Virus record (IMG/VR): IMGVR_UViG_3300021197_001635 | Location: 1 to 64,000 of that record | Reading direction: 5' to 3' (one strand) | From: a virus | Length of the DNA stretch: 64,000 nucleotides | Shown here: in pieces, positions 1 through 64,000 of the stretch | Layout of the letters: every line of letters begins with the position of its first letter | How positions within the stretch are numbered: position 1 is the first letter of the stretch | The notes under the pieces: generated by a model | Seen by the model: the letters and a program-made list of their open reading frames with translations, nothing else | Told to the model about the DNA's origin: nothing | Databases searched by the model: none | Position numbers and translations under genes: made by a program

Positions 1-1
1 C

Positions 2-469
2 TTCACTGTCGGGGCGGGGGGAGCGGCAGGAGTAGCCCTCAACGATGGTGCTGATGGTGGGAACACCACACTAGACAACATAGTCGCGCCTGGAGGTGGG
101 TCATCCACTAGTTTGTCTGGACCTTCTGCTGGTGGTGGAGGCAAGGGTGAAGCGGGAAACAGCAATACTACTGGAAGTCTAGCTGGAGCGGCGGCAAACG
201 GGAATATAACCAATACGAACGGCAGTGCAGGGGGGGCACAATCTGGTCTAAGTTCTTCTGGGACCGCTCTTGTGGGTAGCGACGGTGGAGATGCTGGAGG
301 TCCAGACGGAGGTGCGGGTGGTGACGGTGGAGAGATTCCTGTCACCAGTCAAACAGCAGCCGACGCTGGGGCAGCACCAGGCGGAGGTGGTGGTGGTGGT
401 GCGTCAACGGGTGGAGATGATGGTGGTGCAGGTGGAAACGGAAAAGTTATTGTAAAAGCATTTGGATGA
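2..469 (+). CDS. Glycine-rich tail adhesin, C-terminal part (5'-truncated by window edge)
   Basis: The reading frame is open from base 2, so the gene begins upstream of the window; 155 residues are visible. Nearly all of it is Gly/Ala/Ser/Asn-rich low-complexity sequence with poly-Gly runs, closing in GNGKVIVKAFG. Glycine-rich C-terminal domains of this kind form receptor-binding tips (gp38-like adhesins) or fibre ends in T4-type phages; that role is inferred from composition and from the adjacent PAAR and baseplate genes. A similar Gly-rich domain ends the protein at 15300-16442. No start codon can be assigned. Confidence 0.6.
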   Translation, partial: FTVGAGGAAGVALNDGADGGNTTLDNIVAPGGGSSTSLSGPSAGGGGKGEAGNSNTTGSLAGAAANGNITNTNGSAGGAQSGLSSSGTALVGSDGGDAGGPDGGAGGDGGEIPVTSQTAADAGAAPGGGGGGGASTGGDDGGAGGNGKVIVKAFG

Positions 470-473
470 AGAA

Positions 474-481
474 TATAAATA
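474..481 (+). promoter_or_regulatory. T4-type late promoter box TATAAATA
   Basis: Exact TATAAATA overlapping the end region of the adhesin gene and 16 nt before the PAAR start at 498. T4-type late promoters consist of this -10 box read by gp55-loaded RNA polymerase; gp55 is encoded at 33843. Spacing leaves only a very short leader. Confidence 0.6.
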
Positions 482-497
482 CCTTCGGAGAGTGAGT

Positions 498-767
498 ATG
501 GCAGCAAGAGCGTTCATGGACACCGCACAGGGTCTAATACTACAAGGTTCCAACAGCACTGTTCTGGTGAACGGGATGCCTGGGGCTGTTCTATTATCTA
601 AAGTGGTGTCTCATGGTCCATGCCCATCTGTACATTGTGGTGCTCCCTTCATGATAGGATGTTCCAACACAGTATTTTTTGAGGGAATGCCCGCCTGTAC
701 TTTAGGGGACGTGGCAACTTGCGGTCACACTTGTACCAGTTCTAATAATGTGTTTGTGGGAGGTTAA
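498..767 (+). CDS. PAAR-domain tail spike tip protein (gp5.4-like)
   Basis: 89 residues with the repetitive PAAR pattern: GSNSTVLVNGMPGAVL, then GCSNTVFFEGMPAC, each a small beta-hairpin, plus Cys/His residues (SVHCGAPF, CGHTC) that in PAAR proteins bind a metal at the cone tip. PAAR proteins sharpen the central spike of contractile tails. The ATG at 498 is chosen over the in-frame ATG at 462 because GGAG lies 7 nt before it, the domain starts immediately, and the 462 start would overlap the upstream gene and precede the late promoter box. Neighbours are tail genes. Confidence 0.85.
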   Translation: MAARAFMDTAQGLILQGSNSTVLVNGMPGAVLLSKVVSHGPCPSVHCGAPFMIGCSNTVFFEGMPACTLGDVATCGHTCTSSNNVFVGG

Positions 768-772
768 TTAAG

Positions 773-2086
773 ATGGCATATTTACATACTACTTTTTCAA
801 CAGAGGGGGTATCAATACCTCACAGGACTCTAAGTAGTGCAGAAAAATCTGTAGTAGAACTGTGTCTAAGTGGAATAACCAGTGGAGCAACTCCTTTAGA
901 GAACCCAGTGGTTGGTAACGTAGAGTCCAGTTACATTCTGGCAGATGATATTAGGGAGCAGGCTATATCCCTACAGACCAATCCTTTTTCTTTAATAAAT
1001 TATAATACTCTGATATCAAGTCTCCAATCGCTCAAAACTAACCTTAAAGATAGCACTGATGGAAGCAGCAATGTTCTAAGACATACCAACAGGATAAGTG
1101 GTGCAGTATTGGGACCAGACGGTGAATTGATGGATTTCATGGGTCTCACCAGTGTAGCATCTTCATATAATAGCATCAAAGAGGCAATGAAAGGGGTCAC
1201 CGCTCCCACCGAAGACAATTATTCAACGATGTTCACCAGTGTCCTCGGATCTGGTGCTGGGGTTTTGGGCAGCCTATATGGAGTATTATCTGCAGCGACT
1301 GGTGGTACTGGGTCTATTAATCCTGCTGTCAACGACAGAGGTGTAACAGGCGCTCAAGAATCTGTCGACCAACTGATATTAGGAGTAAGTGTGAACAGCG
1401 ATGATCTGATGTCTCAGGTGGAGTCAGATAACAAAAATGCCGCATATGCTTTAAGTTATGTTACACGATTCGGATTGGGTCTATCTTTAGTCGGGATGGA
1501 GAAGGATTCTGCATTCGGTGCTAGACTCATAGACTCTGTTGGAAGCGAGGAGTTACAGACTGAACTGGCATCTGCAGTTGCAGGAGAACCTACAATAGCA
1601 GACGGTCCGTTTGCTGTGGATGGATATTACCCATTGTACCGAACTGCAAATGCTGCTATAGCAGCGAGTCCCACACCTGACATTGCTAGAGAAGGAGAAG
1701 ACACTCTAGGGTATCATATACATGTAATAGGTGACACAACTTATTATATGCCAAACGGTCTAGGAGGGCCTGGCAGTGGACTGCAATTCCATGGAGACTA
1801 CAGCACAAATCAGACTGCTGAAGATGACGAGGTGGAGACCCGATCTGCTACCAATGAAATCGCCACTGTGAAGCCTAGTACCAATACCTCCACAGCGGGC
1901 ACTATCTCTAGTGGTGACTCATCCACTTCATCTAGTGCCCCATCAACTCCATCTTCATCCAGCAGCAGTGAAGAATCCAGCAGCAGTGAAGACTCTAGCA
2001 GCAGTGAAGAATCCAGCAGCAGTGAAGACTCTAGCAGCAGTGAAGACTCTGGCAGTGGAGGTGGAGGAGGCTATGGAGGTTATTAG
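773..2086 (+). CDS. Unrecognised virion-type protein with Ser/Glu repeat tail
   Basis: 437 residues, start ATG 773 preceded by GGGAGG, 5 nt after the PAAR stop. I do not recognise the fold. Residues about 1-330 are ordinary globular sequence with a Gly/Ala-rich stretch. From about residue 340 it becomes Ser/Thr-rich, then carries five SSSEES/SSSEDS hexapeptides (residues about 397-426), and ends in a Gly-Tyr tail (GGGGGYGGY). No signal peptide or clear membrane helix. The position between the PAAR tip and gp25 suggests a baseplate or tail-associated structural role. The acidic-serine tail could be a flexible linker or a phosphorylation/glycosylation target; both are guesses. Confidence 0.6.
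   Translation: MAYLHTTFSTEGVSIPHRTLSSAEKSVVELCLSGITSGATPLENPVVGNVESSYILADDIREQAISLQTNPFSLINYNTLISSLQSLKTNLKDSTDGSSNVLRHTNRISGAVLGPDGELMDFMGLTSVASSYNSIKEAMKGVTAPTEDNYSTMFTSVLGSGAGVLGSLYGVLSAATGGTGSINPAVNDRGVTGAQESVDQLILGVSVNSDDLMSQVESDNKNAAYALSYVTRFGLGLSLVGMEKDSAFGARLIDSVGSEELQTELASAVAGEPTIADGPFAVDGYYPLYRTANAAIAASPTPDIAREGEDTLGYHIHVIGDTTYYMPNGLGGPGSGLQFHGDYSTNQTAEDDEVETRSATNEIATVKPSTNTSTAGTISSGDSSTSSSAPSTPSSSSSSEESSSSEDSSSSEESSSSEDSSSSEDSGSGGGGGYGGY
1961..2050 (+). repeat. Five tandem 18-bp repeats (SSSEES/SSSEDS coding)
   Basis: Five contiguous 18-bp units of the form AGCAGCAGTGAAGAmnnn at 1961, 1979, 1997, 2015 and 2033. The last codon pair alternates between GAATCC and GACTCT in the order a,b,a,b,b. 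The alternation suggests growth by 36-bp duplications plus one 18-bp event. Each unit encodes SSSE(E/D)S in the C-terminus of the 773-2086 protein. Confidence 0.95.
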
Positions 2087-2119
2087 TACTTTCTTACGCA
2101 ATAACTGAATGAGAAAACG

Positions 2120-2127
2120 TATAAATA
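2120..2127 (+). promoter_or_regulatory. T4-type late promoter box TATAAATA
   Basis: Exact TATAAATA in the 81-bp gap before the gene at 2168, 40 nt upstream of its ATG. It probably starts the late baseplate-wedge transcript covering 2168 to gp25-gp6-gp7-gp8. Confidence 0.75.
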
Positions 2128-2167
2128 AATAGACATGTAAATAGAGTACAAGAAAGATTCGTCAAGC

Positions 2168-2842
2168 ATGGTTGAACACCCAACAAAAGAAGCATATAAT
2201 AGGTTCATGGAAGTGGATCTAATGGGCTCTTGGATGGAGATAGGTATTGCAATATCTGCCCTAATAGTGGGATTTTGTATGGGTTATCCTCTATTCAGAA
2301 GTTGGGTGAAGAAGAAGAAAGTAAACAAGACAAATCCTTGTTCCAACAATTTCAGGAACACCCACTCTAGAATACATGAATTCCTGACAGAGATACGGGT
2401 GAAAATGAACGCGGACAGGTCTTGCGTCCTACAGTTCCATAATGGTGGTTCATTCTTAGATGGATCTTCCATGAAGAAGTTCTCATTGACACATGAGTCA
2501 TGCTCGGTGGGTGTGCAGGAGTCAATGACGAGTAGATATGACCTGCTGGCATCTGCCTATGTAGAGATGCTAGACAGAATGTCTAAAGATGTGCTTGAGG
2601 TAGAGGCTACTTCAAATCTGCCAGACTGCAATTTTAAGAGGCATTTGGAGTCCAATCATACTCTAGTATTTGCGATCGCACCTATTAGGGATTCTAGGGG
2701 TGTCTTAATATCTGGGTTCCTGCTGTTAGAATGGTGTACTTGGGATAGTGCAGATATGATAGAAGATGACAGAATACCCATAGATATAAAAGAATACAGT
2801 AGATACATTGAGAGCAGACTATCAGAGGAGAAGAAGGCATGA
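2168..2842 (+). CDS. Membrane-anchored GAF-like protein, unknown role
   Basis: 224 residues. A single hydrophobic segment (about residues 22-42, IGIAISALIVGFCMGYPLF) is followed by a basic KKKK stop-transfer-like patch. The C-terminal domain contains VLQFHNGGSFLDG and later LVFAIAPI...SGFLLLEW, a pattern of GAF-like sensor domains. Proteins of this build are found in marine T4-like phages, but I know of no established function. It overlaps gp25 by 4 nt, so it is cotranscribed with the baseplate wedge genes from the late box at 2120. An internal ATG at 2207 is an alternative start; it would keep the membrane helix. Confidence 0.6.
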   Translation: MVEHPTKEAYNRFMEVDLMGSWMEIGIAISALIVGFCMGYPLFRSWVKKKKVNKTNPCSNNFRNTHSRIHEFLTEIRVKMNADRSCVLQFHNGGSFLDGSSMKKFSLTHESCSVGVQESMTSRYDLLASAYVEMLDRMSKDVLEVEATSNLPDCNFKRHLESNHTLVFAIAPIRDSRGVLISGFLLLEWCTWDSADMIEDDRIPIDIKEYSRYIESRLSEEKKA

Positions 2843-3225
2843 CAGATGCTAGGTATAAAGATTTAGATCTCGATTTCATAATGCATCCTTCTACAGGTGA
2901 TATCTCTTCTAAAACAGATGTAGAAGCCGTCAAAAGATCAGTAAGAAATTTGGTTCTTACTAATAAATATGAAAGACCATTTCAGCCTTTCCTATATGGA
3001 GGAGTGAGACAGTTCTTATTTGATTCCTTGTCGCCCATCACGGCCTTGGCGATTAGACAAAGCATAATGGATGCCATCATCAAGTATGAACCCAGGGCTT
3101 CCCTAATGGAGGTTCAGGTGATAGCAGACGATGAGAGGAATGCATTTGAGGTGACTATATGGTTCAGAGTGGTGAGCATAGAAGAACCAGTAATACTAAA
3201 CCTATTCTTAGAGAGATTAAGATAA
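2839..3225 (+). CDS. 25: Baseplate wedge subunit gp25
   Basis: 128 residues, matching the family length of about 130. It has the GPW/gp25 family layout: N-terminal DLDLDFIMHPSTGDI, the VKRSVRNLVLTNKYERPF helix, and FLYGGVRQFLFD with the conserved Arg-Pro-Phe/Gly pattern, followed by the C-terminal beta-strands. gp25 is the sheath-nucleating lysozyme-fold-related wedge component conserved in all contractile tails. The ATG overlaps the upstream stop (ATGA), and gp6 follows after 1 nt, as in marine T4-like phages. Confidence 0.93.
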   Translation: MTDARYKDLDLDFIMHPSTGDISSKTDVEAVKRSVRNLVLTNKYERPFQPFLYGGVRQFLFDSLSPITALAIRQSIMDAIIKYEPRASLMEVQVIADDERNAFEVTIWFRVVSIEEPVILNLFLERLR

Positions 3226-3226
3226 A

Positions 3227-5059
3227 ATGTCTACCAATAAGACCAACCTATCAGTGAACAGTCTAGACTTTGATACTATCAAAGACAGTCTCAAGGCTTA
3301 TCTGAAATCACAAAATGAGTTCAAGGATTTCAACTTCGATGGATCTGGTATGTCTATCCTCCTTGATATCTTATCCTATAATACCCATATGGAAGCGTTC
3401 TATAACAATATGATCGCTAATGAAATGTTCATGGACAGTGCTGCTAAGAGAAGCTCTATAGTCTCGATTGCTAAGCACCTAGGCTATACCCCGTCCTCTC
3501 CTAGATCAGCATCTGCCGCTGTTGATATTAAACTAGGGAGCACGGCGGGCATGGACTCCAACACCATAATACCAATCTACAGCAAATTCGTCAACTCATC
3601 TGGTGGTAAGCAGTATTCCTTCTTAAATACTGCCTCTGCTAGTGTCGATATCAATGCTACCGATGGAATCCATGTTAAAAATCTTGCCATCAAAGAAGGC
3701 AGAGTTGGTAGAATAGTTTACGTTAATGATTCTCAAGATGACGAGCAGAAATTTCTTCTAACCGAGTCTATGACTGATACCAGAACCTTAACGGTAAGGG
3801 TACAGGAATCTTCCACCGACACCACGGGGTATGTAGATAGCTGGACTCTAGCAGAAACTATTAATGATGTAACCTCCACCTCTAAGGTGTACTTCCTACA
3901 AGAGGTAGAGGATGGTAAATTTGAGGTCTATTTCGGTGATGACGTGGTGGGTAAGAAACTGACAGATGGAAATTTGGTCATATTGGAATATCTAATATCT
4001 TCTGGTTCTGCTGCCAATGATCTAGGAATAGCAGATGCCTCTGGTAATAGGACCTTCACCTATGGAGGTTCCAATAATGAAGTGATAGTCAAATCATTTT
4101 CTAGTGGTGGTGCTGAGAGGGAGACATCGAATTCAGTAAGATCCAATGCTCCCAAGTCTTACCAGGCCCAAAATAGAGCAGTTACAGTTGAAGATTACAA
4201 GTCTTTGTTGGCAGCGGACTACCCTGATGTAGAATCAATAAGCGTTTGGGGTGGAGAAGAGAACGACCCACCAGAATATGGTGCGGTGATGATATCATTC
4301 AAGCCCAAGACTGGCACTGCGATAACCCAAGCAACCAAAGATGGCATAATAAATTCTCTAGTATCTGATAAAGGGATAGTAGCGATAAGGGCGAAGATAG
4401 TAGATCCAAGATACATATACTTGATTATTAAAACAGTTGTCAACTATGACCCAGTGTCATTGTCGGTGGAAGAAGGGTCTTTGAAGACTTTGGTGAACAA
4501 CAAAATTACCAGATTTGTAGACAATGATTTAGAAAAGTTTACAAAAGGTCTAAGACATTCTAAGTTTGTGAGAGATATAGACACAACTGACCCTGCTATT
4601 CTAGGTAATGAGACCACAGTGAGTATGGAGTCTAGGTTGTTTCCTACAACTGGGCAAAGCAGATCATATGAGATTAATTTTGGGAACTCACTCTTCCATC
4701 CTTACTCTGGGTATGAATCTGTGATATCATCCACCCCCTTCAAATACACAGATATCAATGGGATTGAAAGAGATGCCTACCTAGACGATGACGGGGAAGG
4801 AAAATTGAGAATATATTACTTCAGCTCTGGTATTAAGACATACCTAACCAATAATGCTGGTCAGATTGATTATGAGACTGGTTTATTGAGATTAGTGAGT
4901 CTAACTTTCAACTCTGGCATCGATGAAGGATTTGTGAGGGTTTTTGCTGATCCTAGACTACTGGATATAGACTCTACTAAAAATACAATTCTGACTATAG
5001 ACAGAAGTGACCCCAATTCACTTGTAATTGATATGAACCCAGTTAGAGTGATAACCTGA
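3227..5059 (+). CDS. 6: Baseplate wedge subunit gp6
   Basis: 610 residues, close to T4 gp6 (660). The N-terminus (DFDTIKDSLKAYLKSQ, LLDILSYNTHMEAFYNNMIANEMFMDSA) is the characteristic gp6/gpJ-like start. The central AVTVEDYKSLLAADYPDVESI is the conserved wedge-domain motif shared with P2 gpJ. gp6 dimers form the inner baseplate ring holding wedges together. It sits 1 nt after gp25 and 13 nt before the gp7-like gene. Confidence 0.93.
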   Translation: MSTNKTNLSVNSLDFDTIKDSLKAYLKSQNEFKDFNFDGSGMSILLDILSYNTHMEAFYNNMIANEMFMDSAAKRSSIVSIAKHLGYTPSSPRSASAAVDIKLGSTAGMDSNTIIPIYSKFVNSSGGKQYSFLNTASASVDINATDGIHVKNLAIKEGRVGRIVYVNDSQDDEQKFLLTESMTDTRTLTVRVQESSTDTTGYVDSWTLAETINDVTSTSKVYFLQEVEDGKFEVYFGDDVVGKKLTDGNLVILEYLISSGSAANDLGIADASGNRTFTYGGSNNEVIVKSFSSGGAERETSNSVRSNAPKSYQAQNRAVTVEDYKSLLAADYPDVESISVWGGEENDPPEYGAVMISFKPKTGTAITQATKDGIINSLVSDKGIVAIRAKIVDPRYIYLIIKTVVNYDPVSLSVEEGSLKTLVNNKITRFVDNDLEKFTKGLRHSKFVRDIDTTDPAILGNETTVSMESRLFPTTGQSRSYEINFGNSLFHPYSGYESVISSTPFKYTDINGIERDAYLDDDGEGKLRIYYFSSGIKTYLTNNAGQIDYETGLLRLVSLTFNSGIDEGFVRVFADPRLLDIDSTKNTILTIDRSDPNSLVIDMNPVRVIT

Positions 5060-5072
5060 GGAGGATCGATAG

Positions 5073-7079
5073 TTGTTAATACCTCTAATAGTAGGCGAAG
5101 AGCAGACCATTAATATCATATCTATTGATGGCATATCGGCTGGTACAGATGTGCCAGTTGATGTCTTTGTGGACGAACTTGTCCCAGAATTCGTATCAGT
5201 AGATCACCAGAAGTTTGTATCTTTCTTAAAGCATTATTACGTTTGGATGCAACAGGAGGGTAATCCTAAGTTTCAATCTTTTGATATGGACGGCATAAAT
5301 GATATAGATCATACTATAGATGATTTCAAAATCAATTTCTATAACCAGTATCTCCAGAACTTCCCAGTGCAGTTAGACAGCAGAGCAGACTTGGATAAAG
5401 TTCTTAAGAGGATAGTTGATGTCTATAAGATTAAGGGAACTGAGAAATCATATAAGACCCTATTTAGGATATTGTTTAACCAGACCCCCAGATTCCATTA
5501 TCCTTCTGAAGACATAATGAGACTCAGCGATGGAAACTGGGTAGAACCAACAATTATTAGAACCACCCAAACAAATAGCCTTAGTGATTTGTTTAATATG
5601 GTTGGAAGGCAAGTGGTCCAGAGGAAGATCACAGATGATACCGTAGAATCTTATGGGTTCATAGAATCAGTCATACCTTTCAGTGTTGGTGGATATGAGG
5701 TGGCAGAGCTGGAACTATCGGGCGTTTTTGGTGATTTTAGACCAGAGGGTTATCTGGAATGCGAGTTAGAAGATGGCAATCTGATAAAAGAATACATATA
5801 TCCTGGAATATCGGACATTAAGATCGTTGATGGCGGAACTGGTTATAATATAACTGATAATATAATCATTAGCGGTGGTAGAGGGAAAAATGCCTCTGCC
5901 AAAATATCAGATGTCGACAGCGGAGGCAAGATTTTAGCGGTTAATGTTAAAGATAGTGGTGTGAATTATAAACTTTCCGACGACATTAGCATCTCTATTA
6001 ACTCTCTGAACGGATCTGGTGCTACCCTAGGTTGCTCTGGTGGGGTTGCCCTAGACACTAGACCTGGCTTTTATTCTGGAGACGACGGACTTCTGGGTTC
6101 GGACAAAAGAATACAAGATAACTATTATTACCAAGACTTCTCTTATGTGGTTAAGTCCACTATGAATCTGAATGAGTATGGTGAGATATTAAAAAGGTTG
6201 ATTCATCCTGCTGGTCTTAAATTGTTCTCTGAGAGTCTATTTGAAGAGTTGAAGCAATTGGATACCAACGTGACAGAGACAAAAGTCGCGTATGAAGTTC
6301 CAATCGCTGGGCATTACACCCCATATATTTTCAACACGGTTAGAAACCTGCGTGCTAATGGTACTGGTGGTGTGGGTTCTACCTACCCAGGCTTCGACCT
6401 ATACCCACATGGCTATGGGTTCTCAGCGGCAGAGAGCGGGTTTTCTGCTGCTGAGTTCGGGTTGTCATCCACAGCAGCCCATAACCCATATGGACCAGCA
6501 CAAGGTGTATCTGGTCCCTTGGGAGGGGTTACTCATGGTGTAAGCACCAATACACTAAACAGACCTCAGGGGGAACAGTTTGCAGTTGATCCACTCGGTG
6601 GGATAAGCACTGGATCTTCTACCCTAGGTGTTCCAGGCGCCTCTGGTAATTACTGGATAATATATCCCCACCCAACCAGCAGGGGCATATCCACAATGCC
6701 CCTGAACAGTATTGGGTCTATAATAGATGTAGAATTATATAATACAGATGATTTCCCTTCTGAAGATACTTGGACCAATAGTGAGATAGTAACCCAGACT
6801 AACTCATTCGGTCAAGACGCATTAGGTGTGATACTGTCACAATACAAATCAGGCAAGTTTTTAAACCTCACTATTGCTAATATTGGGGGTGGGCAGTTCC
6901 TAGATAGGAATGTGGAAATTCATGGTGGGTCTGTTGGCAGATTGACTGGTGCTAGTGGTTCTTCAGCCCATATAAATAGCATAAACATTTCTGATACGAC
7001 CTCTCACTCCATTGATACACCCTTCAGTTACATACAGGTAAATGATTTCGTACATGGAATATTCAAGGATATAAGCTAG
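5073..7079 (+). CDS. 7: Baseplate wedge initiator gp7-like
   Basis: 668 residues. The N-terminal third (FVSFLKHYYVWMQQEG, then KIKGTEKSYKTLFRILFN about residue 128) is the signature I associate with the gp7-like wedge protein of marine T4 phages; T4 gp7 itself is larger (about 1030). Gly-rich beta repeats follow, and about residues 410-530 form a Gly/Ser/Pro-rich segment with a duplicated GFSAAESGFSAAEFG. The start is TTG 5073: GAGGAG at 5058-5063 is well spaced and no ATG lies nearby in frame. Position between gp6 and gp8 supports the call. Confidence 0.78.
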   Translation: MLIPLIVGEEQTINIISIDGISAGTDVPVDVFVDELVPEFVSVDHQKFVSFLKHYYVWMQQEGNPKFQSFDMDGINDIDHTIDDFKINFYNQYLQNFPVQLDSRADLDKVLKRIVDVYKIKGTEKSYKTLFRILFNQTPRFHYPSEDIMRLSDGNWVEPTIIRTTQTNSLSDLFNMVGRQVVQRKITDDTVESYGFIESVIPFSVGGYEVAELELSGVFGDFRPEGYLECELEDGNLIKEYIYPGISDIKIVDGGTGYNITDNIIISGGRGKNASAKISDVDSGGKILAVNVKDSGVNYKLSDDISISINSLNGSGATLGCSGGVALDTRPGFYSGDDGLLGSDKRIQDNYYYQDFSYVVKSTMNLNEYGEILKRLIHPAGLKLFSESLFEELKQLDTNVTETKVAYEVPIAGHYTPYIFNTVRNLRANGTGGVGSTYPGFDLYPHGYGFSAAESGFSAAEFGLSSTAAHNPYGPAQGVSGPLGGVTHGVSTNTLNRPQGEQFAVDPLGGISTGSSTLGVPGASGNYWIIYPHPTSRGISTMPLNSIGSIIDVELYNTDDFPSEDTWTNSEIVTQTNSFGQDALGVILSQYKSGKFLNLTIANIGGGQFLDRNVEIHGGSVGRLTGASGSSAHINSINISDTTSHSIDTPFSYIQVNDFVHGIFKDIS

Positions 7080-7083
7080 AAAA

Positions 7084-9039
7084 ATGGCAAATGAACTAAA
7101 AAACTCATTCGTTACACACATCGCAGACCAACTGGTGAAGTCATTTTCACTCAGGTCAGATGATGCTATGTTCTTCTATATTGCCAGATCTCAAGAATGG
7201 TCTGGAGGCACTGCAAGCGATGTTTTGCCTCCTGCCTATGAAGACAATGCTGAATCTTTTCATGATGCTTGGAGAAGGATGCTTGGTGCTAAAAGGATAT
7301 CTGATACTGATATCTACTTGATGGCAGATAAAAATCCTTGGACTCAGGGGACCGTCTATCAAGAATATAGAGACGATCTAGATATGTCCCAAACCACATT
7401 CTATGTCACCAACTCTCAAAACAACGTATACAAATGTATATCCAACAACAGTGATGCTCAGTCAACTGCATCTCCATTTGGTTCACCATTAGAGGTGTTT
7501 CAGACTTCAGATGGTTATAAATGGAAGTTCTTATTCAGGATTCCTGAGGCACAAGTCGATTTCATAACTGATACCGAAATACCAATCAGAAATCTAGTGG
7601 TAGAACCCAATGTACCAGATAAGTTCGAAGATGACAGATTTCTTCAATATGCTGCTCAGTTCAATGCGGTAAATGGCTCCATTGAGAACATAAAGGTTGT
7701 CAGCAAAGGTAACAATTATGGTAGATCAACCCCAGCAAGATTCATTGGTCCAGAAGCAGATCGCACGATAGTAGTCAGCTCTACATCCAATACAGTCACA
7801 TTAAATCCAGTCGAGAGTGCAGTCAATGATCTATATAACACCTACCAAATAGGAATTGTTTCGGGCACTGGTATCGGACAGAGAAGGACTATCTCGGACT
7901 ATGATGGAGGAACTAGAGTTGCCACCCTCACTACTAATTGGGATACACAACCAGATACCACTAGTTATTATGAAATCACCCCAGACATAGGGATAGACGG
8001 AGATGGAGTTAGTGCGGATGCCAAGATAGTGGTAGATGCTATAGGTGGTGTCGAATCTGTGGAAATCTTGAATAAAGGCACTGGTTATACACGTGCTACC
8101 GTGGTTTGTCCTACTACTATAGTTGGTGGGGGTTGTACTCTAGATGCCCAGATCAGTCCATATGGAGGTCATGCATCAGATCCAGTAGCAGAAATATTCC
8201 CAACCAAGGCTATGATATTGGTCAAACTGCAGAGAGATGAAGATGGGGAAATACCTGTCAAAAATGATTTTAGGCAGTATGGCATACTACGGAACCCCAT
8301 AATCAATACTGGATATAGTGGTGCTGGTAAAATCGCTAGTAAAGAACTTGATGTATTCAATGACCTCAAGATTAGGTCTGCTACTGGTTCTGTATTCACC
8401 ACCAATTCGTTTGAAGTGGGAGGAAAGATATTCGGAGTGAACACTTCCACCTGCGGAGAAATAGTCAAGTGGAACAGAAGCACCGATATTGCTAAGGGAG
8501 TCCTTAAGCTGAAAGGGGTCGATGGAGAATTCGATCTCAGTGAACCCCTAGCATCAGTGAATCTGGTCGGTGATGTGTGGTCCTCCTCTGGAACCGACCA
8601 AGCATTCGTAGAGTTTATGGATCCACCAGTCATTGCTACCTCTCTAGACTCGTATAGACTTACCACTAGGTTAGTGGTCGGACCGACTGCTGGAGATGTA
8701 GGTCACCAATTCGTAGAATCGAACTGGTCTGAAGATATGGGTATAACTGGTGCATGCGGTGGAACTGCTAGATTGGTGTATTGGACCAACGCAGCTGCAA
8801 CAGGAGCTACTGTGGAGTTATATCTTTCTCATGTCATGGGAATATCTAACGGACACGAATACGGATTCACCGCTGGTGAAAACATTACTGGGCTATCTAT
8901 TAGCACTAATATAAATACGATAGAACAGCCTAAGTTTCTTTCTGGTTCAGGTGCAATCATACATGCAGCAAATATTAAACCAGTAGAGAGACATTTCGAG
9001 CAGGAAGAAGAGCTTAAGATTGTAATAGATCTTGTGTAA
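7084..9039 (+). CDS. 8: Baseplate wedge subunit gp8
   Basis: 651 residues. The N-terminal domain shows ADQLVKSFSLRSDDAMFFYIAR, WRRMLGAKRISDTDIYLM, then FYVTNSQNNVYKCISNN and SDGYKWKFLFRIP, the conserved gp8 features; T4 gp8 is 334 residues. The extra 300 C-terminal residues are beta-rich and resemble insertions in marine homologues. gp8 bridges gp7 and gp10 in the T4 wedge. A TATAAATA inside the end of gp7 (6971-6978) lies 105 nt upstream and might be an internal late promoter. Confidence 0.85.
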   Translation: MANELKNSFVTHIADQLVKSFSLRSDDAMFFYIARSQEWSGGTASDVLPPAYEDNAESFHDAWRRMLGAKRISDTDIYLMADKNPWTQGTVYQEYRDDLDMSQTTFYVTNSQNNVYKCISNNSDAQSTASPFGSPLEVFQTSDGYKWKFLFRIPEAQVDFITDTEIPIRNLVVEPNVPDKFEDDRFLQYAAQFNAVNGSIENIKVVSKGNNYGRSTPARFIGPEADRTIVVSSTSNTVTLNPVESAVNDLYNTYQIGIVSGTGIGQRRTISDYDGGTRVATLTTNWDTQPDTTSYYEITPDIGIDGDGVSADAKIVVDAIGGVESVEILNKGTGYTRATVVCPTTIVGGGCTLDAQISPYGGHASDPVAEIFPTKAMILVKLQRDEDGEIPVKNDFRQYGILRNPIINTGYSGAGKIASKELDVFNDLKIRSATGSVFTTNSFEVGGKIFGVNTSTCGEIVKWNRSTDIAKGVLKLKGVDGEFDLSEPLASVNLVGDVWSSSGTDQAFVEFMDPPVIATSLDSYRLTTRLVVGPTAGDVGHQFVESNWSEDMGITGACGGTARLVYWTNAAATGATVELYLSHVMGISNGHEYGFTAGENITGLSISTNINTIEQPKFLSGSGAIIHAANIKPVERHFEQEEELKIVIDLV

Positions 9040-9059
9040 ATCAGGAGATACCCCAAAAC

Positions 9060-12000
9060 ATGTCATCCCTATCATATAACGAAGGCCTATTTAATGTTAC
9101 CCCTTATTACGACGATTTTAATAAGAGTAACAATTATCTAAAGGCACTCTTTAGGCCTGGAAGAGCAGTTCAGGCTAGAGAACTCACACAGATTCAAACA
9201 ATTCTGCAGAGTCAAATTGAAAGCTTCGGCGATCATGTATTTGAAAATGGCGCTGTAATATTGGGTGGAGGAATATCTGAATCTATTATCAGCTTTGCCA
9301 GATTAGACACTGATGCATCTGTATCCTCAGACAATCTTCAGACTCTAGTGGGTCAGAAAATACACAATGCCGACAGTGGAGTAATCGGCAGGATATATCA
9401 TGTTCAAGCGGGTTCTACACTATCTTCAGACCCCAACCAGATAGTTTTCTTTCAATATTTGACCCAAGGGACATTTAATGCTGGAACCGAATTGGGGACC
9501 ACAGGCTCTGGAAACACTGGTATTACCTTTAATATAGCGACCGCCTCGGCTGATGTACCATCTATCTCCAACGATGCTACATTGATAACAGTTGATGATG
9601 GACTATTTTACGTCGATGGATATTTTGTAGAAAACACTAAACAGCGAATAGTTCCCCACGACTTCTCTGGCAACTACAGGGTGTTCAGCAACCCCACTTC
9701 CTCCATTGGTTGGGGTGTGTCAAGAAACGTGGTAACCTCTCAAACTGATACCACTCTTCTGGATCCAGCTGGTGGTTTTAACAATTACAATGCTCCAGGC
9801 TCAGACAGGTATCAAATTGATCTAAACCTCAAGCAAATTCCTTTCTCGGCTACCATTGGGGATGCGGCTGGTCTTACATTTGATACTTCCAACTATGTTG
9901 AATTGCTTAGAATGGTGGGAGGGAGCATCACAAAGAAAGTCAGATACACTGATTATGCAGAGTTGGAGGAGACCCTTGCCAGACGAACCTTCGATGAGTC
10001 TGGGAACTACACGGTGGACACACCATCTATCAGACTTCTTGATCATGGGGACATATTCTCTCCAGCAGATGATACTAAGTTCGCTATTGGTTTGGAGTCT
10101 AATAAGTCCTATGTGGGAGGATATGAGGTAGATACCCAAAGCACTGCTTTCTTAGCATTGGATAAACCCAGAGACACTGCCAAAACCAGTTTTGAAGAGA
10201 TAGACACCAATTTCGGTAACTACGTCTTGGTAGACGAGACCGATATAGGTAACTTCGGGAATGGGGTTGTTGGACCAGCTGGTGCTTCTGGATACAGTCT
10301 ATTAACTAACCAGCAGAAAATGACACTGTTTTCCAACGACAATACACCCATTGGTTCCACCAATATACGCACTATCAAAAGAGGTCTTGTAGAACAAGAA
10401 TTAAGGGCATATCTGTTTAATACTGCAATGTCTGGAGACTTTAAATTCTCTCAGACCAGATATGCGGTCACCGAAGGTCGTGGTAGTACCGCTACTGGTG
10501 AGGTATGGTTTGGTCTTAAAGCAGATGCTCAGGGCTTCACTGGTCCATTCCAGGCTGGTGCTAGATCATTGATGATACCTACTATCGGATCCAAGGTAGT
10601 AGATCCTACGGGGTTTCATGATCCAGATGCTGGGGTGGAATCCACCTTCGTAGTACAAAAAGAAGAAGGTATCCACATTCCTCTGCAAACTGGGAGTTCA
10701 GGTCAAACTGGATCTATTGATATATCCAATCATGATATATTGAGCCTCACTGACTCCCAGTTTTTGGTCGTCTATGGTGTCACCGCTGACGAACCAGCAC
10801 AGTTGCTGAGTTCTTCCGACTATAATATTATAATAAACAATGTGGGTACTACCAACAAATTGGAGCTTAATATCTTGAACGATACGGTAGCACCTTCTGG
10901 TGGTGCTACTGCCACCGTGGTCTACCCAGTCAAGTATGCTTCTCAGACTTTAATTGATACTGCGGTAAACCCCTACAGAACCGTCGTACTTACCACTATA
11001 TCTTCACAACCAGTGTCTAGGAGCGGTAATAGAACTGTCGGTGGTGTTAATTATGCAGTCTTCCCCCTAACCAACCCTCATATTAGACAACTGGACTCAG
11101 TGTTAACTGCGGTGACAAATACCGAAATCAATATCACCAACGACACAATACTTGATACTGGTGATAGACAGTCTTGTATCCTCAATGGTGAAATACTAGT
11201 AAGACAATCTTCATTGAGTGCTGCTGATGAACCAGATTCAGACAGTGCCACAATAAATGTAAGTTATAAACACTTCGTTCATTCAGGAATCGGCCCAGTT
11301 ACGGTAGACTCTTATATCGATGCGGGTCTGTCATACGATCTGTTACCAACATTCGTAGATCCAGAGAGCGGTAAGTTCTTTGATTCAAGATCTCATGTCG
11401 ATTTTAGACCAGTCCAGAATACCGATGGGAAGACATTCACAGAATTCGGGGTTCCTTTCCATAATCTGATAGAATCTACCATTGTAAATTATTCCTACTT
11501 CCTGCCTAGGATTGACAAGGTATCTTTATGTAGAGATAGAACATATAGGATCTCCAAGGGCATTAGTTCTATTAACCCCGAGGCTCCTCAGACCACAGAA
11601 TATGATATGGACCTCTACTATATTATCATGAAGCCTTATACCTTCGATGTCAATAAGGATGTCAAGGTCAAATACATTGATAATAGAAGATTTACTATGA
11701 GGCAGATTGGAGAGATAGAAGAAAGGGTAGAGAGGGTAGAAATAGACAAATATCTAGAGACTCTGCAGAACGATGCAATCGCCAGAGCTTCTGGAGACAG
11801 CCTATTCACAGGGATATCTACTGCACCAGTAGAAGAAGGCGTGTTTGTTGACGATTTCAGTGGTCACGCGTTCGGAGATGTCACCCTGAGGGATTACAAC
11901 TGCTCGATGGACACCTCTAGAAGAGGTCTAAGACCCCCATATATCTCCCACTCCATAAGACTCAACAATGATTCACCTTCTGGTCTAAACATATCTGATG

Positions 12001-14096
12001 ATGGTATTATCACCTACTCTTTCATAGAGACAGCAGCATACAACGACCAAACCCCCACTGGCAAGTTAAAGGCTACTGGGATAATGCAGGTCAATCCATT
12101 CGGTGCTACCGACTTCTTAGGATTCTTGAAGGCAACTCCAGAATCAGATACATTCTATGATACCTCAATTAATCCCAGAGTGCTGGTTAATGCGATCGGC
12201 GAGAACAATATATGGGAGATCAAGGACACCGCTTATCAAGAAGGACGGTCTTTCGGTCATGGGGCAGTCTATCAGGGGTGGGTCCAGCACTGGATAGGAC
12301 AGGAAGAAGTAGACAGTAAACTTCAGAACGTGAACCCAGATTCCAGATCTTATCAGAACCCTCTTCGGACGGTGAGATCTAAGATGCCTGGAAGGATCAC
12401 TGAGGTTATAAACGATAGGACCGTAGACAAGAGTATTGTACATTACATGAGAGGTGTGGGTATCACATTCTCTGCGGATGGGATGCTACCTGGCTCTACC
12501 GTTTATGCATTCTTCGATGGACAATCGGTGGGAGAGTCAGACGGGTATTCGGTAGATAATAACGGCAATATGTCTGATAATCACATAGTACTAAACGGCT
12601 CCACCTATCTTACTGGTCCGAAACTGCTAAGAATAACCGACAGTCAAACAGACACTCTTGCTGAGACCAAAACCGCCGCTGATTTCACCTTCCACTCAAG
12701 TGGTCTACTTAATGGCAGGAACTTGACTGTTACTGCCCCGAGACCTCCGCAGACTAGGAGGAAATCGGTAACCAGCCCAGGCATCATTTCTGATTATTAT
12801 GAGCAGAATCTTGACGATAACTACGAAGAGATAGTCAACGGGTTAGAACCTTTGGCACAGGAGATAGATGTAAGTCCTGGAGTGTTCCCATTAGGAGTAT
12901 TCTTGAGATCAGTACAGTTCTGGTTCAAGAAAACTGATGATGAGTTACCAGTGACCGTTCAGATCAGACCGATGGTTAACGGATCACCACATCCTTCCGT
13001 CGTGGTCCCCTTCTCAACCACAACAGTGGTTCCCACAGTGACCAACAATGGTCCAAACCTGAGCGGACCCACTACCTTCCAGTTCTCATCTCCAGTGTTC
13101 CTTGCGCCTGGTAAGTACGCAATATGTTTGATTAGTAACAGCTCTGATCATGAAATATTCCGTTCAGTGGTGGGCGAAGGAATATTGGATATTACTGGTA
13201 ATATAGACACTACTGAACCTCCCTATACCCTAAATAATAGTGGGTTAGGCATCAAGATGGGAAGTCTATACCTACCATTGAACAACGGCAGTAGGGTTAG
13301 AAGACCTAACGAAGTATTATGCATGGCTATAGATAGGTGCAGTTTCTTTGGTGCTAGCGGTGGTGCAGAATCCAGAACTGTTAGATTCAAACCAGATACA
13401 ACACTAGACTCTGATAAAGAAGGTCAGATCATCAACTTCACCTGCAATGACCAGTTGTTCACCTCCCAGATTATTAAACCTTCGTTCAGCTTTGCCGCTG
13501 GTGCTGCTGGTATCAGAACAAATGTTCAGCCCAATAAGGACATTGATCTAGACCAAAGACTAAGATTGACAGGCAGTCCAGACTTGGCATTGGATATAGA
13601 ATTCGACTCTTCTGGTTCTAACCAAGTATCTCCAGTGATTGATGTGGAGAGGGTCAGTGCAATTCTTTCAGATAGAATATCCTCTACGGGAGATGCTACT
13701 GGCGAGACTCAACCAGACTCTGCAGGTGCTCCAGCAAAATCATCCAGATATGTCTCCAAGATAATAGGACTGGAAAATAAGGTAGCGGATGATGCTAGGG
13801 TCTACCTCAAGGTTGGACCAAACGGAGGGAATGTACAGGTATTCATAAAGACGGACAGTGTTCTATCTAATTTCGACCAGAACAATTTCGTCCAGTTATA
13901 TAGAGATGGAGTAGCAGATCCCAATCTGGTAAGTCCATCTACCGAGACGATGACATTCGCTCCTGCTGCTGGCACTACCCTAGGTGAATTCACCAGATAT
14001 AGCATCAAGATTGTAATACAGGTAGATAGGGACCTTCCTGAAGATAGAGTACCAATCATACAAGATTTGAGATCAGTACCCCTTAAGAGGTCATAA
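9060..14096 (+). CDS. Giant DUF4815 tail/baseplate structural protein
   Basis: 1678 residues, the longest gene in the window, with AGGAG before ATG 9060. The N-terminus (YNEGLFNVTPYYDDF, then LKALFRPGRAVQARELTQIQ and ILQSQIESFGDHVFENGAVI) is the recognisable DUF4815 signature found in virion proteins of marine T4-like phages. The remainder is mostly beta-rich, with a helical patch (IGEIEERVERVEIDKYLETL) near residue 890. The position after gp8 is where T4 has gp9-gp10-gp11-gp12, so it may replace several peripheral baseplate or fibre-attachment proteins; that is inference. A weak CATAAATA follows the gene at 14092. Confidence 0.75.
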   Translation: MSSLSYNEGLFNVTPYYDDFNKSNNYLKALFRPGRAVQARELTQIQTILQSQIESFGDHVFENGAVILGGGISESIISFARLDTDASVSSDNLQTLVGQKIHNADSGVIGRIYHVQAGSTLSSDPNQIVFFQYLTQGTFNAGTELGTTGSGNTGITFNIATASADVPSISNDATLITVDDGLFYVDGYFVENTKQRIVPHDFSGNYRVFSNPTSSIGWGVSRNVVTSQTDTTLLDPAGGFNNYNAPGSDRYQIDLNLKQIPFSATIGDAAGLTFDTSNYVELLRMVGGSITKKVRYTDYAELEETLARRTFDESGNYTVDTPSIRLLDHGDIFSPADDTKFAIGLESNKSYVGGYEVDTQSTAFLALDKPRDTAKTSFEEIDTNFGNYVLVDETDIGNFGNGVVGPAGASGYSLLTNQQKMTLFSNDNTPIGSTNIRTIKRGLVEQELRAYLFNTAMSGDFKFSQTRYAVTEGRGSTATGEVWFGLKADAQGFTGPFQAGARSLMIPTIGSKVVDPTGFHDPDAGVESTFVVQKEEGIHIPLQTGSSGQTGSIDISNHDILSLTDSQFLVVYGVTADEPAQLLSSSDYNIIINNVGTTNKLELNILNDTVAPSGGATATVVYPVKYASQTLIDTAVNPYRTVVLTTISSQPVSRSGNRTVGGVNYAVFPLTNPHIRQLDSVLTAVTNTEINITNDTILDTGDRQSCILNGEILVRQSSLSAADEPDSDSATINVSYKHFVHSGIGPVTVDSYIDAGLSYDLLPTFVDPESGKFFDSRSHVDFRPVQNTDGKTFTEFGVPFHNLIESTIVNYSYFLPRIDKVSLCRDRTYRISKGISSINPEAPQTTEYDMDLYYIIMKPYTFDVNKDVKVKYIDNRRFTMRQIGEIEERVERVEIDKYLETLQNDAIARASGDSLFTGISTAPVEEGVFVDDFSGHAFGDVTLRDYNCSMDTSRRGLRPPYISHSIRLNNDSPSGLNISDDGIITYSFIETAAYNDQTPTGKLKATGIMQVNPFGATDFLGFLKATPESDTFYDTSINPRVLVNAIGENNIWEIKDTAYQEGRSFGHGAVYQGWVQHWIGQEEVDSKLQNVNPDSRSYQNPLRTVRSKMPGRITEVINDRTVDKSIVHYMRGVGITFSADGMLPGSTVYAFFDGQSVGESDGYSVDNNGNMSDNHIVLNGSTYLTGPKLLRITDSQTDTLAETKTAADFTFHSSGLLNGRNLTVTAPRPPQTRRKSVTSPGIISDYYEQNLDDNYEEIVNGLEPLAQEIDVSPGVFPLGVFLRSVQFWFKKTDDELPVTVQIRPMVNGSPHPSVVVPFSTTTVVPTVTNNGPNLSGPTTFQFSSPVFLAPGKYAICLISNSSDHEIFRSVVGEGILDITGNIDTTEPPYTLNNSGLGIKMGSLYLPLNNGSRVRRPNEVLCMAIDRCSFFGASGGAESRTVRFKPDTTLDSDKEGQIINFTCNDQLFTSQIIKPSFSFAAGAAGIRTNVQPNKDIDLDQRLRLTGSPDLALDIEFDSSGSNQVSPVIDVERVSAILSDRISSTGDATGETQPDSAGAPAKSSRYVSKIIGLENKVADDARVYLKVGPNGGNVQVFIKTDSVLSNFDQNNFVQLYRDGVADPNLVSPSTETMTFAPAAGTTLGEFTRYSIKIVIQVDRDLPEDRVPIIQDLRSVPLKRS

Positions 14097-14099
14097 ATA
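14092..14099 (+). promoter_or_regulatory. Possible late promoter, CATAAATA variant
   Basis: CATAAATA differs at one base from the T4 late box. It overlaps the last codons of the DUF4815 gene, 27 nt before the next ATG (14127). The position is typical, but the first-base change lowers confidence. Confidence 0.4.
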
Positions 14100-14126
14100 G
14101 AAGTAGATATCAGAGGAAACCAATAA

Positions 14127-15281
14127 ATGGCATCTAGCACAACACCACCCAAAGACGATCCGATTTCAAGTCTTTTCCTATCGGACACTTTCTATACTTG
14201 GTTCACCAAGACAGATACCTTAATCGATAAGGTGAACCCTATTGAGGTCTACAGTATAACGGCAGATCTAGTAGCTGGTAGAGATGGTGTTACTATTGGT
14301 AGGGATGGTAATGGTAATCACACTATTGGATACATCCTACCCGCTACCATTCCCAATGATCACCTTTTCACAGGTGACATTGTATTTACTGGTGCGGTAA
14401 CTGGCAATATAGTAAACCAATATAACGGCATTACTGGAAACGTCATTGGTGTCTCCTCTATCAGCGGAACTGGTCCCATAGGTAATAGCGGTCTGGTTAC
14501 TGGTGTCATACTACAAATTAATGGAGTCACTGGAACATCATTTGGCCATATGACCCTAGATGGCAAAGACATTCCTGACACAGTTGGCAGTTTATCTGGA
14601 CCTGCTGGTTATATTTTAAATGCTGCTGGTGGCACTGGATTCACCTATGCTGCAGCATTCTTTACTACGGGAGTAACTGGACCACAAATTGGAATGAGAG
14701 TGGATCCAGTAAATAATCAGGTAGCAATTGCCACTGCTACCATAGACTCTGACGGCAAAAAGCTTAGAATTGACGGCGGTAAGTCTGGGGGCATACTCCT
14801 TAATAAATCAGACTCAGCTGAGTCTGATATTCGCTTCGCCGACAATGCATTGATGACTTCAAACAGCACATTCGAATTTAGAGCGGATACCAATGCTGCC
14901 AACAGCGGTTCTGGATCTGGAGTTCCTAGCGGTCCCCACTTTACTTTCAGTAGAGACGGGAGTACCACGGTATTGACTGTAAATGAAAATGGCAAGTTGA
15001 TAGCGGCTGGTAATAACAACTCCTTCTTAGATATGGGTGCTGGAGGCGGCATAGGTGTTGCATCAGGTAGTATCCTATTCAAGTCTAATGGATCTTTGAA
15101 ATTCGGAGTTAATTCCAACGGTGCATTGCTTGCTGGTGGTACAGATACAGGTGATGCAGACCAGACTTTAATCTCTCAAGGTTCGAGTGTTTCTAAATGG
15201 TCAACCAGATTCTATATTAGGAATGATGAACCTACTGCCTCTGATCCTGGAGATAATGGCGCAGTTTGGTATCAGGTATAA
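14127..15281 (+). CDS. Tail fibre / virion structural protein
   Basis: 384 residues. The N-terminus SSLFLSDTFYTWFTKTDTLIDKVNPIEVY is a conserved head of fibre-type virion proteins in marine T4-like phages. It is followed by beta-repeat fibre sequence rich in Gly/Thr (DHLFTGDIVFTGAVTGN, GHMTLDGKDIPD), then a C-terminal stretch with LDMGAGGGIG and DPGDNGAVWYQV. No chaperone or peptidase motif is visible. AGAGGAAACC precedes the ATG. Likely a short or side tail fibre attached through its N-terminus to the DUF4815 protein; the attachment is inferred only from adjacency. Confidence 0.68.
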   Translation: MASSTTPPKDDPISSLFLSDTFYTWFTKTDTLIDKVNPIEVYSITADLVAGRDGVTIGRDGNGNHTIGYILPATIPNDHLFTGDIVFTGAVTGNIVNQYNGITGNVIGVSSISGTGPIGNSGLVTGVILQINGVTGTSFGHMTLDGKDIPDTVGSLSGPAGYILNAAGGTGFTYAAAFFTTGVTGPQIGMRVDPVNNQVAIATATIDSDGKKLRIDGGKSGGILLNKSDSAESDIRFADNALMTSNSTFEFRADTNAANSGSGSGVPSGPHFTFSRDGSTTVLTVNENGKLIAAGNNNSFLDMGAGGGIGVASGSILFKSNGSLKFGVNSNGALLAGGTDTGDADQTLISQGSSVSKWSTRFYIRNDEPTASDPGDNGAVWYQV

Positions 15282-15299
15282 TACAATGGGGAATAAACG

Positions 15300-16442
15300 A
15301 TGCCTATAGACAGGAGCGGTGCACCACCCTTATCTAACTATGTCCAGTTTGGTGCTGATGGTTATATCCGAAATGGATCCGCCTGGTCACAAATCCAAAA
15401 TGCCTCTGTCAGAGATGGCAGTGCATGGAAACAAGTTGTCAAATCTTGGGTGAAAGATGGAAACCAATGGAAACTATGGTTCGACCCCATGTGGGCATTG
15501 AGCTGTTATAATGACAGTGGTCAGAGCGGCAACAACGGAACAAGGGCATTCTATTTACCCAATAGAAGCGGTACGATATACTGTTCAGTATGGGGTGCTG
15601 GTGGATTTACCAACTATACCAACGAGGGTGAGAGGACTGGAAGAGGAGGCTACTCACAACTAACTGCCACGGTTGGTGGTAGTTCTAATTTACAGCCTGG
15701 AACACTATTGCATATAGTGGTCGGACAACACGGTCTGGTTAGTAACTCTGGATCTGGTTCAGATGGTTCTGGTTCTGGTTCGTGGACTTTTGGTGGAGGT
15801 GGGTCTCACCTGAGTGGTAGTGGGCCAGGTGGGGGTTGCTCTGGGATATTTGTCAGTTCCAGCACTTTAACCCCAGGCTCAAAGGCATGGCCTCTATATG
15901 GCAACTGCACACTGACTGGTTTTCCAGGCGGTAGTCCTAACCCTGCTGCGATGTTTGGAAGTGCACTAGTAGTCGCTGGTGGTGGAGGTGGTGTGGACAG
16001 ATGGGCTATCACCAAAAAAAATGCTTTTGGTGGTGACGGTGGAGGGATTTATGGGTCTGCTGGATCTGCCAACTCCTGTGTAGGAAGTGGGGGTAGTCAG
16101 TTCCAAGGTGGTCTTGGTGCGTGCGATAGTTCTCGTTCAGGACGGTGTTGGAACGGCGGACCTCAAAAGAGAGAGAACGATAATTTTTGGGCTGGTCGAA
16201 TGGGTGGAGGAGGACTGTTTGGTGGAGGGTCTGGAGAGAGGGCTAGTGGTGGAGGATCAGGGTATGCTAGAACAAATGGTGGTGGTTGGTCGGGATTAAT
16301 ATCCAGTTTCACCTCGAACAATAGAAGTGGTGCCTATTTCGACACCAATTTAGGACACCCAGGCGGTTTCAATGCTGGATACCAAAACACCCATGGCTAT
16401 GTCCATATTAGAAACTTCCCATTCGGTCCGCTTCCATCTTGA
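15300..16442 (+). CDS. Glycine-rich tail adhesin
   Basis: 380 residues. The N-terminal module has three related strands (VQFGADGYIRNGSAWSQI, ASVRDGSAWKQVVK, SWVKDGNQWKLWFD) of the type that builds fibre shafts or attaches to them. From about residue 85 (GTIYCSVWGAGG) to the end it is a glycine-rich domain with many GGG runs, similar to receptor-binding Gly-rich domains of phage fibres. Nine Cys residues lie in the Gly-rich part. Likely a receptor-binding protein; the receptor is unknown. It lies 18 nt after the preceding fibre gene and closes this structural cluster before a new late promoter. Confidence 0.7.
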   Translation: MPIDRSGAPPLSNYVQFGADGYIRNGSAWSQIQNASVRDGSAWKQVVKSWVKDGNQWKLWFDPMWALSCYNDSGQSGNNGTRAFYLPNRSGTIYCSVWGAGGFTNYTNEGERTGRGGYSQLTATVGGSSNLQPGTLLHIVVGQHGLVSNSGSGSDGSGSGSWTFGGGGSHLSGSGPGGGCSGIFVSSSTLTPGSKAWPLYGNCTLTGFPGGSPNPAAMFGSALVVAGGGGGVDRWAITKKNAFGGDGGGIYGSAGSANSCVGSGGSQFQGGLGACDSSRSGRCWNGGPQKRENDNFWAGRMGGGGLFGGGSGERASGGGSGYARTNGGGWSGLISSFTSNNRSGAYFDTNLGHPGGFNAGYQNTHGYVHIRNFPFGPLPS

Positions 16443-16454
16443 GTCGCGTATAGG

Positions 16455-16462
16455 TATAAATA
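16455..16462 (+). promoter_or_regulatory. T4-type late promoter box TATAAATA
   Basis: Exact TATAAATA in the 54-bp gap before the gene at 16497. It should start the transcript carrying the small protein, gp13, gp14, gp15 and the terminase genes. Confidence 0.8.
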
Positions 16463-16496
16463 GTTGGTAATAATCCAAATATCAGGGAGATGACAG

Positions 16497-16886
16497 ATGG
16501 CAAACGAAGGATGTGCAGGCGGGATATCAGGATCAGCCGCTATAGATTGGGTTGAAAATTATGCTAGACCCTTAGCATGTGGCCTGATGTCTTTATATAA
16601 CGACTATGTTGTCCCAGCGACAACTATGTATCAATATCTCGACCCAGATAACACCTTTAACACTGGAGGGTGTAGTGCTGCAAATGTCCATGATGGTTTT
16701 TCTGGTGATTTATTGAAGAGGCTAGATGGTGAAGATGTTTATAACATACACCGTTCTTTCAACGATATACAGAATACTATCGGACTCTATTCTACCTACC
16801 TCCTAAAGGCGGCAGCATATAAGCAATTCAGTGATGGGGATATTAAGATCAAGACTGGAACTGGCGGCTGTGACTCCTGCTCATAA
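16497..16886 (+). CDS. Hypothetical protein upstream of neck genes
   Basis: 129 residues, with AGGGAGA before ATG 16497. The sequence has no motif I recognise. The N-terminus contains small and Gly-rich residues, followed by WVENYARPLACGLMSLYND. The C-terminus ends GTGGCDSCS, so Cys residues occur at both ends (six in all, including two CxxC-like spacings). It is first in a late transcript immediately before gp13, suggesting a small virion or neck-associated protein. Function unknown. Confidence 0.6.
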   Translation: MANEGCAGGISGSAAIDWVENYARPLACGLMSLYNDYVVPATTMYQYLDPDNTFNTGGCSAANVHDGFSGDLLKRLDGEDVYNIHRSFNDIQNTIGLYSTYLLKAAAYKQFSDGDIKIKTGTGGCDSCS

Positions 16887-16911
16887 TAAGGGAAAGGCGG
16901 ACTGGTGACAC

Positions 16912-17661
16912 ATGGCAAAACCATCTACCAGACAACAACTTAAAGACTATTCTCTCAAAAGATTGGGTCATCCAGTAATCCAGATTAATGTGGATGATGC
17001 CCAAATGGAAGATGCTATAGATGATGCATTGCAGTTTTTTGCAGAGTATCATTTTGATGGTGTAGAGACTGCTTATCTTAAACACCAAGTTACCCAAGAT
17101 GATATAGATAATGAATATCTCAGTATGGATAGTATAGATTCCAATGTGATATCTGTGATTAAGATGTTCCAAATAAGCACCCATTCTACGAATATGTTCG
17201 ATGTTTCCTATCAACTGGCATTAAATGATTTTTATGGCACTTTTACTACTGGCAGTCTGACCAATTATACTATAACGAAGCAGCATCTGGAAATGATCAG
17301 TGATATCCTAGATCCAGAGAAGAATGTAAGGTTCAGTAAGGTCACCAACAAACTATATGGTGATTTTAACTGGTCAGAAGATCTCAACGTGGGAGACTAT
17401 CTGATAATAGAGGCATATAGAATACTAGACCCAGAGACCTATCCAGAAATATACAACGACAGATTGTTGAAAAAATATGTAACCTCATTGGTCAAGAGGC
17501 AATGGGGTGCTAACTTATCAAAATTCGGTGGGGTTCAACTTCCAGGCGGAGTCGAGTTTAATGGGCAGAAGATACTCGACGAGGCTAGAGAAGAAATCGA
17601 TAAAATCGAGGAAGAGGTACAGGATAAGTTTGAACTGCCACCTGACTTCTCAGTAGGATAG
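16912..17661 (+). CDS. 13: Neck protein gp13
   Basis: 249 residues. The N-terminus RQQLKDYSLKRLGHPVIQINVDDAQMEDAIDDALQFFAEYH is the typical gp13 opening, and YVTSLVKRQWGANLSKFGGVQLPGG near residue 186 is the conserved C-terminal motif. gp13 and gp14 complete the filled head and form the collar to which tails join. It is followed 11 nt later by gp14, the T4 order. Confidence 0.92.
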   Translation: MAKPSTRQQLKDYSLKRLGHPVIQINVDDAQMEDAIDDALQFFAEYHFDGVETAYLKHQVTQDDIDNEYLSMDSIDSNVISVIKMFQISTHSTNMFDVSYQLALNDFYGTFTTGSLTNYTITKQHLEMISDILDPEKNVRFSKVTNKLYGDFNWSEDLNVGDYLIIEAYRILDPETYPEIYNDRLLKKYVTSLVKRQWGANLSKFGGVQLPGGVEFNGQKILDEAREEIDKIEEEVQDKFELPPDFSVG

Positions 17662-17672
17662 GGGAGGTTTAG

Positions 17673-18554
17673 ATGGCAACCAATTCATATTTTAGACCTC
17701 AAAAGAACGAGCAGAATGCCATTGAAGACTTAGTAATTGAGTCTATCAAAATACATGGTCATGACTTCGTTTACATGCCCCGCACCATAGTCAAAGAAGA
17801 CCAGTTGTTCGGTGAAGATGTGCAGTCACAGTTCAGCAGCGGTGCTAGTATAGAAATGTATATCGAAGATGTGGAAGGCTTTCAAGGAGATGGAGATTTC
17901 TTGTCCAAATTCGGATTAGAAATCAGAGATTCTATCAAATTAACTGTATCTAAAAAGAGATTCGTCCAAGAGATAACTGCCATGGAGGGCACTGATCTCC
18001 AGTTCCCCAGAGAAGGAGATCTTGTCTATTTTCCTCTAACCAGAGGCATATTTGAGATCAAATTCGTAGAGCACGAAAATCCCTTCTATCAGCTCAATAA
18101 GAATCATGTATATACATTATCCTGCGAGTTGTTCCAGTACAGTCAAGAGGATATCAATACTGGATTCTCCGATATTGATAAATTCGAGGACGAGAGAAAA
18201 GATTTCTCATTCAATGTGGTAATGAATAGCGGATCTGGCAACTATCTTACGGGTGAGAAGGTATGGCAAGGTGGAAGCGGTTTATCTACATCGGTATTTA
18301 ATGCTAATGTAATAAGCTGGGTATCCTCTACCAAGACATTAGAGATAGCTGGTGTCACTGGGACCATGAATATAAGTCTGGGTCTTACAGGAAATGATTC
18401 TAATGTGTTCTATTCTATAGGAAGCACAGCCGATACATCAGTTCCTACCATCATACCACCAGATCCCTTCTCAGACAATAGAGATCTTCAGATAGAAGCG
18501 GATGATATCTTTGACTTCACCGATAAAGATCCATTTTCAGAGGGTAATATCTGA
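17673..18554 (+). CDS. 14: Neck protein gp14
   Basis: 293 residues (T4 gp14 is 256). Family motifs: LVIESIKIHGHDFVYMPRTI, EDQLFGED, and FPREGDLVYFPLTRGIFEIKFVEHENPFYQL. The C-terminus is acidic and beta-rich, with a Gly-rich insertion about residues 180-235. Functions with gp13 in head completion and collar formation. GGGGAGG precedes the ATG, and the gene shares its last base with the gp15 start (TGATG junction). Confidence 0.92.
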   Translation: MATNSYFRPQKNEQNAIEDLVIESIKIHGHDFVYMPRTIVKEDQLFGEDVQSQFSSGASIEMYIEDVEGFQGDGDFLSKFGLEIRDSIKLTVSKKRFVQEITAMEGTDLQFPREGDLVYFPLTRGIFEIKFVEHENPFYQLNKNHVYTLSCELFQYSQEDINTGFSDIDKFEDERKDFSFNVVMNSGSGNYLTGEKVWQGGSGLSTSVFNANVISWVSSTKTLEIAGVTGTMNISLGLTGNDSNVFYSIGSTADTSVPTIIPPDPFSDNRDLQIEADDIFDFTDKDPFSEGNI

Positions 18555-19410
18555 TGTTTGAAACATTTTACAATCAGGCTATCAGAAAATTGACTGTATC
18601 GTTCGGGTCCTTGTTTAATAACATATATGTACAAAGACTGGATGCCAATGGGGACGAGACAGAGAGGATAAGAGTGCCTCTAGGTTATGGTCCTAAGGAA
18701 AAATGGATAAGAAAATTAAGAGAATCCAATAGCCTTAAAGAAGACGGTACTGAAACTCAGATAGTATTACCTAGACTATCCTTCGAAATGTCCTCTATCA
18801 GTTATGATGGAAGCAGAAAAAAGAATACTATGCAAAAGCGTATAGCATCTCATACCACTGATGGGTCTAAAACGTTTAATAGTTTTGCCGAAGTACCATA
18901 TAATTTTCAGTTCAACGTCAGTGCTATGGTCAAGTTCATGGAAGACGGTTTATGCATTATGGAGCAGATTCTTCCCTTCTTCACCCCAGAGTTCACAATA
19001 TCAATAAATTACAGCACCTTGAATCAAAAGATAGACATTCCAGTGGTGCTAAGCTCTGTCGACATCAATGAAGAATACGAGGGTGATTTCGATTCTAGAA
19101 GAATGATTACCTTTGATATGGCATTTGATGCCAAAGGTTATATATTTGGACCTACTAAGACTAGTGGAGTTATCAACAAGGTGGTATCTACAATATGGGA
19201 ACCCTCGGATGGGTTCTACTTTGGTGGTATCACTAATAGTTCTCCTGGCTTGTCTGGAAGTACCGCTGCCATGTCTCGAATAGATGTTGGTGTAACTGGT
19301 CCTAGCGGTTCTTCATCTAGGGTAGGTGACTTCACTGGGTATACAGTCAAAAAGAGGATCAGAGGTTACACTGGAGATAATGGATTGAATATTGATGGGA
19401 GCACGTTAGC

Positions 19411-19414
<4 letters not shown>
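18554..19414 (+). CDS. 15: Tail sheath terminator / tail completion gp15
   Basis: 286 residues, close to T4 gp15 (272). Motifs: MFETFYNQAIRKLTVSFGSLFNNIYVQR, VPLGYGPKEKWI, LPRLSFEMSSISYDGSRK and a C-terminal DMAFDAKGYIFGP, all in gp15 order. gp15 caps the sheath and tube and joins the tail to the neck. The start overlaps the gp14 stop by 1 nt and the end overlaps gp16 by 4 nt. Confidence 0.93.
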
Positions 19415-21532
<2,118 letters not shown>

Positions 21533-21545
21533 AAGATACTCAAGT

Positions 21546-21553
21546 TATAAATA
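21546..21553 (+). promoter_or_regulatory. T4-type late promoter box TATAAATA
   Basis: Exact TATAAATA 13 nt after the gp17 stop and 81 nt before the gp18 ATG. It gives the abundant sheath protein its own promoter. Confidence 0.8.
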
Positions 21554-21634
21554 CCACAGTAAATCAATATTAAAAGCCTTCCGCTTTAGAAAAAATATCT
21601 TCACGATTAAGAATTCAGCCCAAGGAGATTTCGT

Positions 21635-23728
21635 ATGGCATTTCAAGTTAGTCCTGGCGTGGTGGTCAAGGAAAAAGACCTCACATCTATCGTGCCAGCA
21701 GTATCATCGACCATTGCTGGTTTCGCAGGTCACTTCGAATGGGGACCAGTGGCACAGATTGTAACCGTTGACAGCGAGAACAATTTGTTCCAACTATTCG
21801 GTAGACCCAGCGACAGCAATGCTGAAGAATGGTTCAGTGCTGCCCAGTTCCTTGGATACGGTAACAACCTCAAAGTGGTCAGAGTGGTGGATGATGCCAC
21901 TGCTCTAAACGCTGGTTCTTCTGCTGGAACTCTGGTCAACAACGACGACCTATATCAGGATACAGTAGCAACTAATGGTGACAACTGGATCGCTAGATAT
22001 CCAGGCGTACGGGGTAACTCCCTTAAGGTTGCTTGGCATGATGGTGGCAATGGCACTACATTCAGTTTCAAATTAGGAACCACTGCTGGAGTTGGGCAGG
22101 CAGCTGGTCTCACCGCGTTCGCGATCGGTGCGACTGTTGCTCAAGGTACTATTTCGGGTGCAACCGTAAGTTCAGCAACCTTCCTAGGAAATATCGTTGC
22201 AACTGGACCAGCAGGATTCATTAAGGTGAACACCATTTCTGGTACTCCAGTCGCTGGTGCGATGTCAGCAGTTAAGACTGCAGATCTTACCGCCGCTCAC
22301 CTAGTGGGTACTGGTGGGGCAAGCAATCTAACTGGTAACCGAGCGGTACTTGCTACCGTTGAGAGCAGTTTTGGAGTTAGTGCTGGTAATTACAAGTTAT
22401 GGCAATATGCCAACAAGTTCCCACAGCAACTACCAGCTACCACACAGTTCGCAGAAGACCGAACAGGATCAAAGACTGTTCATGATGCGATGAACCTTTT
22501 GGTGATTGATGAAGACGGAGAATTCACTGGAACAAAGGGAACCATCCTTGAAACCTATAATGGTCTCTCCAAAGCATCAAATGCCAAGAAATTCGATGGT
22601 GATAGCAACTTCTATAAAGATGTGATCAATGACGCATCTAAGTACATCTGGTGGGGAGAGCATCCTGTAACGGTTGGAAATGCCTCCACAGTGAATGCTG
22701 CTGTCACTGGAGGAAGCCTGAGATGGGGAGCGGAACTACCAGTTAGTGGTGGAACCTTCGATATCCTTAATGCGGATGGGGTAACTAATGGATTCGCTTC
22801 ATCCCTCGTGGGAGGAACTGGTCAGTTCGGTGGAACAGTCGCGGCATCAGGAACTGCTGGTTACGGTCTCTTCGAGGACTCAGAAACAGTCGATGTCAGT
22901 CTTCTAATCGGAGGAAATGCCGATTCTACCCTAGCAGGAGCATTGGTGGACCTCTGTGATAAGAGGAAAGACTGCGTGGCATTCTTGTCACCAGAGAAGG
23001 ATGACTGCGTTGCCAACGACACCCCCAGAACAGAGGCAGACTGCGAAACCAATGTGTTAGACTTCAGAGAAAACCAGCTCAATAAGAACAGCTCATATGC
23101 AGTTCTCGACTCTGGTTGGAAGAAGATGTACGATCGGTACAACGACAAGTTCAGATGGATGCCCCTCAATGCAGATACTGCTGGTATTTGTGTAAGGTCT
23201 GACGAGCAGACAGAGACTTGGTTCTCACCTGCTGGTCTTAATAGGGGGCAAGTCAGAGGAGCAGTTAAATTGGCATTTAATCCTCGTCAAGCACACCGAG
23301 ATAACCTCTATCAGCAGCAGGTTAACCCAGTGGTATCCTTCCCAGGCGAAGGAACGGTCTTGTTCGGTGATAAGACACTTCAGTCTAAGCCAAGTGCATT
23401 TGACAGAATCAATGTCAGAAGACTGTTCATCGTTCTAGAGAAGGCAATCTCAACTGCTTCCAAGTTCCAACTGTTCGAGCAGAATGATGCCTTCACTAGA
23501 GTTAACTTTAAGAGTCTGGTCGAGCCTTTCTTAAGAGATGTTCAGGCAAGAAGAGGTATTTTCGATTTCAAGGTGATCTGTGACGAATCCAACAACCCAC
23601 CAGTGGTTGTTGATCGCAACGAATTCGTTGCGGATATATTCATCAAGCCTACGAGATCAATCAACTTCATCACGCTTAACTTCATCGCTACTAAGACTGG
23701 AGTCGATTTCACAGAAATCGGGGCCTGA
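21635..23728 (+). CDS. 18: Tail sheath protein gp18
   Basis: 697 residues (T4 gp18 is 659). The N-terminal MAFQVSPGVVVKEKDLTSIVPAVSSTIAGFAGHFEWGPV is the classic sheath start. The C-terminal half (NRGQVRGAVKLAFNPRQAHRDNLY, INVRRLFIVLEKAIS, FKVICDESNNP) carries the sheath core-domain strands and helices. It polymerises around the tube and contracts on infection. AAGGAG precedes the ATG. Codon use leans towards ATC and GTT more than neighbouring genes, as expected for a highly expressed protein. Confidence 0.96.
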   Translation: MAFQVSPGVVVKEKDLTSIVPAVSSTIAGFAGHFEWGPVAQIVTVDSENNLFQLFGRPSDSNAEEWFSAAQFLGYGNNLKVVRVVDDATALNAGSSAGTLVNNDDLYQDTVATNGDNWIARYPGVRGNSLKVAWHDGGNGTTFSFKLGTTAGVGQAAGLTAFAIGATVAQGTISGATVSSATFLGNIVATGPAGFIKVNTISGTPVAGAMSAVKTADLTAAHLVGTGGASNLTGNRAVLATVESSFGVSAGNYKLWQYANKFPQQLPATTQFAEDRTGSKTVHDAMNLLVIDEDGEFTGTKGTILETYNGLSKASNAKKFDGDSNFYKDVINDASKYIWWGEHPVTVGNASTVNAAVTGGSLRWGAELPVSGGTFDILNADGVTNGFASSLVGGTGQFGGTVAASGTAGYGLFEDSETVDVSLLIGGNADSTLAGALVDLCDKRKDCVAFLSPEKDDCVANDTPRTEADCETNVLDFRENQLNKNSSYAVLDSGWKKMYDRYNDKFRWMPLNADTAGICVRSDEQTETWFSPAGLNRGQVRGAVKLAFNPRQAHRDNLYQQQVNPVVSFPGEGTVLFGDKTLQSKPSAFDRINVRRLFIVLEKAISTASKFQLFEQNDAFTRVNFKSLVEPFLRDVQARRGIFDFKVICDESNNPPVVVDRNEFVADIFIKPTRSINFITLNFIATKTGVDFTEIGA

Positions 23729-23731
23729 TCT

Positions 23732-23739
23732 TATAAATA
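23732..23739 (+). promoter_or_regulatory. T4-type late promoter box TATAAATA
   Basis: Exact TATAAATA directly after the gp18 stop, 38 nt before the gp19 ATG at 23778. Confidence 0.8.
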
Positions 23740-23777
23740 ATGGTGTAACTAATAATACCATAGGGAGTTAGAATTAA

Positions 23778-24335
23778 ATGAACATAGATAGCTTCAAAAC
23801 AGCACTATCAAAAGGCGGGGTTAGACCCCATCTATTCAGAGTACAGGGGAATATAGGCAACACTAGCCTACCCACCAAGGTAGGATTCTTGTGCAAGGCT
23901 GCTCAACTTCCTGCTACCACAATTGGTGCTATTGAGGTCCCCTTCAGAGGAAGAAAGATCAAACTTCCAGGCGAGCGAGAATTCGCTGAATGGACGCTTA
24001 CTTTCTTATCTGACGGAGATTTTGAACTTAGGAATGCTTTCGAGAAATGGATGGACGATCTCAACCAGACAGTATCCAACGTTTCTACTTCAGAGCATAA
24101 TCTGAGTGGACCTCTGTTTCCAGACTGGAGAATAGATCAGCTTGACAGAACTGGTGATGCAATTAAGTCTTACCAATTCTTCCACTGCTGGCCTTCAGAA
24201 GTTTCATCAGTTGATGTATCTACAGATGCCACTGATCTAATGGAGTTCACAGTTACTCTGCAATATACTTACTTTATTACCCAAGACACTGATGTGAATG
24301 TTGGTACTGGTATTGCTGCTGCGCCTGGCAGTTGA
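23778..24335 (+). CDS. 19: Tail tube protein gp19
   Basis: 185 residues (T4 gp19 is 163). Family features: RPHLFRVQGNIGN, FLCKAAQLPATTIGAIEVPFRGRKIKLPG, and EWTLTFLSDGDFELRNAFEKWMDDLN, then FHCWPSEVSSVDVSTD near the C-terminus. Hexameric rings stack into the tail tube. It has its own late promoter and lies between gp18 and gp20, as in T4. Confidence 0.95.
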   Translation: MNIDSFKTALSKGGVRPHLFRVQGNIGNTSLPTKVGFLCKAAQLPATTIGAIEVPFRGRKIKLPGEREFAEWTLTFLSDGDFELRNAFEKWMDDLNQTVSNVSTSEHNLSGPLFPDWRIDQLDRTGDAIKSYQFFHCWPSEVSSVDVSTDATDLMEFTVTLQYTYFITQDTDVNVGTGIAAAPGS

Positions 24336-24362
24336 TATCTGATATCATAAGGACTATATTTT

Positions 24363-25880
24363 ATGCCGATAGAATTTTTTGGATTTAGTCTAGGTAGAAA
24401 GAAGAAGTCTACAAGTACCACCGATCTGTCCACAAAGGCAGATCAGGTGGGAACCTTTGTTAAACCTGATATAGATTACGAAGGGTCTACCATCATTGAT
24501 AGTGGTGCTGGATACTTCGGTACTTATATGGATATGGATGGCAGTGAGAAGACTGACATCGACTATATCAAGAAATATAGAGAAATGGCGACTCACCCAG
24601 AGGTAGAGTCTGCCATCGAAGATATATGCAATGAATCCATAGTTCATGTGGAAGATAGAAGAAATGTAGACATCAACCTAGAGATGGTAGATTTATCTGA
24701 CAATATCAAAAAACGGATTACCGAAGAATATGACAGTGTGTACTCTCTTCTGAACTTCGAAAATAAAGGATTTGAGATTTTCAGAAGGTGGTATGTAGAC
24801 GGTAAGTTATACTATCATATGGTGGTTGATCCTAAAAAAACCAAGAATGGTGTCTTGGACATTAAATACGTGGACCCCACCAAGATAAGAAAAATAGTTG
24901 AAGTCAAGAAAGAGACCAAAAACGGTGTAGAAACCGTAGTGGGTTCAGACGAGTTCTTCCTTTATAAAGAGAAACCAGAAGAGAGATCGTCTGGTGGAGT
25001 CAGGATAGCCCCCGAGGCTGTTTGTTATGCTACCTCTGGTCTTTTTGATGCTGGATCGAAGAGGGTGACAAGTTATCTCCATAAGGCGATTAAACCTCTC
25101 AATCAACTCAGAATGATCGAAGATGCGGTAGTCATTTATAGAATATCTCGTGCTCCAGAGAGAAGAATATTCTATATTGATGTGGGTTCTTTACCCAAGA
25201 CCAAAGCAGAACAGTATGTCAAAAGCATTATGAACAAGTACCGCAATAAGCTGGTATATGATGCCAAGACGGGTGCTATTAGAGATGACAAGCGGCATTT
25301 GAGCATGTTGGAAGACTTCTGGTTACCAAGAAGAGAAGGTGGTAAAGGTACAGAGATATCTACTCTAGACGGAGGACAAAATCTAGGTGAGATGGATGAT
25401 GTATTCTATTTCCAAAAGAGATTATTCCAGTCTTTGGGAGTACCCAAGTCTAGACTAGAGCAGGATGTGGCATATGGCATGGGAAGAGCCTCTGAGATTA
25501 ACAGAGACGAAGTAAAATTCATGAAATTCATTGATAGACTTAGAAGTAAGTTCAATGATGTGTTCAAGACTCTTCTTAAGACCCAGTGTATCCTTAAGGG
25601 AGTGATGACAGAAGATGAGTGGAATAAGGTGTCTGAGAGTATAAAATTCGATTATGCTAGAGACAACCACTTTGCCGAATTAAAAGACTACGAGATATTG
25701 AATGAGAGAATGAGCATCCTAAGAGATGTCAATGATTATATTGGTAAATACTACTCCGTGGACTGGGTGAGAAAGAATATACTCAGACAGTCAGAGAGGG
25801 AAATAGAAGAGCTGGATTCCCAAATCGCTAAGGAGAGGGAAGAAGGAATAATCACAGACGACGGAAACGAGGGGTATTAG
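24363..25880 (+). CDS. 20: Portal vertex protein gp20
   Basis: 505 residues (T4 gp20 is 524). Conserved portal features: MATHPEVESAIEDICNESIV, FRRWYVDGKLYYHMVVD, IKPLNQLRMIEDAVVIYRISRAPERRIFYIDVG, and GVPKSRLEQD...GRASEINRDEVKFMKFIDRLR. It forms the dodecameric DNA channel. No late box lies in the gp19-gp20 gap, so it is probably read through from the gp19 promoter. Confidence 0.96.
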   Translation: MPIEFFGFSLGRKKKSTSTTDLSTKADQVGTFVKPDIDYEGSTIIDSGAGYFGTYMDMDGSEKTDIDYIKKYREMATHPEVESAIEDICNESIVHVEDRRNVDINLEMVDLSDNIKKRITEEYDSVYSLLNFENKGFEIFRRWYVDGKLYYHMVVDPKKTKNGVLDIKYVDPTKIRKIVEVKKETKNGVETVVGSDEFFLYKEKPEERSSGGVRIAPEAVCYATSGLFDAGSKRVTSYLHKAIKPLNQLRMIEDAVVIYRISRAPERRIFYIDVGSLPKTKAEQYVKSIMNKYRNKLVYDAKTGAIRDDKRHLSMLEDFWLPRREGGKGTEISTLDGGQNLGEMDDVFYFQKRLFQSLGVPKSRLEQDVAYGMGRASEINRDEVKFMKFIDRLRSKFNDVFKTLLKTQCILKGVMTEDEWNKVSESIKFDYARDNHFAELKDYEILNERMSILRDVNDYIGKYYSVDWVRKNILRQSEREIEELDSQIAKEREEGIITDDGNEGY

Positions 25881-25884
25881 AAAG

Positions 25885-26499
25885 ATGAAAGATCCTTTAA
25901 AAGAATCAATTAACGAAATCCTGATGAACAAAGCATCTGAGGCCATGAAGATTGCTGAGTTTAAGGCTGGAAAAAGTATGATGATTGAGCAGGATGAAGA
26001 CCCAGCCTTAGATCCTGAATTAGATAGAGAATTCTTTCTTAAATCAATCGAAGAGAAAGACTCCACGATCACTATCAAGACTCTAGGTGTAGGCAAGAAT
26101 AAACCAGTATCAGTCTATATAAACGATGCACGATGGGAAATGTTTCCAGGCCCAGTTAGAGCAGAGGAAGAGGCTATTAAATTTATTAATAGCAACCATT
26201 TTGAAAAGTGGCAAGAATCCCATATGCCCAAGAAAGACGAAGAAGAATCTTCCAAAGAAGATGATCCTAAAGATGAAGATGTGATGGATTCAGTGATATC
26301 TGCTAGAGATTCAAACCTAGCAGAAAATATAGTCTTCGGAGATGGAGATACCACCACACTTCAACCTAGAGAGGCCGCAAGAATGTGCAGTCTATATGAG
26401 GCTTTGGATTCGGAGAATAGGTCTAAATTTGTAAGCCTCATAAATAAAAGTAAGTCAGAATTTATGTCTGTTCTAGAATTCTCATTATCAAATGTATAA
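25885..26499 (+). CDS. Putative prohead-core-associated protein (position of gp67/68)
   Basis: 204 residues, 4 nt after gp20. The middle is very acidic (EEESSKEDDPKDEDVMD), and the C-terminus has TTLQPREAARMCSLYEAL. In T4 the gp20-gp21 interval holds small prohead core genes 67 and 68, and acidic, helix-rich core proteins are expected there; the assignment rests on place and composition only. No similarity to T4 gp67 is obvious by eye. Confidence 0.6.
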   Translation: MKDPLKESINEILMNKASEAMKIAEFKAGKSMMIEQDEDPALDPELDREFFLKSIEEKDSTITIKTLGVGKNKPVSVYINDARWEMFPGPVRAEEEAIKFINSNHFEKWQESHMPKKDEEESSKEDDPKDEDVMDSVISARDSNLAENIVFGDGDTTTLQPREAARMCSLYEALDSENRSKFVSLINKSKSEFMSVLEFSLSNV

Positions 26500-26519
26500 T
26501 ACCTTAAGAGGATCTCAAA

Positions 26520-26855
26520 ATGAGTAACGATATTGCAAAGAAAATAGTAGATCACATTATGGAAGAAGATGCCATCGGTGCTAATGAAAGCATTAGAGAG
26601 GCACTATACATCAATGCTGGAGAAATCCTAAGGGAATCTGCTCCTATGTCTGTTGGAAGATCTTTCCAAGAGATTGTAGTAGAAGAAAAGAGTCCCGAGC
26701 AGAAAGCGTTCCAAGCACTATTTGACAAGATCTTAAAGAAGCATGGCGTGGATAGTCCTAACGAGTTAGAAGACGGTAAGAAGGACGATTTCTTCAATGA
26801 AGTTGAGAGAGAATGGAAGAAAGACCCTGCCAACACTCCTGAGAAAGGCGAATAA
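26520..26855 (+). CDS. Small putative prohead core protein
   Basis: 111 residues, hydrophilic and helix-prone, with alternating acidic and basic residues (GKKDDFFNEVEREWKKDPAN). AGAGGA precedes the ATG. It lies between the gp67/68-position gene and gp21, with a 1-nt overlap onto gp21 (TAATG). The location in the scaffold/protease block suggests a minor core protein that may be degraded by gp21. No family recognised. Confidence 0.55.
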   Translation: MSNDIAKKIVDHIMEEDAIGANESIREALYINAGEILRESAPMSVGRSFQEIVVEEKSPEQKAFQALFDKILKKHGVDSPNELEDGKKDDFFNEVEREWKKDPANTPEKGE

Positions 26856-27508
26856 TGCTATTAATGACAGAATCAAATTTAGACGGCATTAAATTGCTTG
26901 CAGAAGAACAGGAAGATGGATCCCGCAATTATTTCATTGAGGGAATCTTCATGCAGTCTAATAAAAAGAATAAGAACGGCAGATCATATCCCAAAGACAT
27001 CCTGATGAAGGAAGTCAAAAGATATAATAAAGAGTATGTGGACAAAAGACGTGCTTTGGGAGAATTGGGTCACCCAGAGGGACCAACCGTAAACCTAGAC
27101 AGAGTTTCCCATCTAATCACAGAAATGTGGGAAGATGGTGACGACATTTATGGTCGTGCTAAGGTTATGGATACACCCATGGGTAAAATAGTAAAGAATC
27201 TCATTGATGAAGGTGCTAATATTGGTGTCTCATCGAGAGGAATGGGTTCACTTAAAAAGAATAAAGGTGGTGTAAACGAAGTACAAGACGACTTCGTTCT
27301 CTCCACTGTTGATATTGTGTCCGATCCTTCAGCCCCTGATGCCTACGTTAATGGTATTATGGAGGGAAAAGAATGGGTATGGAATAACGGTATTCTAGAG
27401 GCTAGAACGATAGAGAGTCACAAGGATCTAATCGAAAGAGCATCCAATAACGAAGACAGAGAGAAAAAAGCCCTCTTTGCCTTCGTCGACTTTTTATCGA
27501 AAATCTGA
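26855..27508 (+). CDS. 21: Prohead core protease gp21
   Basis: 217 residues (T4 gp21 is 212). The serine-protease (herpes assemblin-like) signature is present: GELGHPEGP about residues 69-77 with the catalytic His, and IGVSSRGMG about residues 123-131 with the catalytic Ser. FIEGIFMQSNKKNKNGRSYP is the usual N-terminal stretch. It cleaves scaffold and capsid proteins after (L/I)xE; a suitable LAE site is visible in gp23. ATG 26855 is preferred because AAGG is spaced for it; an ATG three codons later is possible. Confidence 0.94.
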   Translation: MLLMTESNLDGIKLLAEEQEDGSRNYFIEGIFMQSNKKNKNGRSYPKDILMKEVKRYNKEYVDKRRALGELGHPEGPTVNLDRVSHLITEMWEDGDDIYGRAKVMDTPMGKIVKNLIDEGANIGVSSRGMGSLKKNKGGVNEVQDDFVLSTVDIVSDPSAPDAYVNGIMEGKEWVWNNGILEARTIESHKDLIERASNNEDREKKALFAFVDFLSKI

Positions 27509-27585
27509 GGCTTATATATACAATGAATAAATCTGTATGATTTCATTGCCTTATCAAAAGAGGGTTTCCAAGGAGATATCACAAA

Positions 27586-28725
27586 ATGCCTACTAACGAT
27601 AAAGATCCAATTGCTGCTGCCAAGAGCATCCTCGAAGGCAGCAGTAAAAAGAAAGAAATGGAAGAGGGTCTAAGAGACGCTCTCGAATCAGCACTTAAAG
27701 ACGGAAAGGCTGAGTTCTCTTATGAAGGTAAGAAGTACACAGTCAAAGAAGATAGTGCTGAACCAGTAGAAGAGGCTGCAGTTGAGGATATCACTGGCAA
27801 ACTCGGTGGAGAGGCAGTTCCTGCTCCTTCAGTCGATGCTGCCAAGAAGAATCCCAAGGGCAAACTCAAGCATGACAAGAATAAACCTTCGAAGGCTTCA
27901 TCTAAGTTGGATACTCTCAAGGGTAGCAACGAAAGTGTTGAAATCGATATCGACAGCATTGTAAACAACTTCGTATCGGAAGACAATGATGAAGATATGA
28001 CAGCACTATTCTCTGGAGAAGAATTGACAGAAAGTTTTAAAGACAAGGCTAAGACCATCTTTGAAATCGCAGTCAAGGCTAGAGTTAAGGCAGTGGCAGG
28101 ACAGATCCAAGAAGATGCTAATAGGCAAGTATCTCAGATCTCAGAATCCACCAGAGAAGAAATGATCGAGTCAATGAATGATTATCTCGCATACGTCACT
28201 GAAGAGTGGATGAGAGAGAATCAGATTGCTATCGATAGAGGCATTAAATCAGACATTTCAGAAAGCTTCATGATGGGACTAAAGAGCCTATTTGAAGCAC
28301 ACTACATCGATATGCCAGATGAAAAATACGATGTGGTCGCTGAAATGCAGGATAAGTTGACAAACCTAGAAGGTGAGCTCAATGAGCAGATCCAGAAGAA
28401 TGTAGAATTGAACTCATCCTTAACTGGGTCGCAGTGCAATGACATTTTCAACGAAGTTTCTAAGGGACTAACTGACACTCAGGCAGAAAAACTTGCCAAG
28501 TTAGCAGAAGGCCTAGAGGCTAATACCACTGATCAGTTCTCAGAGAAATTGGCAATCCTCAAAGAATCCTACTTCAATAATGTGGCTCCATCATCTAACA
28601 CTGCTGGAGATGCAGAAGTATTGAATGAAGACAACGACAAGACAGAGGCTGAGGTCTTCAGAACTAGAGAAATGCAGAACTATTCCAAGTACATGGCTAG
28701 ATCAGCTAAAAATTTCAAGCTATAA
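27586..28725 (+). CDS. 22: Prohead scaffold protein gp22
   Basis: 379 residues (T4 gp22 is 269). Highly charged and helical throughout. The second half (NEQIQKNVELNSSLTGSQCND ... GLTDTQAEKLAKLAEGLE) matches the conserved gp22 coiled-coil core, and the C-terminus has RTREMQNYSKYMARSAKNFKL. The extended N-terminal region (residues about 1-125) is rich in Lys/Glu/Ala. It is the major internal scaffold, processed to peptides by gp21. AAGGAG precedes the ATG. Confidence 0.9.
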   Translation: MPTNDKDPIAAAKSILEGSSKKKEMEEGLRDALESALKDGKAEFSYEGKKYTVKEDSAEPVEEAAVEDITGKLGGEAVPAPSVDAAKKNPKGKLKHDKNKPSKASSKLDTLKGSNESVEIDIDSIVNNFVSEDNDEDMTALFSGEELTESFKDKAKTIFEIAVKARVKAVAGQIQEDANRQVSQISESTREEMIESMNDYLAYVTEEWMRENQIAIDRGIKSDISESFMMGLKSLFEAHYIDMPDEKYDVVAEMQDKLTNLEGELNEQIQKNVELNSSLTGSQCNDIFNEVSKGLTDTQAEKLAKLAEGLEANTTDQFSEKLAILKESYFNNVAPSSNTAGDAEVLNEDNDKTEAEVFRTREMQNYSKYMARSAKNFKL

Positions 28726-28739
28726 TTTTTAACCAACCC

Positions 28740-28754
28740 CCCCAATTTTTGGGG
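28740..28754 (+). other. Short hairpin between gp22 and gp23
   Basis: CCCCAA-TTT-TTGGGG, a 6-bp stem with a 3-nt loop, 14 nt after the gp22 stop. It is not followed by a U-tract, so it is more likely a processing or stability element, or a weak attenuator, than a terminator. It precedes the AAGGAG and ATG of gp23. Confidence 0.4.
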
Positions 28755-28788
28755 TCAATTTCATAAAATAGGTAAGGAGTTTAACCTA

Positions 28789-30195
28789 ATGCTAAATGAA
28801 AGACACAACCCTCACGATACTTCGGCTGTCGCTGAGATGCTTAAAGAGAAATGGGCACCAGTCCTCAATCATGATGATGCCGCCCCAATCGAAGATTACT
28901 ACAAGAAGAACGTTACTGCGATTCTTCTTGAAAACCAAGAGCAGGCAATGCTCGCAGAAGCAGCACCTTCTAATAACATTGGCGACGGAAGTGGTGGTGT
29001 GAGAACGTGGGATCCAATCATGATCTCAATGGTTCGTCGTGCTATGCCTAACCTAATGGCATACGACATCTGTGGTGTTCAGCCCATGACTGGTCCTACT
29101 GGACTTATCTTCGCAATGAAGGCTAAGTACGCAGACCAAGGTGGTCAAGAAGCACTATTCGATAAGGCAGCCACTCAGTTCTCCATGCAAGATGGTGCTG
29201 GTTCCACTTCCGAAGGTGAAGGTACAGACCCACTAAATGATTCTGATTCCGTTCAATCTCAGGTCGGTGGTGCTACCTTCGCAGCACTTGACGTATTCCA
29301 TGGAATGGATACAGCTACGGCTGAAGCATTGGGAGATGTAGAGGCTAGTAACCCATTCGGGGAAATGGCATTCACCATCGATCGTACTTCAGTCACCGCT
29401 AAGACTCGTGCCCTCAAGGCAGAGTACACGACTGAACTCGCTCAGGATCTCAAGGCTGTTCATGGTCTTGATGCAGAGACTGAACTTGCTAATATCCTTA
29501 GCAACGAAATTCTCTTCGAGATCAACCGCGAAGTCATCCGTACTATCACCAAGGGTGCTAAGCTTGGTGCTCAGCAGAATGATCTCCACCACAAGATAGC
29601 TGGTGGTACAGCATGGCATCCTACCAATACCTCAACTGGTCGCGGTGGTATCTATGACGTTAGAGCAGACTCTGACGGTCGTTGGAGTGCTGAGAAGTTC
29701 CGTGGTCTTCTCTTCCAAATCGAGAGAGAAGCAAACCAAATCGCTAAGGATACTCGTCGTGGTAAGGGTAACATTGTTATCTGCTCCTCAGACGTTGCTT
29801 CTGCCCTTGCAATGGGTGGATGGATGAACCTTAGTGGTGGAGACGCTGGAAACCTTAATGTAGACGACACTGGAAATACCTTCGTTGGTACTATCGGTGG
29901 TGGACGCATCAAGGTCTACGTTGACCCCTACGCATCCATCGACTACGTTGTTGTTGGATACAAGGGAACCAATGCTTATGATGCTGGTCTCTTCTACTGC
30001 CCATACGTCCCACTACAGATGGTTCGTGCGGTTGGTGAAAATTCATTCCAGCCCAAGATCGGGTTCAAGACTCGCTACGGTCTAGTCAACAACCCATACG
30101 TTTCACAGGCAGACCCATCGGCAACAGCTGCTAACAGAGTTAACCAGTACTACCGAATCTTCCGTGTTGATAACCTACATGGTATCACTGGTTGA
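28789..30195 (+). CDS. 23: Major capsid protein gp23
   Basis: 468 residues, HK97 fold family. Recognisable stretches: WDPIMISMVRRAMPNLMAYDICGVQPMTGPTGLIFAMKAKY, YTTELAQDLKAVHGLDAETELANILSNEI, and GFKTRYGLVNNPYV. The likely gp21 cleavage site is LAE-A at residues 55-58 (MLAEAAPSNN), which would remove a 57-residue propeptide (T4: 65). AAGGAG precedes the ATG. Codon use (CGT Arg, ATC Ile) differs clearly from neighbours rich in AGA and ATA, consistent with very high expression. A strong terminator follows. Confidence 0.97.
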   Translation: MLNERHNPHDTSAVAEMLKEKWAPVLNHDDAAPIEDYYKKNVTAILLENQEQAMLAEAAPSNNIGDGSGGVRTWDPIMISMVRRAMPNLMAYDICGVQPMTGPTGLIFAMKAKYADQGGQEALFDKAATQFSMQDGAGSTSEGEGTDPLNDSDSVQSQVGGATFAALDVFHGMDTATAEALGDVEASNPFGEMAFTIDRTSVTAKTRALKAEYTTELAQDLKAVHGLDAETELANILSNEILFEINREVIRTITKGAKLGAQQNDLHHKIAGGTAWHPTNTSTGRGGIYDVRADSDGRWSAEKFRGLLFQIEREANQIAKDTRRGKGNIVICSSDVASALAMGGWMNLSGGDAGNLNVDDTGNTFVGTIGGGRIKVYVDPYASIDYVVVGYKGTNAYDAGLFYCPYVPLQMVRAVGENSFQPKIGFKTRYGLVNNPYVSQADPSATAANRVNQYYRIFRVDNLHGITG

Positions 30196-30225
30196 TAATA
30201 ACTGGTAAGTAAAAGTTACGAAATC

Positions 30226-30255
30226 GGGGTCCCCTCTAGGGGGGACCCCTTTTTT
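30226..30255 (+). terminator. Rho-independent terminator after gp23
   Basis: Perfect 9-bp GC stem GGGGTCCCC / GGGGACCCC (30226-30234 with 30241-30249), 6-nt loop, then six T. It closes the capsid transcript. The next late promoter box begins 2 nt downstream. Confidence 0.95.
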
Positions 30256-30256
30256 G

Positions 30257-30264
30257 TATAAATA
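30257..30264 (+). promoter_or_regulatory. T4-type late promoter box TATAAATA
   Basis: Exact TATAAATA immediately after the terminator U-tract, 47 nt before ATG 30312. It restarts late transcription for the small protein and the gp3-like gene. Confidence 0.85.
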
Positions 30265-30311
30265 TTATTGAGGTCCAACACTAGATACTTTAATTCCTAG
30301 GGGAACAAGAA

Positions 30312-30560
30312 ATGCCTGAATCTTTCAGAAGACTATACACAATCACCAAGAGTGATTCCAATTATATTAACCAGAATTTCCAGGCCTTATATGTAGCTGG
30401 AGCGACTGGTACGACCTGCAATATTACGGTTAATGATGTTCAGGGAGTTACTACTGCTTTCAACAACGTCTTGAGTGGTACTGTTCTACCGATCACGTGC
30501 AGCCAGGTTAGGTCTACTGGGACCAATGCTACAGTAATAATTGGTCTCACTAACGGGTGA
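30312..30560 (+). CDS. Small hypothetical protein downstream of gp23
   Basis: 82 residues, with AGGGGAACAAG before the ATG. The sequence is beta-prone and Thr/Val-rich (GTTCNITVNDVQGVTTAFNN). It resembles a small virion decoration or fibre-like strand protein in composition only; no family is recognised. Its stop (TGA) overlaps the next ATG by 1 nt, so the two are translationally coupled, and both lie under the late promoter at 30257. Confidence 0.6.
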   Translation: MPESFRRLYTITKSDSNYINQNFQALYVAGATGTTCNITVNDVQGVTTAFNNVLSGTVLPITCSQVRSTGTNATVIIGLTNG

Positions 30561-31120
30561 TGGCTATTAACGACGGAATAACTGGATCTGATCTTCTGGG
30601 TGTACCACACCACCTCAGTCCTAGTCCGTTAGATAGACAACCTTCCAACACCAACTATCTGAATCCCACTTTTTTCAGATTTCAGATAGGAAGGGTCCCA
30701 GCGGTTACATATTTCTGTCAAGGTGTAAATCTACCTAGTGTAGATATCGGGGAATTTGAGCAAGAGACCTTCTTCTCATCTGCTAAGCACCCCAATTCCA
30801 AACCAGAATATGGTGATCTTACTGTGAGGTTTATTGTAGATGAAGATCTTGTGAATTGGAAACAATTACATGACTGGATGAAAGAGATATCTAATTTTGA
30901 ATCCTTTGAGGGACATATTGAGAATGTGGGGGATCATTTCTCTGATGCTACCCTGATATTGCTAACCAGCGGAATGAATGCTAACACAGAGATAGTTTTC
31001 AAGAACTGCTGGCCCAAGTCTTTGGGTGGGATAGAACTAGATAGTAGTGTAGAGGCTTTAGACTCTATAACCTCAGAGGTGACATTATCTTTCGATTCCT
31101 TCCATATCAACAAGCTCTAA
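30560..31120 (+). CDS. 3: Tail-completion / tail-tube-family protein (gp3-like)
   Basis: 186 residues. The pattern LNPTFFRFQIGRVPAVTYFCQGVNLPSVDIGEFEQ followed by YGDLTVRFIVDEDLVNWKQLHDWM is shared with gp19-type tube proteins and with the protein usually annotated gp3 next to gp23 in marine T4-like phages. gp3 terminates the tube and helps attach the sheath terminator. The ATG at 30560 (overlapping the upstream TGA) is preferred over the GTG one codon earlier. Assignment as gp3, rather than another tube-family protein, rests on synteny. Confidence 0.68.
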   Translation: MAINDGITGSDLLGVPHHLSPSPLDRQPSNTNYLNPTFFRFQIGRVPAVTYFCQGVNLPSVDIGEFEQETFFSSAKHPNSKPEYGDLTVRFIVDEDLVNWKQLHDWMKEISNFESFEGHIENVGDHFSDATLILLTSGMNANTEIVFKNCWPKSLGGIELDSSVEALDSITSEVTLSFDSFHINKL

Positions 31121-31127
31121 ACCAATA

Positions 31128-31156
31128 TTGACAAGAATCAGCCTTAATGGTATAAT
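31128..31156 (+). promoter_or_regulatory. Sigma70-type promoter before uvsY
   Basis: TTGACA (31128-31133), 17-nt spacer, TGG-TATAAT (-10 at 31151-31156): consensus -35 and -10 plus an extended -10 TG. Expected start near 31163, 27 nt before the uvsY ATG. It should be read by unmodified host polymerase, giving early expression of uvsY-uvsW. Confidence 0.88.
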
Positions 31157-31189
31157 AGATTTTTAACCGTTAATGGGAGATCCATATCT

Positions 31190-31627
31190 ATGCAATTAGA
31201 TCAAATAAAAAATATGTATGAAAGAGATTCTCAGATAGATGGCACAGAGCTTGATATAGAATCCATCAAATTGCCTCAGCTTCATAACAAGTATCTCAAC
31301 CTTCTTCAAGACGAGAAGTTGGTGCTGAGAAAGCTTATAGCAGATAAGAGCGAAATGTTCAGACTAAAGTGGGAATATTATAGCGGGAAAATGGATAAGG
31401 AAGCACTAGATAAATATGGATGGGAACCTTTCCAACTCAATATTCTCAAGAAAGATATAGACATATATATCAACTCTGACAAGGATCTCAGACTTTTGCA
31501 AGATAGAATATCTTATCATGAAGTCATCTTGGGCTATCTAGAAGAGATACTGAAAGAAATTAATGGCAGACATTGGAAGATTAGAAATGCTATCGAGTGG
31601 AGAAAATTTACAAATGGTGGATTCTGA
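31190..31627 (+). CDS. uvsY: Recombination mediator UvsY
   Basis: 145 residues (T4 UvsY is 137). Entirely helical and charged. The HNKYLNLLQDEKLVLRKLIADKSEMFRLKWEYYSGKMD block followed by LQDRISYHEVILGYLEEILKEINGRHWKIRNAIEWRKF is the UvsY signature. It loads the UvsX recombinase onto gp32-coated ssDNA. GGGAGA precedes the ATG, under a sigma70-type promoter, and uvsW follows directly. Confidence 0.92.
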   Translation: MQLDQIKNMYERDSQIDGTELDIESIKLPQLHNKYLNLLQDEKLVLRKLIADKSEMFRLKWEYYSGKMDKEALDKYGWEPFQLNILKKDIDIYINSDKDLRLLQDRISYHEVILGYLEEILKEINGRHWKIRNAIEWRKFTNGGF

Positions 31628-31630
31628 CTC

Positions 31631-33124
31631 TTGATTACAGTAGGGCATAAAAATGATGTGAATCTGAAGATAAAGTGTGAGGAAAGAGGCATACTGAAGG
31701 AACTGTCTCAATTTTTCACCTTTGTAATACCAGGCGCTCAATATATGCCCTCTTATAAAAGAAGAGGGTGGGACGGTTCAATCAGACTGTTTAACCTCAA
31801 CACGCAAGAACTGCCAGTCGGACTTTATGACTACCTAGTCAGATTCTGTTTGGATAGGGGTTATGAGATTGATGGATATGACCCCACCAATAAAAAACCA
31901 GACATAGATTTTGATCATATAAGATCGTTCATGGATACACATCTTAAACCAGCTGCTAGCGGATCAGATATCAAAGCACACGATCACCAGATAGAAGCAG
32001 TTAGACACATGATCAATAATGATAGAGGTCTCCTTTTATCACCCACTGGTTCTGGTAAAAGTCTAATAATATATGCTCTGATGAGATATTATTTGGATAT
32101 CATACCTGAAGACAAAAAAGTGCTTATCATAGTCCCTACTACCTCTCTGGTCACACAGATGTACTCTGATTTTGAGGAGTATTCTGGGAATAATGGGTGG
32201 TCGGTAACTAATAACTGCCACAAGGTCATGGCGGGTAAGGACAAAAGTCACATTGATAAGAGGGTCATTATCTCTACTTGGCAAAGCATCTATAAGATGG
32301 ATACTAAATATTTCTCCTCTTATGGAGCCGTCTTCGGAGACGAATGCCATCTATTTAAGTCCAAATCCTTGACCACTATTATGTCTAAGATGGTTGATTG
32401 TAAATATAGGATAGGGACTACTGGAACATTGGATGGTACTAAAGTACACAAGTTAGTGATAGAAGGTGCTTTCGGTCCAGTATATAAAGTCACTTCTACT
32501 GAAGATCTAATCAAAAAGAACATATTATCTGAATTCGAGATAGACTGCATTCTACTCAAATACCCTGACGAGATGAGGAAAAGGGTGAAAAGAGTGACCT
32601 ATCAGGAAGAGATAGATGAGATAGTATCATATGGCAAACGAAATGAGTTTATCTCAGATCTTGTAGAGAGTCTGAAAGGCAACACGCTGGTTCTATTCCA
32701 GTATGTAGAAAAGCATGGGAAGCCTCTCCATAAAATGATAGAAGAACGATGTAATGACAAGAAAGTATTTTTTGTCTATGGGGGGACTGATACCGATGTG
32801 AGAGAAGAGATAAGAAAGATTGTAGAGGGGGAAGATAATGCTGTCATTGTTGCCTCCTATGGGACCTTCTCCACTGGCATCTCTATTAGAAAACTGCACA
32901 ATATCGTGTTCGCCTCCCCTTCTAAGAGCAGAATCAGAGTGCTACAGAGTATAGGAAGACAGCTTAGGAAATCGGACCAAAAAGACAAGGCTAGACTGTA
33001 TGATATATCAGATGAGATATGTTGGAAAAAATATAAAAATCATACCTTTAGGCATTATGAAGAGAGAATTAAAATATACGACTCCGAGAGATTTTCTTAC
33101 AGAAAAGTGATTATAAATATTTAA
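31631..33124 (+). CDS. uvsW: UvsW helicase (branch migration, SF2)
   Basis: 497 residues (T4 UvsW about 503). N-terminal domain: CEERGILKELSQFFTF...GWDGSIRLFNL, matching the T4 UvsW start. Helicase motifs: Walker A SPTGSGKSL about residue 137, DEAH-type GDECH about 236, GTTGTLDG (motif III region) and the C-terminal SIGRQLRK (motif VI). It unwinds D-loops, R-loops and Holliday junctions and ends origin-dependent replication. The start is TTG 31631; no ATG or GTG lies nearby and the homologous N-terminus begins here. Confidence 0.93.
   Translation: MITVGHKNDVNLKIKCEERGILKELSQFFTFVIPGAQYMPSYKRRGWDGSIRLFNLNTQELPVGLYDYLVRFCLDRGYEIDGYDPTNKKPDIDFDHIRSFMDTHLKPAASGSDIKAHDHQIEAVRHMINNDRGLLLSPTGSGKSLIIYALMRYYLDIIPEDKKVLIIVPTTSLVTQMYSDFEEYSGNNGWSVTNNCHKVMAGKDKSHIDKRVIISTWQSIYKMDTKYFSSYGAVFGDECHLFKSKSLTTIMSKMVDCKYRIGTTGTLDGTKVHKLVIEGAFGPVYKVTSTEDLIKKNILSEFEIDCILLKYPDEMRKRVKRVTYQEEIDEIVSYGKRNEFISDLVESLKGNTLVLFQYVEKHGKPLHKMIEERCNDKKVFFVYGGTDTDVREEIRKIVEGEDNAVIVASYGTFSTGISIRKLHNIVFASPSKSRIRVLQSIGRQLRKSDQKDKARLYDISDEICWKKYKNHTFRHYEERIKIYDSERFSYRKVIINI
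33112..33119 (+). promoter_or_regulatory. Late promoter box TATAAATA at the end of uvsW
   Basis: Exact TATAAATA overlapping the last codons of uvsW, 19 nt before the ATG at 33139. Plausible late start for the Sm-like protein; position is good but it lies in coding sequence. Confidence 0.55.
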
Positions 33125-33138
33125 TGAAGGAGGTTTCT

Positions 33139-33720
33139 ATGAAAACGAACTCCAGAAAAGACAAGGGCTACAGAGTAATCAAGCTCACTACTGGTGACAA
33201 GATAATTGCCAAAATCATAGGATCCAATGAAAACAAATTGATGATAGATAGGCCCATGGTGATCAAAGGCATGGTCATGGGCGATATGCTAGGTGGGGTC
33301 CAAAAAGAATTTGTTATGCTCAATAAGTGGGCAGAATATTCTTCTGATGAGAGGATCAGCCTGTATAAGAAATTCGTTATGATAATCTACAAGCCTGACG
33401 ATGCACTATTTGATATGTATGATAAGGCTAAGAAGCTCGAAGATTCTTATGACGAGTACACCGACAATCAAGATGCTGCTTTTTCTTCTGATGATTTGGA
33501 TGCCGACATCGATGCCATGATTGAAGAACATGGTTTGGAAGGTGTGGATGAAGAACACATACGCACCATCATGGACGGCGTTCTAGAGAATATCATTAAT
33601 AAACTCAACGATCCCGCCGAAGAATGGTCTGAGGAAGACATCGACAAGAGTAGGGAAGATTATGGTAATGATTTGGATGATTGGTCGCCTTACACGTCAG
33701 ACTACTTCGATGAGTTGTGA
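33139..33720 (+). CDS. Conserved hypothetical with Sm/Hfq-like N-terminus
   Basis: 193 residues. The start ATG 33139 is preceded by AAGGAGG at ideal distance; the in-frame ATG at 33124 lies before that site and is not used. Residues about 10-70 (YRVIKLTTGDKIIAKIIGSNENKLMIDRPMVI) have the strand and Gly pattern of a small Sm-like barrel. The C-terminal half is strongly acidic, ending DDWSPYTSDYFDEL. A gene of this kind between uvsW and gp55 is usual in marine T4-like phages; its function is not known to me. RNA binding is a guess from the fold resemblance. Confidence 0.6.
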   Translation: MKTNSRKDKGYRVIKLTTGDKIIAKIIGSNENKLMIDRPMVIKGMVMGDMLGGVQKEFVMLNKWAEYSSDERISLYKKFVMIIYKPDDALFDMYDKAKKLEDSYDEYTDNQDAAFSSDDLDADIDAMIEEHGLEGVDEEHIRTIMDGVLENIINKLNDPAEEWSEEDIDKSREDYGNDLDDWSPYTSDYFDEL

Positions 33721-33789
33721 CGTTTCTTTTCTTTTGGCAACCAAGACACTGTATTTATCGAAGCCTGCAAGAATTTGTCAAGATATATA

Positions 33790-33818
33790 TTGACAAGGCA
33801 GTCTAAGTATGGTACAAT
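33790..33818 (+). promoter_or_regulatory. Sigma70-type promoter before gp55
   Basis: TTGACA (33790-33795), 17-nt spacer, TGG-TACAAT (-10 at 33813-33818), with an extended -10. Expected start near 33825, 18 nt before the gp55 ATG. This gives the late sigma factor gene early or middle transcription by host-type polymerase. Confidence 0.87.
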
Positions 33819-33842
33819 GTATTAAACGATGGAGATTTCAGC

Positions 33843-34442
33843 ATGAGCAAAAAGAAAAAGTACAAGAAGAATCCAGCACACTACGTGGACAACAAGGAGT
33901 TCTACGATGCCTTGTGTGTATGGAAGGATGGAGTGGTAGAGGCTGATGATTGTGGAGAGCCTAGACCACCGATTCCAGACTATATTGGGGAATGCTTCCT
34001 CAAGATGGCAGAAGGTTTGTCCAGAAGGGCCTGCTTCATCAATTATGACTTCAGAGAAGAGATGGTAGGTGATGCAATCGAGAATTGCATACTTTATGCA
34101 CATAACTTCAAGAAGGAAGGCAAAAATCCCTTTGCCTACTTCACGCAGATGATGTATTATGCTTTTTTGAGAAGGATTCAAAAAGAAAAGAAGCAGATGT
34201 ATATAAAGTACAAACTAGTGGAACAAGACCCAGATCTTAGAAATTATATGAAGTGGGATGATAGGGATCCACATGAGAAGCTGAGTGTCCAGAAGCAGTT
34301 CAGACTGTCAGATAACGATGTTAGTAAGTTTGAACCAGCTGGAAAATCCAAGAAGAAGACTAAGAAGAAGGCTTCCAAGAAAAAGACCAAGAAGTCTAAC
34401 GGCAGTGGTGGTACTTTAGATTTTATCATGGAAGATAGTTGA
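33843..34442 (+). CDS. 55: Late-transcription sigma factor gp55
   Basis: 199 residues (T4 gp55 is 185). The core IPDYIGECFLKMAEGLSRRACFINYDFREEMVGDAIENCILYAHNF followed by NPFAYFTQMMYYAFLRRIQKEKKQMYIKYKL corresponds to the sigma region 2-like domain that recognises TATAAATA late promoters and binds core polymerase. The C-terminus has a Lys-rich KKKTKKKASKKKTKK stretch, then a hydrophobic/acidic end (LDFIMEDS) comparable to the gp45-clamp-binding tail of T4 gp55. GGAG precedes the ATG. The stop overlaps gp47 by 1 nt. Confidence 0.95.
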   Translation: MSKKKKYKKNPAHYVDNKEFYDALCVWKDGVVEADDCGEPRPPIPDYIGECFLKMAEGLSRRACFINYDFREEMVGDAIENCILYAHNFKKEGKNPFAYFTQMMYYAFLRRIQKEKKQMYIKYKLVEQDPDLRNYMKWDDRDPHEKLSVQKQFRLSDNDVSKFEPAGKSKKKTKKKASKKKTKKSNGSGGTLDFIMEDS

Positions 34443-35500
34443 TGAAGGTAGCAATCGTAACGGATACACACTTCGGCATCAGAAATGATTCCCAACTGTT
34501 CTTAGATCACTTCGTGGAGTTTTTCAAAGAGGATTTCTTTCCTGCTTTGCGAAGATATGATATCGATACAGTTATCCATGCTGGTGATCTGTTGGACAGA
34601 AGGAAGTTCGTGAACTTCAATACACTTTCATGTGTCAGAGAGAACTTCATGGAGCCTCTAAAAGAGATGGGTGTCACAGTGCATTGCATCTTGGGTAATC
34701 ACGACACCTATTACAAGAATACTAATGATCTCAACTCTATTAAAGAGTTGTTCGGTGATAGGTATGACAATTTTCATCTCTATGAGAAGCCCACAGTGAT
34801 CGATCTAGAGGGGTTTGAGGTAGCGATGCTTCCTTGGATTAACAAAGAGAACCACGACGATAGCATGAAATTCATAGATAGCACTAAGGCTGAGTGGTTG
34901 ATAGGTCATCTGGAATTAGACGGGTATGAGGTCCTAAGAGGCATTAAATATGATGGTGGTACAGACCCCAGAATTTTCGAGAGATTTGAACAAGTTCTCA
35001 CTGGGCATTTCCATTGCAAGCAAGAAGACAAGAATATTATCTATCTGGGAGCACCATACCAGATGACCTTCGCAAGTGTCAACGAGGTTAAAGGATTCTG
35101 GATTTTAGATACTGAAACCAGAGAGCTTGAATTCATTGAAAATGACAGAAAGATGTTCCACAACATCATGTATGATGACTCTAAGAGGGATTATACCAAG
35201 TTCATTTCTAAGAAGCATCCTCAATACAAAGACACCTACGTTAAGATATATGTGAACAACAAGACTCAGCCCTATATACTTGACAGGGTGATCGATTGCT
35301 TGTATAATAGTGGTGTATACGATCTAACCGTGATAGAAGACAGTATAGAGATAGGTGAGGATAATTCCAGTAAGGCAGATGTTACCAAGACCACCTTGGA
35401 ACTGATTTATGAAGAAGTAGATGGGATCAAGGATCTAGAAGATTCCACCAAGATTAAGGATCTGATCCATGAATTATACATGGAATCTATGAAGGTTTAA
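34442..35500 (+). CDS. 47: Recombination nuclease subunit gp47 (Mre11/SbcD-like)
   Basis: 352 residues (T4 gp47 is 339). Metallophosphoesterase motifs in order: DTHFG (residues 8-12), GDLLDRRKF (about 48), LGNHDTYY (about 84) and TGHFHCK (about 185). With gp46 it resects double-strand ends for recombination-dependent replication. The ATG 34442 overlaps the gp55 stop (TGATG). gp46 is displaced about 1.8 kb downstream by a small gene, a tRNA and a purB-type gene. Confidence 0.96.
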   Translation: MKVAIVTDTHFGIRNDSQLFLDHFVEFFKEDFFPALRRYDIDTVIHAGDLLDRRKFVNFNTLSCVRENFMEPLKEMGVTVHCILGNHDTYYKNTNDLNSIKELFGDRYDNFHLYEKPTVIDLEGFEVAMLPWINKENHDDSMKFIDSTKAEWLIGHLELDGYEVLRGIKYDGGTDPRIFERFEQVLTGHFHCKQEDKNIIYLGAPYQMTFASVNEVKGFWILDTETRELEFIENDRKMFHNIMYDDSKRDYTKFISKKHPQYKDTYVKIYVNNKTQPYILDRVIDCLYNSGVYDLTVIEDSIEIGEDNSSKADVTKTTLELIYEEVDGIKDLEDSTKIKDLIHELYMESMKV

Positions 35501-35501
35501 T

Positions 35502-35741
35502 ATGAGCAAATATAGAATACATATAGATATGCCATTGGGTACAGACCAAGAAGAGGCACTGTCTAAGATAAAGAGTGTGATGGGTCATTGTATATCAGAA
35601 GAGGTTGATTTTTTTAGAAGCATAGGCATCGATAAAATCGGCATTAGGCTTGGTCATGATGATGACAGACAAAAATCCAACTACCTGAATATAAACGATA
35701 ACGGTCATGTGTCTAATAAAAAGACCATGATAGATATATGA
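35502..35741 (+). CDS. Small hypothetical protein between gp47 and the tRNA
   Basis: 79 residues, starting 1 nt after the gp47 stop (TAATATG). The N-terminus YRIHIDMPLGTDQEEALSKIKSVMGHC and central IDKIGIRLGHDDDRQKSNYLNIN are alpha/beta-like, with no motif I recognise. T4 also has small genes (46.1, 46.2) between 47 and 46, so this may be a positional equivalent. Overlap of its last bases with the tRNA region is excluded: the stop ends 5 nt before the tRNA. Confidence 0.6.
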   Translation: MSKYRIHIDMPLGTDQEEALSKIKSVMGHCISEEVDFFRSIGIDKIGIRLGHDDDRQKSNYLNINDNGHVSNKKTMIDI

Positions 35742-35746
35742 TTTAT

Positions 35747-35819
35747 GGGACGGAAGCGGATGGCATCAGCAGCATCGCTTATAACGATGTTTTCGTGAGT
35801 TCGAGTCTCACTCGTCCTA
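35747..35819 (+). tRNA. tRNA-Ile (anticodon UAU), atypical D-arm
   Basis: 73 nt. Acceptor GGGACGG pairs with UCGUCCU (two G-U pairs) and discriminator A; CCA is not encoded. The anticodon arm is a perfect 5-bp CATCG/CGATG with loop CTTATAA, anticodon TAT at 35780-35782, reading AUA. The variable loop is 5 nt. The T-arm is a perfect GTGAG/CTCAC with loop TTCGAGT. The D-arm is poor: GG is present in the loop but only about 2 bp can form, and position 8 is A instead of U. It could be a functional odd tRNA or a decaying one. AUA codons are common in many genes here, which fits the specificity. Confidence 0.72.
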
Positions 35820-35845
35820 TTGAGTGAAAGTCTAGGAGATTTATT

Positions 35846-37306
35846 ATGAGCAACAGTGTGACACCTTTTTATACCTCACCATTCATGACTAGGTATGCCT
35901 CTAAAGAAATGTCTTATATATGGTCTGACCATTATAAGATTTCGACTTGGAGAAAGTTATGGTGTTGTCTTGCACAAAGTCAGAGGGATGTGGGAATTGA
36001 TATTCCCCAGAAGATCATAGACAAGTTAGTAGACAATATCGACAATATTGACCACGACTCTATATCTAATCACGAAAAAACAACCAAACATGATGTGGTT
36101 GCCAACTTGTTCGCTTTCAGCGACTTGGTGGAAGGGTCTAAGCCTTATATCCATATGGGTGCTACAAGTCAATTCGTGGTAGATAACCAAGAATATTGTG
36201 CTTTAAGAGATTCTATGATAAGGATACTGGGCAAAACCGCCAAGGTGATATCGTCTATAGGCAGTTTTGCTTCTTCTTGGAAGGGAGTGCCAGTAGTCGG
36301 TATGACTCATCTGCAGACTGCCCAACCCACCACGGTTGGTAAAAGAGCATGTATGTGGGCGCAGGATTTTGTAATCGCCATTGAGGATATGGGCATTAAG
36401 ACTGATAACCTCAAGATGAGGGGAATCAAAGGAACGACTGGCACACTGTACTCCTTCTTGGAGATGTTTGAAGGTGATGAGTCTAGATTGTCTGATCTTG
36501 AATATGCTATATGTGATAGGATGGAATGTAAAAGGGAGAATTTGATAAAGATATGTGGTCAAACCCTACCTAGAATTCTAGATGCATCCCTTGTATCCTC
36601 TTTAGGACTAGCCGCCTCTGCGGCATATAAAATGTGTGGTGATATTAGGTTGCTTTGCTCTAGGGGTGAGATGATTATCACCAAGGACACCAACCAGATA
36701 GGATCGTCTGCCATGCCTTATAAAAACAACCCAATAGCGGCAGAGAAGGTTTGTTCTCTTTCTAGACACATTATATCTATGATTCAAGAGCCTTATTATA
36801 CTGCTGCCAACCAATGGTTGGAGAGGAGTCTAGATGATTCTGCTGGAAAAAGAATTTATATCCCAGAGATGTTCTTGTGTTTGGACGAGGTATTGGATAC
36901 ATGTATAAACCTATTTGAGGGTATGATACCCAATCTAGATGTATGTAATAATAACTACAATGATAGCAAGCCATTATTCATATCTGAAGATTTAATACTA
37001 GAGGCTATCAAGAAGAATGATTCAGACAGAGATAGCATGTATACTTACATTAGCGAGTGTTATGTTAATTCCAATACTAATGGGAATATTGACGTTGATA
37101 GACTTGTCAACTTGATCTCTGGTGAGATCTCTTCTAAATCAACGGTTAACAGAGAAGCATCAATGTTTGATGGTATTGATGTGAGAGAATTCTACGAGAG
37201 CAGGATGGATAAAGACTACACTGGTATGTCGGAGTCCCAGACTGAAGACTATACTGATAATGTGATATCCCAAATAAGAGACCATTACTTGGTCGAAGGG
37301 GCATAA
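35846..37306 (+). CDS. purB: Adenylosuccinate lyase
   Basis: 486 residues. ASL catalyses fumarate release from adenylosuccinate and SAICAR in purine synthesis. Visible motifs: RYASKEMSYIWSDHYK at the N-terminus, KHDVVA (about residue 80), HMGATS (about 102), MTHLQTAQPTTVGKR (about 153), KGTTGT (about 194), and the superfamily signature GSSAMPYKNNP (about 287-297) with the catalytic Ser, then WLERSLDDSA. The length and these motifs follow the animal-type enzyme of about 480 residues more than the E. coli type. AGGAG precedes the ATG. It separates gp47 from gp46 and abuts gp46 exactly. Phage-borne ASL is unusual; bases around the signature differ from those I recall in the human enzyme (see findings). 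Confidence 0.9.
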   Translation: MSNSVTPFYTSPFMTRYASKEMSYIWSDHYKISTWRKLWCCLAQSQRDVGIDIPQKIIDKLVDNIDNIDHDSISNHEKTTKHDVVANLFAFSDLVEGSKPYIHMGATSQFVVDNQEYCALRDSMIRILGKTAKVISSIGSFASSWKGVPVVGMTHLQTAQPTTVGKRACMWAQDFVIAIEDMGIKTDNLKMRGIKGTTGTLYSFLEMFEGDESRLSDLEYAICDRMECKRENLIKICGQTLPRILDASLVSSLGLAASAAYKMCGDIRLLCSRGEMIITKDTNQIGSSAMPYKNNPIAAEKVCSLSRHIISMIQEPYYTAANQWLERSLDDSAGKRIYIPEMFLCLDEVLDTCINLFEGMIPNLDVCNNNYNDSKPLFISEDLILEAIKKNDSDRDSMYTYISECYVNSNTNGNIDVDRLVNLISGEISSKSTVNREASMFDGIDVREFYESRMDKDYTGMSESQTEDYTDNVISQIRDHYLVEGA

Positions 37307-39040
37307 ATGTTGATTTTTAGAGAGATACGGTGGAAGAATTTTTTATCCACTGGTAATAACTTCAATGAGGTGTATCTAGACAGATACGACACCACCTTGA
37401 TATCTGGTGACAATGGCTCTGGTAAGTCTACGATGTTAGATGCTATTACCTTTGCCTTGTATGGTAAATCCTTCAGGGGTATTAATATTAAAAATCTGGT
37501 TAACAGTGTCAACGATAACGAATGTTTGGTAGAGATAGAGTTCACCATCAATAGACACGACTATAAGGTAAGAAGGGGCATTAAACCCAAGGTCTTTGAG
37601 ATCTTCAAAGATGGATCAATGATGCCCCAAAATGCTACTGTCAAAGATTATCAAAATGTACTGGAAGAACAGATACTCAAGATGTCTTATAAGGCCTTTT
37701 GTCAGGTGGTATTATTAGGATCTTCCAGTTATATACCATTCATGAAGTTGCCTAATAAGGACAGGAAGATAATTGTAGAAGATCTCTTGGATATTAATAT
37801 ATTTTCGATTATGAACAATCTAATAAAGGCTAGATGCTCTGTCAACAAAGATCAGATAGCGATCCTATCCAATAAGACTGGTATCCTTAAAAACAAGATA
37901 GAGAATCACGAGAGGCTGATAGAGAGAATCAAAAGGAAATCTAAGGAATCGTCTGAAGGTTATCAAGAAGAGATAGACAACACCAAATCCCAGATAGAGT
38001 CTATAGAAGGAGAGATCAATAAAATCAGATCTGAGATTTCTGATCATCTGTCCTCTATTCAGGATTCCGATAAGTCTTTCAACCGACTAAACAAAATGGA
38101 GTCAGTTGATAACCAGTTGAAGAAAAATATAAAGAAGATCAAGAAAGAGATAGACTTTTACAAAGAGAACGACAGTTGTCCCTCTTGTCATCAGGATATT
38201 ACTAGCGACCATAAAAGCAAGCAGGTATCCCTCAAGGGGGAGAAACTAGACGAGATAGAAAAGGCTATAGATTCCATATCAGATAATATATCATCTATAG
38301 AAGAGGAAGTCAGCAGAATCAATAGAGTTAACAATTTGGTCTCTGACCTAGAGTCTGAGATATCAGACAAAAAGAGCACACTTAAGGCATGTGACATTTA
38401 TGTTGATAAGATGCAGAACAGCATAGAGGCATTGGAGTCTGATGTGGGAGAGTTGGAAAAAGAAGAGGAAATGCTAACGTCTACTAGTAAAGAATATAAA
38501 AAGTTCGATGACAAAATGCGGGGATTAGTAGAGGACAGGACTGATTTAGAAATAGTGGGTGGTCTGATGAGAGATACTGGTATCAAATCAAAGATAATAG
38601 GGTATTATCTACCAGTGATGAATAGACTAATCAACCAATACCTTTCCTCTATGGACTTTTTTTGTCAATTCACCCTCGATGAGAATTTCGATGAAACTAT
38701 CAAGAGTAGGTTCAGAGATGACTTCAGTTATCATAACTTCAGCGAGGGGGAAAGACTTAGGATAGACCTTTCTCTGCTATTGGCATGGAGAGAAATCGCT
38801 AGATTGAAAAACAGTGTGAACTGCAATCTATTGCTACTGGACGAGGTTTTTGATTCTAGCCTAGATGCAGTCGGAACTGAAGAATTCCTTAAGATTTTAG
38901 GTAGTCTAGGGAAGAAGGCTAATGTGTTCGTAATTACCCATAAAACTGATCAACTAATCGATAAATTCGACAATAACCTTCATTTCACCAAGAAGGGCAA
39001 TTTCAGCAGCATGACCTTTAGGATGCATAAAGATGCCTAA
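37307..39040 (+). CDS. 46: Recombination nuclease ATPase subunit gp46 (Rad50/SbcC-like)
   Basis: 577 residues (T4 gp46 is 560). Walker A SGDNGSGKST about residues 33-42, Q-loop region LGSSSYIPFMKL, a long coiled coil about residues 185-410 broken by the zinc hook CPSCH (about 289-293), signature motif FSEGERLRIDLSLLLAW (about 478) and Walker B LLLLDEVFDSSLD (about 507). It partners gp47 in end resection. It starts directly after the purB stop (TAAATG) and overlaps the methyltransferase gene by 8 nt. Confidence 0.96.
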   Translation: MLIFREIRWKNFLSTGNNFNEVYLDRYDTTLISGDNGSGKSTMLDAITFALYGKSFRGINIKNLVNSVNDNECLVEIEFTINRHDYKVRRGIKPKVFEIFKDGSMMPQNATVKDYQNVLEEQILKMSYKAFCQVVLLGSSSYIPFMKLPNKDRKIIVEDLLDINIFSIMNNLIKARCSVNKDQIAILSNKTGILKNKIENHERLIERIKRKSKESSEGYQEEIDNTKSQIESIEGEINKIRSEISDHLSSIQDSDKSFNRLNKMESVDNQLKKNIKKIKKEIDFYKENDSCPSCHQDITSDHKSKQVSLKGEKLDEIEKAIDSISDNISSIEEEVSRINRVNNLVSDLESEISDKKSTLKACDIYVDKMQNSIEALESDVGELEKEEEMLTSTSKEYKKFDDKMRGLVEDRTDLEIVGGLMRDTGIKSKIIGYYLPVMNRLINQYLSSMDFFCQFTLDENFDETIKSRFRDDFSYHNFSEGERLRIDLSLLLAWREIARLKNSVNCNLLLLDEVFDSSLDAVGTEEFLKILGSLGKKANVFVITHKTDQLIDKFDNNLHFTKKGNFSSMTFRMHKDA

Positions 39041-40631
39041 TAAATTTTACGAGAAGAATACCCATATCTTAAAATCGCATGTCAATATCACCTATGAGGA
39101 ATTGGTTAGCCTTAGTGATGAAGAATTCGTAGAATGGGTGAAAGAGATGAGGAAGGAAATCCTCAGGATATGGGACGATTATAACATACCCCCTAGATCT
39201 GGTGGTAAATCGGAGCAGGAGATCACATCACAATTCAACAAAATGAGCGAATACTCCATCAATAAGTTTATCTACACTGATGCCTTGGAGGACCAAGAGG
39301 ATGACACGATATTGAACACTTCGGGTCTGGGTGTAGAAGCAGACCAGTGGTTTGACAACATGTATAAGACCAGAATCAATAGGTCTGATAAGGATGATGG
39401 TCATTCTGTTTATGACTTGTTTAATGACGATCAATACCTAGACAGTGTTGTCAAAAGATCACATAGGCACTTCAGGAGGGACGGCTTCTACCTTCACGCA
39501 CAGTCGATCAAGAAGAATGACAAGAAGTCTGGTTTAGTATCTGTATCCAATGCTAAAGAATGGATGGAAGCCTTTATAAATAATGAAAAGATATTTAAGA
39601 ACCACGATTTCATCCTAGAAGAGGTAAAACCCCCCACTGGAATGAATGCTGGTTATTTTCAGTTGGATGAGACTGATTTGTTGCACTTGACGAAAGAAGA
39701 GGTAGAATATTACAATGATCGAGGAATTTTACAACATCGCCATACTTCTAATATTGATCTGTCTAGCCTTGATGCCAGACGACTCTATAGAATAAGACTA
39801 TATGAAAAAGGGAGGAGTATCTTCCCCAAAGGATTTATTCCCTTCAGGATTGGTTATATCCAACCTGCTGTCAACTTCCCTCCCATGACTGCTAAATATC
39901 TATATGAGAGATTCACAAATCATATCAAAAATCAAGACGTTATTAATATATACGACCCTTCTTCTGGTTGGGGTGGTAGGATACTCGGTGCTATGTCTGT
40001 CAGGGATGATCGCAGGGTTCATTATGTTGGTACTGACCCTAATCCTGATAACTTCTACAATGATTTTAATAACAGCAAGTATGCTGATCTCGCTGATTTT
40101 TACAATACCAAGACTTATAGGGGAAATCCTTTCTTTTCCCATACCAATTCTTATGAGATTTTTAATGAATGCTCAGAAGAGATTGGGGATAACCCCGATT
40201 TCAGAAAATATAGAGGAAGAATCGACCTCATATTCACTTCGCCGCCTTATTTCAACAGAGAGGCATATAGCGAAGATCCTAAGCAATCGTACAAAAAGTA
40301 CGGGTCGTCTTATGAATCATGGAAAGAAGGATTTTTGAGACCCACACTTGAGACGTGCTATGAGTTCCTGAAGGAGGATAGATATCTTTTGTGGAACATA
40401 GCCGACCTCAGGATGGCTAACAAAGAATATTTGCCCCTAGAGCAAGACTCGGTTGATATACTGGAGTCTTTGGGCATGGAATATGTTATGACTTTTAAAA
40501 TGGCTCAGGTTGGTATGCCTGGCTCTAATAGGTTGACTGAAGATGGGAAGCCACATGTAAAGAATTTTTGCCTGATAGGGGAAAAATACTACAAGTACGA
40601 GCCAGTGTTCGTATTCAGGAAGGGGGGTTGA
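39033..40631 (+). CDS. DNA methyltransferase (SPPY-type, N4-cytosine or N6-adenine)
   Basis: 532 residues. SAM-binding motif I YDPSSGWGGRILGA about residues 306-319, acidic motif GTDPNPDN about 335, and catalytic motif IV FTSPPYF about 401-407, in alpha/beta amino-methyltransferase order. SPPY is most frequent in N4-cytosine enzymes, but N6-adenine is possible. The first 280 residues have no motif I recognise; they may be a target-recognition or other DNA-binding domain. No restriction gene is adjacent, so a protective or regulatory role is inferred. The start overlaps gp46 by 8 nt. Confidence 0.82.
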   Translation: MPNKFYEKNTHILKSHVNITYEELVSLSDEEFVEWVKEMRKEILRIWDDYNIPPRSGGKSEQEITSQFNKMSEYSINKFIYTDALEDQEDDTILNTSGLGVEADQWFDNMYKTRINRSDKDDGHSVYDLFNDDQYLDSVVKRSHRHFRRDGFYLHAQSIKKNDKKSGLVSVSNAKEWMEAFINNEKIFKNHDFILEEVKPPTGMNAGYFQLDETDLLHLTKEEVEYYNDRGILQHRHTSNIDLSSLDARRLYRIRLYEKGRSIFPKGFIPFRIGYIQPAVNFPPMTAKYLYERFTNHIKNQDVINIYDPSSGWGGRILGAMSVRDDRRVHYVGTDPNPDNFYNDFNNSKYADLADFYNTKTYRGNPFFSHTNSYEIFNECSEEIGDNPDFRKYRGRIDLIFTSPPYFNREAYSEDPKQSYKKYGSSYESWKEGFLRPTLETCYEFLKEDRYLLWNIADLRMANKEYLPLEQDSVDILESLGMEYVMTFKMAQVGMPGSNRLTEDGKPHVKNFCLIGEKYYKYEPVFVFRKGG

Positions 40632-40656
40632 CGCATTTCAGCCTCTATGGTATAAT
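40628..40656 (+). promoter_or_regulatory. Sigma70-type promoter abutting the 40663 start codon
   Basis: TTGACG (40628-40633), 17-nt spacer, TGG-TATAAT (-10 at 40651-40656). The -35 begins just before the methyltransferase stop. The expected start, about 7 nt after the -10, falls at or next to the ATG at 40663, predicting a leaderless mRNA. Confidence 0.85.
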
Positions 40657-40662
40657 GGTATT

Positions 40663-41766
40663 ATGAAATTCAAAAGACTAAAACTGCATGGTGTTGATGA
40701 ACCACTTACAGACTGGAGCAAGCTTAATAGCGAGAGCGACAGGGAGTGGGCATGGTTAAAAAATATGTATTGGTATAGGCTTCATTCTAATATCAAGCAG
40801 CAAAAATCTTGGATCAACAACTATCTAAAGGGTCAAGGATTAGATCCCAAAGAATATAATAGCGGTAAGAAGAGAATGTATGAGGGTGCTGGCGGTTTAT
40901 GTAGGATTCTAGAGACTGGGTGTCCTGAAGACTATAAGCTGATTAATCTCCTCAAGATGCTATTGAACCAGATCAAAGATGAAAGCAAGCGATCTTCAGC
41001 AGTTGCTAAGGCTAGTGCTAAGAGAAGCAAGAAGACTGTGCCCATTAAGGAAAGGATGGATGACCAGTTGTCCGAGTATATGGACGAGATCAATAGAGCG
41101 ATAGACATCTTCACTGGAAATTCCAAAATCAAGAAGAAGGAATGGTTCAGTATTGGAAAGTGGTTGTCTGACAACAAGGTCAAGTCAACCCAGACGATGG
41201 CGATTCTCAAGGAGATCAAGCCTGTCTATAATGAAGTATCTTCTGCTTATAATAACGAAGACGATCAACTAGCAGAAGCCTACGATTTCATGCGTAAGTC
41301 TCATCTTCATAAATTCGTAGAATTTCTAGACGTGATGGTAAAAGAGACCAATCAGCATTTAAAGAAGGTAAAACCCAAGAGACCTTCACGAAAGACTAAT
41401 CCTGAGTCTGCTGTGAAGAGACTCCCCTTCAAGAAGAGCAGCGACGAATTCGGTGTTGATTCAATAGACCCCACAGAGATACTGGGTTGTACCACCCTGT
41501 TCGTATACAATGAAACTAGTAGACTTATATGCATCTACAAGTCGTTCGACAACAATGGTGGTCTTTCTGTGAAAGGTGCATCGATCACTCATTTCGATCC
41601 TGCTAAGTCTTTCGTGAAAAAATGCAGGAATCCCAAGCATACCATTCGAATGATAGGCAGACTTAACAAGAAGCATGCAATAGAGCATGTTGAAAATATC
41701 AAGACGGTAAAGAAGCCTGTCAGACCCAGAATTAACAAGAATTGCATCATTTTGAGGGCATTTTAA
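40663..41766 (+). CDS. Hypothetical basic protein, probably leaderless mRNA
   Basis: 367 residues, Lys/Arg-rich (runs such as SSAVAKASAKRSKKTVPIKERM). Residues about 1-260 are mostly helical. The C-terminal ~110 residues look like a separate small beta domain (ILGCTTLFVYNETSRLICIYKSF). No family recognised. The ATG lies only 6 nt after the -10 TATAAT, so there is no room for a ribosome binding site; the next in-frame ATG is around residue 31. The gene is followed 1 nt later by rnh. DNA or RNA binding is plausible from charge only. Confidence 0.65.
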   Translation: MKFKRLKLHGVDEPLTDWSKLNSESDREWAWLKNMYWYRLHSNIKQQKSWINNYLKGQGLDPKEYNSGKKRMYEGAGGLCRILETGCPEDYKLINLLKMLLNQIKDESKRSSAVAKASAKRSKKTVPIKERMDDQLSEYMDEINRAIDIFTGNSKIKKKEWFSIGKWLSDNKVKSTQTMAILKEIKPVYNEVSSAYNNEDDQLAEAYDFMRKSHLHKFVEFLDVMVKETNQHLKKVKPKRPSRKTNPESAVKRLPFKKSSDEFGVDSIDPTEILGCTTLFVYNETSRLICIYKSFDNNGGLSVKGASITHFDPAKSFVKKCRNPKHTIRMIGRLNKKHAIEHVENIKTVKKPVRPRINKNCIILRAF

Positions 41767-41767
41767 T

Positions 41768-42649
41768 ATGATCTTGCTAGACGCTAATCAGACAATGATT
41801 TCTAATGTATTTGCCATCTATGGCAAGAAGACTGACAGTCTAACAGTGAATGATGTTAGACACTCCCTTCTCAAGGGAATCATGTATTTCAACAATAGAT
41901 TTAAAGATTATGGAGACATGGTTTTGTGCTATGACTCCCATAATTATTGGAGAACTTCTTATTTTCCTCATTACAAGGCCGCTAGGAAGACTAAGCAAGG
42001 TTCCAGCAATATTCAGTGGGGAAAAATCTATAAATTCTTTGATATTGTCAAGAAGGAAGTAGATGAGAACTTTCCGTATGTGTCTATGGAAGTCCCCTCC
42101 ATGGAGGCAGATGATTTGATCCATGCTATTGTATCAGAGCATCATGATCATGAGGAGATTATGATCGTATCCTCAGACAAGGACTTTCAACAACTACAAT
42201 CTTATGAGGGTGTTCACCAATATAGTCCAGCACATAAAGATATGCTAGTTTGTGAAAATCCCGCTTCACACCTGATGGAGCATATTATCAAGGGGGATTC
42301 ATCCGACGGCGTTCCAAATGTGCTGTCAGATTCCGATACTTTTGTAGTCGAGGGTAAGAAGCAGAAGATTATGAATTCTAAGAGATTTAATGCTATCTTG
42401 TCTAAAGTAGAAGACGGGTCCATCCTTGATAGTGAGTATGGGGTTAACTTCCAGAGGAATAAGAATCTAATTGATTTGTCCTCCATAGATAGCGAACACA
42501 AAGAACTGATTATAAATAAATTCAGGGAAGAAATGTCTGCTCTGGCAGACTGGAAAGACGATGGCAAAATGATGAATTATCTCACTAGCAACAGACTAAT
42601 GAGCATTTTGAAGGAGATGGATCAATTCCAGAATAAGATCGATGCCTAG
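41768..42649 (+). CDS. rnh: T4-type RNase H (FEN-1 family 5'-nuclease)
   Basis: 293 residues (T4 Rnh is 305). The acidic metal-site motifs appear in order: LLDANQ (residue 4), MVLCYDSHNYWRTSYFPHYKAAR (Asp about 56), MEADDLIHAI (about 115), VSSDKDFQQLQ (about 135) and GDSSDGVPN (about 178), the helix-hairpin-helix start. It removes RNA primers from Okazaki fragments with gp32 and gp45. It overlaps a small ORF by 8 nt. Confidence 0.94.
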   Translation: MILLDANQTMISNVFAIYGKKTDSLTVNDVRHSLLKGIMYFNNRFKDYGDMVLCYDSHNYWRTSYFPHYKAARKTKQGSSNIQWGKIYKFFDIVKKEVDENFPYVSMEVPSMEADDLIHAIVSEHHDHEEIMIVSSDKDFQQLQSYEGVHQYSPAHKDMLVCENPASHLMEHIIKGDSSDGVPNVLSDSDTFVVEGKKQKIMNSKRFNAILSKVEDGSILDSEYGVNFQRNKNLIDLSSIDSEHKELIINKFREEMSALADWKDDGKMMNYLTSNRLMSILKEMDQFQNKIDA

Positions 42650-42821
42650 TAATAATAGCAAAGACAACAAGATCAAGCAGTGCACCAACAAGATTCATGA
42701 AGATGATATGTATCAAGAAGATAGGGGTACTAAAAAGCATGATCGAAGGAAGAGAAGACATAACGACAAACAGTTCTTTAAAGAACATGGACAATATTTA
42801 GAACACTATGACACTGAATAG
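42642..42821 (+). CDS. Small basic protein (59 aa) between rnh and gp45
   Basis: The frame opens at ATG 42642 inside the end of rnh (8-nt overlap, AGGAG about 20 nt upstream in rnh) and runs to TAG 42819-42821. The 59 residues are extremely hydrophilic (GTKKHDRRKRRHND in the middle). It fills most of the rnh-gp45 gap. The overlap pattern matches neighbouring gene junctions, which supports a real gene. No function is evident. Confidence 0.55.
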   Translation: MPSNNSKDNKIKQCTNKIHEDDMYQEDRGTKKHDRRKRRHNDKQFFKEHGQYLEHYDTE

Positions 42822-42847
42822 CAGAACCTATATTATGGAGAAACGTG

Positions 42848-43543
42848 ATGACAACTGCTACCAAAATGCAAATCTCTAGAAATACTCTAGAGATCCTAAA
42901 GAATTTTGCTTCAATCAATTCTAATATTTTAGTGAAGCCTGGTAATAAAATCAGGACCATCTCTAATTATAAGAATGTATTGGCAGAAGCAGATCTAGGA
43001 GAAGATTTCGACACAGAATTCGGAATCTGGGACCTGAACAAATTACTGGGTACTATCTCTCTATTTGACTCGCCTAAATTCGAGTTCGATGAGAAGTATA
43101 TGACCATCGAAGGTGACAACGGTGCTACGGTTCGATACTATTATTCTGAACCGAAGCTGCTCACAACCGTCACCAAGGAAATCAATATGCCGAATGTGGC
43201 AGTGAGTTGCACCATCAATGAAGATGATTTTAAGGAAATCCATAGGGCATCGTCTGTCTTGCAATTGCCAGATCTGAAGATTTCTTCTATGGGGGACTCC
43301 TCCATTCTTACTATCCATGACCGCAAGGATTCATCTTCCAATAGTTACACCTTCGAGGTTGGTAACAACCCAGATGGTGCTGAATTCAATTTCTACTTCA
43401 AGGTAGAAAATATGAAGATGCTCCCAGGCGAATATGATGTCGACATTTGTGAGACTGCCGTTGCCAGATTCAGCAACAAGAATGTGGGTCTCAGATACTG
43501 GGTCGCCATGGAACCAGATTCTTCCTACTCTGGTGCAGAATAA
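42848..43543 (+). CDS. 45: Sliding clamp gp45
   Basis: 231 residues (T4 gp45 is 228). Two clamp domains are seen: MQISRNTLEILKNFASINSNILVKPGNKIRT and, after ITVTKEINMPNV-like linker sequence, VSCTINEDDFKEIHRASSVLQLPDLKISS. It is the trimeric processivity factor for DNA polymerase and the mobile enhancer of late transcription with gp55. ATG 42848 is preferred to GTG 42845, with GGAG at 42837-42840. The stop overlaps the next ATG by 1 nt. Confidence 0.95.
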   Translation: MTTATKMQISRNTLEILKNFASINSNILVKPGNKIRTISNYKNVLAEADLGEDFDTEFGIWDLNKLLGTISLFDSPKFEFDEKYMTIEGDNGATVRYYYSEPKLLTTVTKEINMPNVAVSCTINEDDFKEIHRASSVLQLPDLKISSMGDSSILTIHDRKDSSSNSYTFEVGNNPDGAEFNFYFKVENMKMLPGEYDVDICETAVARFSNKNVGLRYWVAMEPDSSYSGAE

Positions 43544-43944
43544 TGGATCCCCATAGCAAGATATATATTGCTGGTCCCATGAGAGGGAAACCCAACTGGA
43601 ATTATGATGAGTTCAACAGGACTGAGAAGATTCTTATTGGCAATGGATGGGAAGTAGTTAACCCAGCTACGTTGGATACCAACTACGAGGACACAGCAGA
43701 TCTGGGATGTGAAGCAGAAGATTTCGACCCAGATGGCAATAAAAAGCACAAAAGTGTGAATAGAAGGATCATGAAAAGAGATCTGGATATTATATGTGAT
43801 GAATGCTGTGCAATCTATATGTTGAAGGGATGGCAGGTATCTCAGGGAGCATGTGCTGAGTTTTATCTGGCATGTTCATTGGGTCTTGATATCTATTATG
43901 AAGGATGTAAGCACGACATAGGTTCAGATAGACTGTGCTTCTAA
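43543..43944 (+). CDS. DUF4406 / nucleoside 2-deoxyribosyltransferase-like protein
   Basis: 133 residues. KIYIAGPMRGKPNWNYDEFN at residues 6-25 is the signature of DUF4406 and related nucleoside deoxyribosyltransferase-fold proteins. A Cys-rich middle (DIICDECCAIYMLKGWQVSQGACAEFYLA) contains the usual helix with Gly-Ala-x-x-Glu, where family enzymes place a catalytic Glu. Actual substrate unknown; nucleotide salvage or base exchange is an inference. It is wedged between gp45 and the fucose genes, sharing 1 nt with gp45. Confidence 0.75.
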   Translation: MDPHSKIYIAGPMRGKPNWNYDEFNRTEKILIGNGWEVVNPATLDTNYEDTADLGCEAEDFDPDGNKKHKSVNRRIMKRDLDIICDECCAIYMLKGWQVSQGACAEFYLACSLGLDIYYEGCKHDIGSDRLCF

Positions 43945-43963
43945 TAAGTCGGGAGATGTTGAT

Positions 43964-44863
43964 ATGCGTACTATGGTGACAGGTGGTGGAGGTCTAGTAG
44001 GATCCGCTATTGAATCGGATTTTAAGCCCTCTAGCAAAGAGCTTAATCTTTTCAATCTAGGTGATATTGTTGATTACCTCCAAGAGAACAGGATCGATAA
44101 TGTTATTCATTGTGCTGCTAAGGTGGGTGGAATCAAAGCGAACTCTGAGAAGTTGGCAGATTTCTTCTATGATAACACTTTGATGAATACTAATCTATTA
44201 GAGGCTGCTAGACTATGCAGACTCGAAAAGGTGGTATCCTTCATGTCAACATGTGTGTTTCCCGCTGATGCTGAATATCCACTTCAATCGGATAGGATCC
44301 ACGACGGGGAACCACACCAATCCAATTATGCTTATGCCTATGCAAAGAGAATGTTGGAAGTACAGAGCAGAGCATATAGAGACCAATACGACTGCAATTT
44401 TGTTACGGTTATTCCATGTAATATCTATGGACCTAACGACAATTTTAGTATGGACTCTGGGCATGTTATCCCATCTCTCATCCACAAATGCTATCTTGCC
44501 AGAGAGAATGGCACTGATTTAGAGGTCTGGGGTACTGGCAGGCCTTATAGGGAATTCATTTATTCAAAGGATGTTGCAGAGGCGGCAGTATGGGCACTAG
44601 ATAATTATGACGATCCAGAACCCCTGATCATTTCTCCTAATGAAGAAATATCAATAGCAACCTTGGCATCGGCAATCTGCTATAGAATGGGTTTCAAAGG
44701 GAGAATAGTGTTCAATCAGAAGATGGATGGTCAGATGCGTAAACCATCGGATAATAGCAAATTGCTGTCATTGATGGGTGATTATAAGTTCGTGCCGATT
44801 GAGATCGGTCTCACTAAGACTATAGAATGGTTCGAAGAGAACTATCGGGAGGCTAGAAAATGA
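43964..44863 (+). CDS. fcl: GDP-L-fucose synthase
   Basis: 299 residues (E. coli Fcl is 321). NAD(P)-binding TGGGGLVG at residues 6-13, CAAKVGGIKAN (about 50), SSTC-equivalent MSTCVFP (about 94), catalytic Tyr-x3-Lys in AYAYAKRML (about 124-128), and NIYGPNDNF...GHVIPSLIHKC (about 152-175), the Fcl/GMER signature. It converts GDP-4-keto-6-deoxymannose to GDP-L-fucose by epimerisation and reduction. GGGAGA precedes the ATG; 4-nt overlap with gmd. Confidence 0.92.
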   Translation: MRTMVTGGGGLVGSAIESDFKPSSKELNLFNLGDIVDYLQENRIDNVIHCAAKVGGIKANSEKLADFFYDNTLMNTNLLEAARLCRLEKVVSFMSTCVFPADAEYPLQSDRIHDGEPHQSNYAYAYAKRMLEVQSRAYRDQYDCNFVTVIPCNIYGPNDNFSMDSGHVIPSLIHKCYLARENGTDLEVWGTGRPYREFIYSKDVAEAAVWALDNYDDPEPLIISPNEEISIATLASAICYRMGFKGRIVFNQKMDGQMRKPSDNSKLLSLMGDYKFVPIEIGLTKTIEWFEENYREARK

Positions 44864-45903
44864 CGAATATCTCCGATGCAAAATACGGTGGAGAGTTATG
44901 GAAGAAGGAGAGGGGACTGAAGAAGACCGCTCTGATTACGGGCATTAATGGTCAAGACGGTTCTTATCTTGCTGAACTTCTTCTTAGCAAGGGGTACGAG
45001 GTTCATGGGGTATTGAAAAGGAACTCTGTTGCTGAGAACCAGACAGCTAGACTGGACAGTATTTTCGACAAGTTGACCCTGCACTATGGTGACCTCAATG
45101 ATTTATCTTCCTTGATCTCCATCTTGCAGAAATCTAAACCAGACGAGGTGTATAGTCTGGCAGCACAATCTCATGTCAGAATAAGTTTTGACATGCCCAT
45201 CTACACTGCTGCAACTACGGGCATGGGGATCCTCAACTTGCTAGAAGCATGCAGACTGACATGTCCTGAGGCTAAAATCTACCAAGCATCATCCTCTGAG
45301 ATGTTTGGGAATATGATTGATGTGGATGGTTTCCAGAGAGAGACCACCCCCATGAATCCAGTTAGTCCTTATGGTTGTGCCAAGGTGTTTGCATATAACA
45401 TTAGCAGAAACTATCGCAATTCTTATAATATGTTTATCTCTAATGGGATACTTTTCAATCATGAGTCTCCTAGAAGAGGATCCAATTTTGTAACCAGCAA
45501 GATAGTAAAGGGTGCGGTGGCAATAAAGAACGGTCTAACAGATGAGCTTAGATTGGGTAACCTTGATGCGACTAGAGACTGGGGACATGCTAAGGACTAT
45601 GTTAAAGCAATGTGGTTGATGTTACAGCATGACCAACCAGATGATTTTGTATGTTCGACTGGTATATCTAACAGTGTCAGAGATTGTTGTGAGTGTGTAT
45701 TTGATAGACTGGGTATGGATTATAGGGATTATGTTAAGATAGACCCAAAATACTTCAGACCAGAAGAATTAGAGCATTTAAAAGGAGACGCAACCAAGAT
45801 AAAAGATGTTCTAGGTTGGAAGCCTGAATATGACTTCAGGTCTATGATGAATGAAATGGTAGAGATGGAAGTGGGATCTAATACCCACGTTTTGAATCAG
45901 TGA
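44860..45903 (+). CDS. gmd: GDP-mannose 4,6-dehydratase
   Basis: 347 residues (E. coli Gmd is 373). NADP motif GINGQDGSYLAE about 28-39, HYGDLNDLSSL, SSSEMFGN (about 146) and SPYGCAKVFA (Tyr-x3-Lys, about 170), then GILFNHESPRRGSNFVTSKI, which is diagnostic for Gmd. It makes GDP-4-keto-6-deoxy-D-mannose, the precursor of GDP-fucose, perosamine and rhamnose. There are about 20 extra N-terminal residues before the Rossmann strand; no better downstream start exists. Paired with fcl inside the replication operon. Confidence 0.95.
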   Translation: MTNISDAKYGGELWKKERGLKKTALITGINGQDGSYLAELLLSKGYEVHGVLKRNSVAENQTARLDSIFDKLTLHYGDLNDLSSLISILQKSKPDEVYSLAAQSHVRISFDMPIYTAATTGMGILNLLEACRLTCPEAKIYQASSSEMFGNMIDVDGFQRETTPMNPVSPYGCAKVFAYNISRNYRNSYNMFISNGILFNHESPRRGSNFVTSKIVKGAVAIKNGLTDELRLGNLDATRDWGHAKDYVKAMWLMLQHDQPDDFVCSTGISNSVRDCCECVFDRLGMDYRDYVKIDPKYFRPEELEHLKGDATKIKDVLGWKPEYDFRSMMNEMVEMEVGSNTHVLNQ

Positions 45904-45910
45904 GAACTTT

Positions 45911-46879
45911 ATGACTATGATTATTGATAATGATACCCACCAGAAGCAGTATCTCTGGGTGGAGAAATATAGACCGAACTGTATCGAGGATTGTATCCTT
46001 CCCGATAAGATCAAGAAAACATTCATGGATATGGTGGAATCTGGGGAGTCCCAGAATCTGTTGTTATCTGGGTCTGCTGGTTGTGGCAAGACCACGGTGG
46101 CAAAAGCATTGTGTATGGAATTGGATACCGATTGGTTGATGATCAACTGCTCAGAAGACGGAAATATCGATACCCTTAGGACCACCATCAGGAATTTTGC
46201 CAGCACAGTGTCTTTGAGCGGTGGCAAGAAGGTGGTGATCCTAGACGAATTCGATTATGCAAATGCTCAGAGTATGCAACCAGCATTAAGGGGTTTCATT
46301 GAAGAATTCGCTAACAATTGCAGATTTATTCTGACATGCAATTTTAAGAACAGGATCATTGAGCCTATTCACTCCAGATGCACCTGCATCAACTTCCAGT
46401 TCACTAAAAAAGACAACTCCCAGATGTGTGCTAAGTTCATGAAGCGAGTTGGAAGCATCCTAGAATCTGAGGGTGTGCCAGTTGAAGATCCAGCAATTAT
46501 TGCTAAGTTGATATTCAGATACAGCCCAGATTTCAGAAGGGTCATTAACGAATTGCAGCGATACTCGGTGTCTGGTACGATTGATGTTGGAATCCTTACT
46601 GACATCGAGAACGTCAAGATAGAAGATCTCCTCAAAAGCATGAAGACCAAGAATTTCGGGGAGGTCCGAAAATGGGTGGTAGACAACCTAGACAATGATC
46701 AAAACCAGATCTTTAGAAAAATGTATAATTCTATGTCTGAATCCATGGAGGCCCAGAGTATTCCATCTGCAATTTTGATTCTAGCAGAATATCAATACAA
46801 ATCAGCCTTCGCTGCAGATCAAGAGATTAATATGACTGCCTGTCTAGTAGAAATGATGATGGAATGCAAATTCAAATAG
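45911..46879 (+). CDS. 44: Clamp-loader ATPase subunit gp44
   Basis: 322 residues (T4 gp44 is 319). WVEKYRPNCIEDCILPD at the N-terminus, Walker A GSAGCGKTT about 54-62, Walker B VVILDEFDYA about 106-115, and arginine-finger motif IHSRC (about 153), all in AAA+ clamp-loader order. It loads gp45 with gp62. The upstream distance to gp45 is about 2.4 kb because of three inserted genes; in T4 the two are adjacent. Confidence 0.96.
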   Translation: MTMIIDNDTHQKQYLWVEKYRPNCIEDCILPDKIKKTFMDMVESGESQNLLLSGSAGCGKTTVAKALCMELDTDWLMINCSEDGNIDTLRTTIRNFASTVSLSGGKKVVILDEFDYANAQSMQPALRGFIEEFANNCRFILTCNFKNRIIEPIHSRCTCINFQFTKKDNSQMCAKFMKRVGSILESEGVPVEDPAIIAKLIFRYSPDFRRVINELQRYSVSGTIDVGILTDIENVKIEDLLKSMKTKNFGEVRKWVVDNLDNDQNQIFRKMYNSMSESMEAQSIPSAILILAEYQYKSAFAADQEINMTACLVEMMMECKFK

Positions 46880-46891
46880 GGGAGACACTAA

Positions 46892-47233
46892 ATGTCAAAT
46901 GAAGAAAAAGGCACAACAGAGTTGATCTCAAGATTCGACACCCCCGAGGAGGGTAAAGGGACTTTCTCTCCTGTGGGGAACAAGGTGTTGGTTCATTGCG
47001 TGATCAATAGGGAAAAGACCACCGATAGCGGAATCGTCTACACTGAAAACAACGGCCATGAGCCTATGAAGGTGCTGGTGGTTGCTGTCGGTGACGAGGT
47101 GAAAGAGGATATCAGGATAGGCGATATAGTTTTGTGGGAGAGGGTATCCCTTGGTGAATGGAACGGATACCAAGTTGTGGAGGAGAGTTCCATTCTAGCA
47201 ATATGGGCGAGGTTAGAAGATGAAGCTGGGTGA
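46892..47233 (+). CDS. GroES-like co-chaperonin (gp31 analogue)
   Basis: 113 residues (GroES is 97, T4 gp31 is 111). FSPVGNKVLVHCVINREKTT is the GroES roof/barrel start; SGIVYTENNG corresponds to the mobile-loop GIVL hydrophobic tripeptide that docks GroEL; VVAVGDE, IGDIVLWER and EESSILAIW are the remaining cpn10 strands. It likely adapts host GroEL for folding the capsid protein, as T4 gp31 does. About 22 extra N-terminal residues are polar. GGGGAGA precedes the ATG. It lies between gp44 and gp62, overlapping gp62 by 14 nt. Confidence 0.85.
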   Translation: MSNEEKGTTELISRFDTPEEGKGTFSPVGNKVLVHCVINREKTTDSGIVYTENNGHEPMKVLVVAVGDEVKEDIRIGDIVLWERVSLGEWNGYQVVEESSILAIWARLEDEAG

Positions 47234-47609
47234 TTATCTGAAAGCAATTAATTGGAAGAAGACTCCAATGAAGAAATTGGATGAAGACTTTCATACCACG
47301 AAGAAGAAGTATGTTCCTTTCATAGTGAACAAATGTATGTCTTACTTTTCAGACACTATCATTCAGTCTAATAATATGAACTTGAATTCTCACATAGACA
47401 AAGAGATGCATTATGACTATCTGATGTATTCTACCAGAAGCAGAAACAGATTCAGCAAGTGGCATAGAAAGAGTGTACCAGATGATTTGGATCTGATAAA
47501 GGAATACTTTGGATACTCTAATGAGAAGGCCTGTGAAGCCTTAAAGATATTGAGTAAGGACGACATCGAAGGAATCAGATCCGATATGGATACTGGAGGG
47601 CAATCTTAG
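47220..47609 (+). CDS. 62: Clamp-loader small subunit gp62
   Basis: 129 residues, shorter than T4 gp62 (187). The start LGDYLKAINWKKTP and YVPFIVNKCMSYFSDTIIQSNNMN, then RSRNRFSKWHRKSVPDDLDLIKEYFGYSNEKACEALKIL, match the gp62 family in marine T4-like phages. It is the clamp-loader spacer subunit working with the gp44 tetramer. It starts within the last codons of the co-chaperonin gene (14-nt overlap), so translation is coupled. Confidence 0.9.
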   Translation: MKLGDYLKAINWKKTPMKKLDEDFHTTKKKYVPFIVNKCMSYFSDTIIQSNNMNLNSHIDKEMHYDYLMYSTRSRNRFSKWHRKSVPDDLDLIKEYFGYSNEKACEALKILSKDDIEGIRSDMDTGGQS

Positions 47610-47621
47610 AGGCTGTTCTAT

Positions 47622-47629
47622 TATAAATA
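47622..47629 (+). promoter_or_regulatory. T4-type late promoter box TATAAATA
   Basis: Exact TATAAATA between gp62 and regA, 46 nt before the ATG at 47676. It could drive regA and the glycan genes from 48102 onwards late in infection, unless regA is mainly read through from upstream. Confidence 0.7.
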
Positions 47630-47675
47630 TCCACAGAAGCCTTTCAGTATGGGTGAAAGATTTAAGGATATTAAT

Positions 47676-48080
47676 ATGAGTAATAGATTAACGGCAGAAG
47701 ACCTAGTTGAAGTCAGTCTAGGACATGAAGAAGACTTCCTTAAGGTCAAAGAGACTCTAACCAGAATGGGTGTTTCCTCTCGAAAAGAGAAGAAATTGTA
47801 CCAATCTTGTCATATTCTCCACAAAAAAGGCAAATACTATATAGTTCATTTTAAAGAACTGTTCGGTCTGGATGGACTTCCCAATAATATATCTGAGGGT
47901 GATATTGCAAGAAGGAATATGATCATCAGCCTGTTGGAAGAGTGGGAACTAATTGGTGTTGTGGATATAGATAAATGTGAAGAACCCATGGCATCTTTGG
48001 GTCAGATCAAGATAATACCCCACAGGGACAAAGAAGAATGGGAGCTGATACCCAAGTATCATATCGGCAACAAGAGATAG
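47676..48080 (+). CDS. regA: Translational repressor RegA
   Basis: 134 residues (T4 RegA is 122). DFLKVKETLTRMGVSSRKEKKLYQSCHILHKKGKYYIVHFKELF is nearly the T4 sequence, and the end WELIPKYHIGNKR matches too. It binds mRNA initiation regions of early genes to shut off translation. ATG 47676 has AAGGA 7 nt upstream; the in-frame ATG at 47649 would add nine residues and has a poorer ribosome site. Confidence 0.95.
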   Translation: MSNRLTAEDLVEVSLGHEEDFLKVKETLTRMGVSSRKEKKLYQSCHILHKKGKYYIVHFKELFGLDGLPNNISEGDIARRNMIISLLEEWELIGVVDIDKCEEPMASLGQIKIIPHRDKEEWELIPKYHIGNKR

Positions 48081-48101
48081 TTTGATTAAGGATTTTTTAT
48101 C

Positions 48102-48809
48102 ATGAGAAATAGCATTGACCTTAGAGACACAAAATGTGTCTATATCAACCTCGACACCGCAGAGAGAAATAAAGAAGAGATGGATGCCCAGTTGGGGTCT
48201 CTGGAGTTTAAGGACTTCGAGAGACTCTCAGCCAGGGTTGTTGCACCTCCCACACCAGAACCTCCACCAGAATACGGTTCGAACGCCGATACTTGGTGGA
48301 ATATCTTTAGGGGTGTGGCACAATCCCATATTGATATCCTAGAAACTAATGACGCACCCGTCCTTATCTTAGAAGACGATTCAGTGGTGACTGAGGATTT
48401 CCGTCCGATTCTAGAAAATATCCCAGAAGATACTGACGGGATATATCTAGGCATATCTCAGAGCGATGGTAAATATAATGCATATGATATAGGGTCGGGT
48501 TATGCATGGATAAGGGGTATTTTCTCTACACATGCTATCCTGTATCTCAGCGAACGGTATAAAAATGCGGTCCTAGCGATGGCAAAGGATTGGGCATACA
48601 ATAAAAATTTTGCGACTGATATTGGTTGGTGCAGACTCCAAAACGATTTCAATATCATAACCCCCCACAAGCCCTTCTTTTATCAGGCAGATGATAGAGA
48701 GAGCCTAAACAAATGGGGTAACCTTACCAAGACTCCTCTAAGGCTTAAAGAACTACCAGTATCAAAACCCAGTAGTCCAGCACCCATAGGTCCAATCGGA
48801 GCCCCCTAA
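48102..48809 (+). CDS. Glycosyltransferase family 25-like
   Basis: 235 residues. KCVYINLDTAERNKEEMDAQL at residues 11-31 is the N-terminal GT25 motif; VAQSHIDILETNDAPVLILEDDSVVTEDF (about 73-101) contains the conserved Ser-His helix and the acidic EDD metal site. GT25 enzymes transfer galactose and related sugars to LPS or proteins. First gene of the glycan island, after regA. The end is Pro/Ser-rich (SKPSSPAPIGPIGAP), perhaps a disordered tail. Acceptor unknown. Confidence 0.8.
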   Translation: MRNSIDLRDTKCVYINLDTAERNKEEMDAQLGSLEFKDFERLSARVVAPPTPEPPPEYGSNADTWWNIFRGVAQSHIDILETNDAPVLILEDDSVVTEDFRPILENIPEDTDGIYLGISQSDGKYNAYDIGSGYAWIRGIFSTHAILYLSERYKNAVLAMAKDWAYNKNFATDIGWCRLQNDFNIITPHKPFFYQADDRESLNKWGNLTKTPLRLKELPVSKPSSPAPIGPIGAP

Positions 48810-48811
48810 TC

Positions 48812-49783
48812 ATGATCCTGTATCGGTGTCCTGTGAGGGTGGGAATAGCTGGTGGTTCCACTGATTTGGAATCATTCATACAGCAGAATGGTAGAGGGTC
48901 AGTAATTAACTTCCCTATTGATCTGTATACTTATATACTGGTGCATAGAGATAAGATGGGTCTCAACTCTTCATCTGGCAGGTACGTAGTCAACTACTCT
49001 TTGAGAGAAGAGTGTGAAAGCATAGATGATATCAAAAACGACGTGATAAGAGAATCCGTTAGAGAATGCTATGACTCTCCTTGCTTCATCACCATGACTA
49101 GTGATATAAGTTCCTCTGGGTCTGGACTAGCATCCTCTTCAAGCTACATGGTGTCGGCGGTTAAGGCTCTTACCGAGATGTCTGGAGATGATATATCTCA
49201 GTATGATTGCTGCAAGAAGTCTATGGATTTAGAGAGAAGATTCAACCCTTTATTGGGTTATCAAGACTCATATGGGTGTGGGATAGGGGGTCTGAAACGA
49301 CTAGACTTTATGCCCAATAAAGACCCTAAGATCAACTACCTCCCCTCTGGCATTCTGGGGGGAATAAATATGCACCTTGTGAATACCTGCATAAATAGAT
49401 CGTCCACCAAGATTCTTGGATCTATAGAGACCAAGAATAATGACAGGCTCCATAAAATATTAGGTATTGTCGACGAAATGGAAGATGCTATTGTGAGGCA
49501 AGACATCGATTCATTCGTGAACCTGATCAATAACGGTTGGGAGGAGAAGAAAAGGTCTTCTAGCATGATATCCAATGAAGAGATCGCTGTTATGGACGAG
49601 ATGATTCTTGGTACGCCTGGTGTCCTAGCTAGGAGAGTGTGTGGTGCTGGAGGTGGGGGTTATTTTCTGGTATTCTCCGATAAAGGGTATAAGGTGGGCA
49701 ATTCACTCATTGATACTTTCGGAGAGAATAGGGTGCTGCCAGTCAGTATAGACAATGAAGGTGTTAAGAGGATGGGATTATGA
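48812..49783 (+). CDS. hddA: D-glycero-D-manno-heptose 7-phosphate kinase (GHMP family)
   Basis: 323 residues (HddA about 340). RCPVRVGIAGGSTDLESF at the N-terminus is the HddA/GHMP substrate-binding start, DISSSGSGLASSSSYMV (about residues 97-112) is the GHMP phosphate loop, and VCGAGGGGYFLVF (about 275-287) is the C-terminal GHMP motif. It would phosphorylate heptose 7-phosphate to the 1,7-bisphosphate. It overlaps the gmhA start by 4 nt, which supports the heptose pathway over other GHMP sugars. Confidence 0.85.
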   Translation: MILYRCPVRVGIAGGSTDLESFIQQNGRGSVINFPIDLYTYILVHRDKMGLNSSSGRYVVNYSLREECESIDDIKNDVIRESVRECYDSPCFITMTSDISSSGSGLASSSSYMVSAVKALTEMSGDDISQYDCCKKSMDLERRFNPLLGYQDSYGCGIGGLKRLDFMPNKDPKINYLPSGILGGINMHLVNTCINRSSTKILGSIETKNNDRLHKILGIVDEMEDAIVRQDIDSFVNLINNGWEEKKRSSSMISNEEIAVMDEMILGTPGVLARRVCGAGGGGYFLVFSDKGYKVGNSLIDTFGENRVLPVSIDNEGVKRMGL

Positions 49784-50313
49784 ACAACCACTATAATACA
49801 AGCAGAAATCTTGATTCGATATCTGACTCCATTTCTAAGATAGACAAGGCTGAAGTGGGTAAATTATCGGATCAGGTGAAGGATCATAAGGATATCATAA
49901 TAATAGGCAATGGGGGTAGCAATGCTATGGCATCTCATATGGCAATAGACTACACCAAGTTCTTGTGCAAGAGGTGTACCTCTTTCGATGAGGGTCCTAG
50001 ACTGACTTGTTATTTCAATGATTATGGGGTAGAGGAAGCCTATAGGAGATATCTGAACGAGTTCATATCAGATAATAATTATCTAGTTATATTAATATCC
50101 TCTTCAGGAGAGTCCAAGAATATAATAAATTGTGCCGAATACTGCTGTAGGAATGGAATCAACTTCGTGATTCTGACTGGCATGAGAGAAGACAATAAAC
50201 TGAGGATGCTATATGGTGGGCAAGCATCTGCAGATATTTGGGTTGATTCAGATAAATACTCGGTGATAGAGTGCACACATGAGGTATGCCTCCATTCTTT
50301 AGTAGGGAGTTGA
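49780..50313 (+). CDS. gmhA: Sedoheptulose 7-phosphate isomerase (SIS domain)
   Basis: 177 residues (GmhA about 192). IIIIGNGGSNAMASHMAIDYTKF (about 41-60) and LISSSGESKNIINCAEYC (about 107) are the two SIS phosphosugar-binding loops in GmhA form, and ECTHEVCLHSLVG gives the metal/His helix near the end. It converts sedoheptulose 7-phosphate to D-glycero-D-manno-heptose 7-phosphate, the first step of NDP-heptose synthesis. Contains three consecutive AUA codons (49897-49905). Overlaps hddA by 4 nt. Confidence 0.9.
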   Translation: MNNHYNTSRNLDSISDSISKIDKAEVGKLSDQVKDHKDIIIIGNGGSNAMASHMAIDYTKFLCKRCTSFDEGPRLTCYFNDYGVEEAYRRYLNEFISDNNYLVILISSSGESKNIINCAEYCCRNGINFVILTGMREDNKLRMLYGGQASADIWVDSDKYSVIECTHEVCLHSLVGS

Positions 50314-50315
50314 TA

Positions 50316-51047
50316 ATGATATACTGTTTTGATATTGATGGAACCATTTGCTCCCTTGAAGTGGACGGAATGGAGGAGGGCAGAGAGAAAGACTTCGCCC
50401 AGATAGAGAATACTAGACCTTTCACAGACGTTATTAATAAGATAAACAGACTTTATAGCGAGGGTAACACCATTAAGGTTTACACTGCTAGAGGTGATGT
50501 GTCTGGTATAGATTGGAAGGACAAAACCTTATCCCAACTAGAAGAGTGGGGTCTCAAGTTTCATAAGTTATATATGGGTGCTAAGCCTGCTGCTGATCTT
50601 TATGTCGACGACAAATGCATTAACATACAAGACTGGAGAGATCATTCAGCGACTGGGATTATTGCGGGATGTTTCGACATAATCCACCCTGGCTATATTA
50701 AGATGTTTAAGGATGCTAAGGATGTATGTGATAATTTGGTGGTCGCATTGCATGAAGATCCATCAGTTGAAAGGGAGCATAAACATTCCCCAATCCATAC
50801 GGTTCAAGAGAGAGAAGATATACTGAGATCGATTAGGTATGTAGATGATGTGATTAGATATAAGACCGAGAATGATTTACAATCTTTATTAATCAATACT
50901 AAACCAGAATTTAGAATCATGGGGAGTGATTATAAGGATACGAGATTTACTGGGGACGATTTGGGTATCCCCGTTCACTGGCATGACAGGGATCATGACT
51001 ACTCATATTCTTCACTTAGATCAAAATTAGAAGGGACTTTACAATGA
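50316..51047 (+). CDS. HAD phosphatase-like / nucleotidyltransferase fusion
   Basis: 243 residues. Residues 1-107 are a HAD-type domain (CFDIDGT 4-10, VYTARG 55-60, YVDDK 96-100) of the sort found in polysaccharide clusters. Residues about 114-243 are a TagD/HldE-C-like nucleotidyltransferase: AGCFDIIHPGYI (117-128), EREDILRSIRYVDDVI (about 165-180). The usual HxGH reads HPGY. In context it could supply both the missing phosphatase (GmhB-like) and nucleotidyl transfer steps of NDP-heptose synthesis; specificity is inferred. ATG 50316 is chosen over 50286, with GGGAG 8 nt before. Overlaps the epimerase by 4 nt. Confidence 0.78.
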   Translation: MIYCFDIDGTICSLEVDGMEEGREKDFAQIENTRPFTDVINKINRLYSEGNTIKVYTARGDVSGIDWKDKTLSQLEEWGLKFHKLYMGAKPAADLYVDDKCINIQDWRDHSATGIIAGCFDIIHPGYIKMFKDAKDVCDNLVVALHEDPSVEREHKHSPIHTVQEREDILRSIRYVDDVIRYKTENDLQSLLINTKPEFRIMGSDYKDTRFTGDDLGIPVHWHDRDHDYSYSSLRSKLEGTLQ

Positions 51048-51946
51048 AAAAGGTGATGGTGACTGGGGGCGCTGGTTTCATAGGATCTAATTTGGTAGAT
51101 GCTTTGGTAAACAAAGGATATGAAGTTGTTGTTCTGGATGACGAAAGTGCTGAATGCAATGAGGAGTTCTTCTATAATGAAGAAGCAGAGAATCTGAAGA
51201 TAGACATATCTAAAGACAAAGAAGGAATTGATAAGGCTATGAAGGGCGTAAACGTGGTTTTCCACCTGGCGGCAGAGTCCAGATTGCAACCTGCGATTAT
51301 CAATCCAGATAGAGCATATAACGTTAACTTCATAGGAACAAATAACGTTTTGGCGGCTGCTCACAAGCATAGGATCAACAAGTTCGTGTATTCGTCCACC
51401 AGTTCTGCCTATGGACTAGAAAACGAACCCCCGTTGGTAGAGACGATGCACCGAGATTGTCTCAATCCTTATTCGGTTTCCAAGGTAGCAGCAGAAGATC
51501 TATGCAAGATGTATTATAAATTGCATGGTCTGGACACTGTGATACTGAGATATTTCAACGTCTATGGGGAAAGAATGCCATCAACTGGTCAGTATGCTCC
51601 AGTGATAGGTGTTTTTCAAAGACAAAAAAAGGAAGGCAAGCCTCTGACCGTAGTTGGTGACGGTAGTCAGATGAGAGACTTTGTTTATGTTGGGGACGTA
51701 GTAAATGCCAACATTTCTGCCTCAAACACTAACCACCATCATTGCCCAGGCGAGATTATTAATATTGGAAGTGGCAAGAATATTTCAATCCTTGAAGTGG
51801 CAAAGATGGTGGATAGAAGCAAGATAGAGTTCATACCCAGAAGAAGCGGGGAGGCAGATACCACAGTGGCAAATATCTTGAAGGCTCGTAGATTGCTGGA
51901 TTGGAAACCCAATCAAGATTTAGGAGGATGGATAGGTGGTCAATAG
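51044..51946 (+). CDS. NAD-dependent sugar-nucleotide epimerase/dehydratase
   Basis: 300 residues, extended SDR family. NAD motif TGGAGFIGSN (residues 7-16), HLAAESR (about 73), SSTSSAYG (about 116), catalytic Tyr-x3-Lys in NPYSVSKVAAED (about 143-147), RYFNVYGERM (about 167) and GDGSQMRDFVYVGDV (about 205-219). The pattern is that of UDP-glucose/UDP-GlcNAc 4-epimerases and relatives; in this operon it could be a NDP-heptose or hexose epimerase. Substrate cannot be decided by eye. Overlaps the next gene by 11 nt. Confidence 0.85.
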   Translation: MKKVMVTGGAGFIGSNLVDALVNKGYEVVVLDDESAECNEEFFYNEEAENLKIDISKDKEGIDKAMKGVNVVFHLAAESRLQPAIINPDRAYNVNFIGTNNVLAAAHKHRINKFVYSSTSSAYGLENEPPLVETMHRDCLNPYSVSKVAAEDLCKMYYKLHGLDTVILRYFNVYGERMPSTGQYAPVIGVFQRQKKEGKPLTVVGDGSQMRDFVYVGDVVNANISASNTNHHHCPGEIINIGSGKNISILEVAKMVDRSKIEFIPRRSGEADTTVANILKARRLLDWKPNQDLGGWIGGQ

Positions 51947-52790
51947 AAAGATTTTCACAGTTGGATGCCCCTTCGCCCATGATTTGAGCTCTTGTAATTC
52001 TTGCAGCGGATCTGCCCCCAAGAGGATCAATTGGTCACATAAATTTTTACCAGAAGATATCGAAGAGGGCGATTCTGTGGTATATTTCGACATGAATCAC
52101 AGGGCAGGACTGGACATACCACTAGACTCTGGGATAAACACTTTCCTCTGGTTATGTGAGTCTAGAGAGGTGACACCAAAGGCACATAAAGATGTTTATA
52201 CCAACTCAGATCTGTTTTTGTCCAGATACAAAGGTGTATTCACTTGCGATGATAACTTGTTGAGACTAGATGATAGATTTTTCAAGATCCCCAATGGGTC
52301 GAACCTTCCATGGATAAGGGACACTGGAGTTCACCCTAAGTCCAAGTTGATATCGATGGTATGCTCTGGAAAGAGTTCATGTGAAGGTCACCGTGTAAGG
52401 AATAAGGTGGCAGACTCCCTCATTGGCAAGATAGACCTATTTGGGAGATTTATAAACCCAATAGCAAGCAAGGAGGAAGGCCTCAACGACTACATGTTCT
52501 CTATAGCAATGGAGAATGCTAGGTATAAAACATACTATACAGAAAAATTATTAGACTGTTTTGCCACTGGGACTATACCCATCTATTGGGGAAGCCCAGA
52601 TATTGGTGAGCATTTTAATATGGACGGAATTATCATCCTAGACGATAATTTTGAAGAGGTAATATCCAATCTCAGTCCAGAATACTACAATGATAGGATG
52701 GATGCCATTAAGGATAACTACCAGAGATGTATGGATATTGAGATGGCAGATGATCTGGTGTGTGACAAAATATTGGAGATACTGTCATGA
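51936..52790 (+). CDS. GT10-like (fucosyltransferase-type) glycosyltransferase
   Basis: 284 residues. YYTEKLLDCFATGTIPIYWGSPDIGEHFN (about residues 198-226) is the C-terminal nucleotide-sugar motif of alpha-1,3/4-fucosyltransferases (GT10). FLWLCESREVTPK (about 70) and KGVFTCDDNLL fit the first half of GT-B relatives. It starts at GTG 51936 with AGGAGG 8 nt upstream, inside the end of the epimerase gene; no ATG is available. With gmd/fcl and the following GT11 gene, GDP-fucose is a likely donor. N-terminal Cys cluster (CPFAHDLSSCNSCSG) is unusual. Confidence 0.72.
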   Translation: MVNRKIFTVGCPFAHDLSSCNSCSGSAPKRINWSHKFLPEDIEEGDSVVYFDMNHRAGLDIPLDSGINTFLWLCESREVTPKAHKDVYTNSDLFLSRYKGVFTCDDNLLRLDDRFFKIPNGSNLPWIRDTGVHPKSKLISMVCSGKSSCEGHRVRNKVADSLIGKIDLFGRFINPIASKEEGLNDYMFSIAMENARYKTYYTEKLLDCFATGTIPIYWGSPDIGEHFNMDGIIILDDNFEEVISNLSPEYYNDRMDAIKDNYQRCMDIEMADDLVCDKILEILS

Positions 52791-53608
52791 TAGTATTCAG
52801 CAGATTGGGAAATTACGGCAGGCATGGAAACCAGATGTTCCAGTATGCTGCCACTTATGCAACTGCTAAAGAGCTTGGTGTAGAGGCATACTGCCCATTG
52901 TCTACCAAGAAAGTGACACTAAGCTATTGCTTTGAACTTGGGGGTGTCAAGGACATGGGTGATATCGAATCCCCCGTGGTAGCAGACAATATGTATCTAG
53001 AGAAAGACGGTCATGCCCAGATACATGACAAAGAGATGGTAAAATCTATTGAACCAGTTAAAGACTCCGTTGTCGATCTAGTAGGTTATTTTCAGTCAGA
53101 GAAGTATTTCGAGAAGTATAAATCAGACATAATCAGAGAGTTCACCTTCAAGGAACCAATAGTGGAGGCTGCTAGCAAAATCTTTAAAGACGTGACTTCT
53201 GGTGGCAAGGTTGTGTCTCTACATGTAAGAAGAACAGACTATACCATGTTGTCCGCACATCACCCATTAATGACTAAGGAATACTGGGATGAGGCACTTG
53301 AGCACTTCCCAGATCACGAAGTGTTGATATCATCTGATGATGTTGAATGGTGCATGGATAACTTTGTGGGGGACAGATATACATTCACATCTTCAATAAT
53401 GAATGACATAGGGATCTACCCAGATATAGATATGTGCTTAATGACCATGTGCGATGGGAATATAATTGCTAATAGTAGTTTCAGTTGGTGGGGTGCTTGG
53501 TTAAATCAAAACGAGAATAAAAAGGTAGTAGCACCCAAGACGTGGTTTGGACCAAAGGGCAACAAGGAATGGCCCGACATTTATTGTGAAGGATGGTATA
53601 AATGCTAG
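52787..53608 (+). CDS. Alpha-1,2-fucosyltransferase (GT11)
   Basis: 273 residues (family about 290). Family motifs in order: GRHGNQMFQYAATYATAKEL (about 12-31), VVDLVGYFQSEKYF (about 97), VVSLHVRRTDY (about 143-153, the GDP-binding HxRRxD) and NSSFSWWGAWLN (about 231-242). It transfers L-fucose from GDP-L-fucose. The donor can be made by gmd and fcl of the same phage (43964-45903). Overlaps the upstream gene by 4 nt and the next by 7 nt. Confidence 0.93.
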   Translation: MIVFSRLGNYGRHGNQMFQYAATYATAKELGVEAYCPLSTKKVTLSYCFELGGVKDMGDIESPVVADNMYLEKDGHAQIHDKEMVKSIEPVKDSVVDLVGYFQSEKYFEKYKSDIIREFTFKEPIVEAASKIFKDVTSGGKVVSLHVRRTDYTMLSAHHPLMTKEYWDEALEHFPDHEVLISSDDVEWCMDNFVGDRYTFTSSIMNDIGIYPDIDMCLMTMCDGNIIANSSFSWWGAWLNQNENKKVVAPKTWFGPKGNKEWPDIYCEGWYKC

Positions 53609-53910
53609 TGATATATGTAGACATTGATGAGACTGTATGTGACACCCCCACCGATCCAGATGATGGGTCCAGAGACTATCACTCTTCCATCCCCAGAGAA
53701 GAGATGATAGATAAGGTTAATCAGATGTACGATGAAGGCAATAGGGTGGTGTACTGGACTGCTAGGGGAAGTAAGTCTGGTATAGATTGGTATGACCACA
53801 CAGAAAAGCAACTCAAGTCTTGGGGTGCTAAACACCACGAGCTTAGGTGTGACAAGCCCTTTTATGATATCTTCTACGATGACAAAACGATGAGAATAGA
53901 AGAAATCTGA
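53602..53910 (+). CDS. HAD-like protein, paralogue of the fusion's N-domain
   Basis: 102 residues, one HAD core: VDIDETVCDT (about 6-15), VVYWTARGSKSGIDWYDHT (about 49-67) and IFYDDKTM. It aligns throughout with residues 1-107 of the 50316-51047 protein (shared TARG, SGIDW, QL, WG, KP, DDK). The nucleotidyltransferase half is absent. Motif I reads DIDET in place of DIDGT. A phosphatase acting on a sugar phosphate in the same pathway is plausible. Overlaps GT11 by 7 nt and ends the first part of the island before a late promoter. Confidence 0.72.
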   Translation: MLVIYVDIDETVCDTPTDPDDGSRDYHSSIPREEMIDKVNQMYDEGNRVVYWTARGSKSGIDWYDHTEKQLKSWGAKHHELRCDKPFYDIFYDDKTMRIEEI

Positions 53911-53917
53911 GAGAAGG

Positions 53918-53925
53918 TATAAATA
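53918..53925 (+). promoter_or_regulatory. T4-type late promoter box TATAAATA
   Basis: Exact TATAAATA in the 41-bp gap inside the glycan island, 26 nt before the ATG at 53952. It makes the second half of the island (53952-59958) a late transcription unit. Confidence 0.78.
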
Positions 53926-53951
53926 AACTAGTGATTTATTGAGGTGTTTAT

Positions 53952-54650
53952 ATGATTAATATAATAATAGTCGAATGTGATGGGGTCAGAAACCCCGAGG
54001 ATAATTACAATATACTTGATAGGATTGAAAGTCTTCCTGAGTCTTCTCTCCGCATTTTCATGTGTAAAAGGAAATGTCAAGATGAATGCGGGTTGGCAGA
54101 AGAAATTGGCAAAAGATACCCCGAATCCACCATCTATCTTGGAGAAGAGGAATGGGGAGAGGCTAGTAGCCTCTCAAAGGTTCTTGCATACACACATGAA
54201 ATCAATAATGGTCAGGATATGCTGGTTAGTTTCATTGGAAGATGTGACAACACTATAGATTTCGACCCCAATAAATTTCAAGAACTGCGTGACGACTCAG
54301 ACTTAGTAATATGGTCCGTGTTCAACAGCAGCGAACCCGAAGAGCCTAATATACAGTTAGAGACCGATGAAGGTTATTTTATACAGGCACACAGAGATAG
54401 TGTCCTAGATGATAACCGAGTGTCGGTGGGTACTTATTATTTCAGAGACTGGAATATTTACATTCAGGCCTATAATAATCTTCAGTCTACTTGGGGTGCA
54501 GAAACAGAAATACCATATAATGAGGTTGCTATTTGCGATATATGTAACTTCATCGATGAATCAGTTAAGGCTAAAGTATTCGATGTGATTGAAAACACAA
54601 CTATTTCGGAGGACGATAATAATGTTGTTAGACCTACAAAGCATAAATGA
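53952..54650 (+). CDS. Unassigned GT-A/nucleotidyltransferase-like protein
   Basis: 232 residues. The order of predicted strands, and VGTYYFRDWNIYIQAYNN (about residue 155) followed by EIPYNEVAICDICNFID, resemble the C-terminal part of sugar-nucleotidyltransferase folds. The N-terminus (INIIIVECDGVRNPEDNY) lacks the GxGxR nucleotide loop, so activity may differ or be lost. The context (glycan island, late promoter) supports a sugar-related role. Its end overlaps the FkbM gene start region by 29 nt. Real gene, function uncertain. Confidence 0.6.
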   Translation: MINIIIVECDGVRNPEDNYNILDRIESLPESSLRIFMCKRKCQDECGLAEEIGKRYPESTIYLGEEEWGEASSLSKVLAYTHEINNGQDMLVSFIGRCDNTIDFDPNKFQELRDDSDLVIWSVFNSSEPEEPNIQLETDEGYFIQAHRDSVLDDNRVSVGTYYFRDWNIYIQAYNNLQSTWGAETEIPYNEVAICDICNFIDESVKAKVFDVIENTTISEDDNNVVRPTKHK

Positions 54651-55254
54651 ACAATATAATATGGATGTCAGGGGTGTGATACACATCGGTGCACACTGGG
54701 GACAAGAGGTAGAAAGTTACAAGAGTTATGGTTGGGATAATATTTTGTTATTTGAACCACAACCATCATGTTATAGCATTCTAGAGGGCAAGTTCGGAGA
54801 TGACGATAATGTCGTATTGGTGAACAAAGCTTTAGGACCCAAACCCTGCAATATGAAGATGTATGTTGAGAGAGCGAATTCAGGAATGTCTAGTTCCCTT
54901 CTCAAACCATGTATGCACCTTGATCAATATCCAGGCATACTATTCAATGAAGAAATAGAAGTGGGTGTAGTCACCCTAGATGGCTACTTAGAAGAATCTG
55001 GACTTGACCAGTCTAACTATAATATGATAAATATAGATGTTCAAGGTTTTGAACTTGAAGTGTTTAAAGGTGCTGAATCAACCCTCAAAAATGTAGACTA
55101 TATCATTACCGAGATAAACAGAGCGGAGGTCTACGAAGGTTGTGCTAAGCACGATGAGTTAGATAAACATCTGGGATCTTATGGATTTAAGAGGGTGGAA
55201 ACTAACTGGGCTGGTTGGACTTGGGGAGATGCCTTCTATATAAAGGACGTTTGA
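54622..55254 (+). CDS. FkbM-family methyltransferase
   Basis: 210 residues. SAM motif VIHIGAHWGQEVESY (about 20-34), LLFEPQPSCYSIL (about 44), VTLDGYLEE (about 114), INIDVQGFELEVFKGAESTL (about 134-153) and YIITEINRAEVYEG are the FkbM pattern. Such enzymes O-methylate sugars in glycan clusters. The ATG at 54622 has GGAGG 9 nt upstream, inside the end of the previous gene; the longer frame from 54589 has no ribosome site. Likely caps or decorates a sugar residue. Confidence 0.88.
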   Translation: MLLDLQSINEQYNMDVRGVIHIGAHWGQEVESYKSYGWDNILLFEPQPSCYSILEGKFGDDDNVVLVNKALGPKPCNMKMYVERANSGMSSSLLKPCMHLDQYPGILFNEEIEVGVVTLDGYLEESGLDQSNYNMINIDVQGFELEVFKGAESTLKNVDYIITEINRAEVYEGCAKHDELDKHLGSYGFKRVETNWAGWTWGDAFYIKDV

Positions 55255-55255
55255 T

Positions 55256-56191
55256 ATGATGGACAAAGTTTCCAATGTGATATTCTTTAACTTCTATAAT
55301 AACGGGGATATTCATATCTCTAGGAATTATATAAAGATAATGATGGAGAGGCTAAAAGGCAAAGTAGAAGGTCAATTCTACGAAACCCACAAAAACAACC
55401 CATATATCTTGTCAGATATAGAGGGTCTATCTCACCTGCCGATTCAGGTACTGAGTCAGAATCCAGTCCCTTATAATGTTCCTTATTACCTTGATAGTAG
55501 TAGGAATTTGTTCATAAACACTTGGGCTGGTCAGGATCACTGTAGAAAGAACCCCAAAGAGAAGAAATGCACATTCCCCTTCATTACAGATAATTATAAT
55601 ATGATATTGGAAGATTTAGGACTCGATACAATAGATGTAAACATTGTGGATATATTTCCCAGCCTAGACTATAATAAGTTCAAAATCCACAATATAGACT
55701 CTCACTTCGTTGGGACTGATAGACATCATGTTCTGGTGTGTAATGGGGACACAATGTCTGGTCAATGTGAGAATTTCGATTTCAATCCTATAATCGAGAG
55801 ATTGTCGGATAAGCACAAAGATATTGATTTTGTAATGACTAATCATTCAGACAAGAAGATAGAGAGAGAAAATGTAGTATATAGTGAAGATATTATAATG
55901 TCTGACTCTTGTGATCTGAATGAGACTGCATATCTGAGCACCTTCTGTGGTGTAATTGTAGGCAGGATATCAGGACCTCACACATTTTCTTTCGTGAAAG
56001 AGAACTATACCAACGGCAAGAAGATTAATATTTCAATATGCAACGATTATGAGGAGGCTGATTATGATGCTAAAATCTATGAAGAATGTAAGATGAAAAC
56101 AATTTGGTCCGAATACAAGTCGGAGGACCAGATAGAAAACCTAATAGACATGGCATTAAGTGAAGCATTTTCAAAGAAAGTGAGTGTATAA
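55256..56191 (+). CDS. Unassigned glycan-cluster protein, possibly GT-B-like
   Basis: 311 residues. It opens with VIFFNFYNNGDIHISRNYIK, a Gly-Asp-Ile-His pattern I associate with proteins encoded in polysaccharide clusters. The second half (CDLNETAYLSTFCGVIVGRISGPHTFSFVKEN, about 227-258) resembles the donor-binding end of GT-B transferases, where Gly-Pro-x-Thr loops bind the nucleotide sugar. This is pattern resemblance, not a family match. Shares 1 nt with the next gene. The first gap to the upstream gene is 1 nt. Confidence 0.6.
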   Translation: MMDKVSNVIFFNFYNNGDIHISRNYIKIMMERLKGKVEGQFYETHKNNPYILSDIEGLSHLPIQVLSQNPVPYNVPYYLDSSRNLFINTWAGQDHCRKNPKEKKCTFPFITDNYNMILEDLGLDTIDVNIVDIFPSLDYNKFKIHNIDSHFVGTDRHHVLVCNGDTMSGQCENFDFNPIIERLSDKHKDIDFVMTNHSDKKIERENVVYSEDIIMSDSCDLNETAYLSTFCGVIVGRISGPHTFSFVKENYTNGKKINISICNDYEEADYDAKIYEECKMKTIWSEYKSEDQIENLIDMALSEAFSKKVSV

Positions 56192-56595
56192 TGTATATAG
56201 AAGTGTCTAATGGAGATTTCTTTGATAGATTCTCGATACTCAATATTAAGAAGGATAGAATAGAAGATAAAGACAAGCTAGCATTCATAGAGATAGAGCT
56301 TAATAAGATGCGGAACCAGATTCATAGTCAGTACATATATATGCCAGTGCTAAGCAGTGATGACTACCGTGACTTATATGAGGTAAATGATCAATTGTGG
56401 GATATTGAAGACAGAATCAGACAAAAAGAAGAGCTTAAAGAGTATGACGAAGAATTCATTGGTTTATCTAGAAAAATATACATCAAAAATGACCTCAGAT
56501 TCAGGCTTAAAAACAAGATAGATACAGACACAGATTCCAAACTCCAAGAGCAGAAGAGTCATAAGACTTGTGAACGCCATGATACCAGTGTATAA
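56191..56595 (+). CDS. DUF6165-like small protein of polysaccharide clusters
   Basis: 134 residues. The N-terminus IEVSNGDFFDRFSILNIKKDRIEDKDKLAFIEIEL matches the motif EVSxGELxDKxTILxIKxxxI of small helical proteins (DUF6165) that accompany LPS and capsule genes. Function is not established. The C-terminus is charged and poorly conserved-looking. Overlaps the aminotransferase start by about 17 nt. Confidence 0.65.
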   Translation: MYIEVSNGDFFDRFSILNIKKDRIEDKDKLAFIEIELNKMRNQIHSQYIYMPVLSSDDYRDLYEVNDQLWDIEDRIRQKEELKEYDEEFIGLSRKIYIKNDLRFRLKNKIDTDTDSKLQEQKSHKTCERHDTSV

Positions 56596-57670
56596 ACCAT
56601 ATTTGTCTAGCAGAACAATAAACCTGGCCAAAGATGCCCTCGACGAAGGTTGGATCTCCTCTAATGGCAGATTCAAACAGATGGCATCAGATTTGCTGTG
56701 TGAGAAGACTGGGAGCAATTATGCATATCTCACCTGCAATGGAACAGCTGCATGCCATGCTATGTTTAGATCTATAAGAGAATTCTACCCTTCTCATATA
56801 CGTATGGCAGTACCCAACAACTGTTATGTAGCAGCATGGAATTCTCTACTATTCGATGGAGACTACATAGATATCACCCCAGTGGATGCAGACCCTGACA
56901 CTTGGAATATGAATGTAGAAGATATACCCGATAGTTGTGACACCTTAATGGTGGTCCATAATCTTGGTAATGTTGTAAATGTCCCCAAGATTAAGGAAAA
57001 GAGACCAGAAATGTTAGTGATAGAAGATGCATGTGAGGCCTTATTCGGTGACTATGGAGGCAAACCAGTTGGATCTGATTCTTTTTGCTCAGCATTTTCT
57101 TTTTTCGGGAATAAGAATATCTCCTCTGGAGAAGGTGGTGCACTCGTCACCGATGATGAAGACGTAATATCCTATGTCAAGCACATCTGTGAGCAAGGTC
57201 AAACAGATAAGAGATTCATACATGACACCCTAGCATATAATTACAGAATGAGCAACATCCATTCTGCCATACTTTACGGTCAGTTGATGGACTTCGAAGA
57301 CATCGCCGATATGAAAAAAGAAGTATTTCATAACTACAATGAAATGCTTTCAGGTCTGCCCCTAGAAGTGCAAGTAGAAGAGGAAGACACCAACCACTCA
57401 TTGTGGATGTATGGGGTTAAGATGCCTTCCATAGATGCTAAAGAATCGGTAGTTTCAAGTCTTAAAAATGCTGGGATAGAGACTAGACCCATGTTCTACC
57501 CCATGTCTAGTCATGAACATCTGTCGGGTATAGCAAACCCAGATGATGAAGAAATTGCCGTGGACTTGTCTGAGAGATGTATAATGCTACCAAGCTATCC
57601 TGATTTGGACAAATCAAATATCAAACAGATAACAGATGTGATAAAGGAATCCATGAATGAGCATATTTGA
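56579..57670 (+). CDS. DegT/DnrJ/EryC1/StrS-type sugar aminotransferase
   Basis: 363 residues. IPVYKPYLSSRTINLAKDALDEGWISSNG at the N-terminus, NGTAACHAMF (PLP phosphate site, about 57), VIEDACEALFGDYGG (Asp holding the PLP ring, about 152), and SFFGNKNISSGEGGAL with the PLP Lys (about 178). These enzymes aminate keto-sugar nucleotides. As gmd is present, GDP-4-keto-6-deoxymannose is a candidate substrate, giving GDP-perosamine; this is inference. ATG 56579 begins the usual MIPV motif; GTG 56570 would add three residues. Overlaps the next gene by 14 nt. Confidence 0.87.
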   Translation: MIPVYKPYLSSRTINLAKDALDEGWISSNGRFKQMASDLLCEKTGSNYAYLTCNGTAACHAMFRSIREFYPSHIRMAVPNNCYVAAWNSLLFDGDYIDITPVDADPDTWNMNVEDIPDSCDTLMVVHNLGNVVNVPKIKEKRPEMLVIEDACEALFGDYGGKPVGSDSFCSAFSFFGNKNISSGEGGALVTDDEDVISYVKHICEQGQTDKRFIHDTLAYNYRMSNIHSAILYGQLMDFEDIADMKKEVFHNYNEMLSGLPLEVQVEEEDTNHSLWMYGVKMPSIDAKESVVSSLKNAGIETRPMFYPMSSHEHLSGIANPDDEEIAVDLSERCIMLPSYPDLDKSNIKQITDVIKESMNEHI

Positions 57671-58691
57671 CTTCGATGATGATAAGATAAGATTAGACTT
57701 CATACATGGTAACAGCTTTAGAGATATGGCACATATCGACATAGACAACAGGATACCGATGGGGTTTCACACTAAGAGGGTTGATCCAGAGGATTTGCCC
57801 ATGATGAAAAATGGTAAGAGAAAGGCAATAGTCTGTACTAGGGTAGATTGGGAAACCAGAGGACACAACTTGGTCAGCACCCTTAATTTTCTAAACAGTT
57901 ATGCCAATGTAGAGGTGATCCTGATAACTTATGGCTCTTATCTCACCCCAGATAAGAGTATATTCGACAACATACCAGAATGCGTTTTTAAGTGGTATGC
58001 TGTCAATGCCGAGCACCCCAATGAAAAAGTGGTGGGGATACCGCTGGGGATAGCAAAGCCTATATGGGAGAATGGTCAGATATCCAACCTAGTAGACAAC
58101 CGATCAGGAGACAAGGACAGACTGCTATATATCAACCACAATACTAGCACTGATCGCAACTCTCCCAGAGGCAATCTTAGGCAAGTGATCTATGACAGAT
58201 TCAGATCTGAAGAGGGAGACTGGTTTACCTTAGTAGACCAGTTTGGAGAGTGCAACCTATATGGTTATGATAGTATGGAAGACCTTGCAAAGGACAAAGC
58301 AGCATCCAATATGGAAATAGCAGAGGGTATCAAAGAGAGAGGAAGAAGAATATTTGCCGAGGGTGGCAAGGAGATCAGAGACTCATCCAAGAGATACGTC
58401 CAAGAAATGAGTTCCCACAAGTTTACGTTGTCTCCTTCTGGGATGGGATATGACACTATGAGAACTTGGGAGGCCCTTTATTCAAAGACCATACCCATTG
58501 TTACTGATTACCAAGCAATGAAGCACTTCAGCGATCTGCCTATCTTATACACTAACGATTATAGCGAGATTACCGAAGATTACCTAAATAACAAGTATGA
58601 AGAATTTCAGTCCAGAGACTGGGACCTATCTAAACTGTTTTTCTCTTATTGGAAGAACAGAATAAACGAGGATTTTAACAACCATGAGTGA
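57657..58691 (+). CDS. Exostosin (GT47)-like glycosyltransferase
   Basis: 344 residues. The C-terminal part, SSHKFTLSPSGMGYDTMRTWEALYSKTIPIVTDYQAMKHF (about residues 256-295), is the nucleotide-sugar-binding region typical of exostosin-like transferases: a Ser-Pro-x-Gly loop followed by WEALxxxxIPIV. The N-terminal half has no motif I recognise. A charged helix about 205-245 links the two. It likely adds a sugar to the same glycan as its neighbours. Overlaps the GT2 gene by 8 nt. Confidence 0.72.
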   Translation: MSIFDFDDDKIRLDFIHGNSFRDMAHIDIDNRIPMGFHTKRVDPEDLPMMKNGKRKAIVCTRVDWETRGHNLVSTLNFLNSYANVEVILITYGSYLTPDKSIFDNIPECVFKWYAVNAEHPNEKVVGIPLGIAKPIWENGQISNLVDNRSGDKDRLLYINHNTSTDRNSPRGNLRQVIYDRFRSEEGDWFTLVDQFGECNLYGYDSMEDLAKDKAASNMEIAEGIKERGRRIFAEGGKEIRDSSKRYVQEMSSHKFTLSPSGMGYDTMRTWEALYSKTIPIVTDYQAMKHFSDLPILYTNDYSEITEDYLNNKYEEFQSRDWDLSKLFFSYWKNRINEDFNNHE

Positions 58692-59958
58692 GAGCAATAT
58701 GCATAAATTAACATTATCAATGATCGTGAAGAACGAGTCCCATATTATCAAAGAATGTCTGGAGTCTGTTTCACCATATATTGATTATTGGGTCATAGCA
58801 GACAACGGTTCTACTGATGGAACCCAGCAGTTGGTCAAAGATTTCTTCGAAGATAAGGGCATCCCAGGCGAACTACATGAAGTAGAGTGGGTAGACTTCG
58901 GTCATAACAGGACGGAGGCCCTAAATCTATGCAAGGGAAAGGCTGATTATTGTCTAATGATAGATGCCGATGACGAACTCAGAGGTAAGATGGAACTTCC
59001 TAGGGACATGAATGCAGAAGGATACGCCCTAAGGATCCAGAGAGGAGACTTTACTTGGTGGAGGACGCAGATCTTTAAGACTGATGCAGGCTGGAAGTAT
59101 ACTGGTGTTCTCCATGAATATGCAGAGTGTCCAAGAGAAGAGGGAGAGCCTTTGATCACTATGGAGAGGGTCAAAGGTGATTATTTCGTTGATGCCAGAA
59201 CTTTGGGTGCTAGAAACAAGAATGAAGATGGGACTGGGATAGATCCCATCCAAAAGTATAGTAGAGATGCCGAAGTATTGTTGGAAGCCTTAAAGAAGGA
59301 TCCAGAAAATGCAAGATACCAGTTTTATCTAGCACAATCCTATTTCGACTCTCAACAGTGGGAGAAATCTTTGGAGGCATATACCCAAAGAGCAGCAATG
59401 GGTGGTTGGGCAGAAGAGGTATTTTACTCTGTCTTTAGATGTGCTATGATAAAGCTAATCAAGGGGGACGACTGGCCCGAATCTCAAGACACTATGATGC
59501 AGGCATGGAATGTGAGACCCCATAGAGCAGAACCCTTATATAATCTAGCAAAGATTCATAGGACCAATGGTAATCCCAATCTAGCATACTTATTTGCTGC
59601 TCAAGCAATGAGAATACCGTATCCCAAGGATGATATCCTATTCATTAGTGATGACATCTATAAATGGCAAATATTGGACGAGTATGCCTCTGTAGCCTTT
59701 TACGTTAATGATCTAGAGGGGGGTTATCAGGCCGCCCAGAAGTTAGTCAACATGTGTAATAAGGGAGAGATCCCAGTGGAGAATCATGAAAGACTAACCC
59801 TTAACCTTAACCACTATGCTAATGCCTTGGGGGAAAGATCCAAAGTAATGGCAGAGGTCAATAAGGCAGCGATTGACAATAAGAAGAAATACCAGGCTAA
59901 GATTAATGGAATGAAAAATAAGAGAAAGAAGAGAGATAAGAAGAAGGCTAGGAGTTGA
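58684..59958 (+). CDS. Family 2 glycosyltransferase with TPR-like C-terminus
   Basis: 424 residues. GT2 domain: LSMIVKNESHIIKECLESV (about 10-28), VIADNGSTDGT (about 37-47) and the metal-binding CLMIDADDELRG (about 90-102). From about residue 185 helical TPR-like repeats (ENARYQFYLAQSYFDSQQWEKSLEAYTQRA; HRAEPLYNLAKIHRTNGNPNLAYLFAAQAM) run to about 370, then a very basic Lys-rich end (KNKRKKRDKKKARS). TPRs may bind the acceptor or partner transferases. Last gene of the island, followed by a late promoter and fibre genes. Confidence 0.9.
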   Translation: MSESNMHKLTLSMIVKNESHIIKECLESVSPYIDYWVIADNGSTDGTQQLVKDFFEDKGIPGELHEVEWVDFGHNRTEALNLCKGKADYCLMIDADDELRGKMELPRDMNAEGYALRIQRGDFTWWRTQIFKTDAGWKYTGVLHEYAECPREEGEPLITMERVKGDYFVDARTLGARNKNEDGTGIDPIQKYSRDAEVLLEALKKDPENARYQFYLAQSYFDSQQWEKSLEAYTQRAAMGGWAEEVFYSVFRCAMIKLIKGDDWPESQDTMMQAWNVRPHRAEPLYNLAKIHRTNGNPNLAYLFAAQAMRIPYPKDDILFISDDIYKWQILDEYASVAFYVNDLEGGYQAAQKLVNMCNKGEIPVENHERLTLNLNHYANALGERSKVMAEVNKAAIDNKKKYQAKINGMKNKRKKRDKKKARS

Positions 59959-59963
59959 ACCAG

Positions 59964-59971
59964 TATAAATA
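59964..59971 (+). promoter_or_regulatory. T4-type late promoter box TATAAATA
   Basis: Exact TATAAATA 5 nt after the GT2 stop and 34 nt before the ATG at 60006. The box lies in one arm side of a 7-bp inverted repeat (CCAGTAT 59960-59966 with ATACTGG 59988-59994). Confidence 0.8.
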
Positions 59972-60005
59972 TGTTTGAGAACCCCAAATACTGGAGAACA
60001 TTCAA

Positions 60006-60470
60006 ATGGCAAGAGCTGGTGTATATGACATAACCACAGAGCAGGGTGCTAGCTTCACCCTGCATCTTACTTACCAAGATTCCGACTCCAACGGATTCAC
60101 GTTAGATGACTATAAGGCAACTATGCAAGTCAGAAGATCTCCAGAAGATCCTGATTTGTTGCTCTGGATAACAGGTTCCACTGCTAGTCTAACTGCTGGT
60201 ACTCCTCATACGGGATCGCTCACTGGTGGAGGTAGCACTGGTGAGTTTGGATCTACTCAGGGTGTCTCTGGGACTGGCAATATAAACTTGGATGTATCCT
60301 CTGGTGGCGCTACTGGAACTACTGGTGGTATCCTTGTAACTATAGACTCTAATACCATGGCAAATGTCCCATCGGGTAGACACTTCTATGACTTAGAGAT
60401 ATATGCTGGAACTTCGGTCACAAAACTGGTCAAGGGAAGATTTGAGGTAGAGGCGGAAGTTACTAGATGA
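60006..60470 (+). CDS. Small beta-rich virion protein (fibre-adaptor-like)
   Basis: 154 residues. Start [39 protein letters not shown] and end [31 protein letters not shown] fit the small beta-sandwich family that precedes tail-fibre genes in many phages. A Gly/Thr/Ser-rich loop (about 58-108) interrupts it. It may serve as a base or cap for the adjacent fibre; that is inferred from gene order. Overlaps the next gene by 4 nt, under a late promoter. Confidence 0.72.
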
Positions 60471-63400
60471 GAATTTCACTGTCAGATTCAAACCAGCACA
60501 AGATAATAATCACTGGTAAGAACCAGGCTAGGGTTATTGTACAACCAGACACAGACAAGGTGTTGATTAATACCCCATCTGGTGTGGGTCCTCAAGGTCC
60601 TCAAGGCGTTTCTGGACCACGAGGTGTCACTGGTCCACAAGGTGTTACTGGAACCACAGGAGCAACAGGAACAACTGGTAGCACAGGGTCGACTGGCAGT
60701 ACTGGTGCTACTGGTGCTACTGGTGCACAGGGACCTGCAGGTCCAGGATTTACTGGTGCTCAGGGACCAACAGGTGCTACAGGCGCTACTGGTGCTACTG
60801 GTTCACAAGGACCCGCAGGTCCACAAGGTGTAACTGGAACCACAGGAGCAACTGGTGCGACAGGAACGACTGGTGCTACTGGAACCACGGGATCCACTGG
60901 ACCAGCAGGACCCCAAGGTTCAGCAGGACCACAAGGTCTGACGGGAGCTACTGGAACCACTGGGGCAACTGGAACTACGGGATCCACTGGACCAGCAGGA
61001 CCCCAAGGTTCAGCAGGACCTCAGGGTGCTACTGGAACTACAGGAGCTACTGGGGCCACTGGGGCAACTGGAACTACAGGATCCACTGGACCCGCAGGAC
61101 CACAAGGTTCAGCAGGACCACAAGGTTTAACGGGAGCTACGGGTACTACTGGTGCAACAGGCACTACAGGATCCACTGGACCCGCAGGACCACAAGGTTC
61201 AGCAGGACCACAAGGTTTAACGGGAGCTACGGGTACTACTGGAACAACTGGTGCTACGGGTACTACTGGGTCCACTGGGTCCACTGGTAGTACTGGGCCT
61301 TCTGGATATATTACATATACCTACGATGAATCTGATGCACAAAGTGCTGGTAAAGTACACTTCACTAATGCTACAAGCGCGGGTTTCAAAATCAACTTGG
61401 ATCCAGGCGGAGGATTAGATGATATAGGTGATATAGAATCGTCACCCATAGTGGTCACTGTAAATAGCCTTGCAGCAGCGAAAAGAGCAGTATTCAGGAT
61501 TATTGGAACCCCAGATGAAGGAACTGGAGGCGAGATCAGTTGGTCGGGTGGAAGCAATACAAGAATCCTTCACTATGGTGGGAACTTCACTGATGGCGAA
61601 TCCGTAATTGTGGGTTGGTTGCGTGAAGGTGGGGCTACTGGTACTACTGGGGCTACGGGATCCACTGGACCCGCAGGACCCCAAGGTTCAGCAGGACCAC
61701 AAGGTTTGACGGGGGCTACTGGTACTACTGGTACTACTGGTGCTACTGGAACCACGGGATCCACTGGTGCTGATGCTGGAGCACCATATATCTTTCAGAC
61801 TGGAGACTCGAGTCCAGATGATGGTAATCTATATGTGTTAGACTCCTCCAACGGCAACACCACCGTTAGTGCCAATGTAGCATTCTTAGTGATAGGCAAT
61901 AGAGATACCACACTAGCTAATAATAGCGACTGGATCAGTTCATGGGATGATTCTACCTCGGTTAAGAGAGGTAGTGTGACTGTCAAGCAAAGAGGCGGCA
62001 GTAAATATATGGTTCTGGACGTGATAGGTGATATGACCGACTCAGGTGATGGTGATTCTAGGAAGATACCAGTAGAATTCGTAGGTGGTGGTCTGGACCT
62101 GGCCGATGATGCTCAGGATGTAAGTGTTAGCTTCACTAGGTATGGAGATGCTGGTACAGGTGGATATGGTAACCTGTCATGGAAATACTCAATAGACACA
62201 ACTACTACTGTACCAGGCGGAATTCCTCAAGGAGGCATTAGATTAAGTAGTGCGACTATCTCAGCGGCTACCCATGCTTACTTCAGTGATTTCACCAATG
62301 AATTTGGTAATCCAGGCATAACTCAATGGTATGAATACGTAGTGTCTGGTGTTTCCGCTGGTGCTGAATACCCACAGGATTTATTTTACCTCAAGTTGTT
62401 CAAGCAAGCAGAGGATTATAAATGGGCGGTATTCTCTATAACTAACGGCATTAGTGCTTCAAATGCTGGCAATGCTTCTGGTAACACTGGATATTATGAC
62501 TTTGATATAGCCCACATAGCATCTAGTGTGGATACCGTCAGCAGTCTGGCAGACGGTGAAGGTCAAGCAATTGCTACATTCAGTGAGGCTGGTAGACATG
62601 ACAGGATACCAAGTTCTCTTGGATTCGATGCAGGTGATTATTTTTATATATTACCTGCTGCCAGCATAGTTGACAACGGCAGTAATTGTTATTTCTTAGG
62701 TATAGACCCAAATGGCCAAGGTAATGCAGGCAGAGGACTTGTCTGGGGTTATAGTAAAAATGATGGTGGATATGATGACAAGCTACAGACTAATATAACC
62801 TGCCAAAATAGGAGTGGTGATAGCAATTGCACTATTTGGGACAACATACCCGATGGGGCACAGGTCATAATGAGGATTGCGTTTGATGGTATAGGTAGTA
62901 ACCCATCAGCACATGTGGACTATCTTGGATATTTCGATGAAGGCAATTGTTCCAGTGAGAGAAAATTCTACTTCGCACAAGATGCGGGTGGCGCAGGCAT
63001 TGTACCAGTAGCAGTAGATGTGCCTGACGGTCGAGTCGACGATGAAGGCGATCCTAGTTTTAATGCCTATATGAGGCATATTCTTGGACAGTACATACAA
63101 TTCAACAATGCCGTTCCAGTGAAGATCAGCGTAGATGTCGTTAATCCTTTATTCGGTTTCAATCTGGCTACTTTAGACGGTATCACCTCTGGTACGACTA
63201 GCGGGGCATCTGGTGCTGGTCTCACTGGTAATACTTCGGGCAATGCGATATTCAATTCTGGTGTCAGTGGCAAGATTCAATTCACAGCACCTACCCTCTT
63301 GTCTACCATCACCACCAGATCATCTATCGGTATTGGTGCTAGTAAAACAGCATCTGGTGCATCTGGTTCCATACTGCAGGTGATTGCAACTGGTACGACT

Positions 63401-63784
63401 CTAGAATATGTGGATGATACATTCGATATTGGTGCACTCGTAGACAACGGTGTGTCAGAAATCACTACTGGTCCTAAGGGACACAGGGTCCTTCGTAACA
63501 ACTGTGAACTAATACAATGGACTGTCACCAGCAATGTCACTGGGTCAGTAGAGTGGGGAATAGACTTCGCGGCATCGGGTGCATGGCCTGTCGTTACAGC
63601 AATTACACATGAGGCGGGTGAGTACCCAATTCTGGAGAACAAACCATGGAGCACCAAGTCTATAACAGGATCAGAATGGGGTAAAAGGGTGTTCTCAGAA
63701 GGAGATATCATCCAGTTCAGGGTTGATGGTGCTACTGGTGTCAGTGCATCTTCCATTACCCTCAAGGCTAGGAGGATTCCATAA
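60467..63784 (+). CDS. Collagen-like tail fibre protein
   Basis: 1105 residues. Residues about 1-38 form an N-terminal cap. About 39-283 are collagen-type Gly-x-y triplets ([20 protein letters not shown]). About 284-388 are a compact non-collagen domain. Triplets resume about 389-443. Residues 444-1105 are a large beta-rich C-terminal region with Gly/Ser loops, probably receptor-binding. Collagen-like triplets in phage fibres form trimeric rods. Shares 1 nt with the next gene. Confidence 0.85.
60590..61300 (+). repeat. Collagen-like tandem repeat tract with 90/99-bp modules
   Basis: Gly-x-y coding tract. A near-identical module starting at GGATCC recurs at 60890, 60980, 61079 and 61169 (spacing 90, 99, 90 bp), with finer 9-bp TGGTGCTAC-like repetition. 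One full copy recurs at 61658 and a partial one at 61757, after an inserted domain. Confidence 0.9.
61630..61780 (+). repeat. Second collagen-like repeat tract
   Basis: Resumption of the same Gly-x-y module beyond the inserted domain. Copies at 61658 and 61757 begin with GGATCC and match the first tract closely at DNA level. Confidence 0.85.
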
Positions 63785-64000
63785 TGACAGATTTAAGAGG
63801 TGCTAACTGTGCAGTTTACTATGTTAATGGAGCTGCTGGAAATAACTCCAGTGCAGGTACTGCTACAGGCACAGCATGGGCAACCATACAATACGCACTT
63901 GATAAAATAGCAGACGGAACTGTCAACGACGGTGACGAAGTCAGAATAATGGCGACTGGCAACTATACTATATCGTCTACTTTGAACCCAGCATTTAACA
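63784..64000 (+). CDS. Tail spike/fibre protein, beta-helix-like N-terminus (cut by window end)
   Basis: The ATG at 63784 overlaps the collagen-fibre stop (TAATG), and 72 codons remain open to the window edge. The visible sequence AVYYVNGAAGNNSSAGTATG, then WATIQYALDKIADGTVNDGDEVRIMATGNYTI, has the layout of right-handed beta-helix surface proteins: the opening YYVN, a Gly/Asn-rich linker, TIQYALD and a GDEVRIMATGNY strand. Probably another fibre or spike; the rest is outside the window. Confidence 0.6.
   Translation, partial: MTDLRGANCAVYYVNGAAGNNSSAGTATGTAWATIQYALDKIADGTVNDGDEVRIMATGNYTISSTLNPAFN

Follow-up and report, generated by a model that had tools for sequence, protein, structure and literature searches.

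A T4-like marine phage encodes an adenylosuccinate lyase that most probably acts in a phage-run 2-aminoadenine pathway

The virus record IMGVR_UViG_3300021197_001635 is 136,012 bases long, and the window analyzed here is its first 64,000 nucleotides. A predicted adenylosuccinate lyase (ASL) gene, purB, lies in the window between the genes for gp47 and gp46, as a preliminary description of this DNA had proposed; the two neighbors match phrog_100 (gp47) and phrog_77 (gp46). The features at and near the locus are as follows.

34439 to 35500, plus strand: gp47-like SbcD-type nuclease subunit, the upstream neighbor of purB (phrog_100, E 1.2e-100)
35502 to 35741, plus strand: open reading frame of 79 residues with no family match, between gp47 and purB
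35746 to 35820, plus strand: tRNA-Ile (anticodon tat), the sole tRNA found in the window
35834 to 35838, plus strand: AGGAG, probable ribosome-binding site of purB, identified by eye
35846 to 37306, plus strand: purB, adenylosuccinate lyase of 486 residues with an ATG start, assigned from family models, PDB matches and key residues
37307 to 39040, plus strand: gp46-like SbcC-type subunit (phrog_77, E 2.7e-164)
43543 to 43944, plus strand: DUF4406 / nucleoside 2-deoxyribosyltransferase-like protein, with 69-70% identity in two relatives

The TAA stop of purB abuts the ATG of gp46, and the gap between gp47 and gp46 holds the 79-residue frame and the tRNA-Ile(tat) in addition to purB. PurB is likewise placed between gp47 and gp46 in two relatives. 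Directly 3' of gp46 is a gene for a 532-residue protein with an N6_N4_Mtase domain (39033-40631; 61-77% identity in two relatives). A long series of sugar-nucleotide and glycosyltransferase genes occupies 43964-58691, inside the replication region; it includes a GHMP kinase, a DegT aminotransferase, a glycosyltransferase 11 and a FkbM methyltransferase, with others recognized by eye. A Cpn10-like (GroES) protein of 113 residues is encoded at 46892-47233. Two genes outside the window are also of note: a glutamine-synthetase-like gene in this T4-like phage (72571-73647; Gln-synt_C 47 bits, Gln-synt_N 37 bits), and a match to Porin_O_P (77349-78518; 30.7 bits, cut-off 20.9), which is odd for a phage record.

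The purB product passes the Pfam model Lyase_1 (PF00206; 77.6 bits against a cut-off of 27). Its top model is NCBIfam purB, TIGR00928 (284.3 bits, E 1.5e-84), where it falls below the curated cut-off of 326.2, and it also matches PHROG 1703, a family of unknown function (E 7.7e-80). The superfamily signature GSSAMPYKNNP and the catalytic residues H155 (human His159) and S287 (human Ser289) are all present, which bears out the original claim of a full-length ASL with these motifs. Nine residues, which take in the catalytic His and Ser, the signature loop and the Arg and Ser that bind phosphate (R16, H82, H155, S287, K293, N295, R327, S332 and R336), are invariant across 20 viral rows, some of them identical (L109/L110, L111/L112, L122/L123), and 80 cellular rows, the best 80 of 588. 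The best solved structure is human ASL (5nx8, E 7.6e-97), and E. coli-type structures are far weaker, e.g. 2pts (3e-5), which we take to be the E. coli form. The ranking thus agrees with the first reading of the enzyme as animal-type and not E. coli-like, except that the human type is also found in bacteria, among the cellular PurB rows. Judged by its sequence, the product of 35846-37306 is a genuine phage adenylosuccinate lyase. It is very improbable that the protein is instead another fumarase-superfamily enzyme, such as a muconate cycloisomerase or a lyase for some other metabolite. The missed purB cut-off would fit such an enzyme, but the purB model leads any non-ASL model by about 180 bits or more (the nearest, 3-carboxy-muconate cycloisomerase, scores 94 bits), the top PDB matches are all ASLs, and the marker residues of the ASL site do not vary.

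Two positions set the marine T4-like enzymes apart from cellular ones. At the positions of human Arg85 and Arg303, the six rows of the marine T4-like clade (the phage PurB and its five nearest viral rows, two of those identical) all have Lys, and all 80 cellular rows have Arg; human residue numbers, here and above, were counted along the PDB alignment with an offset of three. In human ASL, the phosphate of the substrate is touched by Arg303, and a Cys in its place hurts cleavage of SAMP more than cleavage of SAICAR (PMC6301967). Our guess is that Lys at these two positions suits dSMP as a substrate.

The same six rows join in a PurB tree (SH-aLRT 97), separate from the sampled cellular PurBs. 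The tree was made by a quick method with 40 of the 80 cellular rows, and its long branches make the deeper order unsafe. Phylogeny had been suggested as a way to find the donor of the gene; no cellular sister to the viral clade appeared among the 40 cellular rows, and no donor can be named from this tree. Below, G000 is the virus record studied and other G-numbers are further viral records. Among G000, G001 and G004, PurB is only 47% identical; PurZ reaches 92 and 83%, and gp47 71%. A scan of viral contigs with a single PurB protein as query gave no match, and a PurB alignment as query gave 19 viral loci. The phage-isolate collection gave 28 PurB matches, none of them in a T4-like phage. Four of the best "phage" matches there (MT83xxxx, human fecal) were rejected as phage evidence and attributed to bacterial contamination. 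Bacterial genes surround PurB in two or more of these (purC-/purF-like, enolase-like, or a purA adjoining purB, judged by eye), and all four were therefore used solely as bacterial rows. Several records of that collection (MT83xxxx, OR84xxxx and the CAKLQ series) look like bacterial contigs, and counts of phage purine genes that include them would be misleading.

A search for purA or purZ elsewhere in the genome, also suggested at the outset, was positive. One protein, detected in two pieces, was found when the whole record was searched with PF00709.

115547 to 116620, outside the window: purZ, succino-amino-deoxyadenylate synthase of 357 residues, assigned from PF00709, the PurZ model, key residues and a tree

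This protein scores 215 bits with the PurZ model NF038379 and 145 or less with PurA models. The PurZ score is below the curated cut-off of 300; with the same model, the PurZ and PurZ0 proteins of phiVC8, SH-Ab, Hiyaa and Ghobes score 346-422 bits and cellular PurAs 72-136 bits (20 matches in 18 of 20 genomes). The best PDB chain is 6fko (194.8 bits), titled adenylosuccinate synthetase, which we take to be the PurZ of phiVC8, followed by S-2L PurZ, 7odx. The match table also contains a near-identical chain, 6FM1, which is phiVC8 PurZ (PMC8342488). The phiVC8 protein and the one encoded here are 39% identical. In the motif GQWGSTGKGK, Ser replaces the catalytic Asp of PurA, which is present in all 20 cellular PurAs; this replacement is the criterion for PurZ (PMC12884076). 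Compared at the S-2L pocket residues (S23, T273 and 305-308, from PMC8342488), the protein has Thr at T273 (Gly in 20 of 20 cellular PurAs) and N-F-x-N at 305-308, the nucleotide-base site (Asp at 308 in 19 of 20). Among its differences from S-2L are His at Y203, Thr at C204 and Ala at P336. The residue alignment left out L008, L009 and L015, which are duplicate or partial. A tree of 17 rows, made by a quick method without bootstrap, groups the protein with the PurZ of phiVC8 and SH-Ab and separates it from cellular PurA (SH-aLRT 98). Overlapping the end of purZ by four bases is a gene for an ADK-like protein (26.4 bits, just below the cut-off of 26.8), and such a gene follows purZ in both relatives too. 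Some 78 kb separate purB from purZ, and the two do not form one operon.

The pairing of PurZ with PurB is solid as gene content. A PurZ scan gave eight loci, and PurB is present in two of the eight records, the two longest (136,240 and 126,210 bases); the other six, of 48,033 bases or less, are without it. Conversely, 7 of the 19 viral PurB records match the PurZ model: 7 of the 8 of at least 98 kb and none of the 11 shorter ones. These eight long records, a small and partly related sample, comprise six with a Ser-type PurZ, one with an Asp-type PurA (G019) and one with neither. G019 has Asp at the diagnostic site, PurA models score it best, and it groups with PurA in the tree. The record with neither, G013, has no PurZ in 113 kb; G013 and G012 have identical PurBs, and G012 does have PurZ. 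As a control we used 28 T4-like relatives with gp23, from a set of 80 T4-like records retrieved by a head-protein search; most of the 28 are short, and three exceed 120 kb. None of the 28 has PurZ, and the one with PurB, G022, was already among the 19. In the phage-isolate collection 211 records match PurZ. No T4-like phage, by name or size, is among the matches listed (60 and 60, overlapping, of the 211); the named phages among them are 38-83 kb, and some rows resemble bacterial contigs. The sequences themselves show the families and key residues of the enzymes, the co-occurrence of their genes in a single record and the reappearance of the pair among relatives.

Three of the long records contain other combinations. 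G019 (locus L132; 128,325 bases) encodes PurB, an IMP dehydrogenase (IMPDH) and the PurA-type (Asp) enzyme with an NKTD motif, possibly an ordinary set for boosting AMP and GMP. G025 (395,473 bases) and G012 (341,434 bases) each encode PurB, a Ser-type PurZ, an A_deaminase-family protein and a PolA match, and are perhaps separate Z-DNA lineages.

Two further purine genes of the record are adjacent, with the second overlapping the end of the first.

84193 to 85290, outside the window: IMPDH, 365 residues (IMP dehydrogenase model 391 bits, GMP reductase 200)
85238 to 86296, outside the window: A_deaminase-family protein

The IMPDH alignment skips the middle of the model, the part in which the CBS domains of full-length IMP dehydrogenases lie, and from its sequence the enzyme is of a CBS-less form, without the usual regulatory domain. 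The A_deaminase protein is closest to 3ou8/3pan/3pao/3pbm (430 bits) and 3rys (380 bits), which we take to be adenine deaminases and which the PDB table labels adenosine deaminase; it is far from the classical adenosine deaminases (119 bits and less). Among 13 records scanned, IMPDH is present in G000, G001, G004 and G019, and A_deaminase in G000, G001, G012, G013 and G025; A_deaminase was not found in G004, and neither gene is in any of four long controls. A single deaminase type across these lineages was considered and rejected, as the G012 and G025 proteins are only 23-27% identical to that of G000, over part of their length; one clear type is common to G000 and G001 only. Nine A_deaminase matches in the phage collection were judged to be bacterial contigs, from names and contig form only. 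IMPDH is 98% identical between G000 and G001 (44897-45931 in G001), far above gp47 and PurB, which hints at a recent exchange of this gene.

The replication genes are those of a T4-like phage. The head protein is nearest that of Pelagibacter phage HTVC008M (57%), the polymerase is a T4-type family B enzyme nearest those of T4-like cyanophages (48-49% identity), and the record also encodes a clamp of the gp45 type and a subunit of the clamp loader. PolA (PF00476) is absent from G000, G001 and G004, so there is no PolA-type DpoZ in these records. The dATP triphosphohydrolase DatZ (PF12917), another gene that the preliminary description had proposed to look for, was not found in this record or in any of the 13 metagenomic records, with both positive controls, phiVC8 and SH-Ab, matching. 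For the step from dGTP to dGMP, DUF5664 (PF18909) is absent from the same 13 records (the SH-Ab positive control matches), and no MazZ-type protein was found in the record with phiVC8 p26 and SH-Ab p40 as queries. A dUTPase-family protein (64963-65553) was rejected as a DutZ despite a match to a fused protein of Hiyaa. Phage phiM12 has the same dUTPase gene between regA and gp43, and the dUTPase motif varies among these phages; the gene is therefore not counted as Z evidence.

We postulate that PurB and the phage's own PurZ make 2-aminoadenine (Z) nucleotides, and we give this a probability of about 0.75. In this T4-like marine phage, PurB would most probably catalyze step two of a 2-aminoadenine pathway run by the phage itself. 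PurZ would join aspartate to dGMP to give dSMP, which PurB would cleave to dZMP and fumarate. Either kinases of the host or the kinase-like protein whose gene overlaps the purZ end would convert dZMP to dZTP, and the family B polymerase would place Z in DNA, replacing adenine. The CBS-less IMPDH and the adenine-deaminase-like enzyme, whose genes are adjacent, could move purines from adenine toward guanine and thereby supply the raw material of PurZ. The 2-deoxyribosyltransferase-like protein (43543-43944) is possibly a putative part of this adenine-removal branch. From these gene assignments we infer the substrates and the flux, as well as the kinase step and a virion that contains Z. With no DatZ, DUF5664 or PolA, the exclusion of adenine, if there is any, would be by another means, and deamination may be the way in which adenine is kept out of DNA. 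A fuller version of the pathway would be a largely self-reliant, adenine-emptying route that combines the deaminase and IMPDH, PurZ, a dSMP-adapted PurB (Arg85 and Arg303 to Lys), a coupled kinase and a family B replisome to give a Z genome, with exclusion by deamination and not by DatZ. This complete scheme is tentative, and we would sooner bet against it than for it.

Several observations count against a Z pathway: the lack of a DatZ, DUF5664 or MazZ match and of PolA, the distance between purB and purZ, the two missed curated cut-offs, and relatives in which the set is incomplete or different (G013 without PurZ, G019 with a PurA-type enzyme, G004 without the adenine deaminase). In addition, hosts have PurB, and a phage copy is therefore not strictly needed. 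The obvious alternative is ordinary purine boosting, in which PurB would drive IMP to AMP, and perhaps the SAICAR step, and raise the nucleotide supply of the infected cell. In its favor, the phage enzyme retains every ASL catalytic residue and finds its closest structural matches in ordinary ASLs, other purine genes are carried by phages, and the relative G019 combines PurB with a PurA-type enzyme and IMPDH. However, the sole PF00709 protein of the record is PurZ-type, the partner is Ser-type in six of the eight long viral PurB records, and IMPDH together with an adenine deaminase would counter the supply of AMP. We consider this alternative unlikely. The two roles first proposed for PurB have thus fared differently: the 2-aminoadenine role, proposed on condition of a PurZ elsewhere in the genome, gained from the PurZ found in the record, and the IMP-to-AMP or SAICAR role is now less supported, since the only PF00709 protein is of the PurZ type and IMPDH would divert IMP. 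A narrower form of the 2-aminoadenine reading is that dZTP is made and Z is a partial or minor base, or that the enzyme pair mainly drains host dGTP and dATP. This is a sub-case of our preferred explanation, and its likelihood overlaps with that of the whole; we regard it as a real possibility, short of even odds. It would fit the T4-type family B polymerase, with its 48-49% identity to cyanophage enzymes, and the failure to find DatZ and a PolA-type DpoZ, which are the known means by which Z phages exclude adenine. Against it, a Z-selective polymerase is missing from S-2L as well, which depends on control of its nucleotide pools (PMC8342488), and the adenine-deaminase-like gene could provide pool control here.

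Pairing of PurZ with a PurB-like gene is already known from the actinophages Hiyaa and Ghobes. In the literature covered, which left most subscription papers outside, we found no report of PurZ with a phage PurB or of an adenine deaminase with 2-aminoadenine, and no description of adenine exclusion by deamination instead of DatZ. The available text of PMC12884076 does not mention adenylosuccinate lyase, "myovir", "family B" or deaminase, and that of PMC12783734 names bacterial PurB. As far as the available sources describe them, proven Z-DNA phages have small genomes and mostly a PolA polymerase, and they borrow the PurB of the host. Compared with the known aminoadenine phages, which are smaller and do not resemble T4, the phage described here may need less from its host to make 2-aminoadenine. 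If it is a Z phage, a T4-like group would be added to the at least seven groups of Z phages counted in PMC12884076, and Z-DNA would prove compatible with a family B replisome that has a clamp and clamp loader. A phage-coded PurZ-PurB pair would also be available for building Z-DNA in vitro, and PurB is a natural case in which to ask whether lyases can be adapted to a deoxy, 2-amino substrate.

Comparison with known systems places the lyase, and then the pathway. The human-type ASLs (5nx8, 2j91) align with PurB over about 390 residues (E 1e-96) with the catalytic residues kept, and differ in having Arg85 and Arg303 where the phage enzyme has Lys. The description of a phage purB as unusual has to be softened, as PurB-like annotations exist in Streptomyces and Gordonia phages and in Microcystis phage MaAM05. 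The MaAM05 purB is an annotated phage gene like ours, but it is 24% identical and lies among unrelated neighbors in a jumbo genome of 273,876 bases. The PurZ0-type phages Hiyaa (Streptomyces) and Ghobes (Gordonia) each encode a PurZ-family gene and an annotated PurB-like protein or adenylosuccinate lyase. Their genomes are smaller (83 and 45 kb), Ghobes has an annotated DNA polymerase I, and their PurBs are only about 24-25% identical to the one described here, over part of the length and on very long tree branches. PurZ0 phages use enzymes other than DatZ (PMC12884076), and S-2L is a proven Z phage that has no PolA-type DpoZ (PMC8342488). The Z-cluster of S-2L and phiVC8 (PurZ, DatZ, MazZ) resembles the present system in the Ser at the Asp site of PurZ and in the N-F-x-Q/N base site, and phiVC8 PurZ groups with the PurZ of this record in the tree. 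The record differs from these phages in having no DatZ match, in being T4-like and about 136 kb long, and in its family B polymerase. S-2L and phiVC8 leave the conversion of dSMP to dZMP to the host (PMC12884076), whereas this record encodes a PurB of its own.

Follow-up and report, generated by a model that had tools for sequence, protein, structure and literature searches.

An exchangeable glycan cassette at a fixed slot next to the tail-fiber genes of a T4-like phage

We analyzed a window of 64,000 nucleotides (positions 1 to 64,000 of IMG/VR record IMGVR_UViG_3300021197_001635) and found that a block of sugar genes at 48102-59958 is an exchangeable glycan cassette, placed at a fixed slot and tied to the tail-fiber genes. 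At this position, related phages have other sugar blocks or lack one altogether, which suggests that sugar-coat cassettes are swapped among them. We favor the reading, with a probability of roughly 0.5, that the cassette would alter the LOS or LPS of the host late in infection. The 136-kb record has a T4-like backbone, with the gene order gp45-gp44-gp62-regA-gp43-uvsX, and its gp23 is 57% identical to that of HTVC008M and 55% to that of P-HM1. Its hosts are presumably marine-type bacteria; a scan of genome contigs with the porin-like gene of the phage, made to look for a host, gave no match.

The slot runs from regA to the tail-fiber genes and is filled by 15 intact open reading frames, not the 14 genes counted in an earlier reading made from the sequence alone (hereafter, the sequence-only reading). 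That reading described an almost gap-free run, which agrees with the spacing we measured: neighboring genes overlap or nearly touch (-29 to +2 bp), with the sole exception of a 41-bp gap at 53911-53951. All the genes it listed are present, but it overlooked fcl (43964) and gmd (44860), at 43964-45903, a GDP-fucose branch just outside the range. The starts of three genes were corrected, to 50316 (HAD-nucleotidyltransferase), 54622 (FkbM), and 56579 (DegT). The features are the following:

43964..44863, plus strand: fcl, GDP-L-fucose synthase (NCBIfam GDPFucSynFcl E 8e-67; PDB 4e5y E 5e-82; STC and YxxxK motifs)
44860..45903, plus strand: gmd, GDP-mannose 4,6-dehydratase (TIGR01472 E 2e-123, 412 bits for a cut-off of 415; PDB 1db3 E 4e-99)
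47623..47629, plus strand: late-promoter-like TATAAATA upstream of regA
47649..48080, plus strand: regA, conserved gene at the left edge of the slot (Pfam Translat_reg E 2e-40)
48102..48809, plus strand: GT25-like glycosyltransferase (weak Pfam match, E 0.009; homologues after regA in relatives L126 and L199)
48812..49783, plus strand: HddA-like GHMP sugar kinase, heptose phosphate kinase (NCBIfam HddA E 1e-29, below cut-off; PDB 3k85, 4n3o)
49780..50313, plus strand: GmhA-like sedoheptulose-7-phosphate isomerase (SIS Pfam; TIGR00441 E 3e-14, below cut-off)
50316..51047, plus strand: fusion of a HAD phosphatase with a heptose-1-phosphate nucleotidyltransferase-like domain (rfaE_dom_II E 1e-21; four-gene order as in SynMITS9220M01)
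51044..51946, plus strand: SDR nucleotide-sugar epimerase/dehydratase (Pfam Epimerase E 6e-56; YxxxK)
51936..52790, plus strand: GT10 fucosyltransferase-family enzyme (Pfam E 1e-9; ENxxxxxYxTEK motif)
52787..53608, plus strand: GT11, alpha-1,2-fucosyltransferase family (Pfam E 2e-24; HVRRTD motif)
53602..53910, plus strand: small HAD phosphatase (phrog_1238 E 5e-25)
53919..53925, plus strand: late-promoter-like TATAAATA before the second half
53952..54650, plus strand: protein without detectable relative
54622..55254, plus strand: FkbM methyltransferase (Pfam E 2e-16)
55256..56191, plus strand: GT-B fold enzyme, GT9/heptosyltransferase-like (AlphaFold pLDDT 78; Foldseek 3tov (GT9), WaaC, WaaF, TibC, E about 1e-5 to 1e-3, TM about 0.4)
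56191..56595, plus strand: DUF6165 protein (Pfam E 2e-8)
56579..57670, plus strand: DegT sugar aminotransferase, perosamine-synthetase-like (Pfam E 2e-60; PDB 3bn1 perosamine synthetase E 6e-41)
57657..58691, plus strand: exostosin/GT47-like glycosyltransferase (Pfam E 2e-6, under the cut-off; L199 has a 55% identical homologue)
58684..59958, plus strand: GT2-TPR glycosyltransferase, constant right border gene
59965..59971, plus strand: late-promoter-like TATAAATA before the fiber genes
60006..60470, plus strand: tfaL-like tail-fiber assembly protein, right flank (phrog_1084, phrog_3304)
60467..63784, plus strand: tail fiber (96 collagen-like G-X-Y triplets, Thr in 64% of Y positions)

Pfam supports the GHMP kinase, SIS, HAD and CTP_transf_like, epimerase, GT10, GT11, FkbM, DUF6165, DegT, and GT2 and TPR assignments, the exostosin-like match lying below the curated cut-off. 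The GT25 label is weak by the same measure, but close homologues occupy the same place in relatives. Two genes had been labeled as unknown glycosyltransferases: the one at 55256 indeed folds as a GT-B enzyme, whereas "GT-A-like" is unsupported for the one at 53952 because it has no detectable relative. The possibility that most genes are broken was discarded, as catalytic motifs are intact and internal stops absent. A near-DNA search of the block against 50,697 phage records gave no matches, and we found no convincing direct repeats that might mark the ends of a cassette.

The content of the regA-to-tail-fiber slot differs from relative to relative. In each of the three relatives whose span is complete, GT2-TPR and then the fiber-assembly gene close it. 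Some relatives have no sugar genes there, and in L129/G007 regA touches the fiber-assembly gene. In the sister phage L199, NeuB, a cytidylyltransferase, and a GT29-like sialyltransferase stand at the end of the slot. Upstream of GT2-TPR, most genes belong to sugar-nucleotide families, and a tfaL-like gene directly follows GT2-TPR in 49 of 60 island-bearing loci, against 3 of the 16 loci where GT2-TPR comes straight after regA. Like the glycan/LPS gene islands of marine T4-like phages, the island combines several contiguous sugar-nucleotide and glycosyltransferase genes, linkage to tail fibers, and hypervariability among relatives. The sequence-only reading had recognized the block, but not that the slot stays fixed, bordered by the constant gene GT2-TPR, while the cassette in it is swappable. 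We also considered vertical inheritance of GT2-TPR; the correlation with core-gene distance (r 0.93-0.97) fell to 0.37-0.54, with borderline support, after dereplication to seven phages, and we therefore do not claim it. The closest cellular homologues of GT2-TPR are only about 43% identical and taxonomically scattered, and so point to no particular host.

From the enzyme families one can propose which sugars are made. Together with the GT10 and GT11 genes, fcl and gmd are predicted to form a complete GDP-L-fucose branch; alignments to PDB entries show the catalytic residues of both GMD (SSSE, YGCAK) and Fcl (STC, YAYAK). A second branch probably makes activated heptose. Its isomerase, kinase, phosphatase, and nucleotidyltransferase parts are all present, in order; the phosphatase domain matches no heptose model, and the other three score below the NCBIfam equivalog cut-offs. 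In the HxGH motif of the nucleotidyltransferase the second His is a Tyr (HPGY), which is common to related enzymes. The DegT protein looks like an aminotransferase of the GDP-perosamine type. Since the HddA, GmhA, nucleotidyltransferase, and aminotransferase models score below curated cut-offs, the exact sugars are uncertain. Among the Foldseek matches of the AlphaFold model of the 55256 enzyme are the heptosyltransferases WaaC and WaaF, which would suit a heptose donor.

The motif TATAAATA occurs 19 times on the plus strand of the phage, and 10 of these fall in intergenic DNA, which makes up 5% of the sequence (P about 1e-8), so we regard it as real in this phage. It had been claimed that late promoters precede both halves of the block. 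This holds for the second half (53919); the motif assigned to the first half lies upstream of regA, 479 bp ahead of the GT25 gene. A further copy (59965) precedes the fiber genes. The view that sugar activation, transfer, and decoration are joined in one late-promoter-associated unit is supported. It is improbable that the genes were passively assorted by recombination with no joint product, their enzymes merely topping up host nucleotide-sugar pools. The strong variation of contents between relatives would fit such a process, as would the scattered sugar genes of many marine T4-like phages (PMC7029224), but the translationally coupled order, the late-type promoters, the intact catalytic motifs, and the complete GDP-fucose branch with matching glycosyltransferases argue against it.

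How might such a unit act? None of 17 proteins, and no island protein among them, has a transmembrane segment, and relatives' islands show a borderline signal at most. The island also lacks a flippase, polymerase, or ligase, as noted from the sequence earlier, and it encodes no counterpart of the membrane-bound flippases or transferases with which the serotype-converting gtr/oac systems act in the periplasm. The acceptor would then have to be reachable from the cytoplasm. In the mechanism we propose, soluble enzymes would turn GDP-mannose into GDP-L-fucose (gmd, fcl), DegT would probably convert the shared keto intermediate into a GDP-4-amino-4,6-dideoxy sugar, and GmhA, HddA, HAD, nucleotidyltransferase, and SDR would probably make activated heptose. 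The GT25, GT10, GT11, GT-B/GT9-like, exostosin-like, and GT2-TPR enzymes and the methyltransferase could then build and trim a short glycan specified by the phage. We infer that the acceptor is most likely host lipid A-core or LOS, modified late on the cytoplasmic side of the inner membrane; export by the host would put the changed LOS on the surface, where it may block superinfection and keep progeny off debris. A change of host LPS is also what the authors assign to such genes in marine T4-like phages (PMC9602691, PMC7029224).

T4 itself glycosylates hydroxymethylcytosine in DNA. That general precedent, in a T4-like phage with many glycosyltransferases, might suggest DNA bases as the acceptor here, which we consider very unlikely: no enzyme matches known phage DNA glucosyltransferase families, save for a partial 35-residue match of the GT25-like protein to phrog_2835 ("glucosyltransferase"), and fucose, heptose, and amino-sugar pathways with FkbM would not be needed.

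The main rival of host LOS or LPS modification is glycosylation of the virion's own fiber, a serious contender that we hold to be somewhat less probable. In the cytoplasm, GT2-TPR would put the first sugar on a virion protein such as the tail fiber, the variable enzymes would then add fucose, heptose, and amino sugars to it, and the coat would shield the fiber or tune binding. GT2-TPR has a GT2 domain followed by a TPR domain, the architecture of SunS-type peptide S-glycosyltransferases. Its best whole-length Foldseek matches are two of these, SunS and ThuS (E 4e-14), and its sequence matches GmaR and SunS, so that it looks like a polypeptide glycosyltransferase. Yet identity to SunS/ThuS is only 14-17%, no glycocin peptide is seen, GT2-TPR superposes only loosely on SunS (TM about 0.5, rmsd about 15, reflecting domain orientation), and the wall-teichoic-acid glycosyltransferases TarS and RmlT are matched too. 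The solubility of all enzymes, the position of GT2-TPR directly before tail-fiber genes in most island loci, the Thr-rich collagen-like triplets of the adjoining fiber, and the protein heptosyltransferase TibC among the 55256 fold matches also fit virion glycosylation. For mycobacteriophages, virion glycosylation has been reported (Freeman et al. 2023, as cited in a review). Against it, 13 of the 16 loci with GT2-TPR straight after regA have no tfaL-like gene behind it, and the triplets vary (42 in G004, 6 in G002, 0 in G005), which led us to reject a constant collagen-like fiber as acceptor. A more specific proposal, which we put forward tentatively and think less likely than not, is that this uncultured T4-like clade glycosylates its own fibers: the conserved SunS-like GT2-TPR would prime the fiber and swappable sugars made by the phage (fucose and heptose in this case, sialic-acid-like in the sister) would extend it, giving an exchangeable coat matched to the receptor-binding protein.

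Sugar-gene islands of this kind are already known from SynMITS9220M01, S-SCSM1, P-SSM2, and pelagimyophages, and the claim that the block far exceeds what is usual in such phages was too strong. The T4-like Synechococcus phage SynMITS9220M01 (MT408532; PMC7378029) has a contiguous glycan region of ~25 genes, with HddA-GmhA-HAD/NT-SDR in the order seen here, along with glycosyltransferases and a methyltransferase. However, the fusion proteins are only 45% identical, its region adjoins pstS and plastocyanin genes instead of regA, and it has no match to GT2-TPR. For the marine T4-like phage S-SCSM1, the text searched (PMC9602691) gives 13 cell-wall/glycan genes. Among them are gmd, fcl, and several fucosyltransferases, one of the alpha-1,2 type, as well as glycosyltransferases; the set is not that of the island, and heptose genes go unmentioned in that text. 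In pelagimyophages, a hypervariable host recognition cluster joins tail fibers and glycosyltransferases, with a proposed role in host O-chain change and superinfection avoidance (PMC7029224); it lies between vrlC and gp14, whereas the island lies between regA and gp43, an interval of only about 0.2 kb in the isolate HTVC008M. The island stands apart from these by its fixed slot, its constant GT2-TPR gene, and the uncultured clade to which the phage belongs.

Sugar genes of phages tend to be described genome by genome; this slot, in contrast, allows a comparison across many phages. It may be empty, hold GT2-TPR alone, or be filled with differing cassettes, most of which share the border gene and adjoin receptor-binding genes. 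The role of sugar genes in marine T4-like phages thus becomes testable on a small number of enzymes, with the fucose, heptose, and sialic-acid-like cassettes as a natural series. The outcome would be relevant to superinfection exclusion in the ocean and to the question of whether phages glycosylate fibers of their own.

The 136,012-base linear virus record, whose bases 1-64000 make up the window, has a T4-like backbone by gene content and order (gp17, gp20, gp23, gp55, gp47/46, gp45, gp44, gp62, regA, gp43, uvsX, gp41). Its gp23 is 57% identical to that of the Pelagibacter phage HTVC008M, 56% to that of the Methylophilales phage Melnitz, and 55% to that of the Prochlorococcus phage P-HM1. With these near-equal distances, the phage stands on a separate branch, and no isolate in the searched collection comes close to it. 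The sugar genes lie in two places, of which the first is outside the range 48102-59958 of the sequence-only reading:

43964-44863, fcl, between gp45 and gp44: GDP-L-fucose synthase match, catalytic motifs present
44860-45903, gmd, between gp45 and gp44: GDP-mannose 4,6-dehydratase match, catalytic motifs present
regA stop at 48080 to the tfaL-like (tail-fibre assembly) gene at 60006, plus strand: sugar block of 15 genes, gene ends -29 to +2 bp

The block forms a cassette for fucose glycans, and probably for heptose too: its genes are intact and coupled, and it is associated with late promoters. Its single break is a 41-bp gap (53911-53951) carrying the octamer TATAAATA, which is also found upstream of regA and upstream of tfaL. 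Of its 19 plus-strand copies in the phage, 10 sit between genes, in a sequence that is 5% intergenic (P about 1e-8), and copies often lie about 40-55 bp ahead of virion genes. Given this enrichment and spacing, the octamer behaves like a T4 late promoter. The earlier claim of a late promoter ahead of each half is a fair one, with the qualification that the first lies upstream of regA.

The overlapping fcl and gmd, together with two island genes of the fucosyltransferase families GT10 and GT11 (family motifs present), complete a branch for producing and using GDP-fucose, as judged from gene content. The solved structure nearest to the DegT enzyme is perosamine synthetase, which uses the GMD product; hence, a single GMD-derived intermediate may supply two sugars. 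A heptose-activation run (HddA, GmhA, HAD domain, rfaE-type nucleotidyltransferase, then SDR) matches its models below curated cut-offs. Activated heptose is probably the product of this candidate pathway. The protein starting at 55256 received no label from Pfam or PHROGs. Its predicted GT-B fold (pLDDT 78) matches GT9, WaaC, WaaF, and TibC, among others (E 1e-5 to 1e-3, TM about 0.4), and a heptosyltransferase is plausible but unproven. Homologues at about 33% identity occur in the very large uncultured phage genomes LR756501 (L206, 735 kb) and LR756504 (L207, 636 kb). The search found no detectable relative of the protein starting at 53952, and the set is completed by an FkbM methyltransferase, DUF6165, and GT25-like, exostosin-like, and GT2-TPR proteins.

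We compared the region around regA in seven relatives. The cassette is exchanged at a fixed slot and linked to tail-fibre genes. The sister phage G001 (L199) shares GT25, fcl, gmd, GT11, GT10, the 55256 enzyme, DUF6165, DegT, and the exostosin-like gene, in a changed order. Its island closes with a sialic-acid-type set absent from the window phage (GT29, sialyltransferase-like; cytidylyltransferase; NeuB; L199:16823-19130). In relatives G002, G004, and G005 the sets are different again and number 13 to 16 genes. GT2-TPR is last, with tfaL next, in the window phage and in all three relatives with a complete span. In G007, regA touches tfaL with no sugar gene, i.e., the slot is empty, and in HTVC008M about 0.2 kb separates regA from gp43.

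Several other genes of the record deserve mention. A glutamine-synthetase-like protein (72571-73647; L003:12571-13647) directly follows the gp61-like primase gene, and G005 has a 58% identical protein in the same arrangement. At 84193-86296, an IMP dehydrogenase/GMP reductase (E 5e-125) adjoins an adenosine deaminase (E 7e-92). The best solved match of an adenylosuccinate-synthetase-like protein (115547-116620; L005:17547-18620) is 6fko (E 2e-56), which we take to be PurZ of Vibrio phage phiVC8, followed by S-2L PurZ (7odx, E 2e-30). Its GQWGSTGKGK, where PurA has GDEGKGK, makes it a possible PurZ. Together with a PurB-like gene at 35846-37306, this candidate is a hint that a T4-like phage may have diaminopurine in its DNA. 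A porin-like protein with a signal peptide (77349-78518; L003:17349-18518; Pfam Porin_O_P, E 3e-7), for which the genome scan found no relatives, is a possible clue to the host or to surface change. Collagen-like tail-type proteins at 60467-63784 and 134412-135596 have 96 and 21 G-X-Y triplets, in which Thr occupies 64% and 76% of the Y positions, respectively.

Sugar regions of this kind are already known. SynMITS9220M01 has a larger one with the same heptose gene order, P-SSM2 and S-CAM1 have smaller sugar and heptose runs adjoining tail-fibre genes, and S-SCSM1 has gmd, fcl, and fucosyltransferases (PMC9602691). Pelagimyophages have sugar genes in a host recognition cluster that lies between vrlC and gp14 (PMC7029224). 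What differs here is the slot (regA to gp43), the constant GT2-TPR border gene, and the clade.

A broader search of viral contigs gave hundreds of relatives of GT2-TPR, with the top 80 at 49-62% identity; elsewhere, identity reaches at most 43% in cellular genomes and 38.5% in 50,697 phage records. In 17 loci the gene comes straight after regA and no further sugar gene is present. A tfaL-like gene follows GT2-TPR in 49 of 60 island loci, against 3 of 16 regA-GT2 loci; in the remaining 11 island loci the following gene is mostly fibre-like by eye. Because some of these loci are near-duplicates, the counts are not independent. Upstream in island loci are mainly nucleotide-sugar epimerases and dehydratases, and also members of the DegT, FkbM, and exostosin families. 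In its predicted structure (pLDDT 81.5), GT2-TPR resembles SunS and ThuS along its entire length (E 4e-14), and the sequence matches GmaR and SunS. These matches point to a polypeptide acceptor, although the superposition is loose and teichoic-acid glycosyltransferases are matched as well. The main rival explanation, that the phage glycosylates its own fibre, accounts for the constant SunS-like enzyme, and for the link with fibre genes, no less well than addition to host LOS/LPS, and we regard it as a tentative but credible alternative.

We give a probability of about 0.5 to the product being placed on the host LOS/LPS core. The sequence-only reading had seen no flippase, polymerase, or ligase in the block, which was borne out: none of 17 proteins has a transmembrane segment, and the block has no lipid-initiating enzyme. 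The LOS/LPS core is assembled at the cytoplasmic face, where no phage membrane protein is needed. Added to this core, the glycan would alter host receptors late in infection.
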